Below are positions 1-64,000 of a stretch of DNA of 64,000 nucleotides, piece by piece. A program made the position numbers and the translations under genes. The stretch spans positions 6,348,839 to 6,412,838 of the forward strand of contig NC_087379.1 of NCBI RefSeq assembly GCF_963675165.1. Reading direction: 5' to 3'. The notes beneath the pieces are model-generated. The model saw nothing but the letters and a program-made list of their open reading frames with translations, had not been told where the DNA came from and searched no databases. Source of the stretch: Halichondria panicea (Eukaryota; Porifera; Demospongiae; Suberitida; Halichondriidae). Every line of letters begins with the position of its first letter. Within the stretch, counting starts at the first letter, position 1.

Positions 1-25
1 CCTCTTGGATGCACAGTGAATTCTA

Positions 26-782
26 ATGTCCTGGTTTTGGAATCGAGGTACTAGCAGTCCCCAAGATGGAGAATTCTTTCCTCCAGCTGGATCTGGATCT
101 GCAGGAAAGGTGAGGCATCAAGAGTATTTATTGAGCTAGTACTAATAAAGGATGATTAAACTTGTTCTTCATTTAGGATGGTGATGATGCTCCTCCTATT
201 TCTGAAGAAAGCAAGAAGTGGGTAGGGTTTGATCCGACTGGATTAGAAAGGGCGGCCAAGGCGGTACGGGAACTGGATTCTTCTCGTGAGCTGCTTTATG
301 CACACAATGCTTGTTTTTAATAAAAGGGAATCTCATACACATACATTCGTACAAAAGAATAGCTAGCTGTGCGGTCAGTTTTCAGATGTGATCCTTCCCT
401 GCATAGATATAACAGTTTAAACATAAGAGAATGGAGTAATGCCAATCTTAGTTAAAGCCACATGCAGCCACCACTCATTAAACCACCCTGGCCCACCAGC
501 TCTTTCAAAGAGCCAAGTAACAATAGTGCTGTAGTTGTAATTGTGTGGTATTCATTGGCTCTTCACTGATAATGTACTCACTGCTATTGTGTATTTATTG
601 TTCCCACAGCTAATGCAAAGCATGCTCTAGACTTGGCCAAACTACAAGAGCAAACAGTGCAGTACAAGCATCAAGAAGAGATAAGAGTAAGTGCATTCTA
701 ATGCAACTTGAATGTACTAAGATAATAATAATTATAGCTAGCATAACATATCCTGCAGTGACATTAACTGAATTGACTTTAA

Positions 783-842
<60 letters not shown>

Positions 843-3800
843 CAAGAAGCTGCGATACGTCAGTGGGAAAGTGAGAGGTCACGAGTTGAACAGGAGGAGA
901 AGAGGAAGACCCTGGGGGCAGAAACACAACAGCATCAGGAGAGGGCAAAGTACCAAGACCAGCTGGCCAGGCGACGCTATGACGACCAGCTTTTACAACA
1001 GGTTAGCATTAGATCTATCCTACCTTTGATTAAGGTTGTCTCTAGTTTATTGTCCCCACCAGCGAATAATGACCACTGCCCTTAGAATTTAGTTTTACTG
1101 ACATGATTGTACAATCAAATGGTGTGAGTCTTTGAGAGTGACCATGTTTCTTTTATCACAGCGTCAGATGCAAGAGGAGAACTTAAGAAAACAAGAAGAG
1201 TCAGTGCAGAAACAGGAAGGCATGAGGAGAGGTAACAAATTACTACTCTTCAAAGTTTCTATAGAGCTTGATTTTTACAAGTCAGCATATTGCGTTCAGT
1301 TTCCAAATGATGAGAAACCATGACATGCTTTACCTGATTCTGAACACATTTTGTGGACTGTCTTTTCTCTGATGGAAATTATTACAGACGTTTTTGTTTC
1401 TGTAAATGGATTGAGCAATGTACTATTTTTCTGTCTTATAGTCACTGTTGATCTCGATTCTTTTGTGGTAGATAGTTTGCATCGTTTGTTGTCTGTTTTT
1501 CGTATCCAGGGACAATTGAGTACGAGGCAGAACTGAGGCACAAGAACGAGATGTCCAGAGTGCAGGCGGAGATACAGGGAAAGTGAGTGGACTGCACACT
1601 AGTGTTTGGCCATAATTATGAATTCAAAAAAACTTATCCTAACAATTTGCTTTTTGCCCCTGTGTGGAAACTTGAGACACCTTTCTGTTGTTGAGTGCAT
1701 TTCATATCTTGCACCCAGAGATGCACAAAGCTTGTCCATATTTCATATTTAATCCACTATGAGAGTGGATTCCTCTCTGTGTCGATATGTAGTTGATTGT
1801 TTCCTACGCCCCCACAGAACTAAGATGGAGAGAGAGAACCAGGACCTGGCACTGGAGCAGATACGACTCAAGTCTTCAGAGCAGAGGACCACTGTGCTGC
1901 AGAGCATCAAGTTAGTGACCAGTGTAATCCTGATAAAATAATACAGAAAATCGAACATATTTCACCTCTAAGTATGCTTGTTACAAATGTACATGTATTA
2001 ATATCATAGTGGTACATGTATCTGTTACTAAACCTCTTTCAGAGCTGCGGGCACTCTGCTAGGAGAGGGAGTTAGTAACTTTGTCACTGATTGGGACAAA
2101 GTCTCAGCAACTGTGAGTGATTAGCTAATGCAATGACTGCATACATGACATGGTATAATTATATGTAGCTCCACAAAGTAAATGCTCCTTCTTATTGGTT
2201 AAAGTTGCCTACCATACCGAGTCTGTACATAATTAAGTTCTGTGTCTTGGGAAGCTTGTTGCATGCTTGTACCCTCCACACACACACACAACAGGCTGCT
2301 GGTCTCACACTCATAGCGTTTGGTGTATACACGGCTAAGATGGGCACTGGGGTGGTGGCAAGATTCATTGAGGCACGACTGGGCAAGCCGTCTCTCATCA
2401 GGGAGACCTCACGTCTGTCACTGTTCCAGTCTATTAGACATCCGGTGAAGGCTACAAAGAAACTGTTTAAACGACCTTCTGACCCCCTGGCTGGAATCGT
2501 TTTTGAGGTCTGCGTGACTTTGTGCATTTAAGTGTAGTGTCATTCGGAACTGTTATCCGAGTTACAGAGTAGTACAGTTACTAGCCATGTCTCCCCGTGC
2601 CCATGCATTTCTCGCTCCTTATATATATTGCTTAGTTGCATAAGGTGTGCGTGTGGTATATAGTTTGTCAGCATTGTACTTTTTTACCACATGATGAGAA
2701 ACTATATGACATGCTTTACCTGATTCTGAACACATTGTGTGGACTGTCTTTCTCTGATGGAAATTACGTATTAAACGCATTTTGGTACTATAAATGAACT
2801 GAGCAATGTACATGCACTCAAATTACCTCCCACCATCATAAGTGTAAAGTGGTAACTTATTTTTGACCATTCATCTTGCCAAGTAACAATTTAGAATGCC
2901 TACTGTATAGCTAGCGGGTAAGTTCGTGGGGTAAAAAATTCGTTCAACTCGAGAACGGTGGTTTTCGTGAGTAAACATTTCGTTTAGTCTCGTGGCTGCA
3001 CGGCATTCCTACGTTCCAATAAGCCACACCTACGTTAAAATTTCGTGGAGGTCAGCCTGCCCACGAAAATAACGAATATTTTACCCCACGAAAATTACCC
3101 GCTATACGGTATCTAGAAAGCCAATAGTTGCATGCAACAATGCACACCAAGTAGCATGTAAATAGCCTCTGCACTCTGTCACCTTCCTCCATCATATACA
3201 ATTTTACGAACTGACGTATCTACACCCACACACACACACAGTCCAGTCATGAGGAGCGTCTTCGCTCGCTGTGCAAGGCCACCATCAACACACGGCAGAA
3301 CGGAGGTCTCTATCAGAACGTTCTCATGTATGGGCCCCCAGGCACTGGCAAAACTATGTTTGCCAAGGTACGTCTATATAATTATGCAGGATCCATTGTC
3401 ACATGATCATCACATGCTGTTTTAGAGTCTGGCGGTCCACTCTGGAATGGACTACGCAGTGATGACTGGTGGGGACATTGTACCACTGGGCAGTGATGGA
3501 GTGACGGCCATCCACAAAGTGTTTGACTGGGCGAATGCAAGCAGAAAAGGGTGAGAGAGTATGAGTATGTATGTATAGCATTCTGATTATATGTAGAGAG
3601 ATACATGGCCCCTTCAAATTACGATTAACCATGTCCAGTGCTAGCCATGTGAAATAGGATTTTCAGTAAGTGACCTTTTTTCTCACGATGGATCTTGATA
3701 ATGGCTCCCCTGTGTTTGTATTTGAGACCTTGATAACTCACCCTAATGTGTGGTTGTGACCAGATCATTCTTCATTGACCATGATTATGATCTTGCACTC

Positions 3801-5613
3801 CTAGGGTACTACTGTTTGTGGATGAGGCTGATGCATTCTTGAGAAAAAGGAGTGAGGTACGTGCACATGAACTGAATTGCGTAACATGTTCTACTGGTAT
3901 AGTTTGTTATGGGTTCAATTCCCACATGATGAGAAACCATGACATGCTTTACCTGATTCTGAACACATCTTGTGGACTGTCCTTCTCTGATGTGAATTAA
4001 GCGTGTCTAAAATTACATTGCAGACAGTATATACAGTGAAACCTGTTGTGGTCACCCTTTATACATTGTACAGGGAAAGCTGCTTACAGTGGTCACCCAG
4101 GCAACTATGGCTGTATTAATTACCAGAACACATGATACAAAAGATCGAATTTGTGGCTCATTAATCTGTGTTACATTATAAGAGCCGATGTAGCCTTCTG
4201 TAGTCAGTGAGTAAGGCATCGTGTTTTGCACACAGGTGTCCATTAGTGAGGACCTGAGGAGCACTCTCAATGCATTCCTCTACAGAACTGGAGAGTCTTC
4301 AAGAAAGTAAATGTTTTGGTTCTTGTTGTATCCTCTTGTATTCTGCTAATTTAAACTAATTGGTACATTTTGCATGTGTGTATTTATGCAGTTTTTTCAC
4401 ATACTTGTGTCTTTTTTTGTAGATTCATGTTGGTGTTAGCAAGTAACCAGCCGGATCAATTTGATTGGGCAATTAATGATCGTCTTGACGACCTTATCCC
4501 CTTTGATCTCCCAGGGGAAACTGAGAGACTCAGAATGCTTAAACTTTATTTCAGTCTGTTCGTTCTTGCTCCACCCAGAGTCACCTGGTGGAAAACACCG
4601 AAGTAGGCGCATTTGTGCATTTTCCCTTCTATTTAATGCATGATTCAGATGTTACTCTCACACACACACACTCTCACCCCCCCCCCCCCCCCCAAAACAC
4701 ACACAAAATTAAAGGAGCATTCCGTTACAAGAAGGGGTGGACTGGGAGAGGGAAATTGAGCAGATCTCAAAGAATATTATTGGTTTCTCTGGAAGGGAGA
4801 TCTCGAAACTGGCCATCTCTTGGCAGGTATGTGATAAACTTTATGCTACATAGATTCAGAGATTGTTGCTATAGTAATACAATGTACAATAGGGTATCCC
4901 TCACCACAATAAGTTTGCTGAGCTGTATAGACAGGCTGTTTATGTCTTTTTATGTAATAAAATCTGTGCAGAGTGTGCTACTCTAATGTGGCAGATGCCA
5001 TGTGAAGATTAAGCCCATGCTACATTTAGTAAATGTCTAAGCAGGCTTATATAGTGGGTGGAACCTCCATAAAACGGACACCATTGGGGAACAGCCTTTT
5101 GGCCGTTATAGAGAGGTGGTCTTCCTTGGGAGGTTTCGATTGCCAGCATGCTCTATGAGTCATTTCTTGCTGCAAATGAATCTTGGACCTTTGCTAACTG
5201 CTTCTTTAGCTCATACAAGCTTTGAAAAGGCTGTAGAGACAAGCTACAGCTATGTTTTCACGATTGTGCAAAATAATGCTATCTCAGCAATAATTTTCTG
5301 CTAATTCTGGGTGTGGTTGTCCGTTCTGAGAGGTTATTTTCCATTGCTAAAGCTGGTTGGGGACTAGAAAGCTGCTCGTTATACAGAGTAGAGAGGTGGT
5401 CGCTCCTGAGAGGTTGCTTTACATTGAAGTCATTGTAGTTTCAATCCGGTGGTCGTTAATGGAGGTTCCACTGTACTTTTCTTTATTTCCTCCATGCAGG
5501 CAAGAGCATTTGGGTCCAGTGAAGGTGTCCTTACCAAGGAGATATTGGACCACTGTGTGAAGGAGATGCTTGCACAACATGAACAGAAAGTACGCTGGCA
5601 GAAGGGACATTAG
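26..5613 (+). CDS. ATAD3: ATAD3 mitochondrial AAA+ ATPase (16 exons)
   Basis: Exons: 26-109, 177-285, 610-686, 840-1001, 1162-1231, 1510-1582, 1818-1910, 2043-2112, 2295-2507, 3242-3367, 3426-3550, 3805-3856, 4236-4306, 4423-4587, 4715-4826, 5500-5613. All phases join and give 571 aa, close to the roughly 590 aa of animal ATAD3. In order: a short N-terminal region, a long charged coiled coil (exons 3-7, with [13 protein letters not shown]), a hydrophobic segment ([15 protein letters not shown], exon 9), then the AAA+ domain with Walker A GPPGTGKT (exon 10), Walker B LLFVDEAD (exon 12) and the sensor region [16 protein letters not shown] (exon 14). Family knowledge: ATAD3 sits in the mitochondrial inner membrane and is linked to nucleoid organisation, lipid handling and contact sites. 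The exon 14/15 junction (LAPPRVTW / [10 protein letters not shown]) is the least certain. The start is the first ATG in a good family context; the promoter is outside the window. Confidence 0.95.
784..838. repeat. CA microsatellite in ATAD3 intron 3
   Basis: About 27 uninterrupted CA units run directly into the AG acceptor of ATAD3 exon 4, so the repeat replaces an ordinary polypyrimidine tract. Confidence 0.95.
1300..1425 (+). repeat. Intronic dispersed repeat, copy 1
   Basis: Contains GATGAGAAACCATGACATGC and the following ttacctgattctgaacaca, repeated nearly exactly in two other ATAD3 introns. It lies in intron 5. It has no coding capacity of its own; the open frames across it differ between copies. 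Confidence 0.8.
2680..2815 (+). repeat. Intronic dispersed repeat, copy 2
   Basis: Same sequence family and orientation as 1300-1425, in ATAD3 intron 9. Similarity extends on both sides of the core, ending near a shared GAGCAATGTAC. Confidence 0.8.
2901..3112. mobile_element. MITE with about 33-bp terminal inverted repeats
   Basis: The left end reads TACTGTATAGCTAGCGGGTA and continues into gttcgtggggtaaaa. The right end is its near-exact reverse complement (ttttaccccacgaaaa, then ttacccgctatacggta). Both ends begin with TA, consistent with a TA target site as in Tc1/mariner-derived MITEs. It is about 212 bp with no coding capacity and sits in ATAD3 intron 9. Confidence 0.85.
3915..4025 (+). 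repeat. Intronic dispersed repeat, copy 3
   Basis: Third copy of the family seen at 1300-1425 and 2680-2815, in ATAD3 intron 12, same orientation. The 3' part has diverged. Confidence 0.75.
4677..4693. repeat. 17-base poly-C tract near ATAD3 exon 15 acceptor
   Basis: Seventeen consecutive C are followed by an A-rich stretch and the AG acceptor proposed at 4713-4714. This is an unusual splice context. Confidence 0.9.
5055..5476. mobile_element. TIR element in ATAD3 last intron
   Basis: The left end GTGGAACCTCCAT and right end ATGGAGGTTCCAC are exact inverted repeats about 420 bp apart. Internal GAGAGGTGGTC motifs recur. No protein of its own. It ends some 25 bases before the acceptor of ATAD3 exon 16. 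Likely a non-autonomous DNA transposon. Confidence 0.75.
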
Positions 5614-5919
5614 AATAACAGACAGCTTCTAGCGTGTGGACCCTAGTTTCATATTTATGTGACTTATTGAGTTTTTTTTATTCTGTAAGATTTTATGCAC
5701 TGGATATCACTGGTTGTGTATATAATTATTGATTGCTGCAATTAATGCATATGCTATGCAGTGACTGCATTTATTTATAGTATATAGATTATAAATTTGC
5801 ATAGTCCCTCAAAAGTAGTGCACAATTCAGATTTCACAAATACAAAGAGAGGTGATGGGATCACAATTTTATATAATTATGTCATTATACTACCTATATG
5901 TCACAGAATTTCTGTCTGT

Positions 5920-6786
5920 TTAGGTATAATTCATGCAATCGCTTGAAGTATCCGTAAAGCAGAAATCGTTGATATCCAGTCCAACAGCTTGCTTGTAACT
6001 TGCTCCGATTTGCTTGTAAGCAGACGGATCCAGGATCCTATTTCTGGACATTACCAGGGAACCCTCATAGTTCCACTGGACAGTATTCCCACAGTAGTAC
6101 ATTATGATCCATGAACCATCAGCAGCTTTGTCCAATGGCCACCACGTCTCAGAATGATCGAGCCCCACATCATGATAGGTGAAGGAAATGCTTTCTCCTG
6201 GCGCTGTGTTGGGCATCACAAAATGTTGGTTGGTCACGAGGTAAAGGCTGCTGTTGACAAGGTAAGTCTCGTATTGAGGAGTGTACAGCCAAGCGGTTTC
6301 GTTGATCTGTTTAATTTCAATAGTTTGACAAGGGTAGCAATCGTACACCTTGTGATATCCGCGCTGCACCCACCATTTCCCGCCAAAGTCTTTTGTCGAC
6401 AGCTGCTTGACTGGTTTAACGTTCGGGGCTTTGCAGGTTGAAGGAATGGGAGGGAACGTAATGCACTTGTTGTCGGTGAGGCAACCCATGTACTCTTGAA
6501 ACGTCTTTTCTTCTCCGTATGTGAAAACACATTTGTTGGTACAGTTTTGAACGACAAACTTCTGCGGTGAAGTGTCCTTGTCCCAATCCTGGAAACACTT
6601 GTAAGAGCATCCTACAGCATCCCTGCATCCTTTATCTAATCCACACTCTCCAGAGGAACCAGTACAGTGCTTCAAAACACAGCTTCCATCTACACTAGGA
6701 CCAGCTCCTAGCTTTGGCTGCTCAGGCAGTTGGTGAGCTTGAGCTGTCAGCAATACTGCAGTTATGAGGGCAATAATTGGCAACAT
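5920..6786 (-). CDS. Secreted violaxanthin de-epoxidase-like protein 1 (VDE1)
   Basis: A single intronless ORF of 288 aa. Residues 1-17 are a signal peptide (MLPIIALITAVLLTAQA). Residues 36-108 form a Cys-rich domain with spacing C-x4-C-x6-C-x5-C-x5-C-x3-C, then CxxxC pairs. From about 118 onward is a lipocalin-like domain: DFGGKWWVQRGYHKVYDCYP, the ETWWPLDKAADGSWIIMYYC region, and a C-terminal FTDTSSDC. The domain order, cysteine spacing and motifs match plant/algal VDE as I know it, including an Asp just before the second Cys-rich turn. The Glu-rich C-terminal tail of plant VDE is absent. VDE removes epoxide oxygen from violaxanthin with ascorbate in the thylakoid lumen; here the protein would be secreted or vesicular, and substrate and activity are unknown. 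First of four paralogues. Confidence 0.85.
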   Translation of the reverse strand: MLPIIALITAVLLTAQAHQLPEQPKLGAGPSVDGSCVLKHCTGSSGECGLDKGCRDAVGCSYKCFQDWDKDTSPQKFVVQNCTNKCVFTYGEEKTFQEYMGCLTDNKCITFPPIPSTCKAPNVKPVKQLSTKDFGGKWWVQRGYHKVYDCYPCQTIEIKQINETAWLYTPQYETYLVNSSLYLVTNQHFVMPNTAPGESISFTYHDVGLDHSETWWPLDKAADGSWIIMYYCGNTVQWNYEGSLVMSRNRILDPSAYKQIGASYKQAVGLDINDFCFTDTSSDCMNYT

Positions 6787-6833
6787 TTTTCACTTTAGCT
6801 AGTATGCAATGCAACTCTCCAGCATGTAGCATC

Positions 6834-6846
6834 TTTATATGCACCA
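6834..6846 (-). promoter_or_regulatory. TATA-type promoter element of VDE1
   Basis: On the minus strand this reads TGGTGCATATAAA, 48 bases upstream of the VDE1 start. The identical 13-mer lies upstream of VDE4, and a one-step variant upstream of VDE3, so it is a shared core promoter. Confidence 0.6.
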
Positions 6847-6983
6847 TGCAGTGTTAGATAATAACATGTAATAAGACAGTGTGCACATCTACCACTACAA
6901 GTATTGCATAACTGCATGGTTTTGAATGTGTGCACTTGCAGAGGGATGACATCTCAATTAAGTGTTATTTGCAATATTAGTCT

Positions 6984-7094
6984 TCTCGGGCCATACTCCA
7001 CAATCTGATACTCCACAATCTGATACTGTAGTATCAAATTGTGGAATATGGCCCGCAAGATACAGTATCAGATTGTGGAGTATGGCCCGCGAGA
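6984..7094. repeat. Foldback element between VDE1 and VDE2
   Basis: The outer arms (TCTCGGGCCATACTCCACAA and its complement ending at 7094) pair almost perfectly. The unit containing CAATCTGATAC recurs three to four times in alternating orientation. Non-coding; probably a small transposon-derived hairpin in the 412-bp VDE1-VDE2 spacer. Nothing else is recognised in that spacer. Confidence 0.8.
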
Positions 7095-7198
7095 CTATGG
7101 CAATATGGGGATCACAATTTTAGACAGTGAAATGACATGTGCTACAAAATATCACAATTATACGTCACAAAATAATATACTTTACAGTCACAGTCTCT

Positions 7199-8080
7199 TT
7201 AGGTATTCATGCAATCGCTTGAAGTATCCGTAAAACAGAAATCGTTGATGTCCAGTCCGACAGCTTGCTTGTAACTTGCTCCGATTTGCTTGTAAGTAGA
7301 CAAATCCAGGATCCTAATTTTGGACATTACCATGGCACCCTCATAGTTCCACTGTGCAGTGGTCCCACAGTAGTACATTATGATCCATGATTCATCATCA
7401 GCTTTGTCCAACGGCCACCAGACCTCAGAATGAACGAGCCCCATGTCATGATAGATGAAGGAAATATTCTCTCCCGGCTCTGTGTTAGGAATCACAAAGT
7501 GTTGGTTAGTCACGAGGGTAAGACTGTTGTTAACGAGGTAAGTCTCGTATTGAGGAGTGTACAGCCAAGCGGTTTCGTTGATCTGTTTAAGCTCAATAGT
7601 CTGGCAAGGCCAGCAATCGTACAACTTGTGATATCCGCGCTGCACCCACCATTTCCCGTCAAAGCTTTTTGTCGACAGCTGCTTGACTGGTTTAACGCTT
7701 GATGCTTTGCAGGTACTAGAAATGGGAGGGAACGAAATGCACTTGTTATCAGTGAGGCAACCCATGTAGTCTTTAAACGTCTCTTCTTCTCCATATGTGA
7801 AAACACACTTGTTGGTGCAGTTTTGAACGACAAACTTCTGCGGTGAAGTGTCCTTGTCCCAATCATGGAAACACTTTGAAGAGCATTCTACAGTTTCCCT
7901 GCATCCTTTATCCAGTACACACTCGGCAGAGAGACCAACACAGTGCTTTTCAACACAGCTTAAATTTACAGTAGGATTGATTCCTAGCTTTGGCTGCTTT
8001 GGCAGTTGGCGAGCTGTGGAGGCAGTGGAGGCAACTAGCAATACTGCAGTTATAAGGGCAATAATAATTGGTCTCAACAT
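7199..8080 (-). CDS. Secreted violaxanthin de-epoxidase-like protein 2 (VDE2)
   Basis: Intronless ORF of 293 aa with a longer hydrophobic signal peptide (MLRPIIIALITAVLLVASTA). The Cys-rich domain and lipocalin-like domain follow as in VDE1, including SFDGKWWVQRGYHKLYDCWP and the terminal FTDTSSDCMNT. Differences are point substitutions spread over the gene, with an open frame and all domain cysteines kept, which argues for selection rather than decay. Several N-x-S/T sites suggest passage through the ER. Its promoter region is interrupted by the 66-bp palindrome at 8126-8191; a weak TATA-like element lies on the far side near 8249-8260. Confidence 0.83.
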   Translation of the reverse strand: MLRPIIIALITAVLLVASTASTARQLPKQPKLGINPTVNLSCVEKHCVGLSAECVLDKGCRETVECSSKCFHDWDKDTSPQKFVVQNCTNKCVFTYGEEETFKDYMGCLTDNKCISFPPISSTCKASSVKPVKQLSTKSFDGKWWVQRGYHKLYDCWPCQTIELKQINETAWLYTPQYETYLVNNSLTLVTNQHFVIPNTEPGENISFIYHDMGLVHSEVWWPLDKADDESWIIMYYCGTTAQWNYEGAMVMSKIRILDLSTYKQIGASYKQAVGLDINDFCFTDTSSDCMNT

Positions 8081-8116
8081 TTTTTGATTTCTAAGCTGTC
8101 ACACATCTATCATCAA

Positions 8117-8200
8117 GACTAAGGTTAGTCTCGAATACCCGCCTCAACCTAAAAGCTCAAGCTTTTAGGTTGAGGCGGGTATTCGAGACTAGACTAAGGT
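8117..8200. mobile_element. Perfect 66-bp palindromic insertion with 9-bp direct repeats
   Basis: Arms 8126-8157 and 8160-8191 are exact 32-bp reverse complements around a 2-base loop. The flanks 8117-8125 and 8192-8200 are both GACTAAGGT, which looks like a target-site duplication. The ends are TAGTCTCG / CGAGACTA. It is too small to encode anything. Located just upstream of VDE2. Confidence 0.9.
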
Positions 8201-8348
8201 CGCCTCAGGAGTAACTTCCAAACACCCACGCATTTTGGTCTAGTGATTTTTATGCCACATCATGATAAAATTAGCTATCAGTCCCTCATCAAACAATTAA
8301 TTTCACAAAGACATAATATACACATGACTTCACTTTCCCTATATCTCT

Positions 8349-9224
8349 TTAGGTATTCATGCAATCGCTTGAAGTATCCGTAAAGCAGAAATCGTTGATG
8401 TCCAGTCCGACAGCTTGCTTGTAACTTGCTCCGATTTGCTTGTAAGCAGACGGATCCAGGATCCTACTTTTGGACATTACCAGGGAACCCTCATAGTTCC
8501 ACTGTGCAGTGTTCCCGCAGTAGTACATTATGATCCATGATCCATCAGCAGCTTTGTCCAATGGCCACCACGTCTCAGAATGATCGAGCCCTACATCATG
8601 ATAGGCGAAGGAAATATTCTCTCCTGGCGCTGTGTTGGGCATCACAAATTGTTGGTTAGTCACGAGGTGAAGACTGTTGTTGACAAGGTAAGTCTCGTAT
8701 TGAGGAGTGTACAGCCAAGCGGTTTCGTTGATCTGTTTAAACTCAGTAGTCTGACAAGGGTAGCAATCGTACACCTTGTGATAACCACGCTGCACCCACC
8801 ATTTCCCGCCAAAGTCTTTTGTCGACAGCTGCTTGACGGGTTTAACGTTCGGTGCTTTGCAGGTTCGAGGAATGACAGGGAATGACATGCACTTGTTGTC
8901 GGTGAGGCAACCCATGTAGTCTTGATACGTCTGCTCTTCTCCATATGTGAAAACACATTTGCTAGTGCAGTTTTGAACGACAAACTTCTGCGATGAAGTG
9001 TCTTTGTCCCAATCCTGGAAACACTTGGAAGCGCATTCTATAGCCTCCCTGCATCCTTTATCCAGTATACACTTGACAGAGAGACTAACACAGTGCTTTT
9101 CAACACAGCTAAAATTTAGAGCAGGACCACCTCCTAGCTTCAGCTGCTCAGGCAGTTGGTGAGCATGAGCTGTGGAGGCAATCAGCAACAATGCAGTTAT
9201 GAGGGCAACAATTGGTCTCAACAT
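8349..9224 (-). CDS. Secreted violaxanthin de-epoxidase-like protein 3 (VDE3)
   Basis: Intronless, 291 aa from the ATG at 9224. The open frame extends 12 codons further, but the methionine at 9224 matches VDE2 and starts a clean signal peptide (MLRPIVALITALLLIASTA). The Cys-rich domain and lipocalin-like domain are intact (DFGGKWWVQRGYHKVYDCYP; ETWWPLDKAADGSWIIMYYC). The C-terminal half is nearly the same as VDE1 and the N-terminal half is closer to VDE2, consistent with tandem duplication and some gene conversion. Function as for VDE1: family clear, substrate unknown. Confidence 0.84.
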   Translation of the reverse strand: MLRPIVALITALLLIASTAHAHQLPEQLKLGGGPALNFSCVEKHCVSLSVKCILDKGCREAIECASKCFQDWDKDTSSQKFVVQNCTSKCVFTYGEEQTYQDYMGCLTDNKCMSFPVIPRTCKAPNVKPVKQLSTKDFGGKWWVQRGYHKVYDCYPCQTTEFKQINETAWLYTPQYETYLVNNSLHLVTNQQFVMPNTAPGENISFAYHDVGLDHSETWWPLDKAADGSWIIMYYCGNTAQWNYEGSLVMSKSRILDPSAYKQIGASYKQAVGLDINDFCFTDTSSDCMNT

Positions 9225-9273
9225 TCTCACTTCTTTTCTGTTTTTAAAGTGCACCCTCATGAGGCATGCATGC

Positions 9274-9286
9274 TAAATATGCACCA
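9274..9286 (-). promoter_or_regulatory. TATA-type promoter element of VDE3
   Basis: Minus strand TGGTGCATATTTA, about 50 bases upstream of the VDE3 ATG; a variant of the 13-mer found exactly at VDE1 and VDE4. Confidence 0.45.
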
Positions 9287-9499
9287 CAGTGTACCAGTAT
9301 ACCACCAGAGTGTACACAGTAAGATGGCCAGTAGATATTGTGCATGCATGTGATTGGCATGCATTGCATAGCTAATGACCTTGTAACAAAGTTTCAATAT
9401 AACAAGTGTTACAGTAGAAATCTAATTTCAGATGAGAAAATATATATATGCTAGAGATGTAAAAGGCTATCATGTGCATGCCTGCCACTATATACATGA

Positions 9500-10710
9500 A
9501 CTAATAAAATTAACCTGCACTTGTGGAGGGATAATATACAAGTGTATCTCAAACAGCTATCTATAATAATTTATTACTGAGCATTCCATCAGTGTATAGT
9601 GTTTCAGTCTCAGGTACGTTTTTCGGAATCTTGTAGTAACTACAAAATCTGCATAAAAAATCTGCATAAAGAGATTAACAGTTGTATTGGGAATTCGACA
9701 ATCCTTAGGTATACAATCTACACAAACGGGGATCTAGCCTTATAATATAGGGTCTTCACTCTGTATAATTTTATATACTTGGCCCTAAGAGGGGAGGGGT
9801 TACAAATAACACTGGTACTCACGACTGAAGAGTTGAGAAGGTTCTGTGAGTCATTGAGCATCTTTTCATTGTTCTCTTCAGTGTCTCACAGCTGACTCTC
9901 ATACTCCTCCAGTCTGCAGTGAGGGATTAACAAGCGAGTATTCATACAAGTACCTTAAATTCCATTGCATGGATGAAGCGAAATACATCATAGAAAAATG
10001 TACCACTATAGTCTGCTCCTGAGTCCCTCACTGTCTCTGTGGTCCTCTTGTATAGGTCCTCCAGTCGAGAGGGGAGGTCAGACAGCTCCGGGAGAGGGGA
10101 GGGGGGATCGGGAGAAGGTACAATGTGCTAACACGAAACAAGTCAGTTTAGTCAGCTACATGTATACACAATAATTATTATATATAACTAATAATCATCT
10201 CCAAGTTTAAAGTGCAGTAACTTCACTCTTAAAGCGCCCATATCTACCAATCAATAGATTCTTAGTTAACTTTAACCACACATGCATTGACTAGTAGCCC
10301 TTACCTGATTGCTGAGTTTTGAGACCTCCTGATCAGCCAGCTGAGGCTCTGCAGGGGTGCTGCTTTGGGAAGGAGTCTCTGCTACCATGAGTTGGTGACG
10401 TCGCTGCAGGTGACGTGCCATGAGGGCGGGGCTCTCTCTGGACACACTCACAGCACCCACCTCATAGAAGTCATCCGGCGAGGACCTGCATGTGATGAAC
10501 AGTGAATGATATAATGACACAAATGATCAAATAAGTCAACAGTAACGGGCCTAACATTTTCGAAGTGGTAGAACACCTAAATTAATTTTGCCTCCTAATA
10601 ATTTAAGAGTTTGTGTATAAAGGTGGTTATATAGTATACCATCATGCATGCATGCATGCGCATTGACCAGTGTGGGCACATCACTGAATCAACAGAAATT
10701 CTTAGGGTTA
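9500..10710 (-). pseudogene. Truncated duplicate of Rab11-FIP gene (exons 13, 8, 7, 6)
   Basis: The segment aligns by eye with the intact gene at 14.5-18.7 kb. 9540-9652 matches exon 13 with indels; 9828-9915 matches exon 8; 10011-10092 is a shortened exon 7; 10303-10492 matches exon 6 closely and is still open. Flanking intron and 3' sequence is also duplicated. The part corresponding to exons 9-12 (about 14.75-17.53 kb) is missing, so this is a DNA-level copy with an internal deletion, not a retrocopy. No start or full frame remains. Confidence 0.85.
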
Positions 10711-10778
10711 TAGGTTAATAATGATTCTACGTACATGCAGGGTTGGCTTGATGATTTTTTCTTTTCCATGTGTAATAG

Positions 10779-10880
10779 GCAAGGGCCGTTGGGTCCAGTG
10801 AAGGTGTCCTCATAAAAGGAGATACTGGACCACTGCATGCATGTGTGAAGGAGATGCTTGCACTAACATAGACGTACAGA
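10779..10880 (+). pseudogene. Copy of ATAD3 last exon, fragment A
   Basis: Matches ATAD3 exon 16 (5500-5613) across its length, including the upstream pyrimidine-rich intron end (cttttccatg). GGGTCCAGTGAAGGTGTCCT is identical. Small insertions (an extra A, and a gcatgcat block) break the frame. It lies directly beyond the FIP fragment, mirroring the ATAD3-tail/VDE/FIP order of the intact locus. Confidence 0.85.
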
Positions 10881-11776
10881 AAGTATACTAACTGTGTGAC
10901 AGAGCTGTGAGATCTAAACAAGTGTGCCAGGCATATAGCAACTGCATGCATGAACTATACCTATATATTTGCAAATGTTGATTGTTGTGCATGCAATTAT
11001 ATATATTGGCCACCATTGGATTGACTGCTTCAACATTGAACTAGATACCTTTAAGAGTCTCTTCAGTGCAAACAATAATTATTGTTTATTTCCGTAGTTT
11101 TTTGCCGACAGAGATTCTTAAACATGCAGCAGCATGCAGTTGAGTCGGTTCTATATAATTTTTATGGTAAGTTGTATTAAGTTTTTAATGGCCTTGAATA
11201 TAATTATCTCTTATTATGTAAACCTCAGCATGCAGTCTTTTATTATTGTTACATAAGAACCCACTTGTGTGCATGGCCAGTAACTGCATGCTATATACCT
11301 GGCATTGCATATACCTTGACCTTGAATATATCTATTAAACCACCTTCAATGCATAATACTTAAATATTGTTAATTCTGAGTGGGCAGTGCAGTGGCTATA
11401 TGCACACGCATGCATGTGATAATAATATCACCTAGATCTGTATATATATATATATAGCCTTGCATGTATAATATTGGAGCCTCGTTTCCAGGCTAAGTTG
11501 TCTCTAAAATAATGCTATAGGTCGACAACTTACTACTGTTAATTCCTTTAAAGAAAAATCGGTTTTTATGTACTCAAAGTCAGATGTTAAAAAGGCTGTA
11601 TATGTGCCAACCGTGTTACCCGGCTAACCCTACATGAACGAATGTGCACTTGTGACAACAAAAACTACAGTGCCTGTAGAGTAGTTGCATGTACTTATAT
11701 CTAAGTAAGTGTGCTGATGCTATTGTCTCAAGTGCTTAAAATTTGCATGCATGCATGCATGCATGGCTATAATGTT
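10881..11776. other. Gene-free stretch with VDE-flank remnants
   Basis: No gene is seen. Around 11040-11070 the sequence (acctttaagagtctcttca) matches the flank just downstream of VDE4 (13045-13065). Around 11560-11600 it matches the VDE4-FIP spacer (tatgtactcaaagtcag). The VDE ORF expected between them is absent, so this appears to be a duplicate unit that lost its VDE gene. Confidence 0.55.
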
Positions 11777-12120
11777 GCTTAGCAAACTGAAGTGTTTCAG
11801 TCTCTGGTTATATTAATTACGTATAGAGTAAAACCATGTTTGAATTTGAGGGAGCAAAAGGCTTAAGCCCCTCTAATTTCCCCCTGAAATTAACCCTGCA
11901 GGCAGGCCTATACCTGTCTGAGTCTGTGCGTCCACTTAGAGAAGCCATGCCTTCCTCTCGGTTCACAGCTGCATGCTCCCGTGTCCAAGTGCATTAACAA
12001 AGGACAGCTGTGCCTTGAGTGAACTCTGCGTCCTTCATCTCTTTTGTGCCTGTTCTTGAGACACCTCCAGTTGGTACTGCAAGTCCAACATCTTAGTCAT
12101 GCTTACTTTCGTGCGGAGGA
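11777..12120 (-). pseudogene. Second decayed Rab11-FIP fragment (exons 13, 10, 9)
   Basis: 11777-11815 recalls exon 13 (gtttcagtctctgg). 11911-11990 matches part of exon 10 and 11995-12118 matches exon 9 (tacaagtccaac type string: TGGTACTGCAAGTCCAAC). Exons 10 and 9 are joined after an internal deletion, and stop codons and indels are present. More degraded than the copy at 9500-10710. Confidence 0.75.
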
Positions 12121-12829
12121 TGTTTATACGGTTAAAGAATGTCATTAATCTATGAATCTACCAACCGCTTACTCCTTGAATAGTGTCTTATGTAATGAAA
12201 ACCATGCAAAACATGCTCCTTATGTCTTCTTATGTAATGGAAACAGTGCAGAACATGACATGCAAGTTTAGGGTAAATGGTGAAAACATGTAATATGCAT
12301 GGTATAGCTGGCACCCTGCACCCCTTCTCTTTCAAAGGTCTTATATTATAATTACATTCAGAGATATGTACTACCCACTTTTTTTTAAGTTAGTATCTTA
12401 AGATGCCTGAGGTTTAGGGTATAGAAGAGGGTATTGTGAGACGGAACCAATTATGAAACAGCTATTTAAAACAGGAGTGCTTCAGCCATTCTTTCGGCAT
12501 TTAATTATAGTAATAGCACAATCATGCAGCGTTAATTGCAATGGTGTCTCGTAATACAATACCCCTAGCTGTCTCATAATGCCCAAACCACTTTAAACAC
12601 TAAAGAGCTAGCATTAGCTGCAAACAAAACACTGTAACTAGTATTTTTTTGCTTACATGCAAAGCCAATTGACCATAGTAGTTAGTGAACAGGCTATTTA
12701 GCTCGATCACCAATCAAAGGCTCTTGATGCAATACAGGGGAGTACAGGTCTTATAGTACCCCTTGTATACCCTACCACATTTTTTAAAGGTTAAATGAAT
12801 CTATTGGGCAGGCTGATCCTTTTGTGTAC
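12121..12829. other. Gene-free stretch between duplicate units
   Basis: AT-rich sequence with short open frames only and no family match. A short direct repeat (cttatgtaatg with aaaacatgc / aacatgaca context) occurs around 12188-12260. Nothing else supportable. Confidence 0.5.
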
Positions 12830-12935
12830 ATAGGGAAGAGCCTTTGGGTAGTTAAGGTGTCGAGATTAATTAGTGGACCACTGATCGACTGTGAAGCAGT
12901 ATACTTATATAATTATAGATAGAAAGTTATAGGCC
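12830..12935 (+). pseudogene. Copy of ATAD3 last exon, fragment B
   Basis: AGGGAAGAGCCTTTGGGTAG and the following ttaaggtgtc ... agtggaccactg ... tgtgaag retain the order of ATAD3 exon 16 with many substitutions and deletions. It lies 250 bases from the 3' end of VDE4, the same relation the intact exon has to VDE1. Confidence 0.7.
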
Positions 12936-13187
12936 GTATGACCGAGCTGTGAGATCAAGATCTATGCCAGGCATACTATAAATACAGCAACTGAACCACC
13001 TCTATAGCGATATCTAGCAATTGATTTGTTAACAGATTGCAAATTATAGATACGTTAAAGAGTCTCTTCAAACAATTAATTATAGGGAGGGATCACAATT
13101 TCAGAATGAAATATAGCTAGCTATAATTATACAAAAATTGTTTTTACTCAAGTCACAATATTTACATACAGTCCCATAGCTGTCTGT

Positions 13188-14051
13188 TTAGGTATCCATG
13201 CAATCGCTTGAAGTATCCGTCAAGCAGAAATCGTTGATGTCTAGTCCGACAGCTTGCTTGTAACTTGCTCCGATTTGCTGGTAAGCAGATGGATCCAAGG
13301 TCCTACTTCTGGACATTACCAGGGCACCCTCAGAGTTCCACTGTGCAGTGGTCCCACAGTAGTACATTATGATCCATGAACCATCAGCAGCTTTGTCCAA
13401 TGGCCACCACGTTTCAGATTGGTCGAGCCCCTGGGCACGATAGGTGAAAGAAATCTTTTCTCCTGGCGCTGTATCGGGCATCACAAATTGTTGGTCGGTC
13501 ACGAGGTAACGACTATTGTTGACAAGGTATACCTCGTATAGAGGAGTGAATAGCCAAGCTGTTCCATTCAGTGTAAAATCAAAATTTTGGCAAGGATAGC
13601 AATCGTACAGCTTCTGATAGCCGCGCTGCACCCACCATTTCCCGCTAAAGTCTTTCATCGACAGCGGCTTGATAGGTTTGACGCTTGATGCTTTGCAGGT
13701 TGAAGGAATGGGAGGGAGTGTAATGCACATGTTGCTCGCGAGGCAAAATAAGAAGTCTTGAAATACTTTTCCTCGTCCATATGTGAATTGACACTTGTTG
13801 GTGCAGTTTTGAGCGGCAAATTTCTGAGGTGAAGGGTCCTTGTCCCAATTGAGGGCACACTGTTCGACGCATTCTAGAGTTTTCCTGCATCCCACATCCA
13901 GTACACAGTTGACAGAGAGTGAAGGGCAGTGCTCTTCAACACACTTTACATCTATGCCAGCTCCTAGCTTTGGCTGCTCAGGCAGTTGGTGAGCTTGAGC
14001 TATAGAGGCAATCAGCAACACCGCAGTTACGAGGGCAACAATTCTCAACAT
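13188..14051 (-). CDS. Secreted violaxanthin de-epoxidase-like protein 4 (VDE4)
   Basis: Intronless ORF of 287 aa with a signal peptide (MLRIVALVTAVLLIASIAQA). It is the most divergent paralogue, especially in the Cys-rich domain (CVEEHCPSLSVNCVLDVGC; TYGRGKVFQDFLFC), yet every domain cysteine is kept. The lipocalin-like part (DFSGKWWVQRGYQKLYDCYP) is kept too, and the C-terminus (FCLTDTSSDCMDT) matches the others. It is separated from VDE1-3 by 4 kb of duplicated FIP/ATAD3 debris, so it belongs to an older or outer duplicate. Likely secreted; substrate unknown. Confidence 0.84.
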   Translation of the reverse strand: MLRIVALVTAVLLIASIAQAHQLPEQPKLGAGIDVKCVEEHCPSLSVNCVLDVGCRKTLECVEQCALNWDKDPSPQKFAAQNCTNKCQFTYGRGKVFQDFLFCLASNMCITLPPIPSTCKASSVKPIKPLSMKDFSGKWWVQRGYQKLYDCYPCQNFDFTLNGTAWLFTPLYEVYLVNNSRYLVTDQQFVMPDTAPGEKISFTYRAQGLDQSETWWPLDKAADGSWIIMYYCGTTAQWNSEGALVMSRSRTLDPSAYQQIGASYKQAVGLDINDFCLTDTSSDCMDT

Positions 14052-14110
14052 ATTTCCTCTTCGTTTTCTGTTCAGATATTGTGTATTGTTTCAAAACATG
14101 CAGCTGCAGT

Positions 14111-14123
14111 TTTATATGCACCA
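14111..14123 (-). promoter_or_regulatory. TATA-type promoter element of VDE4
   Basis: Minus strand TGGTGCATATAAA, 60 bases upstream of the VDE4 start and identical to the VDE1 element. Confidence 0.6.
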
Positions 14124-14572
14124 AAGGTTAGGTAAGAATCCATAAGATGTAGATCTGCTATAGCCATTGCACATGTGATAATTACAGGGAGTTGCATAAT
14201 ATTGACCCTTATCCTATAATAATTATTGTATCCTATAATAGGAGTACAATAATATGCTAGATTATAGTTTATAGTATTATGCACGCAGCAGTTTTATAAC
14301 GTTAGATAAGAATCCTGACCAGTTGGCTGCACATGTACATGCATGCATGCAGATTACATGGTATTGCATAATTTGATTTTGACCTTATAACAAAGTTTCA
14401 AGAGAGGTATTGATAACAAGATGTTTATGTACTCGAAGTCATACTGAGGTTCAGATGAGTAGCAAAAAGAATTAAGTATGCATGCATGCAACTGTGTTAA
14501 AAAGACTGCGTGCTCCTACATGAACTAATAAAATAAACCTGCACTTGTGGAGGGATGACATATACAACAAAA

Positions 14573-17500
14573 CTAGTGTATCTCAAGTAGTTCTGGGTAC
14601 TTCTCTATAATGTTGCTGAGCAGTCCGTCAATGTAGCGTTTCAGTCTCAGGTTACGTTCTTCGGAATCTTGTAATGCTTTCAAAATCTGCAGAAAAGTAC
14701 CAATACATCAAAAGTTGAATATTGGAAATTTAAGGTCAATCCTTAGATAACAATTTATACACACACATGCATCCGTGTGCAAAACTGTAACTGTGACTAT
14801 ACTCTAAGCCAATAAAAATATTTTTTTATGGTTACCTCGTCTTTGGAAGCATTGTCCATTTCAGCTGCTAGTGAATCTTTATTCCTGGCCAACAGTTCTT
14901 TGCCCTCCTGTAAGAATCGGGCCTGCATCTCCTCATTCTTTGTGTGGGCCAGCTCAAGCTCCTATAAGGGATCATCAGCATGCAATGAGTATATAGGCTG
15001 GTATACGCTTGCATAAAGTCAAATAAAAATTATACTGCATACTTTACTTGTACAAACCATTGGATACACTGATTACATGTATAGGATTGCAGTGTGTTTG
15101 CAAACTGTTAATCAGTTATATTTCTGCAGGGAAAGCCCATTTATTTTCAAGAAATTTACTGGACAGATGCTTTTAGCCTTTTCTCTGTATGTGCATGTGT
15201 TTCATACATGTACATGTATAACAATGTATGACAATGTATGAAAAGTCATATGCATTGATATTGTCATTTGAAAAATTATCACTTTCACCGCGTTTTGTCT
15301 GTCAGCGTAAGTAAGTAAGTAACATTCTTGGAAAGCATTTCTCATTGGAAATTCTTGACTACAACCTGGGCCATGGGCGGTTTTTCAGAATTGCGTTTGC
15401 TTTCACGAAGCAGATTACCTCTCAGGCTCCACATCTTTTACCTTCGAGGCTATACAACTACAACCAAGAGTATATAATAGAGAGAGTGTGTCAAACGTAT
15501 ACTGTGTATCAGATGTATCCAGATAGTTAACGTGACTTCCTGTACATGGGCTTGGAATTTGCACACTGACCAATCCAAGTGTAATCTATCAAAAAAGTAG
15601 ATTACATCACCCACACTTCAGTCAGTGTGCAAATTCCAAGCCCGTGTAAGTCACGTTACTCTCCAGATACATCTGACACACAGTATGCCTACGTTTGATA
15701 CTCTAGCTCTCTCTATTATAATAAAAGCACCACAGGTGCTGGTGCCTCGGTGGAGATGCCAAAGCTACATATAAAGCTACTGAAAGCTTTTATACACTCA
15801 TAATTATAATGAACATTTTTTGCATGCAAACTCAAAGAGTAGGTAATGATCAACCATAATTGTTGTTAAAAACGATCGATGCCAAAAGTTCAAGTCTAAA
15901 ATTAATGGCTGCATCAGCAGAGCCTTGCAGCTCTCTTCTCACTCTTGCAGCTACCAATAGCTAGCGTTCTAGTGCAGAGCTAACTACTAAGTAGAGTAGC
16001 AACACTCGGTAAACAAGTTTGGCTACGTGCTCTTCTGAAAAGGCTGCAATGGCATTCCAAGTAGATCTAGGCATAACAAAACTAGGCATAACTCGAGAAC
16101 AAAGCATTATTTTGCAAATCCACGAATTATAATCCAAGTAAACATGACTAGAAGCCTATATAAACTCTTACTTGCACTTGATTCATACTTGAGCAGCTGT
16201 AGCAGTCTACACAGACACAGACACACAGACACACAAACACACTACCGTATACCTCGCTTGCGCATGCGCACCGAGGCATAATAATTATACAATTCTGCTA
16301 TCTTTAAATGACTGCACAGCAACGTCACATGAGATGAGCGTGGCTGTGACACCTCGCATTTGAATCTATACAAACCTCCTTTTCTTCAACTTATAGTTAG
16401 CTGGAACGCTGGCTAAATAGCCAGCGTTCCAGTGCAGAGCTAACTATAATATTATAATATTGGTAGCTGCAAGAGTGAGAAGAGAGCTGCAAGGATCTAC
16501 TGCACTGATGCAGCAGCCATTAATTTTAGACTTTGTACTTTTGGCATCATTCATGGTCGATCATTTCCCACTCTTTCAGCTAGCTTCCCTGTGATTACAG
16601 ATACGACATTGAAAGGTACCTTTTTAAGAGTGTCTATCTCCCTGCCCATGTCAGACGCTGTGATGGATTGACTGTCTCTCTCCTTTTGAGCCTCCTCACA
16701 CTCGCACTGCAACTGCTGCACCTGACAGTCCCTCTCATGAACCTCCTATAAAGGTGTGTGCAGGCCGTGTGTGGGGGTGTATATTAAAGAGCCGTACTGA
16801 TAATGTAAGATGGATCAACACTACACAGATTGAGCTCTCTTAAATATACAACGTATTATTTTATGTAAGACCGCTTTTTTATTCTGCTTTATAATTAACC
16901 TGTACAGATAACACAAAAAAACCATAATTATGCTGTCCCAGTTGTGGATTTACCTTTAAAAATCAACACCACCTACCTGTCTGAGTACGTCCCCTTCAAG
17001 AGACCACGCCTCCCTCTCGGTTCGCAGCTGCTCCCGTGTCCTCCGCAGCTCCTCCTCCACTCTCCTACGACCATCATCAGTCTCACTCAACTCATCCTCT
17101 CGAGATGACAACTCCTGGAGGCAAGGGAGTCACAATCAAACAGTGTACAAATAATTATATTCACCTAAACGTTAATCTAACACGAGACAAAGATACTCGA
17201 GAAATCCTAGATATCAAAATGCAGCATACTGCTAGACAGTACAAAAACTCACCTCTTGAACAAAGGACAACTGTGCCTTGAGAGTAAACTCTGCATCTTT
17301 CATCTTCTGTGTCTGTTCTTTAGACACCTCCAACTGGTACTGCAAGTCCAACACCTTCTGCTCACTCTCGTGCCGAACTTTGACCTACATGTTACGATGT
17401 AGGAACAATAGCTAATAGCTACACACAAGCTCACAGTACAGGATGGAGGAAAGAAACTGATTTTAAAGCTCTACTGTGAAACCCCTCGATATACATGTAC

Positions 17501-20500
17501 TTTGTTTCCGCGATTATACAGAGAATGTTTTGGTTGAGGGTTTGTACACAAACAGGGGGATCTAGCTTTATGAGGAGTTCAGTCTGGGACTTGGCCCTAA
17601 GAGGGAAGGGGTTACAAATAACACTGGTACTCACGAGTGAAGAGTTGAGAAGGTTCTGTGAGTCGTTGAGCATCTTTTCATTGTTCTCTTCAGTGTCTCG
17701 CAGCTGACTCTCATACTCCTCCAGTCTGCAGTGAGGAATGAACGAGTGAGTACAGTACAGGGTGTGCATTTCAGTTTTCGGATAAATGCAAAAAATTTTA
17801 CCATTCATACAAAATCGCACGTACGTGTCTTAAGCAAAACCACCTCTTGTAGTTTACACATCAAACTTGGCTGCAAATCTACATGTAGCAAGGGACATGC
17901 CGTAACACTAGCTGTGCGTGCCCACCTCGTTTTGAGGTCCACATTCTCTCTCTTTAGTCTGCTCCTGAGTCCCTCACTGTCTCTGTGGTCCTCCTGTAGG
18001 TCCTCCAGTCGAGATGTGAGGTCAGACAGCTGGGGGAGGGAGTACAATGTGTTAATACGATACCTATAGAAGCAAGTCAGCTACACAATAATCATCTCTT
18101 AAAAGGCTCCAGTTTAAGGTGCAGCAAATCACTAACATGTCCTCCACTACAGTCAGGATACAGGGTAAATAGTGATGCTAAGTGGCCACGCCACCATTGC
18201 TTAGATCTTATGATATGATTATGGAGGTCAATTACATGGATCAAATATCTTTAACCACACATGCATCGACTAAGTAGCCCTTACCTGATCGCTGAGTTTT
18301 GAGACCTCCTGATCAGCCAGCTCTGCAGGGGTACTGCTTTGGGAGGGAGATTCTGCTACCATGAGCTGATGACGTCGCTGCAGGTGACGTGCCATGAGGG
18401 TGGGGCTCTCTCTGGACACACTCACAGCACCCACCTCATAGAAGCCATCCGGCGAGGACCTGCGATGAATGAAAAATGATCAAAGTGTCAACAGTGATTT
18501 AGATGCCTAGAATTTTCAAAATGGTGGCAATCCCCAAATTTGCCTCTTTAACAGCATAACTATGTGGTTTGTCAAGAGGTGGTTAGTACCACCGCTGGAC
18601 CAGTGTGGGCACATCCCTGAATTAACAGGCATTAATTCCTAGGGGGTTAGCTAGTTCATACCCTTAAAGAATGAATTAACTAAAAACCATGTGTTATACG
18701 TGTATGTAAGTAATGAATGACGTCTTTCCTAATAGACACAGACGATAGTGCTTCAATGAATTTGATAGTACATGTAGGTACTAACTCACGATGAGTGGGA
18801 GCGTCCAACAGCACCTCTCGTGCTGGAGTCGGTCTCCTCTGATGACTCCAAAACTAACTCCTCCTCTACACATTCACCTCTGAGAAGCAAATAGGAGAGT
18901 ATAAAAGTATAATTTTTTGATATTGGTATATCAACACAGCTAGTTATGTACATGGATTGTTGTTTCCCATTTGGAAGTATGGATTTCCTTTCTACACAGT
19001 GTACCAATACTAAAGTAAACTTCCCCCAACATGTCCAGTACAGGGTAGCCCCTCTGGACAATAACATGGACTCTACCCACACTGCTGTATATACCCAGTA
19101 CCCGAAACATTCTAACCACACACTTACTTTGGAGCACTGGAGTGGTAGCCATTGGAGAGGTATGCAGTGAATCGATGGTCTAGAGGGTATATGTCCTCAC
19201 TGGAGAAGGCACTGTCATAACCACCGGTAGAGCCAACCTGGGGGAGGAGAGAATAGCTCACTACACAGGACTTTGTGGTATTTCCTTGCTAACTGTGTGG
19301 TGATGTCATGTATGCAGTGGCCACATTAGCTGAAAACAGTACATGTAGCGATACAGTTACAGAGTACATGTACACATTAATGTAAACAAACAGTGAGAGC
19401 TTACGCACAAATACGTGCATTACAGGTATGGACAAACATTCTAAGAGATCACTGCCGCTGTACATATAAGGTCTTCATTCTTGAATGAATCTAGAGAACA
19501 TCGCTACCATCCACTCACCTCTGCGTTGCTGTTGTCCTCAGTGAAGGATAACAGGGAACACAAGCTAGCACTACTGGAGCCAGGCAACTGGTGGTGCTCT
19601 GTACAGACAAACAATGAGTGAGTGGGAGGGAATAAATCAAACCCTAAACTATAATTATAATGTGTTTCATGCTATCTACAACCATAGTTACAGTCACTAA
19701 GCAGTAACATACATATAGCATGTATGTCAAATAGATCAATAATTATACTTGTCATGAATGAGAGGTGTATAGTGATGGAACCACTCACCCAGAATGTAGG
19801 TTTCTATTCCCTGACAGAACATGGAGAATGAGATGTGCTGGGAGTTGGCCGGGTCCATTTCATGAATTAGCATGTCCACTTCCTATAGTCAAGCACTATA
19901 CTCAAATCCATACAAGCACAACAAGTATACATCATTGAAAGCATGACTGTGTAAATACGTATCAATCTCATGTGTGATAAACATTTCCTCAACAATCTGC
20001 CTGCAATGATGAGGCCAGTGCTAATCAGTGCTAACCATAAAACAAAGAATCATTACATGTATATATGCAGCCGTTTAGACTACACCACAACACACCCAAA
20101 ATGCTTGTAAGAGACCAAACAAATTACATGTACATGTACCTGGTAATCTCTCAACCACTATGACTATTGGAGACAATAAACACTCACACAGTGGGCCAGC
20201 CACTCTCTCTCTCTCTCTCTATTCAACTACCACCCACTACATGTATAATAATAGCAACAAAGGATGTGGCACTCGTTAACACAAGTGTGGGAGGTGTGAG
20301 CTGTTAGAGCAAGCAAGGATTTTGAGGTTATACATTTTTGTAACATGTATATGCTTTTCTCAAGGAAGACAAAACAGAAATACTTTGATTACACATCGAT
20401 GCACCTTAATAACTGCAACTATTTCCAAACCACCTTCTAATGAATCCTTTAAAAGTGTGTGCATTGCCATACTTGTCTTTTGTTCACAACAACCATTCAC

Positions 20501-21371
20501 TAGGTGTAACACAATACTGACACCATTATAGGCCCCACACATGCACTCATCATACACAAAGCCATGTGGGCAGTAGGGCATTTGACTAACGACTGTTGCT
20601 AGGATAACATAACTATCTCAACAGAGTGGTCACATTAACAGAAATTGTATATACATCTGTACGTGTATGAGCACACTCCATTACATGGTCTACAGTCTAT
20701 CGAACAATTTCAGAGAGTTAAAGCCAATGGAAATTACTCATCAGTATAGTCTCGGGGTACAGAGTAGGTAATTCAAAAATGGTTGGTGTATGTTTAACCG
20801 TAGCCTATGTAAACGAATAGCTAGAAACCAAACAATAAGCCCCTCCCCCTTCAGTAGAGATACAGCGTTGGGGACCACTTAAAAACTTGAAGGCATGTAC
20901 TACAGCACTGTATGTAGATATATTAAACATAATACATACAACAGTAACTTTAAAGGCTTAGCATTCAATATAATTATCATGCAGCTAAGGTATTACAAGC
21001 CAGAACAGGGCAGATACGTAACTACTCCAGTGTGCGAAAGCAAAGTAGTCACGACACATCACCTTTATTATAAACAATGGACAATGAGACATTCAATATG
21101 TAGTACCACTATCAGCTGACCATACTACTACTGATACTCTATAGCTAGCTAGTTGTGTATAGCTACATCTGTGCCTACACACACCCTATATTGGAATGTC
21201 CTTGCTGGTACTTATATCATGACTGACCTGAGTCTCTCCAAAGTGCTCTAAGCCAATGCTCTTAAAGTCCTGGGCAGATATACAGCCATCCTTATCCCTG
21301 TCACACAGGTCGAATATTGTCTTCAGGTGGTCCACACCTTGCTTCAAACTGTCATCTACCTCGGAGCCCAT
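14573..21371 (-). CDS. Rab11 family-interacting protein 3/4-like (EF-hand, coiled coil, Rab-binding domain)
   Basis: Exons, gene order: 21228-21371, 19789-19882, 19519-19598, 19128-19237, 18790-18879, 18285-18459, 17926-18029, 17635-17725, 17253-17384, 16977-17114, 16620-16745, 14836-14961, 14573-14686; phases join to 507 aa. The N-terminus holds an EF-hand with loop DRDKDGCISAQD and a degenerate second EF-hand (HEMDPANSQHISFSMFCQG). A Ser-rich linker follows, then a long coiled coil from exon 6 to exon 12 (for example ELSSREDELSE, RRRVEEELRRTREQLR). The end, YIDGLLSNIIEKYPELLE, has the form of the Rab11-FIP Rab-binding domain. Family role: class II FIPs link Rab11/Arf to recycling endosomes and cytokinesis. 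The start is the ATG at 21371. The 3' half was duplicated upstream as pseudogene fragments. Confidence 0.88.
15467..15722. mobile_element. Long foldback element in FIP intron
   Basis: Arms of about 110 bases (around 15467-15585 and 15603-15722) are imperfect reverse complements; GGGCTTGGAATTTGCACACT is exact in both. The loop is a short A-rich stretch. Non-coding and directly adjacent to the dispersed element starting at 15716. Confidence 0.85.
15716..16286. mobile_element. Dispersed about 575-bp TIR element, copy 1
   Basis: Closely similar along its whole length to 41300-41877. Near the ends are the inverted repeats TGCCTCGGTG and CACCGAGGCA. There is an internal CA-rich tract just before the right end. 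No coding capacity. It lies in the FIP intron between exons 11 and 12. Confidence 0.88.
16392..16585. repeat. Hairpin plus inverted partial copy of the dispersed element
   Basis: 16392-16448 is a hairpin with arms GGAACGCTGGCTA / TAGCCAGCGTTCC. From about 16460 to 16585 the sequence is the reverse complement of the internal part of copy 1 (about 15841-15965). It therefore forms a second, inverted, truncated copy. Confidence 0.75.
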
Positions 21372-21720
21372 GGCACCATCCAAGAACACCAAGCACAATT
21401 AATTATGTATGCGTCTCCAGGAGATGCTCAGGACTAGATTCGTTTAGGGGCGTGGACCATCAGAGCCCCTCCCCCCTTGGCTGGTTGTCATTTGCACATG
21501 CGCGAGTCTTAGTCTGTTGACGTGACTATGACGTGACGTACATACACACCAGGGTCACAAGCCAAAACATTAATTGACGTTATATAAACGATTATTAAAC
21601 TGCTGGAAGCTCACAGGTACGTACCAGTATTAGTAAATTATAGCTATTTGATATTCTGATTTCTATGCTTCTTATTCCTCAGGTAGATAGATACATCTAG
21701 GACCTAACTTTTATAACAGA
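21372..21720. promoter_or_regulatory. Divergent promoter region of FIP and methyltransferase genes
   Basis: The 349 bases between the FIP start (-) and the methyltransferase start (+) hold four TGACGT motifs (21518-21523, 21529-21534, 21534-21539 and 21575-21580). A TATATAAA follows at 21581-21588, oriented toward the + gene. TGACGT is the CREB/ATF half-site type; use here is inferred from clustering only. Confidence 0.55.
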
Positions 21721-22859
21721 ATGGATGAGACCATTCCTTATGACAAAGATGCCAACTTTCAGTTTGACAGTAAGGCATATCTTCAACGATATACTCATCC
21801 GATAGAAGCATTGGGAATTCAAGTACAGTTTCTCGAATGTTGGCATCAATTCTACCGAGATTATCACCAAGACTTTGATGAGTCCAGCTCTACCATGCTG
21901 GAGTTTGGTGGAGGTCCTACGCTGTGGTCACTTATCAGTGTTGCACCTAATGTGAGCAGTATCACTTTCTCTGACTATGCAGAGACTAACAGATCAGAGA
22001 TAGAGATATGGAGGGACAATGAATCCGGGTGTGAGTATCACAATGATCAATATACAGTACATACTACAGTGGAACCTAAAGAAAGAGATTATAATTATAT
22101 AAGCACCTAGGTCCCGAATAAGCAGTTTGTTAGTACAAAACATCTGTGTACATAATGTCTAAAACCTTGTTCCCTAAACTATGTAAAACTCATGGTATTG
22201 TATTGTGATCAGTCTTTTGTCTTGAGAACAATTGATAACACATAATACTCTATTCACAATCGTGGTTTTCTTTTCAGGTCATGACTGGAAACCCTATGTT
22301 GAGTATATTGTCCGCACCCTTGAAGGCAATCAAGACCCGAATGCTGTTGATCTTCGTGTGCAAGAACTTCGCAGGAAGTTACAAAACATCATCTTTTGTG
22401 ATGCACACTCTGAGAAGCCACTTGGTGAAATGCAGCAGAAATTTGATGTGATTCATACAAACCTTTGCCTTGAAATTGTGTGTGAGGATAAGGATGCATT
22501 CTATGCTGTGTTTTCAAAATTTCATCAATATTTGAAGCCAAGAGGATACCTTCTTTGTCTAGCTGCTTTGGAGGGGTCCTGGTACTTGTGTTGGAATGGA
22601 GGGGGCCAGAAGTGGCACCAGCTATACTTGCAGAGTGAAGATCTCGATACAGCTATGGCGAGATCTGGTGAAGTGTAGATCTAACTATAGTCATGTTGGC
22701 ATATATACTTACCATACCATCCAGTCCAGTAAGTAATCATGTTCTATTCTGTGCACAGGTTTCACTATACTCTACACACGAATTGTGCATCCAGCTTCAA
22801 CTAACCTCATGAGTGCTACGAAGAAATGGCGGTTTATCGTGGCCAGAAAAAAAGACTAG
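21721..22859 (+). CDS. NNMT/PNMT-family SAM-dependent N-methyltransferase
   Basis: Exons 21721-22030, 22278-22667, 22759-22859; 266 aa, the usual length of this family (about 264-285). Motif I is MLEFGGGPTLW, followed by SNITFSDY-like SSITFSDYAETN, the DWKPYVEYIVRTLEGN helix region, FCDAHSEKPLG, and the C-terminal FTILYTRIVHPA and WRFIVARKK. These are hallmarks of the nicotinamide / phenylethanolamine / indolethylamine N-methyltransferase fold, which transfers a methyl group from SAM to a small amine or pyridine. The substrate cannot be told from sequence. Probably cytosolic; no signal peptide. Divergent from the FIP gene with a shared promoter. Confidence 0.88.
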
Positions 22860-23162
22860 CATTGTGTGCACTGGTGTGTCCTCAGTTTTTAATCATTGTG
22901 TAACATGTACATGATACTGACCCGAATTTTCTTTTTTGTAACGCTAGGTAGAGAGTATTCCGTATTTTATCTTTTAATAGGCTATGCTGCAAAAGAGGGA
23001 GGGGCATGTTATTGACCGACAGTGAACAGGGTATTTAACCACTGCACGCGGTACCCGTACTCAGCTTTTAGCCCTGATTTTGAACACTGGTGCAAGCTCT
23101 CCTTGATACCTTTGATTTGCAGCATCTCTTGATCTCTCTAGACCACTGAATAATTCGACAGA

Positions 23163-26100
23163 ATGGCAAGCGTAAGTAATCTCACACAAGCTAGCTAAGT
23201 AACTACTAGTATACTGTGCAGTACGTACTTACTAGCAAGAACCTTTATACTGAAACCATAGAGCTACATCTTGTGTGTTGTAAAGCTTTTACTTATAACT
23301 CGTGCATAATATAATGTCTAAGCTGTCATATTTGACTTTATTGATGGCCACCCCCTGCAGTCTGGCGATGCAGGAACCGTTACTCCAGCCCCCAACTTCA
23401 ATGCAGAGGCCGATTGTGAGGTTCTCAGGAAAGCAATGAAGGGACTCGGTGAGTGGCGACTTGTGTGGGGAATTTCAGTGCAATAACAGTCACTGTGTGT
23501 GTAGACTAGCAAGCCGTCACTGTACGTAGCACGGCGAACAGTAGACTTGTCAAACTCTGTGTAGAGACTCGTGCATCTTTTACCACCATATTTGTGCAAC
23601 TCAAGTGCATGCGGTTACCAGAACATCACTGATAGTGACGTACACTAGAAAATGTAGAAAAGTATCACCTGCAGGAGTTCGTTAAGAATTCATTCTAATG
23701 ATTTCCTGGTATCACTGCAGTAGACTAACAAAAACCACAACCACTTAGAATCATATCTGATATGCTGACTGTGCAACACGAGTCTCTACACGGAATTTAC
23801 TGTTCACCGTGCAACAGTGACGGTTTGCGAGTCTACTGTGTGTGTGTGTGTGTGTGTGTGCAGCCATGTAAACTACTGTGCTTATTCAAGTATCTTGTTA
23901 CAGTATGGTACTGATGTTGCTAGGTGATTTGCTCGCTAGCATAACAATTTATTATTGGCAAATTAGCTTTTGTGTGGGTCTTAGCATCAATGGAATATCA
24001 GCTTACAGAATATCAGCTTACAGGTTTAGTTCCAGTTGTCATATATAGACCTCCTTGTTGTTACAGTTGGGTGTTGCTTGTTCTATCAAAACCTCAACTT
24101 TATCTTTCACCCAGTGACCCTAGCCTTGAATCCACTAAGCCTATTCATGCCTTGCATAGTGATTCTGTGCAAACTGAACTCGTGTTTTTGTTATTTTAAC
24201 AGCACTTGTCCATCCATACATTTGTACTTATAAGTCATGCTTCACACAGACCTTACTTTTCGCTTGAGAATCTCTAGGATTTCTAACACGTACCTTGATC
24301 ACTAACTTGTACTGTTTCCTAATTCACTAAGGGTGATTGTTGTATAACATAATTGTTAAGTGTAGGAACTGAACCATTGCCAATCATTACCTGAAAATAC
24401 ATATACTGCTTCTGTGTACACTACAGTGTCAGTAGAGCTAATAGGTTAGTGTCAGTGTGTGTTTGTCTGATGTAGACAACTTGAGCAGAAGGTCCAGATA
24501 CACCTAGGAATTCAGTGCATTCAATAGTAACATGTGCTAACAGCTAGTAATTGCTTTCTATTTTACACGGGTGTAACACATATCTCTCAACATACATGTA
24601 GCCAACATTGCAACAGCTGCTAATAACAGAAATATTTAATCTCCCCCTCCTCCCTCATCCAGGCACTGACGAGAAGGCCCTGATCAACCTTCTGTGTTAC
24701 AGGTCCAACGCTCAACGACAGGAGCTCAAAATCAAGTACAAGTCCATGTTTGGCAGGGTGAGTTTCTTGCCCATTATTATTAACTCAACTATACTCAGAA
24801 GTTCGTTTCATGCATGGCTTGTGTTGTTAAGTAGTTAGAATTCAAGACACTTGTGGGTGTGCTATATTGATTTGTATTCCCAGAAAATCACTCTGCACTT
24901 GCACACACTCAATGCATGTGCCCGCAGACACACACACACACAAATATTTATTTTGGTGTGCAACTGGCAATCTTCCCATGCACCCCTCCCTACCTTTTGT
25001 ATACCTTTCAATCAAACACACACACACACAGGACCTTGTTGATGATATTAAGGGTGAACTGAGTGGACACTTTGAGGACGTTATGCTTGGAATCATGATG
25101 CCCATCCCAGACTTTGCTGCCTACAGTGTTAAGAAAGCTGTGAAGGGTCTAGGAACAGATGAGGAAACTCTCATTGAGGTCATATGCACTGCCACCAACG
25201 AGGAACTAACTGCCATCAAGGAAGCATACAAAAGGCGTGAGTACTACTAATCCACTTAGCATTAGCATTGCACTCTATACTATAATTATGTTAGACAGTC
25301 ATCCCTCAGCAATCTGTCTTCTCTGTGTGTATGGTGTGTATGGTGTGTATGTGGCGTACAAGTATATATTACAGTGTGGGTGTATACAGGCATAATTATT
25401 GCAATGTGGGTACAGTATTGTGGGTGAAAGCTGTGCATCCACCCCACTCGTGTGCTCACTGTGCATCCACCCCACTCGTGTGCTCACTGTGCATCCACCC
25501 CACTCGTGTGCTCACTGTGTTCCACCCCTTTCCCTTGTCATGTACATACCTATAATGTACTTATAACCCCCACATACGCACACACAGTGTACAAGAAGAG
25601 TATGGAGGATGCTGTACGTACTGACTTGTCTGGTGACTTCAAGAGAATGATGGTCTCCCTCATGACTGTGAGTTAAACTAGAGGGCCACGTATACTACCT
25701 CTAACTGCTGAATCATCTAGTACTTGTTTAACCTCCCCCTTTCTCCACATCCACACAGGCTTCTCGTGAACCAGAGGGCCCTGTAGACCAGGCTAAGGCT
25801 GCTGCTGAAGCCAAGGTATGTGTTTTTCATTTACTGTTTGTTTAACTTCCACAAGTTATCTGATAGTTGTCCAACACATTGGGTGGAAGCGTTGTAATAG
25901 CATTCACGATATGCTTTGTGTAGCATTCTTGTCGTTTTCAGTTGTTATTCATAAGCAATGTATATATCACATTACTGACCTTTGCCACCCACAGGCTCTG
26001 TATGATGCAGGAGAGGGACAGATGGGAACAGACGAGTCCAAGTAAGTCACACCACTACACACAATTAGATAATTAATACGTGCATGTATGCACGCTATAA

Positions 26101-26966
26101 AAAGGCCTATAATAACCGTATATATAACTAAATAATTATGACCATTGGAACGTATATTCTACTTGTTTAACTATATCTCTTTGGGTTCATTCGTACACAC
26201 ACACATTCACAGGTTCAACCAGATTTTGTGCGTGAGGAGCTACTCTCACTTGAGGGCTGTGTTTGCTGATTACGCCAGGATCTCAAAGACAGACATTGTG
26301 GGTGCCATCAAGAAAGAGATGTCTGGAGACTTGGAGAAAGCATACCTTGCTGTTGGTAAGTGTGTGTTTGACGTTTGAGTGCCCTAGTATAGATACTTTA
26401 TTTACCTTTGTTTAAAGATATATGCACGTATCTTTAGATTTCAATTTTTAGCCAACAAACTGAGAGCATAAACTCTATGTCAACGACTCCCACTACTCCA
26501 TGCACACACACACACACACACACACGTACAGTGCGCAGTGTGATGGATCGTCCCTCCTTCTTTGCTGATCGTCTGTATCGCTTCATGAAGGGAGCAGGCA
26601 CTGATGACGATGATCTTGTGAGGGTGGTGGTTGCTCGTTGTGAGGTGGACATGGTGCAAATCAAGGAGGCCTTCCCCAAGCTCTACAACAACCAGGGCAA
26701 GAGTCTTGCCTCATTCATCAAGGTATGTGTGTGCAAAGAGGGGTGGATTAATGTACACGAATGAATTTGTTGTGGCTTGCATCGCCTTGTTCTCTGTCTT
26801 CTACTTCGTAACGATACTTTGCATGACAGAGTTTGGTATAGGACAATTCTATACACTCTGTATGATTATAATTATTATGACACCACACCCTCCACACACA
26901 CACACATAGGGAGACACCAGCGGTGACTATGAGAGATCTCTGCTGGCCCTTATCAGAGAGAAATAA
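23163..26966 (+). CDS. Annexin with four repeats
   Basis: Exons 23163-23171, 23361-23448, 24663-24757, 25032-25236, 25588-25667, 25759-25815, 25995-26041, 26213-26355, 26532-26722, 26910-26966; 323 aa, typical of animal annexins with a short N-terminal tail (exon 1 encodes only MAS). The four repeats carry calcium-loop motifs KGLGTDE (repeat 1), KGLGTDE (repeat 2), GQMGTDE (repeat 3) and KGAGTDD (repeat 4). The third is the least canonical. Annexins bind acidic phospholipids in a calcium-dependent way at membranes. A possible polyadenylation signal, AATAAA, lies near 27166. Confidence 0.95.
23838..23862. repeat. TG microsatellite in annexin intron 2
   Basis: About twelve TG units in the long second intron. 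The rest of this 1.2-kb intron shows no supported feature. Confidence 0.8.
25431..25528. repeat. 28-bp minisatellite in annexin intron 4
   Basis: Three perfect copies of a 28-base unit beginning CTGTGCATCCACCCCACTCG (25431-25458, 25459-25486, 25487-25514) and a partial fourth. It lies between exons 4 and 5 and is preceded by imperfect TGTGTATGG repeats at about 25324-25352. Confidence 0.95.
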
Positions 26967-27197
26967 TTTTTCTTGCTTTCAAGAATCCTGAACTTCAATA
27001 TGATTAGTGAAACTAGAAAATTTATAGAAATTTAGAGACTTTAGACTTTTGAACTTTTATCCCCTTGTCCTGATATTGAAGAAGACATATAATTTTTGAT
27101 ACATCAAAAAGTTATAATTATAGGTACATGTACTGTATGGCAGTTGAATTATAGTTGCATGACCAATAAAAATTGAAGCACTTGCTATGAAGTTTGA

Positions 27198-29658
27198 TCA
27201 GTTACTAAAAAAAGCATCAATGGCTGTCCACATTTCCTCCGTGTCCTTGCGTCCATGAGGCTCATCTGAATAGTCTAAAGAGTCCACGTTCCAGAAGGCT
27301 AGTCCTTTGAGGGAGTGTTGTGCAGCCATTGAGTACTTGAGAGAGAGGCTTGGAGGGTCGTCAAACCAAAACTGTGGGGATGGGAAATAATAGAGTTACA
27401 ACATAGACTTATACCGTATATAGCGAATTATTTTGAGGTTTCACCGATTGACCTCGAACCTCGAACATTTAGTTATTTCTCAATTGTAGGGGTGTGGTCA
27501 TTTGAACCTTTATCCTCGAAAATAAAATCCGCAAATGTTTAGTTTGAGCAATCCACTAAAATTTAGTGACTCGAAAAATAACTATAGGTAGTTTGAAGAG
27601 AGCTACGTATGATTATTGTGCAAGGGATAAAGGCTGATCAAGACAACGCTACTGTAACACAAGTATATTCAGTCTCGACTCTAAGCCCTAGGTCGAGGCT
27701 AAAGCATCAACCACTAGGATATGGACCACAGTTTACTGAAGCAACCAAATGTCTGCTTGAATTCTCAAAGAAGCGATAATGAGCAATTACATTGACTAAG
27801 TGTTTATTTGTGTGTGTTTACCTGATGCATAATATTGGTTATCTGGTGTTGAAAGAATGGGGCTTTGAATGTGTCATTCCATTGCACAGTGATGTGGTCC
27901 TCCCTAATGAGCTGACGAATGGAACCATAGTTGTGTTGTGAACCTGCAGTTAGTGTTAGGAATAAAAACAATTGTAAACACAAAATGTGGAAAACATCCC
28001 CCTCTAGTTATGATTATTATAGAGAAAAGAAGACATTTAGAAAACAGCATGAATGTGCATGTACCTAACTACTCCCAGGCCATGACACGCATGCACCAAT
28101 TTACTACAGGTAAACTGAATAGACTTTTGGGAGGGGAAATTTTTCTACAACTATTGTTTAATGTGCATTTATTCACCAGGAAACAATGCACATAAGGCCA
28201 CAGTGGCCACACACATGCAGTTCTTTCACACAGGCCAATATAGGGAACAGTGTGTGATAATGGAAACCACCTGCCGCATCACTGCAAGGTACTCCACGGA
28301 ACGGAACTTTCTTGATATAGCAGACATCTCCAGGCCTGACATCGATACACGGATAGTCATACCCATACCATGGCTGTCCCAGTACCAGTTTGCTGGGGCT
28401 GATTCCAAGATCCAGATACTGTTTGATCCCAAGCTCAGTTTTTGGTAAGGGAGAGTTCGCACTAGCTACACAAGGTCCGTATATCTGACTTTGCTCATCA
28501 TAAGACATTACTATAAGAAAATCTACGATATCCGCAAACTTTTCAACTTCATAGCATCGTCCGTCAGTACAGTTTGGGCTCCAGGCAACATCATACGTCA
28601 CCTGCACAGGAAGAACACAGTCAGTGTAACATACACCTGAGCATAAAAAGTGTGGTGAATTGTGCGGGCATCATGAGATCGAGATTCATGACACAGCTTG
28701 TTTTGAAATCGAAAATAACAAACTCATGAGACTCATGAGACTCAAAGATGCCTCCACCTAAGCCTGGGACCTTGCCCAGGATAACATGTGCAATTCACAG
28801 TTACAACACAACACCTACAGCTCACCTGGTAATTCTTGTTGGCCGACTTGAATGCCTGATAAACCTCATGCACAAACAGAGTGAGTAGCTTCTGCTCTAA
28901 GCTGCCATTCTTCACAGGCGCCTCTATGTCCAGATTGATGCCGTCTGCATAGGAGGATTGTACTAGTGCCAGCTGGTCTTTGATCCAGGTGGAGCGAGCA
29001 GTGGAGTTGGTCAGGTTGGCCACACTGAAACCATTCAGACCACCCAAGACTATGCGAACCTATTCAATGGATGTGTAGTTGTCAGTGTATGAGGTTTAAT
29101 CAATATAATTATAAAGCCATCTACAATCAATTAACATTGCAAATGGGACTTGTATGTGAAGCCATTATTACATTAAACAGGGGGGGGGGGGGAAACACCT
29201 CATCTACAATCACCAACAAACAAAGCACTGCACCAACACTATAACAAGCTAATGCATGAGAAGCACCTACCCCAAGTGAATGGGCGTGACACATGAGGTT
29301 GGTAGGCAAGTCAGTGAACATCATTAGGGTGGTGAGATGGGTCCAGTTATACTTCATCCAATTGTCCTGCATGCAAGGTGTGGAGAAAGGAGTGTATTCG
29401 TCTATGTGTGTTTTGCAGGATTACAATAGATAAAAGCAGTACGTTTAATATTATAGTCTCTGAGCAGCATACCACAGGTACCTGATTAACGACAAAGCCC
29501 ACCACCTCTTTGGCAGGAGTGTGTGTGATTGGCTCACAGAGCTCAGGCTTGTCACAAGGACAGCCTCTCTCCAGTTCTGCAATACTTCCAGCTGATACAT
29601 ATAGCAGAATCAACGCTGCCTGAAAACACCTTGCTGGAGCTGGAGAAATCCAAGTCAT
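27198..29658 (-). CDS. CTBS: Di-N-acetylchitobiase-like GH18 glycosidase
   Basis: Exons, gene order: 29482-29658, 29271-29366, 28826-29059, 28271-28601, 27822-27943, 27198-27371; 377 aa, close to vertebrate chitobiase (about 385). A signal peptide is followed by the Cys-rich start RGCPCDKPELC. The GH18 catalytic motif DGINLDIEAP (DxxDxDxE type) carries the acid Glu. Further GH18 marks are VDFLIVMSYDEQ, KLVLGQPWYGYDYPC and the final GLAFWNVDSLDY. Family role: lysosomal release of GlcNAc from the reducing end of chitobiose during glycoprotein breakdown. Several N-x-S/T sites fit a lysosomal glycoprotein. Head-to-head with the tetraspanin gene, 228 bases apart. Confidence 0.93.
27412..27590. repeat. 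Possible degraded MITE in chitobiase intron 5
   Basis: The left edge (accgtatatagcgaattatt) and right edge (aaaaataactatag) are weakly inverted. The style resembles the 2901-3112 element, but the ends pair imperfectly, so the call is tentative. Confidence 0.35.
29180..29192. repeat. Poly-G tract in chitobiase intron 2
   Basis: A run of about 13 G (poly-C on the coding strand of the chitobiase gene) between exons 2 and 3. Confidence 0.85.
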
Positions 29659-29886
29659 TTTTCCATAAAGAAGTGCTAAAAGTGCAGTTCAAAGTGCATG
29701 GTTGCATCACGCTAGATAGATTCTAGTGCACATGCGCAATGCAAATGCCAGTGCACTGCTGGCCTTCACCCGTGACTCTGCGTGACAACAACAGCAGAAC
29801 AAAAGCAAGGCTCCAGTGCAAGAGCAACCAGTTTACATCTTATTTCTTTCAAGCAAATCTCCTCTCACTAGCTACAGATAATAACC
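29659..29886. promoter_or_regulatory. Bidirectional promoter region, chitobiase / tetraspanin
   Basis: Only 228 bases separate the two start codons on opposite strands, so the promoters must be shared or overlapping. No clear TATA box was seen. Confidence 0.5.
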
Positions 29887-32727
29887 ATGAATTTTCTCGA
29901 GTGCATGCGGCGCTTCAGTCAAGCTCTACTGATTATCACCAACTCCATTGTCGGGGTAAGTTTATACTGTAGCCAGCTGCTACAGTACAGTAGCTCTAAC
30001 TAATTAACTAGCTAACTAGCTGCTATGTGTGCTACAAGTATGCTTATGTTGTGATGTATAGTGCATTCATGTGTTACTGGTTGGCTACCTTGCATGGCCA
30101 GGTACTCTATCAAGTGCTAGTGCAGTGAGCTACACCCACAAAATTGTCATCTGGCTAGTTGCATATTAAACTCAGAGCTCTCGAGTATGCGTATACGTAT
30201 ACAGAGGTGTAGGGAGATATTTTTGAAAGGGGATGCTGAAGGAGGTGGCCTATCTATCTATCTATCTATCTAGCTAGCTAGCTATTCAAGGAGCAACTAG
30301 GTAAGGTAGCTTGAGATAAGGGAGTCCAGCACCCAGAGCTCCCAGCACCTGGAGCTCCCGTGCTTTCTACGCCCCTATAGTATGTGTGTACGTACGTGTG
30401 TGGCTATTAGGTAGTCTATTGTGTACACATACAAGCATTTACAAGCACTAACTGTTATTAAACTTGCAACCCTCCAGCTTTAATTCTAAGGCTTCCGTTG
30501 CCTTGCCTTCATTGTTTCATTTTTGTGAATACAAAGAACCAATACAATGTTTTGACCCCACTTTAAAGGTGGTGTTTAATTCTAATGCCGCTCCTTGTAT
30601 TTATTAGTTATTTTATGGGAGTTTGTAGCCATTTCTTAGGAGTATAGTAACCGGTGCTCAAGGTTGTTATATAATTATATAGAATTATCGTGAGTATAAA
30701 AGGTTTTTTACACAGGTGTTATTGATAATGCTCTATTGTTCATAACAAGTTCATCCTTATGGTGTATATTTTGGCTTTGTCTGCTGTATGTACGTATGTA
30801 TGTTGCAACTTGAATAACTTGAATAACCACCTTACTTTAATCTATGCATATCTGTAGTGATAAGAGAGTACTATCAGTAATGAAATTGAGCTAATTACTG
30901 TGTCATGTGCCTCTGAGTTGAGAGTGAGTTGGCATATGGAACCAAGATAGTTCCAATGTACTTCACCTCTAAACATGTGATGTTGTCTCATATAAAAATG
31001 TATCCCTGTGTGTATTGACACATTGTATTGAGTCATGTGATTATGAATAGACTAGTGTAGTTCCAATTGCAGTGGGTGTATTATGAGTTCACAATGGGGT
31101 TGTGAATATGCTATTAGAGTAGCGTGCCCTGTGTGTGAACAGATGATTGATAGCTTTGGAATGTTCCCGTGTTCTCGTCCTAAACTATCCTGTATACATG
31201 TACACTCACACACACACATGTACGCACACACACTTGCATACACACACTTGCATACACACACTTGCATACACACATGCAGCTTCTCGGCCTTGCAGTACTA
31301 ATCCTTGGAATATGGGCACAGGTAACACACATACACTCTCTCTTACTGTAACCACCCATTGCATTAATTTGTCACAACTGAAATCAGACATGTACACATT
31401 ATGATGGTTCCAAGTTTAACATCTGTGTCAATATCTTACAGGTATCAGGTCGTGACTACTTTGACTTTCTTTCTCTTGGTGCTGACTATTCCCCTGTGGG
31501 TATCCTGCTGATTGTTGTGGGGGTCTTTATTGTTGTAATTGGAATTATCGGAATCATAGGAGCAATCTTTGCCGGCACTTTGTTTGGAAGAATCACCCTT
31601 GGACTTGTAAGTTAGTCATTTAGGCCTTTTTGCTACTTTGGCCTCTCTTCTCAACTTTACGGTGTATTGTGTGTCAATATCGTCTGGTGCTGTATAATTT
31701 TATTGACTCACAATTTGTTCTTTGTCTTTGTGTGTAGTATGCTGTCATCCTGGGATTGCTTATCTTGTGTGAGATCTCCATTGGAATCGCAGCTGGAGTT
31801 AAAAGAAATGACGTACGTTTTTAGTGTTAAAGGTGTGTTCACACCACTTATGTACACATCACAAACACCCACATGCAGTTAAACAGCTATTTCAGAGATA
31901 GTGCCCAGCAAACGTTCAATGAGTCTGGTAGTGACCCCAGCAAAGCTGATACATGGAACACATTGCAAACTCTAGTAAGTACCCGTTTCTCTATTTAAAA
32001 ATGTGTGCGTCAAAGATTACATACAATGTGTGTTTTATGCAGTCATGTATTTATACACTACTGGTCTACTCCTGCACTTTATCTCTTCCTCCAGTTTGAC
32101 TGCTGTGGTGTGAACTCTTACAAAGACTACCGATATCTCAATGGCAACAACTCTGTGCCTGCTTCATGCTGCAACCCCAATGCTACTGACTTTTGCGATT
32201 CTATCAGACTGGACGTCACTAACAACACTGGATATTACATTTCATCCGCTGTGAGTTATAATTTGTTACCCCCCAGGTGCATTACTATAGTTTCATGCCC
32301 AAGAGGCGGTGTACATTCATTGAGTGGTTTAGCATTGAGTGCATAGTTTAGTTATTGCTATCCTTAAATAACTTGTCTCATTGCAGGGCTGTGTAGATGT
32401 CCTGGTCAGCGGTGTTGACACTTACCTCGGGGCCATTGCTGGTGGCGGCATTGTCTTTGGTCTCTTCCAGGTAAACAACTGCTTATAACAGTAATATTTT
32501 GCGGTTGAAAAATCTTAGCTCTTGATTTTAGTGTTGCGAAGTGATCACAAAGTTTGCATATGTTTGATGCTAGCAAAACGTTTTGTAGTTGCGATCAAGC
32601 CTCATTCACAAGTGATGCTTTCCCTATGATTAATTAACATCATCTTTTCTTCCAGATAATCGGAGTGGTAATGGCTTGCTTTGTGGCCATTTACAAGGAT
32701 CGTGAGAACAAGTACGAAGTTGTCTAG
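29887..32727 (+). CDS. Tetraspanin
   Basis: Exons 29887-29955, 31280-31321, 31442-31606, 31738-31812, 31879-31974, 32095-32250, 32387-32470, 32656-32727; all exons are in phase 0 and give 252 aa. Four hydrophobic segments are seen: LLIITNSIVGLLGLAVLILG; GILLIVVGVFIVVIGIIGII; YAVILGLLILCEISIGIAAG; and GAIAGGGIVFGLFQIIGVVM. The large extracellular loop carries the diagnostic CCG (FDCCGVNSY), a second pair (ASCCNP), a later single C (DFCDS) and GCVDVL. Intron positions fall in the usual tetraspanin places. Tetraspanins organise membrane microdomains with integrins and other receptors; the subfamily is not assigned. Intron 1 is 1.3 kb. Confidence 0.95.
30250..30283. repeat. TATC / TAGC tetranucleotide repeat in tetraspanin intron 1
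   Basis: Tandem ctatctat units pass into ctagctag units. Confidence 0.8.
31227..31268. repeat. 14-bp tandem repeat next to tetraspanin exon 2
   Basis: Three copies of CACACACTTGCATA end 11 bases before the exon 2 coding start and form part of the 3' splice region. Confidence 0.9.
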
Positions 32728-33041
32728 AGATTGACAAATTCGTATGAACTATCCATAACACAAACTCCGTAGATAATTATCGTATTTATAGTGTCAATAT
32801 GATGCGTTGTGGTGTGTCCCCTGACGTTTTTAGCCATTATTATAGTTGCATTGTGTGTTTTGATGGCAATTAAAATTTTGTGTTGACAAAAATTAATAAC
32901 AAACAAGCCGCAGCTATTTCCTGACTATCCACATAAGCTAGCTAACCGCGGCTCTAATCGAGAAAAGCCAGCTTAGTTGGGTCAAAGGTCAAGCCACATG
33001 CTTTTATACGTACGTACGTACGTACACAAAGAAGGCCAAGG

Positions 33042-34748
33042 ATGAATAGGTTTTGGGTGTTCTCGCTTTGTCTGGTGCTGGTGAGTGTTTCTCTGAGCGC
33101 TGCTCGCGACTTTACATTCACATTGAAACTGGGAGCAGGCCGCTCAGAGTGTTTCTACGACTACATCCATGAGGGGGCCTTCCTCGAGATTGAGTACCAG
33201 GTACACGTTCACAGAGCTAGAGCTAGAGACTAGCTAGAGACTAGTAGCTATCTCTTTCTAGTTGTAGTGATGTCTGGTACCTTTATAATGCTGCGTATTG
33301 TATTAGTTCGTTTTGCCATTTTACCTCGCATACGTTTAATATAAAACTATACCGTAAAAGTCTAATAAAGGCACCACTCTAATTGTGTGCCAAATGAAAC
33401 CATCAAAGCTATTTATTCCTGCAAATGGGGCGCCAGATGAGGCTCATGTATTTTTCTCCGGTCTATTTTTGCACCAAAGAAAATGTGTAATTTTTGTGTT
33501 TTATTCGGACGTACTTTATAGCTACAAGAATTACAATCATGCATCATGTTCAGTTGTGTGCATGTAGCTTGTATTTGAGTGATTTTGCTCCTGTCAATTC
33601 CACAGGTGATAGAGGGTGGTGACCTGGACATCAACTTTATGGTGACTGACCCCAATAAGAAGTCTATGGTGATGGAGCCTCACAGTATGGATGGTCTCCA
33701 TGGAATCGACATTAAAATCACTGGGGAGTACGAGATATGTCTGGATAACTCTTTCTCCAGAATGACAGGTTCGTGTAAACTCTGATGTCGTATTTAGTGT
33801 TTGCACCATTTGATAGTACCTGGGTCCCTGTAATGATACAAACTCTGTAGCAAGCATAATTATGTCCATACTTTGAAATTTTATTGAGGTTTGAGAGCAA
33901 TTGCTAGTTTTTCATGTGTAGAGTTGTTAAGACAACATATTCAGTGAGCCATCTGGTGAGGTAGTCTGTTATTGGTACGATAATTATATTAGGTTCCACT
34001 GTCATAAAATTGACCACGCACACACTGATTAGATAAGTTGGTGTTCTTTGATGTGATTATTGAGGATGATTCGGGTGAGACTGAGCCCCCTGAGGAGAAG
34101 ATACCCTACCAGCTCACCAAGGAGGGTGTCTATATGGACATGAAGACCAAGGACCTCATGGTGAGATCGTAGTGTGTGTGTGTGCTAATAATTATATTTG
34201 TGTGTCCACTGGTATAACGGATATTGTTGTGGATGTCTTTGTTCCTTAGTACTGACTGTCTCTACACGCATATGTACTGGTAGGAAGGGTTAGTGATTCA
34301 AGTGGCACTAGAAGAACCCAGTACAGAACTCCCCCCCTAGGCCTGTAGTTAGCATAAAGAATAGTATAAAAGTATCTTCATAATTATTGTAAGGAGTTGT
34401 CATTTATTCAGGTGTACACACAGGTATACATTTCTTGAGGAAAGCATTCAATACACTACAGTATTTTTCGACTATATAATTTGTATGGAAAAATCAAATT
34501 CATCCATGGATATCGTTCTCCAGGAAAAACTTGATGGAATTGGCAAGAAGCTCTCGAAGGTTGTTCAAACTCAGAACTACTTCCAAGCTCGTGAGTCTAG
34601 ACACAGACACACCTCCGACAGCAACCACACTCGAGTGCAATGGTGGTCTCTACTGGAGTGCTCTTTCATGGTCAGTATTGGTGTTCTGCAAGTGTTCCTC
34701 ATAAGAAGCCTGTTCAAGACTACCAGGAAAGACAAGATTAGGACATGA
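33042..34748 (+). CDS. p24/TMED family cargo receptor (GOLD domain)
   Basis: Exons 33042-33200, 33606-33768, 34033-34160, 34524-34748; 224 aa, normal for p24 proteins. A signal peptide (MNRFWVFSLCLVLVSVSLSA) is followed by the GOLD domain with SECFYDYIHEGAFLEIEYQV, the second cysteine in YEICLDNSFSR and an acidic loop. Next are a coiled-coil neck (EKLDGIGKKLSKVVQTQNYF), the family signature ARESRHRHTSDSN, and one transmembrane helix after RVQWWSLLE. The cytosolic tail LFKTTRKDKIRT keeps the Phe and basic residues used for COPII/COPI binding. Most like the p24-gamma group (TMED1/5). Role: cargo sorting in the early secretory pathway. Confidence 0.92.
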
Positions 34749-35047
34749 TTGCTCGCTAGATTTACACTCATCTTTGAATTACATAAATCTGTAATATTCT
34801 TGAAATCAAGTTCATTGTTTCTCTTCTGTACTGTATATACTGTACTGTACTATACTAGTATTGTAGTCATGCTAAATGTACATGTAGAGGTATCGACCCT
34901 TTTCCCCTTCTTTGCGGCCTAGAATCGAGGCTAATTTTAGATTTAGTGGGCGTGTGCACCACACCCAATTATTAAAGTAAACACCATTCTCCAAACAAAG
35001 AAGCTGTGTTGCTCGTTTTCTCACTTCTCTGGACAACTACAGTGGCT

Positions 35048-35669
35048 ATGAAGATGCTCAAAGTCTTGGTTCTTATTGGATTGATCCTACTGCCTTCCAT
35101 CTCGGCAATTGAAGATGGTAATAGTCTAAACAGTACCATGAGTACTTATACTTTTCTGAATCTATTTATAAGAAGACTCATAAGTAATGTTATTATTGAC
35201 TTTACTGTAATATGTATTAGCTGTCTATTGTACGGTTGGCTGCAGGTGCTGAGAGCTGCCCTGGCTGTGACCAGCTCAACACCCTGGACTCCATGGTGGA
35301 GCGTCTGAGCCAATCCGTTCAGTCACTCAACAATAAGGTGAGTGCATAAAATGTGGGCTTTAAAAATTGGAGTGTCATGTTTCATTAAAACCAAGTATCC
35401 ATTTTACCGTATGGGTCTACATTGAAGGTGGAGGTTCCATTGTAGTAAATCTGCGTGGTTTTGCGATACCGCTCAAGTGCATAACTTAATATTATTTTAA
35501 GCTAGAGTCTAAGTGTATGGTTTTGCAATACACGGTCCTATCGCCTAATATAGCACTGGGGTATTTTCTACTTGGCATTGTATCTATGTCAGAATCATGT
35601 GCAACTTCCGACATTAATAATGTGTTTTATTTGCACATGCAGGTATCAGAATTGGACCCTTCGATCTGA
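35048..35669 (+). CDS. Small secreted CxxC peptide, 62 aa
   Basis: Exons 35048-35117, 35246-35337 and 35643-35669 join in phase with consensus GT-AG sites. The product has a strong signal peptide (MKMLKVLVLIGLILLPSISA), a CPGC motif, and a short amphipathic heptad segment (LDSMVERLSQSVQSLNNKVS) before the stop. No family is recognised. It could be a secreted peptide that oligomerises through the helix, with the CPGC pair forming an intra- or intermolecular disulfide. The start is the ATG at 35048; a longer open frame upstream lacks a better signal. The small size makes the call less certain than for its neighbours. Confidence 0.6.
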
Positions 35670-36305
35670 TCGAGGGAAAAGTGGATTGCTGTGTCTTAAT
35701 CTAACTCAAGAATTTATCGTTCGGCCATCACTTTTTATTTGCACCTCTATTTTTTGCCAATCATGTTCTATAATCATTTATATTCATTTATGACGTCATG
35801 CTGAATTCAAAAATTAGTAGTGCTTCAAATACGATTTGCAATTACACCATGACTTGAATTAACATTCTAATTGGTGTTCCATGGCTTAATTAGTGGTCTA
35901 GTACTCAATGTCTGGTCAGGGAGGACTATAGCGAATTGACGGACGGTTTGATTCTGTCAAATTTTCATTTTCATTACATAATATACACGAGACAGCATTC
36001 AACAATGTATAGGTGTTGTCGTGTGAAGAATGTTGAACATAAATTAATCATGAACATGATTGAATGATGTGAGTTAAGTTACAGTGGGGCCGGGGTGACA
36101 CACAGTACATGTACAATGAGATGTGATTTATGGGCACAAATAAAAACCAAGCGATGGTCGTCTTAGAGATCAACGAAAATATTCTATATTAGATGCTCTT
36201 TGCTAGTGCGTGTGCAGAACGTATTACCAACACAAAATCACGTACAATACTATAGTAGTCTGTATAACATAGCAGTCTAGCTGGTGGGCAGTCAGGGTGT
36301 CTAGT
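35670..36305. other. Intergenic stretch
   Basis: 3' flank of the small peptide gene (+) meeting the 3' end of the LC3-like gene (-). AT-rich, with no repeat or gene seen beyond short chance frames. Confidence 0.5.
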
Positions 36306-39120
<2,815 letters not shown>

Positions 39121-39704
39121 TTATTGGAAACTGACACAGCGGAAGGGTTGCAACAATCAATAGATCTAGGCTAATTATTGTTTACACAACTACAAGTGTT
39201 TGTAGAATGCTTGTACAATTTTGTTTCTTGTTTTTCTTGTTGTGTGAATGAGCACTCAATTTCAGCTGTTCTTATTAAAAGAGCAAAAGCCAGTATCTGA
39301 TGGATGCTATGCGCATATGCACAGAGACTCTTAAATTTGTGTGCTCTCTTGCACATGTGGTCTAATAATGACCTCATGCATGCATAGTGCTCTAAAATAA
39401 CGCAACCTAGCGTTATTTTAGAGACAAATCGGCCTGGAACAGAGAGGAAGGAAGCTAAAAATATCTCTTGCCAGTGCTGCAGCAGAATACTCAGCTCCTT
39501 TTTACTAGTATACTGTCAAGAATCTGTAAGCAACTAGGTCTATATATATTGTTTGCGTCTAGATAGATCCTATATATATCTGGCTCACAGAGATTTAGCA
39601 CTGCATGCAGTATAAAAGCTAGTCTTGTTTATTACATCAGTTCTGTACATGCACTAGACCCTTTACGCATAATAAACAGTTCCACAGGACTCGTTAATTT
39701 ATAG
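39121..39704. promoter_or_regulatory. Divergent spacer between LC3-like and Pro-rich genes
   Basis: The 584 bases separate opposite start codons. The spacer holds a perfect hairpin, 39390-39403 with 39410-39423 (CTCTAAAATAACGC and its complement, 6-base loop). A related tctctaaaataa string occurs at about 11500. Otherwise no motif is certain. Confidence 0.45.
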
Positions 39705-41108
39705 ATGGCCTACCCACCCCCACCTGGAGGATACCCGCCCCTTCAGGCTGGAGCCCCTGGCTACCCCCCTCTCGGAGCATACCCACCCCCTGGAGCTCCC
39801 GGCTACCCCCATCTAGGAACGGGACCCCCTGGAGCTGCCAGCTACCCCCCTCCTGGAACAGGACTCCCTGCAGGGTACGCAACCCCTCAGCCTGGAGCTC
39901 CCGGCTACCCCCCTCCCGGAACAGGACCCCCTGGAGCTTACCCACCACCAGTCAGCACAGGATACCACCCTGCCCCTAGTGGAGTTGGATACCCCCAACA
40001 AGGTTACCCTCCACCTGGAGGACCGACGCCTGGCTACAGTGCACCAGGTCACCCTCCACCGGCTGGCAACCCCCCACCACAATACTCTCAACCGGTAAGT
40101 TCAAGGTGAAATTAATAGACACTATGTGCTGTCAGGAGGGCCTTGTACTGTGTAGTGTTCCTGTAGTTGTAGCAGATGGCAGTACATTTACATGTGTTTA
40201 TCTTACAGTAGGATTCAGTGCAAAAGTAGGGACTGCACCAAGCTCTAGTCACTCTTAGGCTCTGACAAATTATGCTCTTTTTCCTTTTCCACCTATTAGT
40301 TTTGAGCACTGCCTCAAATTCAGCCTTGCTTGTCGAAAGAACCCACTATGCCCCACATTGACGTTATAAAATCAACAGTAGTGGTAACAAAACAGTAGTA
40401 GTAACAAAAACTCGTTGTATTGTGCATTTATATCATAACTGAAGATTCAACACGTTCCGCAGCAGCAGAGGACTGTTGCATTTGCACCAAACTGACCAAA
40501 TTCAAACCCTATTATGCTCTAATTATGCCAGTATAATGACTTAACCATTATGACCCAAATTATGCCAGGGCCTAGTCACTCTGCTACCACTGCATGCAGC
40601 TACTGTACAGCTACAGTTACCTGTCTTGTACTGTCAAACTGGCATGTTAACTTATAATACAGTTTTTCACAATGTTCTCGTTCCCAAACAAATTAAGGCG
40701 CTGATTTAAGCATCTTATTGACCTATGTAACCAAAACCCTAACCCTTTTCTAGCTACCCGTCGGTGCTCTGGGTCATGATAAACACGGCAAACAAAAGAA
40801 GAAGAAAAACAAAGATCACAAGGTGAAGATCAAGAAAGACAAGGTACGTGGAGTGTGTAATTATTGAAGTAGCTGTATAGTGTGTGGGTGCAAGTGTGTT
40901 GAGGAAATCCTTCCATAAAAAGGAAGTGTTATGGAAGAAAGTACACTATTCATGTGTACCAATAACATGACTGGCTCAATCCACTCGTGTGTACAAACTG
41001 TGTCATTGTTCACTTGCGTACAATAATTTACAGATTCACATTGGCCCACTGAAACTGAAGGCTAAAAAACATAAGCTGCCCAAGTTCAAAGTGAAAGGAT
41101 TTGGTTTT

Positions 41109-41143
<35 letters not shown>

Positions 41144-41165
41144 CTCTAGCTCTGATTCAGACTAA
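39705..41165 (+). CDS. Pro/Gly/Tyr-rich low-complexity protein with Lys-rich and Ser-Asp tail
   Basis: Exons 39705-40094, 40754-40843, 41034-41165; 203 aa. Residues 1-130 are built of GYPPPG/GAPGYPPLG-like repeats (XYPPX type). Residues 131-160 are lysine/histidine-rich (HGKQKKKKNKDHKVKIKKDK). Residues 161-203 hold basic KLKAKKHKLPKFKVKG, then 14 serines and DSD, a likely casein-kinase-2 type acidic/phospho tail. No signal peptide or membrane segment. Similar architectures occur in glycine/proline-rich A3-like proteins of plants and animals and in annexin A7/A11 N-termini; the function is unknown. The exon 1 repeats are DNA-level repeats of about 30-60 bp, so length may vary between alleles. 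Confidence 0.82.
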
Positions 41166-41299
41166 GTGTACAAACTAGCCGCTGGATGTCCCTCTTATAC
41201 ATTTTGCAAATTTATAACTATTTTTATGTAATAATGTATTTTGCTGCATTGATTTAGAGATCACTTTTTAGTATAATAAACATTCAGTCAAAAACAAAC

Positions 41300-41877
41300 T
41301 ATAATGAAAGCACCGCGGGTGCTGATGCCTCGGTGGAGGTTCCAAAGCTACATAACATAAAACTACTAATAGCTAGCTTTTATACACACATTGATTATAA
41401 TTATCATGGTGGAACATCTTTAATTTTGCATGCAATCAACCGAATAGTGGGTAATGATCAACCATGATTGTTGTTAAAAACGATCGATGCCAAAAGTTCA
41501 AGTCTAAAATTATGGCTGCAAGTCAGCAGAGCCTTGCAGCTCTCTGCTCACTCTTGCAGCTACCAATAGCTAGCGTTTTAATGCAGAGCTAACTACTAAG
41601 TAGAGTAGTAACACTCGGTGAACAAGTTTTGCTACGGACTCTTCTGAAAAGGCTGCAATAGCATTCCAAGTAAGCAAAACTAGGCATAACTCGAGAATGA
41701 AGCATTATTTTGCAAATCCACTAATTAAAATCCAAGTATACATGACTAGAAGCCTATAGAAACTCTTACTTGCACTTGATTCATCCTTGAGCAGCTGTAG
41801 CGGTCTACACACACACACAGACACACAAACACACTACCGTATACCTCGCTTGCGCATGCGCACCGAGGCATAATTAT
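41300..41877. mobile_element. Dispersed about 575-bp TIR element, copy 2
   Basis: Full-length match to 15716-16286, with inverted ends ATGCCTCGGTG / CACCGAGGCAT. It fills most of the spacer between the Pro-rich gene and the Calx-beta gene. Non-coding. Confidence 0.88.
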
Positions 41878-42064
41878 TGTTTCAAGCTGGGAGATTAGTT
41901 GGTAACAGGGATCAGGTGTCATATACGGCACCTCGCTAATTAGATTCATAAACGTGTGAGTGGGAGTGGGCGGGACACAGGAAGCCATGTGCTTGCTTTG
42001 GACACAGGAAGATGAAATGATCTCAATTTTCTATTGCTAGTGAAACTGAAAGTTAGTGGCATAA

Positions 42065-42186
42065 TTACTTCCTTTGTTCCGTAATTTTCTTTGAATTTGA
42101 ATTGTTTGTTCCGTAATTTCTAATTTATTAATTTATTAATTAATTACTTCCTTTGTTCCGTAATTTTCTTTGAATTTGAATTGTGT
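42065..42186. repeat. 43-bp direct repeat upstream of Calx-beta gene
   Basis: The block attacttcctttgttccgta followed by attttctttgaatttgaattgt occurs at 42065-42107 and again at 42144-42186. The AT-rich linker between also repeats part of the unit (tttgttccgtaattt). Confidence 0.9.
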
Positions 42187-42469
42187 AAGTGTAAGTGTCT
42201 GTATTGCATAAGTTATCAAGTATTTATGTAATCATAAGTGCAATTAATACCCTGTTTGTATTTTGAAAGTGTAGTTTTTCAAACTTACAGGCACCTATTT
42301 ATAGTACCAAGTGGGTCTTGCATGTGTAAAGATGTGTTGATGTCATTGTTTTGAATCTTTGATGCACGGCCAGGGAGGATAAAAGCAGTGATACCTGCTA
42401 TAGATTTAGTTTTGCATGCGAATACAAATGATATATATGCGTAGATTTGCTTCAAAATCATATTTAGCT

Positions 42470-45400
42470 ATGGCCAATGAGATCATTCCCATCTTGTGCT
42501 ATCTGCTACTATGCACACTGACCGGAGGACATTCTCAACCAAACTGTACGCTACCAAGTATTTCTTTTAGTCAATTTTTGTGTGTGCCATAATTATGACA
42601 CTGGCTACTTTTGCAGTTTTCAACATCACCACGACTCAAGCTATCGTGTCCACCCCAAGCACAGTGCAGCTCATGTGTGTAGGTACCTCCAATCCTGATA
42701 TCCAGTCTGTAGTGTGGTATGACTCTCATGGCGACACACTCAACAGTACCTCAATGCTGAGAGACACTGATCACGAGAACGTGGTCCCTACTGTTAGAAT
42801 AGTGGCTACACTGGACGTGGAGAGGGTGGTGTGTGTCAATGCAGTCTACAGATGTGTGTTTGAGAATGAGGTGACATCATTCTTTGCTGATGTGGAATGT
42901 CCGTCAAGTGAGATAATTTACTGAGTTGCTATAATTATAATGCACCTGACTATGGTTATTGATGTACTTATAGTGGTGTACCTTACGAGAGTGACTGCAT
43001 GTTATTACAAAAACAGCTTATAGTCTTGTTGCACGATTATAAATTCCCAAGATGGTGGGTTGTTTTATGAATTCTGATTAGCATCTAACGAAAACAAAAG
43101 CAACAATACATTGATGCGCTTTGAATTTGTGTATCAATCTTACTAGATTTGTGATATCATCATAATAATTATCATTCACTGCTTCTAGTCACAGTCGAGT
43201 GACGTGTATGATTAAAATTCCCGAATCAGTAGTTTATGATGTAGCTCCTACAAAAGTAGCAGCACAGGAAGCATATAAAGTCCCAATTAATTGTACGTAA
43301 TCAAGTCGGGAGTACACCGATCAAATAAGTTTCTCATTTGATCATACTTATGTTGTCTCTTGTATCAATGCTTCAGCGAGTGTGTTCTCTGAGCTCACTA
43401 TGTAAAGAAATGCTCTTTATTCCCTTACAGTACCTGAGGTGACCTTTGAGTCGAGCTCCTACACTGCGGGGGAGGGGGACGGGCTGCTCCACGTGTGTCT
43501 CTCTGTACGCAACACCACTAATGGAACTATTGTCACCATCTCTGAGACAGACTCGACAGCTTCCAGTGAGTCTACACTAACAGCTCTCGTTACAATGTAG
43601 ACGACATAGTTTTTCCAAACTGCATGCTAGCAATCTGCCTATACCTTTACTTCATTATACTGTGTACATAATAAATTAATCCATTATCACTATATACTGT
43701 AATTATACATAGTTGTTTCTGTTTACCAGGACGAACAGACTTCTCCCTTGCCAGAGCCTTCAATCTCACCATCACTCCAGACCAGCTAGTCCTAGCCTCC
43801 AGTGATGACAGCTGCCACTACCTGTGTGGTCGACAGTGCTTCAGCATCCCCATCACACAGGACTTGGTGTTTGAGTACCAACTAGAGTCTTTTAGTCTGG
43901 AACTGAGAGTTCGTGATGTTCTGGCTCCGTTAACATCAAACACAACTGTCTATATTCAAGATGATGATGGTGGGTATAATTGTACCTTATTACCTACCAT
44001 GAATATAGCGTAACGTTTTCAAGGCTCTTACTTTCACTGTTTTCACTGTTTTTGAGGTATAGCTAACGACGGACACGACGTCATTGACATACCGTAAATT
44101 TATTCGACGAAATGTGTTTAGACACAGTCATAATAAGTGCCTCGAAAAGTTCGCGCTATACGATAATTATTTGTTTTGCCATCGATCAACTTAAAACAAT
44201 ATCAGCTTAGCCTAGAAATTGCCCTTATTTATACCCCTAAATCTATAATTGACCATAATTATGGTTAATACGGTTTATCCACTGCAGAGTTAGTGATTGG
44301 CTTTGAGAGAGCTGTATACACTTTTAGCGAGGGGGGTGGGGTGTGCACGCCACAAGTGAGACTGTGTGCCCAGGTCACCGGGAGCATTCTCGGACTTCCA
44401 CTGGAGGTGGTCCCAGTCTGGAGAGCAGGAACAGCCGTGGGTAAGCATTGCTATTGTTGTTGCTGCCTACTACTTAATCGGGTATTGGAAACGCTCGTGT
44501 TAGCACTCATAATTTACTAGGATGATAATTGTCTTCAGGTGATGGTTTGTAGGAGTACGTATCTAAGTAGATGATTTCTTAACAGCATTCCAATAGCGAT
44601 CAAGTATCTAGAATTACTAAACGCTCGTCAGTCGTATAGTTACTCTTTGTATTCTTTTTCAGAGGGTGTTGACTACCAGCCCCCGCCCTGCAACTTCACC
44701 TTCTCCCCTGGTGGCTCTATAGACTGCATGGACCTTGACCTGATCAATGATGACGTGGCTGAGCTCACAGAGACCCTTTCCGTGATTGTTGGGGACGTGT
44801 TTGTTGATGGGAGGAGGGTGGATGTGGGGGGTAGAGTGAGGACGGACGTCAGGGAAACACTAATACAGATCACCGACAATGATGGTGAGTATAATTCTTC
44901 TATTGCTATATAGATATTTTGTGTTATTTCACAACATGAGTGTCACTTTTCTGTATGTATCTACATTATTTTATGGATATAGTGTGAAGTTGAAGGCATC
45001 TCAGCACAGCAGCCAAATAATAGCTAACTTTCATATGTAGAACTGGAATTTTAAGCACGTACGTAAGATTAAATCTTGTTTCCACTTCTGATTCAGTGTT
45101 TGAGGTATCATTTGAAGAGACTGAGTACACTATCCATGAGGCTGGTCCAGGGGAGAGTCACACTGCCCTGAGGGTGTGTCTGGTACAACGGGAGGGGGGT
45201 GCTCTGTCAGCTGATATGGGCGAGGATGGGGACTCCCTAATGGTTGACATCACCATCAGCACTTTAGATGGAACTGCGACAGGTAGAGCCATACAAATGC
45301 TGCCCAAGTTGAATGAATATAAATCACTCAGAATTTGGCAGTGTCTTAATTCACAGTTACATACATGTAACTAGGTAAACACCTGATCCATAATTATAGC

Positions 45401-48400
45401 CTTTCTAATTATTTCCTTTCTTTCTCGTGATTCAAGAATTCTACCTTTCACAGATCCGTGTACATAGTCTAGAGTAAGTTCTGTAAGAGCTTACAGATAG
45501 TGAGCAAGCTGACATCTATTTACTTGCATTTTGCATTGACTTATTTGCTTCAGGTGGACATGACTATGTTAGTGTGAACTCCACCCTTTCTGTCCGTCTA
45601 CCCCTCTCTGAGAGTGTGTGCGAGTGTGTCGTGGTCCGCAATGATCAAGTAGTGGAGGCTACAGAGACATTCACGATGCAGCTGGCTACCTCCCACCCCT
45701 TTGTCAATACTGGGGGTAGAGTCGCTACAGTCATGCTCAGAGACAACAGTCCATCTGGTAAGTACGTGTGCAGTGTGGGTCTATTGCACGCACACTATAA
45801 TTTACCTGTCTTGTAATTTAGTCTTCTGTGTTGCTTTTTTAGTGGTTGAAAACCGTGACGCTTTATAGTCCTGTAATACAATACATTATGTATTTTTTTC
45901 AACTGCTGTGCTCTATAATTATGCCAAAGGTGAGTTCTTTCAACAAGTTTTACTCATATATTGGCGTACATTTTATCTGAGCATGTATTGATACCATAGT
46001 TATCGTGTGTTCTATTGTTTGCAGCTGTGAGCGTTGGCTTTGAGCACTCCCAGTATAGTGTAAGAGAGGAAGACGTTAGTTTGGAGGTGTGTGTGACGGT
46101 GGTGGGAGAGTACCAGAGGAGCATTCATGCTCTACTCTGCTCAGAATCAGGCAATGCCACAGGTGACTGTTGATTTGGCAAATGTATTCGCTACTAGCAC
46201 TGATAAACTTGTACATTGTATCGGAGCTAGGGTATCAAGAGCAGTAGATCCTCAAACGTTGCGACCATAAATCATAATTATACTGGTGAAAGTGTGCAAT
46301 CGCAATAAGGCACTTATATGTACATTACATCATCATTTTGTACTGTAAGTAGTATTTCAGGCATTGGGATTAGTGAGAGTTCCTGTAGTAACTATTTCTA
46401 GCACTGCCCTTGCCGAAATTATTATAGCTGACATAATTATTTGCACATGATAATTATAACTTTTACACAAGATTGATCTAGCTCCGATAACAAACCTGTG
46501 TAGCTCACACTTTTTCAGGGCCCAAACAAATTATCACTGATGCTACCAAACAGCTACTAAATGATTGCTTATTTAATTACCATATTTACTTATACACTCA
46601 GGGAACGTGGACTTTGTTGAGATTCTAAACCAACGCTTATCATTCTCTGCTAACCCATTATCACCGCCCCTCTCTGATGGTCGGATCTGTCTCAATGTCA
46701 CTGTGCTACCAGACACTCTGTTGGAAGCTGACGAGGTATTTACACTGAGTCTGCAGTCGTCTGACACAGCAGTTCACCTGACGCCCTCGACAACTACCAT
46801 CGTCATCCTCAACGATCAAGGCAGTGAGTCTATGATGTAGATGTATACGCGTGCACTTGCACAGACTCAATACTAACCTTGTATTTATAGTAATATATAC
46901 CGTACTACAAATTTATTCAATAGAGTGAGTGGGAGAATTAATACGTACTTGAATTAGCTAAAAAAATAATGATATCTTTATTATAATCCTATCTACGCAC
47001 ATAAATTATTTATACTATAGCCACTATAACTATAACCGTGTATCTTACTTCATGCATCCTTACTGTGGCACCTGCAGCTCTCCCCACGCTCACGTTCACC
47101 AACAACACTCCATCAGTGGTGGATAATGAGGTTCATGCTGATTTCATCCTCACCCAACGTGAGCAGCTCTCCTCGGTGACTTGCTCTCTTTCTGGCCCCG
47201 GCAGAACACCCACCATCACTCTGGACTGTAAGTAGATCAGTCCAGTGACTAGCTGTCAAAGTACGTATTTTTGTAGTGAAATTGTCTGTATAGTTAGTGA
47301 CGTGATCACTCTTTGGCGGATAAACAATGGCTGTAATAAAAAGGTGGCCTGCTAACATAGGTTAAAACATTCGCTAAATGTAGCTATGTCGTGTTGAATA
47401 CATAATTATGGTACTGTTTTGTACAGGTTCGTCAGGTCATGTGACATACACAGATCTCCCTATCCGTCGACAGCAGTTTACGCTGACTGTAAATGCCCAC
47501 CTCCTCTCAGACCCTAGGCTCCACCCACTGAACCTCGCCACTGTAACCCTCAGATTAGGTACTACTAAATTAATTATAACACCATGATGTCTGAACTTTC
47601 TAGCAGGTAATTATCTTGTAAACACAGCGATATTGCGGAACTAATATAATATCACCCCCTTCAAGTGCATACTGTGACAAACCTAAGTCTCGCAAACCAC
47701 GCCCCTTCACATGAAGAAGGGTCTGGCAACAATGTGCATAATTATGTTAATTACCTACTCACTCTCACGCCCACTATATAGAGTGCATGTGCATGGGCGT
47801 GGAAGATTAGTTGCTCAGCCTATCAGTACGCTAATTTGTGATGTCTTTGGGTATGGTTTTATGATACAAGTGGTTGATGATAACGATTTACAAATCTACA
47901 ATCTGATTGGCAGCACCACACTGTTGCCAGACCCTTATTTGTGTGAAGACATGAATGATGGCTATAATTATTATACACTATAATCATTGTACATTTTATA
48001 GCCATCATTTTTTCCTATAGACCACAGTGTTTGCTGGCTGCATCCTATCAATGGAGGGGTGGTTATTGTGGGAGAGAACAGGGTCACCTTTGAGTGGCAA
48101 GCAACTGGACCGTCTTCTAGTGAGAGAGTGATCGCGTTTCTATGCAGGAGAGATCGAGATCAGACCGAGAGACCTTGTACGTGGAATGCTTACTGTATAT
48201 TGTATAGCTGTAACTGTTGCTTAGACTACAGTTTAATATTTATTCCTAACCCGTAATAATAGAATTATAATTAATAGCTTCTTTGAAAGGTGCAATTCAA
48301 GAAAGTAGCTAGAATTACGTATACATGTACTATAATAATAGACCCAGTGTGCAGAGTTACAAAGCAATAATAGACGTTCTTGTATTATGCACACAAACAC

Positions 48401-48549
48401 GCGCACACACACACCAACATGCAGGCAACTCTCCATACATTTGGCAGAACCCATCTCCTGGCAACCATCTGCTATTTGTGACACCTGTCTTCACTACAGG
48501 CTGTAGGAGACACATCACAAGAGAGTTTAATTTTACTTACACTGGCTAG
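42470..48549 (+). CDS. Secreted Calx-beta repeat protein
   Basis: Exons 42470-42545, 42617-42907, 43431-43565, 43730-43969, 44288-44440, 44663-44884, 45097-45282, 45554-45757, 46025-46162, 46602-46823, 47078-47227, 47427-47558, 48021-48176, 48425-48549; 809 aa. Every intron is phase 1, typical of shuffled extracellular modules. A signal peptide is followed by an Ig-like/Cys-containing domain (exon 2). Then come Calx-beta modules, each over two exons: opening strands VTFESSSYTAGEGDG, VIGFERAVYTFSEGGG, VSFEETEYTIHEAGPG, VSVGFEHSQYSVREED; closing strands ending TVYIQDDD, LIQITDNDG, VATVMLRDNS, TTIVILNDQG. A Cys-bearing C-terminal region lacks a transmembrane helix, so it is probably secreted. 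Calx-beta folds bind calcium in exchangers and matrix proteins; the partner is unknown. An intron insertion near 47.65-48.0 kb has only a chance frame. Confidence 0.86.
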
Positions 48550-48731
48550 AGGCACTTACGTACCTGATGCAATATCAAGTTTTGAACAATATTTTATGTT
48601 GTGATCTAAAGGTATTTTTATTATTAGTGCAAGTACGTAATACTTCATAATAATTATGAACGAACTAGTTGGTAGATTATAAGCTATAAAAATGTTTTTC
48701 TCTAACAGCATAAAGTGTTTGCAACAGTACT

Positions 48732-51700
48732 TTAGAAGTGGGTCATGCTGTCATCAAGAGGTGGTATTTCAAAATTCACATCCTCACCCAAAGCCTGCAC
48801 GTGCATGTGCATGTGTGAGTGAAAACAGGCACGGTTACGTACATGCATGTTGTGTTGTCAAGCACAATCTCACCAATGCATGTGCAGTATTATATATACA
48901 TAGCGCATGCAGGTACTGTTAGCTATGTATTTTAACTGTGTGCACGCATTACGTTGCTATAGTCAGCACTGGACAATGCAATAGATCTAGTGACTAGTCC
49001 TGTATCGTAATAGCAAAAGTACATCGGTTGCACTGATACAGCATAAACCAGATAGATGTATATTTCTTGAATAACGCCAGTGGTAAGCGTCTTACCTCAG
49101 CCTCCTTCTCTTTGGCCATGAAGCTAGAGTAGTCTGGAGGAGCACCACCTGAGTCAATGAAACCAGGGTTACCAGCAGACAAAGGTGTAGCTGCTTTTTC
49201 CATTGTGTCCTCAGAAAACACAGGGTTCTCTGCCATAAATCCAGATATCTCTTCATAGGTAGGGTTGTTCACAGATGGGTTAAAGTTTTCAGTGCTGAGA
49301 GAGGAAATACAAAAACCTCTTATACATGCAATTCTCTTAAGACAGTCCTTCAGCACATTAGTTTCTACACTATATATTTACATTGAGTAATATGCAATAA
49401 TTAACATGGCTGATGAAAGAACTTACAAATAGACCTTCTTTGCTCTATACTTTCGGCGGTAGTAGCGGTAGATAATAGCTGCCAGAATTACAATCGTGAC
49501 CAAGGCTATGCAACCAATCGCAATGAGAACGATGGCATAAACTGGGAAACCATTCCTGCTCACAGGTGACAGCTCCTACAGAAAAAGAAAACAAAATCGA
49601 AGAGTTTAGGGATTTTATAACGTAGTTTTATTGACCATGCACAGGATATTGCTTTAAGTTTACCTATTATGTAAATCCCTACATACGTAGACTCATGTAC
49701 AGGCAGAACAAAATCTTTCTATGGGAACAGTTTAACTCACAACAGGCTTGAGTCCGTTAGATATATTAATCGTTGGCCTGGGACTCTTTGCCAACCATGC
49801 ATTGAGACACGACTCTTGAGAGGAACTGGTCTTTCCTGTACCATGACCCACAAGGCTCGTACTGTAGAGGGTATATAAGGGGGCATTGTTGTGCCAGTTA
49901 TTCAGTGTATAAAAGAGTGATGCATGTACTATGAATGTTATATTTTGCTTAAATTATGAAATCTGAGCAAAGGAATGGTGATGCCAGTATACGTAAGATG
50001 CGGGCACTATTGACTCTAAGCGACACTTGATAGTGTGTGCATGTGTACCTGAAGTAAACGAGGGATGCATCACTCCCGTCACAAGTAAGGACACTGCCAG
50101 CAAAGCAGCTCACAGCAAAGGCCCCACAGTCGGTGGAGAGCAGGGTGATATTCATGAGATCCTCAATCTTGCTCACTGTTTGCTTGCTCTCGCTCTGTTT
50201 AAAGCTAGTACAACGGTCAGCATCCTCAAGTTTGAAGCTCAGTTCAAATAGCTTGGTATCGTCTAAGTCAACCTTCACAGGAGCACTACTTGCTGCATCT
50301 CCACAAGTAGCTGCTCTCACCACGAACCAATATGGAGTACACACGTCAAGTTCAGTGAGGCTAATCGCAGTGTTGATGGGTGAAGACACCTTGTCACTCC
50401 TGATGAGATTGTCCTGCACAAAATATATAGTGTTTACCTATAGTGAACATGCATGGCACTGTATAATGAGCTGAACTTACTAAAAGCAATTGTTAGAGCT
50501 GAACTTACTAAAAGCAATTGTTAGTGAATTTTGTAGTAGGGTTGAAAATTTTCCACAATAGCTGGCTATAATTATCATCTTAATTTTTTCGCAGAACAAA
50601 TAATTTATTGCCCACATGTGTGTACCTCATTGAAGGTATTTCCTGAGTAGATCTGGACATCCACAACGTTGGCAGTGGGTGTCCACTCCACCCTGGCCTT
50701 AGAGGGATCCTCCGTAAGTCGACTGGCAGAATTGATAGTGGGAGAGCCGATATCAACCCCTGGTTTTGCAAGGATGATTAGTGATGCAGGGGTATATGTA
50801 AAGTAGAATATGAAATTCTTACCTGGTACGGTGAAGACTGTATCGTCATATATGGAAATGTTGGACTCACAAACAACAGCATCAAAGCTCACTCTATAGG
50901 GAACTTGAGGGTCTGTAAGAATAAGATTTAAGTTGAGACACTTTTTGTAAGAACATAACAATACTGTTATTGTTACAGGATAACCATGCATGGGTTTGTA
51001 ACTTACTGAGGTTTGTAACTTGCAAGGTAGGTGTGGCATCAAAGGCCACCATCTGAGGGGGTGGGGTAAACACAGCAGTGTCTCCGTTCATACAGGTTGG
51101 TGTCACGGTAACAGTGTAAGTATCCGAGGGCAGGTGGGTGAGAGAAGAAGGCTCAACCCAGCTTATGCTCAGAGTTGTGTCACTTTCCACTGTCACTGAC
51201 ACATCCGGCAACACTATATATATATAATCATTGGATGAAGGAACATTAGCATAAGGTAGAATCTATATACTGTGTTAAATTAGTGTTGGGGGGGTAACAT
51301 GCGTACTTAATGAGGTAATTTCAACAAGCATGCGCAGCTAGCTATTTTAACAGAATGCTGAACTGGGCTGTTTAGAGATCGACTAAGTCTGTATAACTGT
51401 GGACATGACCCTCACCAGAAACATCTGGTCTCGTCCGGAATCCATCATTGTGATATAGAGCATCTCCAAACACATCACTGTTGCCAGCAGCGACAGAGAA
51501 GTCATATGCCTGGCAGCACTCCAGGTTGTTCAAAATGAGAAACAGGTCGCTGGTGGTCATGCTGTCAGACTCTCCAGTGGAACGTTTGGTCACCATCACC
51601 CGATATCTTGAGATACCTCCTGTACATGAATACAAAACATGTTCACTATCAAATCTTAGTAACCTCTTAACAGCCACCCCTGAACAAACACCAACAATGA

Positions 51701-54700
51701 TATAACGGCCAGGAATCCAGGTCCCAAATGAATAATTGGCGCACACAAAACAATCCCTCAAAAAAGATCGAAACATGTCCACTGATAACAAGAAACAAAT
51801 TCCTTACCAATTTGCTCATCTTCCAATGGTTCATCCCAAGATATGGTGATTTTACCGCAGACAGCATCATCAAGCTGGAAGTTAGGGTTATTCGGAACAC
51901 CAGGGGCTGTGTGTAAAAAAGGTATGGTGAATAATAGAACAAAAGGTGTTGTGCTATCACGTATCAAACAATTAATTGAATGCATGAACAATTTTTCCAG
52001 GTAAGTACTCACCTCTACAGATTGGAGCTGTTCCGGTCCAGTATCCATCGCCCTCCAGGCTGCCACTACAAGTCCTTACAGTGTCTCCAACAGACAGGCC
52101 ATAACCAGCGTCACAGCTGTAGGTGGCAGTGGTTTGGTAGTCAAATGGAGCTGTTGTATCCGTGGCATAGATGATCATTCCGTTCATAGGAGGAGCCAAT
52201 GTTGAGCATGTGATTGCTGCATGGTTTAAAGTAGAAGGCCATATAATTATAAGAGCAATACAACTCTGGAAGCATATAACATTCATACCTGTGCAAATGG
52301 GAGACAATCCATCGAATGATCCAGTCGTGGAAGAGCCATCGCCACCGCAACGTCTGATAGAGTTTCCTTCAAGGAAATAGCCTACATCGCAGCTGTATGT
52401 TGCCATGGTGTCATAGTCGTAGGGGTCAATTACATCAGGGTCGTAAAATATGTCTCCATTAGTGACTGGACTCAAACCAGGACAAGTGATTGCTGCAGAA
52501 AAAATGTCATTAGTCATAGCAAAATTACAGAGTATAGCACATTGAGCTATAAATTACACACTTTCACAAGTTGGAGGTGTTCCACTCCATTCCCCGTTTG
52601 GACTTGAGCCATCTCCTCCACAAGTTAAGATAACACCTCCGCTCAGCCCGTAGCCAGTGTTGCATGAGTAGGTGGCAGTTGTTCCAAGATTGTAAGGCTC
52701 AGAAGTGGAGAAAACGATCACTCCATTTTCAGTTAGAGGGAGTGCAGGACATGTGATGGCTGTAAAATATCCTATGATTATATTGATTGCATACAGACGT
52801 TACTGTCCATACCTTCACAAATTGGAGCTGGTACAGTCCAAACTCCTGCAGTACAAGTCCTTACACTGTCTCCACCAGAGAGTCCGTAGCCAGTGTCACA
52901 GCTGTAGGTGGCCGTGGTTGATCCATCAGTCTCCACGGAGAATGAAATTTGGCCATTTTCCGGTGAATTCAGAGTGGGACACACAACATCTGCCAAAATG
53001 TATTATTGTTGGAATCTGTTATTGATTTTCTTACCAGAGCATATTGGTGCAGTTCCACTCCACATTCCACTGAAACTGGCTCCGTCTCCTTCACATGTTC
53101 TAGTGTCACTTCCACTCAGGAAGAAGCCATCAATGCAAGAATAAGTGGCCACAGTTTCGATATCGAAAGGACTTGTCGCGTCAGGACTGTAGCTGATCCT
53201 TCCATTGGTTATCGGGCTCAGAGAAGTACACGTGATAGAATTGCAAGTTGGGGCTGATCCACTCCATACTCCATTTGGACTGGAGCCATCTCCGTCACAA
53301 GTTCTCGTTATATCTCCAATCAATCCGTATCCAGTGTCACAGGTATAAGTAGCCATGGTTCCAAAGTCGTATGGTGCAGGTGTATCCGAATAGGCAATAA
53401 CTCCATTGACAAGCAGTGGAACACCAGGACACGTGATAGCTGTAATGGAGATATACAAATGATCGGCTAATATAAAATACCTGCTGTATGTACATACCTT
53501 CACAAGTTGGGGCTGTTCCACTCCACACTCCATTAGTACTGGAGCCATCTCCTCCACAAGTGCTCATAACATCTCCACCAATCAGTCCATAGCCATCAGT
53601 ACAGGAGTAGGTAGCCACAGTACCAAAGTTGTGAGGGGCGAAATGGTCGTCAGAGAAAGTTACTTGTCCATTAGTAGGAACAGGAAGAGCAGGACATGAG
53701 ATCGCTGCAAGTATAAAAACACATTATAAAGTACACAGAGAGCAATTACTGCTAATAAGTACAACTATGTTTTATAGGTAGTACACATGTTAGCAAAGCA
53801 GCAGTCATACCTTCACAAACTGGTTCCGCTCCACTCCATCCTAATTCAAGGCAGGTCCTAATCATGTCTCCAATAGAGAGCCCGTATCCAGGGTCACAGG
53901 CATAGGTAGCAGTGAGTACCAATGTTGAAGGGTCCACCAAGAAAGTGATATGGCCATTGGTTGGGTCGAACAGTGTAGAACAAAAAACGTCTATGGGAAA
54001 TAGTATACAGTTGATAGAAGGTAAGAAATTGAGTTGCTTTGACCCTTGCCTATTGTAGATTTGTAGATCAATTAGAAACATGTGTGTTTACCTGAGCATA
54101 TTGGTGCATTGCCACTCCAGACACCGCGAGTGCTAGAGCCGTCTCCCTCACACATTCTAGTATCACTTCCACTCAGGACATGTCCATCAGCACATGAGTA
54201 GGTGGCAGTAGTTCCGATACCAAAGGAACTAGTGGTGTCAGGACTGTAGGTTATCATGCCATTGTTGATCAGATTCAGTTCAGGGCAGGTTACAGCTGCA
54301 GGTATACGCGGGGCATAAAATTACTAAAACAAAGGAAATAGGTGCGTACCTTCACAAGTTGGAATAACTCCATTCCAGTCTCCATTTGGACTGGAGCCAT
54401 CTCCTCCACAAGAGAGCACCTCATCTCCTCCATTCAGTCCATAGCCAGTGTTGCAGGAGTATCTGGCAGTGGTCCCAAACTGATAAGGCTCAGGTGTGGC
54501 AGACGAGTAGACAATAGCTCCGTTGCCAGGTAGAGGAAGAGAGGTACATGTGATAGCTACGAATAGTAACATAATGAATAATAAGTATTGTCACACATAA
54601 GTTGCAGTACTCACCTTCACAAGTTGGAGGTGTACCTATCCACATTCCAGCTGTGCTTGAGCTATCTCCGTTGCACATGCTTGTCCAATCAATCCCCACG

Positions 54701-57700
54701 AGTCCATATCCAGTGTCACAAGAGTAGGAAGCCACAGTGCCAAAGCCATAGGGTAAGGTAGTAGAGTAGCTAATTTGTCCGTTAGTTGGGGCAGCGAGAT
54801 CAGCACAGGTGACAGCTGCGTACGTACAAGAGTATTTCAATTGCATACCAAAGTATAGTTGTTGCATTGTAGTACACGGAACAAACGACCTTAGTAACAA
54901 TGAGAGACGCGTGTGATTAAGGAAGCTTGGGTGGAAACTCCCATACCAACAAGAGAACAATGTATACCCACCTTCACAGAATGGAGCAGTTCCATTCCAC
55001 TCTCCTGGACCTTCGCTTGAACCCAAACACATTCTCACACTATCACCACTCGTCAGTCCGAAGCCAATGTTGCAGCTGTAAGTGGCCGCGGTCTGATAGT
55101 CAAATGGAGAATCTGTATCCATGGTGAATGTGATGATGCCATTAGTTGGATCACTCAGACCAGAACATGTGATTGCTGCAAAAGGGACAAATACACAAGT
55201 CATTATTCAGCCATCATAATTATTACTAGTAGATGATCTGACAACAATCATGCACAGAATCATAACTTACCACTACAGATGGGAACAACTCCATCCCACA
55301 CTCCATCCAGACTTGTTCCATCTCCCCCACAGTTCCTCATAACGTTACCCTCCAGGAAGAACCCATCATTACAGGAGTAAGTGGCAGTAGTTCCGTAATC
55401 GAGGGTGACTGGATCACTCGAGACAGGGTCATACGTTATGCCGCCATTGTCAATTGAACTTAGTGCAGCACAATTGATGGCTATAAAGATGAAAGCAGGT
55501 CGGTACATATGTATATAATTATATTTCATTTGACTATACCTTCACAGGTTGGAATCACTCCGCTCCACTCTCCAGTTGGACTGGAGCCATCTCCTCCACA
55601 AGAGAGCACCTCATCTCCTCCACTCGGTCCAAACCCAGTGTTGCAGGAATATCTAGCAGTGGTCCCAAATTGATAAGGCTCGGGTGTGGCAGACGAGTAG
55701 ACAATCGCTCCGTTGTCAGGTAGAGGAAGAGAGATGCATGTGATAGCTGTACAAAACCATTATTAGTAGCATGCAGACAGGATAATTTAAATAGCCAAAC
55801 CTTCACAAGTTGGATCAGTTCCATCCCAGACTTCTGCAGTACAAGTTCTCACACTGTCTCCACCTGCTAGAACATATCCAGTGTCACAGCTGTACGTGGC
55901 TGTCGTAGATCCTGGGCTCTCAATAGACAAAGTGATGAGGCCATTTTCTGGCTCCATTAAAGTGGGGCACATAACATCTGCATATATAGGTCAGTAATGT
56001 CATATCTGTATGGAAGTACCAAATTTATTGTACATATACCTGAGCATATTGAAGCAGTTCCACTCCACATCCCCCTGACACTGGATCCATCTCCTCCACA
56101 CATTCTAGTTTCACTTCCACTCAGGAAGAACCCAATATTGCAGGAATAGGTGGCAGTAGTTCCAAAGTCAAAAGTAGCAGAATTGTAAGCGATCAACCCA
56201 TTATCAATTAGACTCAGAGAAGTACAAGTGATGGCTGTACATGTATAGGAAATATATTCACACAATGTATGGCAAAAAAAGAGTTTCTATACCTTCACAA
56301 GTTGGAACTATTCCTTCCCAGACTCCGTTCGGTCCAGAAAAATCTTCCCCACAGATTTGCATCCCATCTCCTCCACTCAGTCCAAAGCCAGTGTCACAGG
56401 AGTAGGTGGCAATAGCCCCGTAGGCAGTCGATGCATACACCACCTGGCCGTTCATTGGGGTGGGCAGATCGGGGCAGACAATGGCTGTGTACAGAAATAT
56501 TACCCAACAACATTGCTAGTGGCTCATGCAATAAAACTAAAATTACGTTTGTACACAAGTATGATTGTTTTAGGTAAATATTTTGACGTCCACCTTCACA
56601 AGTTGGTTGTGATCCACTCCATGATCCAGTTGTACTGGAATCATCTCCTTCACAAGATCTTGTCAAATCTCCACCACTCAGTCCATAGCCAGTGTCACAA
56701 GAGTAGATGGCCACAGTTGAGTAGTCGAATGGCACAAACATATCAACAGCATAGGAGATTTGTCCGTTGACAGGAGCAGGTAGTTCAAGGCAAGTGATAG
56801 CTACGTAGATAGTACATAATATAAGTTCGAGTTTTCTTTTTTTAGTTTGTGTTTGATTAAACAACACATATTTAATTTGTGTGTGCCAATTAATACAGTA
56901 CATGATATTCTGAATGTGTAAATAACTGCTGGTATTAATTTTGATACCTTCACAAATTGGAGAGATTCCAGTCCATTCTCCAGGACCAAGAATAGAACCA
57001 ACACACGTTCTCTCGGTATTTCCACCGGACTGAGCATAGCCTCCGGCACAACTGTACGTGGCGATGGTCTGATAGTCAAATGGAGCATTTGTGATCAAAG
57101 TTAGGCCCGCCGTGAGGTATAATATTAGTCCATTTGAAGGAAAGGCGAGGTCACCACAGGTTATTGCTGCAAAAATGTTTGTTATTTTGAAATTCTATTT
57201 TAAAAAGGCTGCATACCTGTACAAATAGGCGCGGTTAGATCCCACGTGCCAATAGTGTTGGTCCCATCCCCGGCGCAGTTTCTACTCTGCTCTCCATCCA
57301 GGTAGAACCCATCATTGCATGAGTAGGTGGCAGCAGTTCCAAAGTCGTATGGGCTTGTTACGTCGGGGCTGTACACTATCATTCCATTGACAATCGGACT
57401 CAGAGATGTGCAAAAGATGACTACAGAAATACAACGTAATGAAGACATTTACACACATTGCAAATTAACAATCTTACTGTTGCAAGTTGGAGGTGTTCCA
57501 CTCCACCCCCCATTCGTACTGGAGCCATCTCCTCCACAACTTCTTGTTACGTCACCTCCGCCCAGTCCATAGCCAGTGTTACAGCTATAGCTAGCAGTAG
57601 CTCCAAACTCATAAGGTGCAAGAGAAGAGAACGTGATTGCACCATTGACGGGAGTTGGAAGGTCAACACAAGTGAGAGCTAGGTAAGTGTCAAATAGTGA

Positions 57701-60700
57701 ACAAATATATGCCATTGGTTATTGAGTTGTACTTACTATTACAAGTTGGGGCAGTTCCACTCCACTCTGCAGGGCTGCCAGTGCAAGTCCTCACAGTGTC
57801 TCCCCTGGATAGTCCATAGCTAGAGTCACAGCTGTACGTTGCCGTTGGCATAGATCCAGAGGTAGAGAATGTAATGGCACCATTTGTTGGGTCCATAAGC
57901 TCAGGGCAATCAAACACTGTTGTAAAAATAAGTTAATCTATGCTTATAATCATTGGGTTCACATACCTGAGCATATTGGTGCAGTTTCACTCCATACTCC
58001 ATTAACACTGGTTCCGTCTCCTCCACACCTTCGACTGTTCCCTCCAATCAGGAAGAAGCCATCAGTGCAGGTGTAGGTGGCACTGGTTCCAAAGTTAAAT
58101 GTGTTAGATTCGTAACCGATCAATCCATTAGCAATTGGACTCAGAGAAGTACAAGTGATGGCTGTAAGTGTAAGTAATATATTATGAAATAAGTGCACCA
58201 CGCAGCGAGGCATTAAACAGCATCTTTTCAGGATTTTCCAGAAATACCAACTCATTCTATAACAACACTACCTTCACAAGTTGGCTCTGATCCACTCCAC
58301 ACTCCAGTTGAATTAGACATATCTCCTCCACAAGTTCTCATCATATTATTTCCACTCAGTCCAAATCCAATGTCACAAGAGTAGGTAGCCATGGTGCCAT
58401 AGTCAAATGGAACTGTGATGTCAGTGGCAAAGGTGACTTGTCCATTAGTAGGATCAGAGAGAGCAGGACATGTGATGGCTGCACAAGATCAATAACCATG
58501 CAACATGAGAAATACTGTAATAGTGTTTTGTAGATGTTATTTCACAATCACAATCATCCTCCTACAGATTTCCTCTGTATTGATGTACATTGTACCTTCA
58601 CAAGTAGGAGGTGTTCCAGTCCACACTCCGTTTGAACTGGAGCCATCTCCTCCACACCTACTCATTGTCTCCCCAACCAGACCAAAGCCAGCATCACATT
58701 GATAAGTGGCAGTAGTTCCAAAGTCAAAGGGAGCCAGGGTGATGGCTGAAGCATATAAGACTTGCCCGTTGTCAGGAGTAGACAGCTCAGAGCATGTGAC
58801 AGCTGCAAGGGATTTCATACATGCACTGAAAATGTTGTAAGTACTAAAAGACATAATTATAACACATGTAGACAATTAACGGCTGCTATATAGTGTGATA
58901 GATATTTGCTACTGAGCAATATGAATACCTTCACAAGTTGGAGCAGTTCCACTCCATTCTCCACTGGCCATAGTTAAAGAGCCAAGGCATGTCCTTACAC
59001 TCTCTTTTCCAGACAGTCCATATCCAGTGTTGCAGCTGTACGTTGCCGTGGTTTGGTAATCGTATGGAGCAGAGGTACCAGAGGAAAATGCGATGATGCC
59101 ATTGGTCGGAGCATTCAAATTTATACATGTAATGGCTGGGGAAAAAATTTATCACACAAAAGTGTTTCAATCCATCAGGATACATACCTGTGCATACAGG
59201 GGTCATTCCTTCCCATGAACCAGTCACGGTACTTCCATCCCCTCCACATATCCTCTCACTGTTGCTCTCCAGGAAGAACCCATCGTTGCATGTGTAGGTG
59301 GCAGTAGTGCCGTAGTCAAACGGATCAGTGACATCCATACTGTACTCAATCACTCCATTCAGGATGGAGCTCAAAACAGAGCAAGAAATAGCTGAAACGA
59401 TTAGTATGTGCATAATTACACGCATAGCGTCAATATTATGCACCTTCGCAAGTTGGAACTATTCCTCTCCACGTTCCATTTGTGCTGGAGCCATCTCCTT
59501 CACAAGTGAGTAGCCCATCTCCTGCACTCAGTCCATAGCGAATGTCGCAGGAGTATCTAGCAGTGGTCCCAAATTCATAAGGCTCGGGTGTGGAAGACGA
59601 GTAGACAAGTATGCCGTCAGTGAGAAGAGGAAGAGCATTGCAAGTGATGGCTGTGGTGGTAGAATACATACATTGAGCCATACTCTAGTTTTTAAGTCCT
59701 TATACCTTCACAAGTTGGAGATGTTCCAGACCATTCTCCTGGCCCCACGCTAGAAGAGGTGCAAGTCCTCACAGAGTCTCCACCAGACAGACCGTAGCCA
59801 GGGTTACAGCTATAGGTGGCCATTGTCATGAATCCAGAGGTCTCTCCAGTAAATGTGATGATGCCATTTGTGGGGTCCATTAAATCAGGACACACGACCA
59901 CTATTGAACGTAAATTGCCGTATAAGTATGTACCGAGAAAATTTGTGCAAATTACCGTATCATTAAAATTAATTATGTGTATGTACCTGAGCATATTGGT
60001 GCAGTTTCACTCCACATTCCATCGACACTGGTTCCGTCTCCTCCACATCTTCGACTGTTTCTTCCACTCAGGAAGAAACCATCATTGCAGGTATAGATGG
60101 CACTGGTTCCAAAATTATACGTAATAGACTCGTAATCGATCATTCCATTGGCAATTGGACTCAGAGAACTACAGGTGATGGCTGTAGAGAGAAATCGACT
60201 TGAAATACACTATGATATAGATCATGTGACTTCTACGTACCTTCACAAGTTGGAACCACTCCCTCCCAAGTACCCATCGCACTAGAGCTACCTGCTCCAC
60301 AGGTTTGCGTCCCATCTCCCTCACTCAGTCCATAGCCAGCATCACAAGAGTAGGTAGCAACAGCACTATAAACTGTATCGTACGCCACTAGTCCATTCAA
60401 TGGATTAAGAAGCTCAGGACAGAACACGGCTGTAGGAAAAACCTTAATCATTTCTGTTTTAAACACCAAACATATGCTATAGTACAGGACGGTTTAAAGA
60501 CAAGCCATATTAATTATAGAGCCACTTACATAAAAGATCACAAACTGGGGGTGTTCCATTCCACTCTCCATTCGGACTGGAGCCATCTCCTCCACAAGTG
60601 AGTACCTCATCTCCTCCACTGAGTCCAAATCCGATGTCACAGGAGTAGGTGGCAGTAACATTAGCGGTGTTCAGCAAGGAAGAAAAGGAGATTTGTCCAT

Positions 60701-63700
60701 TGAAAGGAGTAGAGAGAGTTGGACACACGATTGCTGCAGATATAGAAAGACATTCAAAGTGCATAATGAGCAATTATGGAATATACAGTCAATGTATGTT
60801 TTTATTGGTAGCAGTTCACTTATGAAGTGTTTAAGGGTGCATGCAGCATAGTGCTAGTTGACTAACTTTCACAAGCTGGAGCAGTGCCAGTCCATTGTCC
60901 AGCCCCTAGATTAGATTCAGTGCAAGTCCTCACAGTGTCTCCAACAGACAGGCCATAACCAGCGTCACAGCTGTAGGTTGCAGTGGTTTGATAGTCGAAT
61001 GGAGCTGTTGTATCCGTGGTATAGGCGATGGATCCACTTGTTGGAGAGGTGAGGTTAGGACATGTGATTGCTGAATAAAAGAAGATAACGATTCTTCGTA
61101 AACAGACTATTTGCGTACTTATTAACAATTCACCCTAATAAAACTCATAAAGGAATATTAAATTGATTACATAGTAAGCCACAATTTCGGTTGCACTATC
61201 ACTTAATTGGCTGAATACAATGCAAACAGTTTAATACCTGTGCAAGTAGGTGCTGCTCCGTCCCAAAATCCTACAGGGGTGATGCCATCTCCAAGGCATG
61301 TTTGGATCGGGTTCACATTGGGTGGGAAGAAGAATCCCTCACTGCAGGAATAGATGGCAGTAGATCCGAAGGAGAATGGCTCGATGGCGTCAGGTACATA
61401 AGTTATTATCCCATTGTTGATTCCACTTAGAGAAGTACAAGTGATTGCTGCATGTGTGTGTGTGTGAGGGGTGCCATAGCAGCTTGATCCAATGCATGTA
61501 TATGCTCACCTTCACAAGTTGATTCTATTCCACTCCACACACCGTCAGTGGTTAGTCCATCTCCTTCACAAGTTCTCATGATATCTCCACTCAGCCCAAA
61601 TCCAGTACCACAGGAGTAGGTAGCCATGGTGCCATAGTCATATGGTACAGTAGGGTCAGTGCCAAAGGTGACTTGTCCATTAGTAGGATCAGAGAGAGCA
61701 GGACATGTGATGGCTGCAGAAGTACATAAAATTAATATGGTTGGTTTGTATTCTTGTAAGCTGTTAAAATTTCTGTACATTGTATCAAAGTACCCCAGGT
61801 AAAACATACCTTCACAAGTTGGAGATGTTCCAGTCCATTCTCCCGCCCCCACACTGGATGAGGTGCAAGTCCTCACAGAGTCTCCACCAGACAGACCGTA
61901 GCCAGAGTTACAGCTGTAGGTGGCCATTGTCATGAATCCAGAGGTCTCTCCAGTGAATGTGATGATGCCATTTGTGGGGTCCATTAAATCAGGACACACG
62001 ACAGCTAAAATAAAATAATAATGTTAAAACATAATAGAGGTAGCATAATTTATTATGCATGTAGACCGGTCTATGTACCTGAGCATATTGGTGCAGGTCC
62101 ACTCCACATTCCCCTAACACTGGATCCGTCTCCTTCACACATTCTAGTAGCACTTCCACTCAGGAAGAAGCCATCATTGCAGGAGTAGGTGGCAGTAGTT
62201 CCAAAGTCAAACGGGTCAGTGGTGTCAGTACCGTATGCTATACTCCCATTATTGATGGGGCTCAAAGAAGCACAACTAATAGCTGTGTGATTGGAAATTA
62301 TGCAATGATAGATGAGTAGTCAGTCTAATAGTTGTACAAATTAATGCATTTTTAGCCTACACACCTTCACAAGATGGAGCAAAACCATCCCATATTCCCA
62401 TAGTGGACACGCCTCCGTCACTGCTACAAGTCCTGGTTACCCCGCCAACTAGTCCAAACCCATTGTTACAGACATAGGTGGCCACCGTCCCATAATCGTA
62501 AGGAGAGCTCGGATCAGGCGAGTACATAACTTGCCCGTTGTCAATAGCAGAGAGATCAGTGCAGACCACAGCTGCAGGAGCAAAACAATATACAATGATT
62601 GAAAACAAACCCTAACTGTAGTACTCTACGAGAAAATCAGTCGTTATAATAAACAACATGCAGATGCTTACAACTCAGTTGTACATCACTGTCAAATTAT
62701 TTGCTGTAATTCTGATGTTACTTTTTGTTAATCGTAAATCCCAAAAGTTTTCTGTTTATAGGGTAGTACGTATGGTACAAACGTAGAGCTCATGGGTGTA
62801 AATATTTCTTACGATTGCAATCTGGGGCTATTTCACTCCATTCCCCAGTATTGCCACAGATTCTAACAAAGCTGGAGCCAGACAGTCCATAGCCATTGTT
62901 GCAACTGTATGTTGCTGTGGTGAGGTAGTTGAATGGAGCAGTGATGTCGTCAAAGTATGTGATGACTCCATTAGCTGGATCAGACAGCATAGGGCAGAAC
63001 ACATCTGTGGTACATGAGGGATATAGCATCGTCATATGAGGGAAAGAGTTTTGTGTGTTAATCTGTATAAAAACAGTATGTTTTATCATATAAAAAACAT
63101 GCTCACAGATCTACAAAATGCACATTTATTATTCAAAGTGGGCACTATAAAAGTCACCAGAACAAAAGCTACGTACAGTATAATTATATCTGTAAAGACA
63201 TACCATTACAAACTGGTTCGACACCATCCCAGGTTCCATCAGAGGTGGAGCCATCTCCGACACAAGTTCTATCCGGGCTTCCTTCCAAACGGAATCCTTG
63301 GAGACAAGAATAAGTGGCAACAGTTCTAATAGCGAATGGTATAGTCATATCAGGACTGTAAGTGATGGCACCTCCATTAGTAACTGGAGTGAGCAGCTGG
63401 CAAGTGATAGCTGTACAGATAGAATTAACATAATTATAATTGCTATAGGTTGCGATAATCATCAATTTTTGCACACCTTCACAAGACGGAGCGTTTCCGC
63501 TCCATTCTCCACCACCGATACTTGAAAGAACACAAGTTCTCACATTTTCTCCACTAGACAGTCCGTAATCAGTATTGCAGCCGTAGGTGGCCATGGTGAG
63601 GTAATCATAAGGTGAGCTTGTATCGACAGCAAATGTGACAAACCCATTGTCTGGTTCAGAGAGGTCAGGACACATTATTGCTGTGGAAGATAAAAATAAG

Positions 63701-63968
63701 TTTCCTAACGTTTCATGTATATGTGTATGCAGTGAATTAAGTTTTGATAATAAATTTTTAACCTGTGCACTGAGGAGCAGTAACATCCCATTCTCCATTG
63801 ACACTGGTGCCGTCTCCATCACAGGTACTTATGTCATTTCCCTCCAAGAAGAACCCATCGTTGCAGGAGTAGGTGGCGTTTGTACCAAAGTCAAACGGGT
63901 CAGTGGTGTCAGGGTTGTAAGTTATTACTCCGTCAGCAATTGGGTCCAATGTAGCACACGTGATATCT
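48732..63968 (-). CDS. Giant sushi (CCP)/FN3 type I membrane receptor, 5' part beyond window
   Basis: The protein reads from high to low coordinates; the N-terminus lies past base 64000. At least 42 CCP modules occupy 52013-63968. Nearly every module is one phase-1 exon, with the pattern C..L..P.NG.I.Y ... TATYSCD.GYGL.GGD ... C.G ... W.G..P.C. FN3-like exons follow: 51808-51906, 51416-51619, 51007-51213, 50823-50912, 50626-50759, 50049-50413, 49741-49861. Exon 49427-49575 carries the transmembrane helix (YAIVLIAIGCIALVTIVILA) and basic stop-transfer YRYYRRKYRAKK. The tail exons are 49096-49294 and 48732-48794. The tail has NPTYEEI, ENPVFSED, PPDYSSF and an acidic end (FEIPPLDDSMTHF). A likely adhesion or recognition receptor; the ligand is unknown. 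Confidence 0.88.
49427..51906 (-). other. FN3-like and transmembrane block of the CCP receptor
   Basis: FN3 A (51906-51416): APGVPNNPNF ... ITISWDEP ... GISRYRVMV ... YDFSVAAGN. FN3 B (51213-50823): LPDVSVTVESDTTLSISWVE ... YTVTVTP ... VPYRVSFDAVVC. FN3 C begins at 50759 (ARVEWTPTANVVDVQIYSG ... TPYWFVVRAATCG). It is followed by an unassigned Cys-containing region (RCTSFKQSESK ... CGAFAVSCFAG) and the membrane-proximal TSLVGHGTGKTSSSQESC. Most FN3 domains are split by one intron. The phase-1 border with the CCP array is kept. Confidence 0.8.
50468..50524. repeat. 28-bp tandem direct repeat in receptor intron
   Basis: Two exact tandem copies of a 28-base unit beginning GAGCTGAACTTACTAAAAGC, in the intron between exons 50626-50759 and 50049-50413. 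Confidence 0.9.
52013..53705 (-). repeat. CCP modules 1-7 (counted from C-terminal side)
   Basis: Modules lie at about 52013-52216, 52288-52495, 52560-52762, 52812-52992, 53034-53235, 53236-53441 and 53498-53705. Module 1 is the DYQTTATYSC type, module 2 the YFLEGN type, module 4 the short VVCPTL type, module 5 the FFLSGS type. Modules 5 and 6 are fused in one exon (PTCNSITCTSLSP), the only pair here without an intron between them. Confidence 0.85.
53810..54820 (-). repeat. CCP modules 8-11, partial super-repeat unit
   Basis: Modules lie at about 53810-53990, 54092-54296, 54350-54556 and 54615-54820. Module 8 is a short VFCSTL type and module 9 an SGSDTRMC type, i.e. positions 4-7 of the seven-module unit. 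Three module types are missing relative to the full units that follow. Confidence 0.75.
54972..56800 (-). repeat. CCP modules 12-18, super-repeat unit
   Basis: Modules lie at about 54972-55175, 55271-55482, 55540-55746, 55799-55978, 56040-56235, 56292-56484 and 56593-56800. The order of types is FDYQTAATYSC; GFFLEGN; PEPYQFGTTARYSC; VMCPTLMEP (short); GFFLSGSETRMC; MNGQVVYASTAYG; VNGQISYAVD. Confidence 0.82.
56946..58803 (-). repeat. CCP modules 19-25, super-repeat unit
   Basis: Modules lie at about 56946-57167, 57217-57422, 57477-57680, 57737-57916, 57968-58164, 58272-58480 and 58594-58803. Types repeat the previous unit in order: FDYQTIATYSC; GFYLDGEQSRNC; APYEFGATASYSC; FDCPELMDP (short); GFFLIGGNSRRC; then two GQV-type modules. 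Confidence 0.82.
58929..60738 (-). repeat. CCP modules 26-32, super-repeat unit
   Basis: Modules lie at about 58929-59138, 59187-59392, 59444-59652, 59705-59903, 59988-60183, 60240-60433 and 60532-60738. Same order: YDYQTTATYSC; GFFLESNSERIC; PEPYEFGTTARYSC; VVCPDLMDP; GFFLSGRNSRRC; LNGLVAYDTVYS; FNGQISFSS. Confidence 0.82.
60867..63968 (-). repeat. CCP modules 33-42, N-terminal part visible
   Basis: Modules lie at about 60867-61074, 61239-61449, 61512-61715, 61811-62005, 62080-62285, 62364-62575, 62811-63005, 63205-63413, 63478-63682 and 63764-63968. Modules 33-37 repeat the same order (FDYQTTATYSC; GFFFPPN; PYDYGTMATYSC; VVCPDLMDP; GFFLSGSATRMC). From 38 on the register shifts by one module; 41 and 42 again show the YDYLTMATYGC and GFFLEGN types. 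The array continues beyond the window. Confidence 0.8.
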
Positions 63969-64000
63969 GCAAGCATTGATCACATAATAATTAACATAAT

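Follow-up and report, generated by a model that had tools for sequence, protein, structure and literature searches.

A tandem array of violaxanthin de-epoxidase-family genes in the genome of the sponge Halichondria panicea

The available parts of a 2026 review (PMC13181403) treat violaxanthin de-epoxidase (VDE) as an enzyme of photosynthetic eukaryotes, and a review of vitamin C mentions it for plants only. According to the same parts of PMC13181403, D177 and Y198 are catalytic, W179 binds violaxanthin, and D114 and Q119 serve ascorbate; the acid-switch residues are not invariably conserved in true VDEs, and VDL and VDR carry E at position 177, VDL1 being an active enzyme. Coesel et al. (2008) dated the fusion of the Cys-rich domain to the lipocalin domain early after primary endosymbiosis, since this combination was then known solely from photosynthetic eukaryotes. 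The one animal sequence in their tree, a VDE-like EST from Crassostrea virginica, was suspected of being algal contamination, and the 2017 genome paper of Ruditapes philippinarum (Manila clam) merely lists a VDE family among reductase families. The main text of the Terpios hoshinota genome paper does not mention violaxanthin or VDE. Our literature search found no characterised animal VDE, in agreement with the initial annotation of the locus described here, which knew of none; the oyster and clam sequences had nonetheless been mentioned earlier.

The gene array and its chromosomal setting

Between 5920 and 14051, the minus strand of the window (the whole stretch of DNA analysed, 64,000 nucleotides) carries four intact VDE-family genes, each in a single frame. 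The following features were assigned to the array, with the function of the TATA-like sites being putative:

5920-6786, minus strand: gene 1, VDE-family protein, 288 aa; PF07137 match of 101.5 bits
6834-6845, minus strand: TATA-like GGTGCATATAAA upstream of gene 1
7199-8080, minus strand: gene 2, VDE-family protein, 293 aa, architecture like gene 1; PF07137 match of 99.0 bits
8349-9224, minus strand: gene 3, VDE-family protein, 291 aa counted from Met13; PF07137 match of 103.1 bits
9274-9285, minus strand: GGTGCATATTTA, related to the TATA-like site, upstream of gene 3
13188-14051, minus strand: gene 4, VDE-family protein, 287 aa; PF07137 match of 102.5 bits
14111-14122, minus strand: TATA-like GGTGCATATAAA upstream of gene 4

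With an earlier ATG, the open frame of gene 3 reaches 9260 (303 aa). Its true start is probably Met13 (the ATG ending at 9224), given the alignment with the starts of the other three genes and the position of the TATA-like site. Upstream of gene 2 lies a repeat insertion.

The initial annotation had proposed four tandem VDE-like frames here and a PF07137 search as a check, and this search bore it out: in all four genes the match runs from profile position 2 or 3 to position 241 (profile length 242), with scores of 99.0-103.1 bits, far over the curated cut-off of 25.7 bits. PF07137 is the only family above its Pfam cut-off in each gene; gene 4 shows an additional Defensin_propep match, under its cut-off. 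We rejected chance similarity as an explanation, and also a plain lipocalin, as Pfam lipocalin families are absent at E up to 1. An NCBIfam search of gene 3 and of a fifth copy (see below) gave no match. That the four genes are members of the VDE superfamily is, in our judgment, beyond reasonable doubt.

On one side the array is flanked by an ATAD3_N match (55.8 bits) and on the opposite side by an RBD-FIP domain (44.1 bits) of a Rab11-FIP gene, just as had been read from the sequence at the outset. The array also lies inside an 8.48 Mb contig of a genome with animal-type genes, which upholds the view that it is chromosomal. Contamination was accordingly rejected, on the size of the contig, the animal-type flanks and the duplicated neighbour gene. 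Traces of this neighbour occur within the array:

9777-10505, minus strand: incomplete duplicate of the adjacent Rab11-FIP gene, lying between genes 3 and 4 and marking the tandem duplication
9493-9727, minus strand: decayed copy of 14517-14764 (the RBD-FIP exon region), 73% identity

Within the first of these, the pieces 9777-9940, 10006-10094 and 10267-10505 match sequence within 17589-18479 at 90-95% identity. The 17.6-18.5 kb region probably forms one gene with the RBD-FIP exon at 14.5-14.7 kb; no Pfam match was found for its own frames. The array grew by DNA-level tandem duplication, which leaves such neighbour-gene copies behind. Retroposition, which the initial annotation had offered as a source of the array, was therefore rejected, because the interval from gene 3 to gene 4 holds fragments of the neighbour.

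The four genes have a third-position GC of 0.50-0.52. For comparison, in the 12 peptidase C1 frames listed of 16 loci in the same genome, it is 0.37-0.67, a range that encloses the VDE genes. No silicatein was seen in 18 peptidase C1 loci (plus strand) and 8 (both strands), taken from 30 of 77 matches; one peptidase C1 copy has Ser at the catalytic place, its nearest relative being cathepsin L. A COX1 search gave one 64-position match on contig C1, containing two TGA.

Domains, key residues and selection

Each gene encodes a hydrophobic N-terminus, followed by a Cys-rich domain and a VDE lipocalin domain. The best 12-residue mean hydropathy at the N-terminus is 2.9-3.4 across the four genes; thereafter, the best 19-residue mean is only 0.4-1.2. 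Judged by hydropathy alone, the N-terminal stretch fits a signal peptide, as had been suggested for all four, and the proteins are presumably secreted. With respect to the chloroplast targeting of VDE sensu stricto, hydropathy showed just this short hydrophobic N-terminal stretch. Of the motifs quoted earlier, TDTSSDC occurs in every gene; GKWWVQRGYHKVYDCYP is unchanged in genes 1 and 3 and has two differing residues in genes 2 and 4; ETWWPLDK stands in genes 1, 3 and 4, gene 2 reading EVWWPLDK. Gene 4 is the most divergent member, with a lipocalin identity to the others of 74-79%.

In 4/4 genes the N-terminal domain has ten cysteines arranged and spaced as in VDE, with intervals of 4-6-5-5-3-17-3-15-5. 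Those derived for spinach VDE from the cysteine numbers in the available part of Hallin et al. (2015) are 4-6-5-5-3-8-3-14-6. Measured against these, six of nine intervals are equal, two deviate by a single residue, and the remaining one has nine residues more, a result that confirms the plant-type cysteine order proposed in the initial annotation.

A fifth VDE-family copy lies outside the window, unlinked, on contig C13. Its two domains are in different frames; the lipocalin frame scores 45.2 bits against PF07137 (cut-off 25.7), and the first eight cysteines show intervals of 4-6-5-5-3-8-3. Identity is 26-27% to the four array genes and 25% to Arabidopsis VDE. The claim that all frames and cysteines are kept thus stands for the frames within the window and fails for this copy, whose frame is broken.

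Among solved structures, the Arabidopsis VDE lipocalin domain (3cqn/3cqr) comes closest, found with E 6e-11 by gene 3 alone and 4.5e-13 by a profile from the five lipocalin domains; hhalign against the Arabidopsis VDE stretch gave a probability of 97.1%. Identity to plant VDE is 25-26%. Second comes bilin-binding protein (1bbp), at 4.8e-5 with the profile. AlphaFold with a five-row alignment returned a mean pLDDT of 37.9 for the full length and 31.3 for the lipocalin domain alone. A VDE-type lipocalin fold, and the placement of residues within it, are therefore best regarded as predictions from alignment.

We aligned the five copies (four array genes and the C13 copy) to plant VDE numbering. 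D114, C118, Q119, W179 and Y198 are kept in 5/5 copies, and position 177 is E instead of D in every one. Thus, the catalytic Y198 of VDE sensu stricto is present and the catalytic D177 is absent, with E in its place; the fifth copy retains all of these residues, including E177, despite its 26-27% identity to the array genes. By contrast, of the acid-switch residues, H121, D117, H168, D206 and Y214 occur in none of the copies and D98 in 3/5. T112 is found in 0/5 copies, F123 in 3/5, and Q153 and F155 in 4/5, the fifth copy differing at the latter two. The R138 position, in an uncertainly aligned stretch, holds L or V in 5/5. In active plant VDE, R138 bonds D114. At R199 all five copies have Cys, and another Cys lies shortly ahead of the barrel in each. 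The Glu-rich C-terminal domain (∼100 residues in plant VDE) is absent, with the four proteins ending at about the end of the lipocalin domain and having 5 or 6 acidic residues among their last 40.

Full-length dN/dS is 0.42-0.61 in all six gene pairs (one-sided Fisher p 4e-5 to 4e-3), substantiating the earlier suggestion of selection on the protein. Values for the lipocalin domain are 0.16-0.54 (6/6 pairs; p 9e-6 to 0.048). In the Cys-rich part including the signal peptide, dN/dS is 0.48-0.87, with p of 0.10-0.34 in 4/6 pairs, which shows that this part is under weak constraint in some pairs.

Possible functions and origin

The best explanation we can offer, held tentatively and at somewhat less than even confidence, is that these genes encode candidate secreted, ascorbate-using carotenoid-epoxide enzymes. 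The lipocalin barrel would bind an epoxy-xanthophyll of dietary or symbiotic algae, with W179 packing against the carotenoid. E at the D177 position would protonate the epoxide, and ascorbate near D114, Q119 and Y198 would donate electrons; alternatively, the epoxide might be isomerised without net reduction, as by VDL1. No need for a thylakoid-type acid switch would be expected, since neither the His/Asp pH switch nor the Glu-rich tail is present. Substrate, ascorbate use and catalysis are all proposed here from residue patterns. The available part of Maoka (2011; PMC3093257) counts epoxy-bond cleavage among the major carotenoid conversions of animals and describes the enzymes and genes for such conversions as then unknown; it is marine animals that reportedly split the epoxy groups of carotenoids from algae. 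In the sponge genome, ALO-family matches at three places would be consistent with an ascorbate-forming oxidase, and matches to the RPE65 family, which includes carotenoid oxygenases, occur on two contigs.

The main rival is that the proteins are non-catalytic, secreted carotenoid- or pigment-binding lipocalins on a VDE scaffold, used for transport or colour. Crustacyanin and bilin-binding protein both use the lipocalin fold for pigment binding. After VDE, bilin-binding protein is the nearest relative by structure, and the Cys at R199 in 5/5 copies aligns with its YYC; a second Cys precedes the barrel, and the equivalent pair in bilin-binding protein forms a disulfide. Loss of the pH-switch residues also suits mere binding, as does the statement, in the available parts of PMC13181403, that the majority of lipocalins do no more than bind. 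However, a binder has no obvious need for D114, Q119, Y198 and an acidic 177, and yet all five copies keep them, even the one at 26-27% identity. We judge this alternative possible but rather unlikely.

Alternatively, the proteins could be enzymes that apply the same chemistry to another hydrophobic substrate (a lipid or sterol epoxide, or a metabolite of symbionts or of defence) and play no part in carotenoid metabolism. Several positions proposed to stabilise violaxanthin do vary (F123 across the copies, Q153 and F155 in the fifth), and VDR, which also has E177, is without a known substrate according to the available parts of PMC13181403. Conservation of W179, the proposed carotenoid-packing residue, in 5/5 copies argues against this alternative, which strikes us as quite improbable.

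With regard to origin, any of these functions would be compatible with a single transfer in fairly recent times, from an alga or an algal symbiont, followed by tandem spread; the initial annotation had proposed transfer from an algal source with tandem expansion. Most knowledge of VDE comes from photosynthetic eukaryotes, horizontal VDE transfer among algae is invoked in the available parts of PMC13181403, and the genes lack introns, a description that holds insofar as each has one open frame and that refers to the coding parts alone. Even so, the unlinked fifth copy is no closer to the array (26-27%) than Arabidopsis VDE is, shares P117, E177 and C199 with the four array genes, and has no intron in its readable parts; in addition, third-position GC of the array falls inside the range of the peptidase C1 frames listed. 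We therefore consider such a transfer unlikely. The low identity of the fifth copy, together with the shared P117, E177 and C199, points instead to an ancient split of the family or to more than one entry.

A more speculative and, to us, doubtful idea is that the VDE family belongs to the ancient gene complement of animals (or opisthokonts) and comprises secreted enzymes for carotenoid epoxides in heterotrophs, photosynthetic lineages using one of its branches for the xanthophyll cycle. If so, the oyster and clam VDE sequences would be real genes, and such proteins would be the missing enzymes of epoxy-carotenoid metabolism in filter-feeding animals. A PF07137 profile search of 14 control genomes gave no match (0/14), and short degenerate patterns found no relatives in viral and genome contig collections, weak evidence for absence from prokaryotes and viruses.

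Comparison with known systems

The array proteins resemble VDE of plants and algae (Arabidopsis 3cqn/3cqr) in the whole-length PF07137 match, the order of the ten cysteines of the N-terminal domain, C118, the late cysteine, D114, Q119, W179 and Y198. They differ in having E at 177, a secretory-type hydrophobic N-terminus and extra cysteines in the lipocalin part, in the loss of H121, D117, H168, D206 and Y214, in the absence of the Glu-rich C-terminal domain, and in an identity of only 25-26%. Bilin-binding protein, an insect lipocalin, shares the YYC cysteine and lipocalin similarity (4.8e-5), but this match is far weaker than that to VDE. It is also not known to have a Cys-rich domain.

VDL1/VDL2 of diatoms, haptophytes and other chromalveolates, compared by description, share E177, Y198 and W179 and lack a Glu-rich tail; their lipocalin domain is much larger (Coesel et al. 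2008), whereas that of the array proteins is about the size of plant VDE. VDR shares E177, Y198 and ten cysteines, as described in the available parts of PMC13181403, but is without the PF07137 signature (Coesel et al. 2008), to which the array genes score ∼100 bits, and the cysteine positions of diatom VDR differ (Coesel et al. 2008).

The oyster EST and the clam family, again compared by description, have in common with the array that a VDE-like sequence occurs in an animal. For the present case, the reading as contamination is removed by the position of the array in an 8.48 Mb contig with neighbour-gene copies between its members. The array also bears on when the Cys-rich and lipocalin domains joined and, if active, its products would be candidates for animal enzymes that remodel alga-derived carotenoids.

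Four VDE-family genes and a fifth copy

All four genes of the array match the violaxanthin de-epoxidase (VDE) profile PF07137 (cut-off 25.7 bits) at 99.0–103.1 bits, from profile position 2 or 3 to 241 of 242, and no other Pfam family scored above its own cut-off against them. This search bears out the initial annotation of four tandem VDE-like genes at 5920–14051, and assignment of genes 1–4 to the VDE superfamily is firm.

VDE-family genes in the window and the additional copy
5920–6786, minus strand: gene 1, single open frame, 288 aa
7199–8080, minus strand: gene 2, single open frame, 293 aa
8349–9260, minus strand: gene 3, single open frame, 303 aa
13188–14051, minus strand: gene 4, single open frame, 287 aa
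L005 1253–2124 (contig C13): fifth copy, Cys-rich and lipocalin parts in separate frames

The genome comprises 131.5 Mb in 39 contigs, with the window at 6348839–6412838 on C3 (8,483,533 bases). Genome-wide, the profile search (6/6 candidates scored) returned five PF07137 matches, namely genes 1–4 and one on C13 (44.2 bits), and gene 4 as protein query found the identical five places. In the C13 copy, the Cys-rich part starts at ATG 1253 with a hydrophobic N-terminus and the lipocalin part follows in another frame, with a short tandem repeat at the point of frame change. The frame change may reflect pseudogenisation, polymorphism or misassembly.

Lipocalin identity is 74–93% among genes 1–4, 26–27% between these and the fifth copy, and 25–26% between each of the five copies and Arabidopsis VDE. 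Pairwise dS among genes 1–4 is 0.17–0.33 and full-length dN/dS 0.42–0.61; per site, silent changes exceed amino-acid changes in all six pairs, which are mutually non-independent (one-sided Fisher p 4e-5 to 4e-3). The lipocalin part taken separately gives a dN/dS of 0.16–0.54 (p 9e-6 to 0.048), and the Cys-rich part plus signal peptide one of 0.48–0.87, with two of six pairs significant at 0.05 in the latter. Recent algal transfer, one form of the algal origin raised earlier, is not supported; an old transfer of a VDE-family gene is possible.

Elsewhere in the genome, a peptidase C1 gene array with long open frames (L020, L021, L023–L027) lies on contig C8 at about 493–521 kb. In L024, Ser replaces the catalytic Cys (GSCGSSWAF). 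None of the peptidase C1 loci inspected was recognised as a silicatein. Locus L011 (contig C1:5280527–5280718) carries part of COX1, containing two TGA codons; it is probably mitochondrial DNA copied into the nuclear genome.

Growth of the array and its upstream regions

Segments around and within the array
2169–2528: ATAD3_N, 55.8 bits, one flank of the array
3215–3403: AAA fragment, 22.8 bits, same flank
9493–9727: weaker match, 73% to 14517–14764
9777–9940, 10006–10094 and 10267–10505: neighbour-copy pieces between genes 3 and 4, 90–95% to parts of 17589–18479
11911–12117: weaker match, 78–82% to parts of 16974–17376

On the ATAD3_N flank, frames 3791–3997 and 4355–4603 gave nothing above the Pfam cut-off. 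An RBD-FIP domain lies at 14.5–14.7 kb (44.1 bits); farther along are NNMT-type, annexin and GH18 pieces, then sushi repeats. The surrounding gene content is animal, and a sponge is a plausible source. Frames tested at 17.4–18.1 kb and 10.3–10.5 kb had no Pfam match above cut-off, and hence their putative assignment to the Rab11-FIP gene is based on place and strand.

Copying of a neighbour alongside a VDE-family gene is a mark of DNA-mediated tandem duplication, a reading that applies to growth of the array and not to the origin of the first intronless gene. The copied pieces between genes 3 and 4 are not wholly collinear with the source order, indicating rearrangement as well as duplication.

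By eye, GGTGCATATAAA is common to genes 1 and 4, about 50–70 bases 5' of the ATG. Upstream of gene 3, GGTGCATATTTA is too close to the first ATG and at the matching distance from Met13, a later candidate start that aligns with the starts of the other three genes; Met13 is therefore favoured. The GGTGCATAT site, seen upstream of genes 1, 3 and 4, is replaced upstream of gene 2 by a palindromic repeat. These upstream motifs of genes 1, 3 and 4 are putative sites.

Directly upstream of gene 2 (8119–8198) is a near-perfect palindrome with two 39-nt arms, 92% complementary. It is a dispersed repeat, with at least 80 genome matches (both strands counted; 40 of 185 candidates scored), and thus a fold-back or MITE-like element may have displaced the gene 2 promoter. 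A second, nested inverted-repeat element lies between genes 1 and 2 (6984–7092) and has few genome relatives: 5 candidates gave 10 matches, a count that includes both strands and the element itself.

Fold and possible function

For gene 3, the top solved structure is Arabidopsis VDE (3cqn/3cqr, E 6e-11). A profile of the five lipocalin domains likewise places 3cqn/3cqr first (4.5e-13), with bilin-binding protein second (4.8e-5), and hhalign gave 97.1% for this profile against the Arabidopsis VDE stretch. We infer that the copies would adopt a VDE-type lipocalin fold.

The best reading of genes 1–4 is that they would encode a secreted ascorbate-using enzyme acting on carotenoid epoxides. ALO-family matches at three places in the genome would fit L-gulonolactone oxidase, reported in sponges and cnidarians (Wheeler et al. 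2015, PMC4396506), and there are 16 RPE65-family matches on two contigs. According to Maoka's reviews (PMC3093257, PMC6949322), marine animals cleave epoxy groups of algal carotenoids, some acetylenic sponge carotenoids are assumed to derive from fucoxanthin, and the enzymes and genes for those conversions were both unknown as of 2011. Genes 1–4 may be linked to such conversions.

Searches of open-licence PMC papers showed no characterised animal VDE. Coesel et al. 2008 (PMC2483416) describe a single metazoan VDE-like (VDL-like) sequence, an oyster EST whose placement lacked support and which they suspected to be contamination from algae, and the Manila clam genome paper (PMC5499747) lists VDE among five reductase families found only there among four molluscs.

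Comparison with plant VDE

Hallin et al. 2015 (PMC4412432) give the disulfide-bonded cysteines of the spinach VDE first domain as 9, 14, 21, 27, 33, 37, 46, 50, 65 and 72, and hence intervals of 4-6-5-5-3-8-3-14-6. Genes 1–4 all have 4-6-5-5-3-17-3-15-5, with six of nine intervals identical to spinach, two one residue off and one nine residues longer; the first eight cysteines of the fifth copy past its N-terminal stretch show the spinach spacing (4-6-5-5-3-8-3). The sixth spinach disulfide joins C118 to a cysteine late in the protein, numbered 284 in the abstract of that paper and 248 in its discussion, and C118 with a cysteine close to the last residues is likewise present in 5/5 copies. Position 199, arginine in Arabidopsis VDE, is cysteine (YCG) in all five, aligned by phmmer onto YYC of bilin-binding protein, and the copies carry an additional cysteine close to the C-terminus. 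Each of genes 1–4 totals 16 cysteines, an even number, and all could be paired.

For the active site, the five lipocalin domains were aligned with the Arabidopsis VDE stretch of 3cqn and compared at the residues named in a 2026 review (PMC13181403). This alignment fixed the Arabidopsis numbering and agreed for 17/18 named residues; L135 reads as I, so that either the numbering or the alignment is shifted by one residue at this point, or the review has a different residue. D114, C118, Q119, W179 and Y198 are identical in 5/5 copies, Q153 and F155 are retained in 4/5, F123 in 3/5 and T112 in none, and R138 is L or V in a stretch of uncertain alignment. Among residues proposed to sense pH, several of which vary even among true VDEs according to the review, H121, D117, H168, D206 and Y214 are altered in all five and D98 is retained in three. 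Judged on predicted protein sequence, genes 1–4 fall outside strict VDE, lacking D177, the pH switch and the Glu-rich tail, and by domain size they are not VDL. At position 177 all five copies have E, the state of VDL and VDE-related (VDR) proteins in the review, and in this they are like VDL and VDR and unlike strict VDE.
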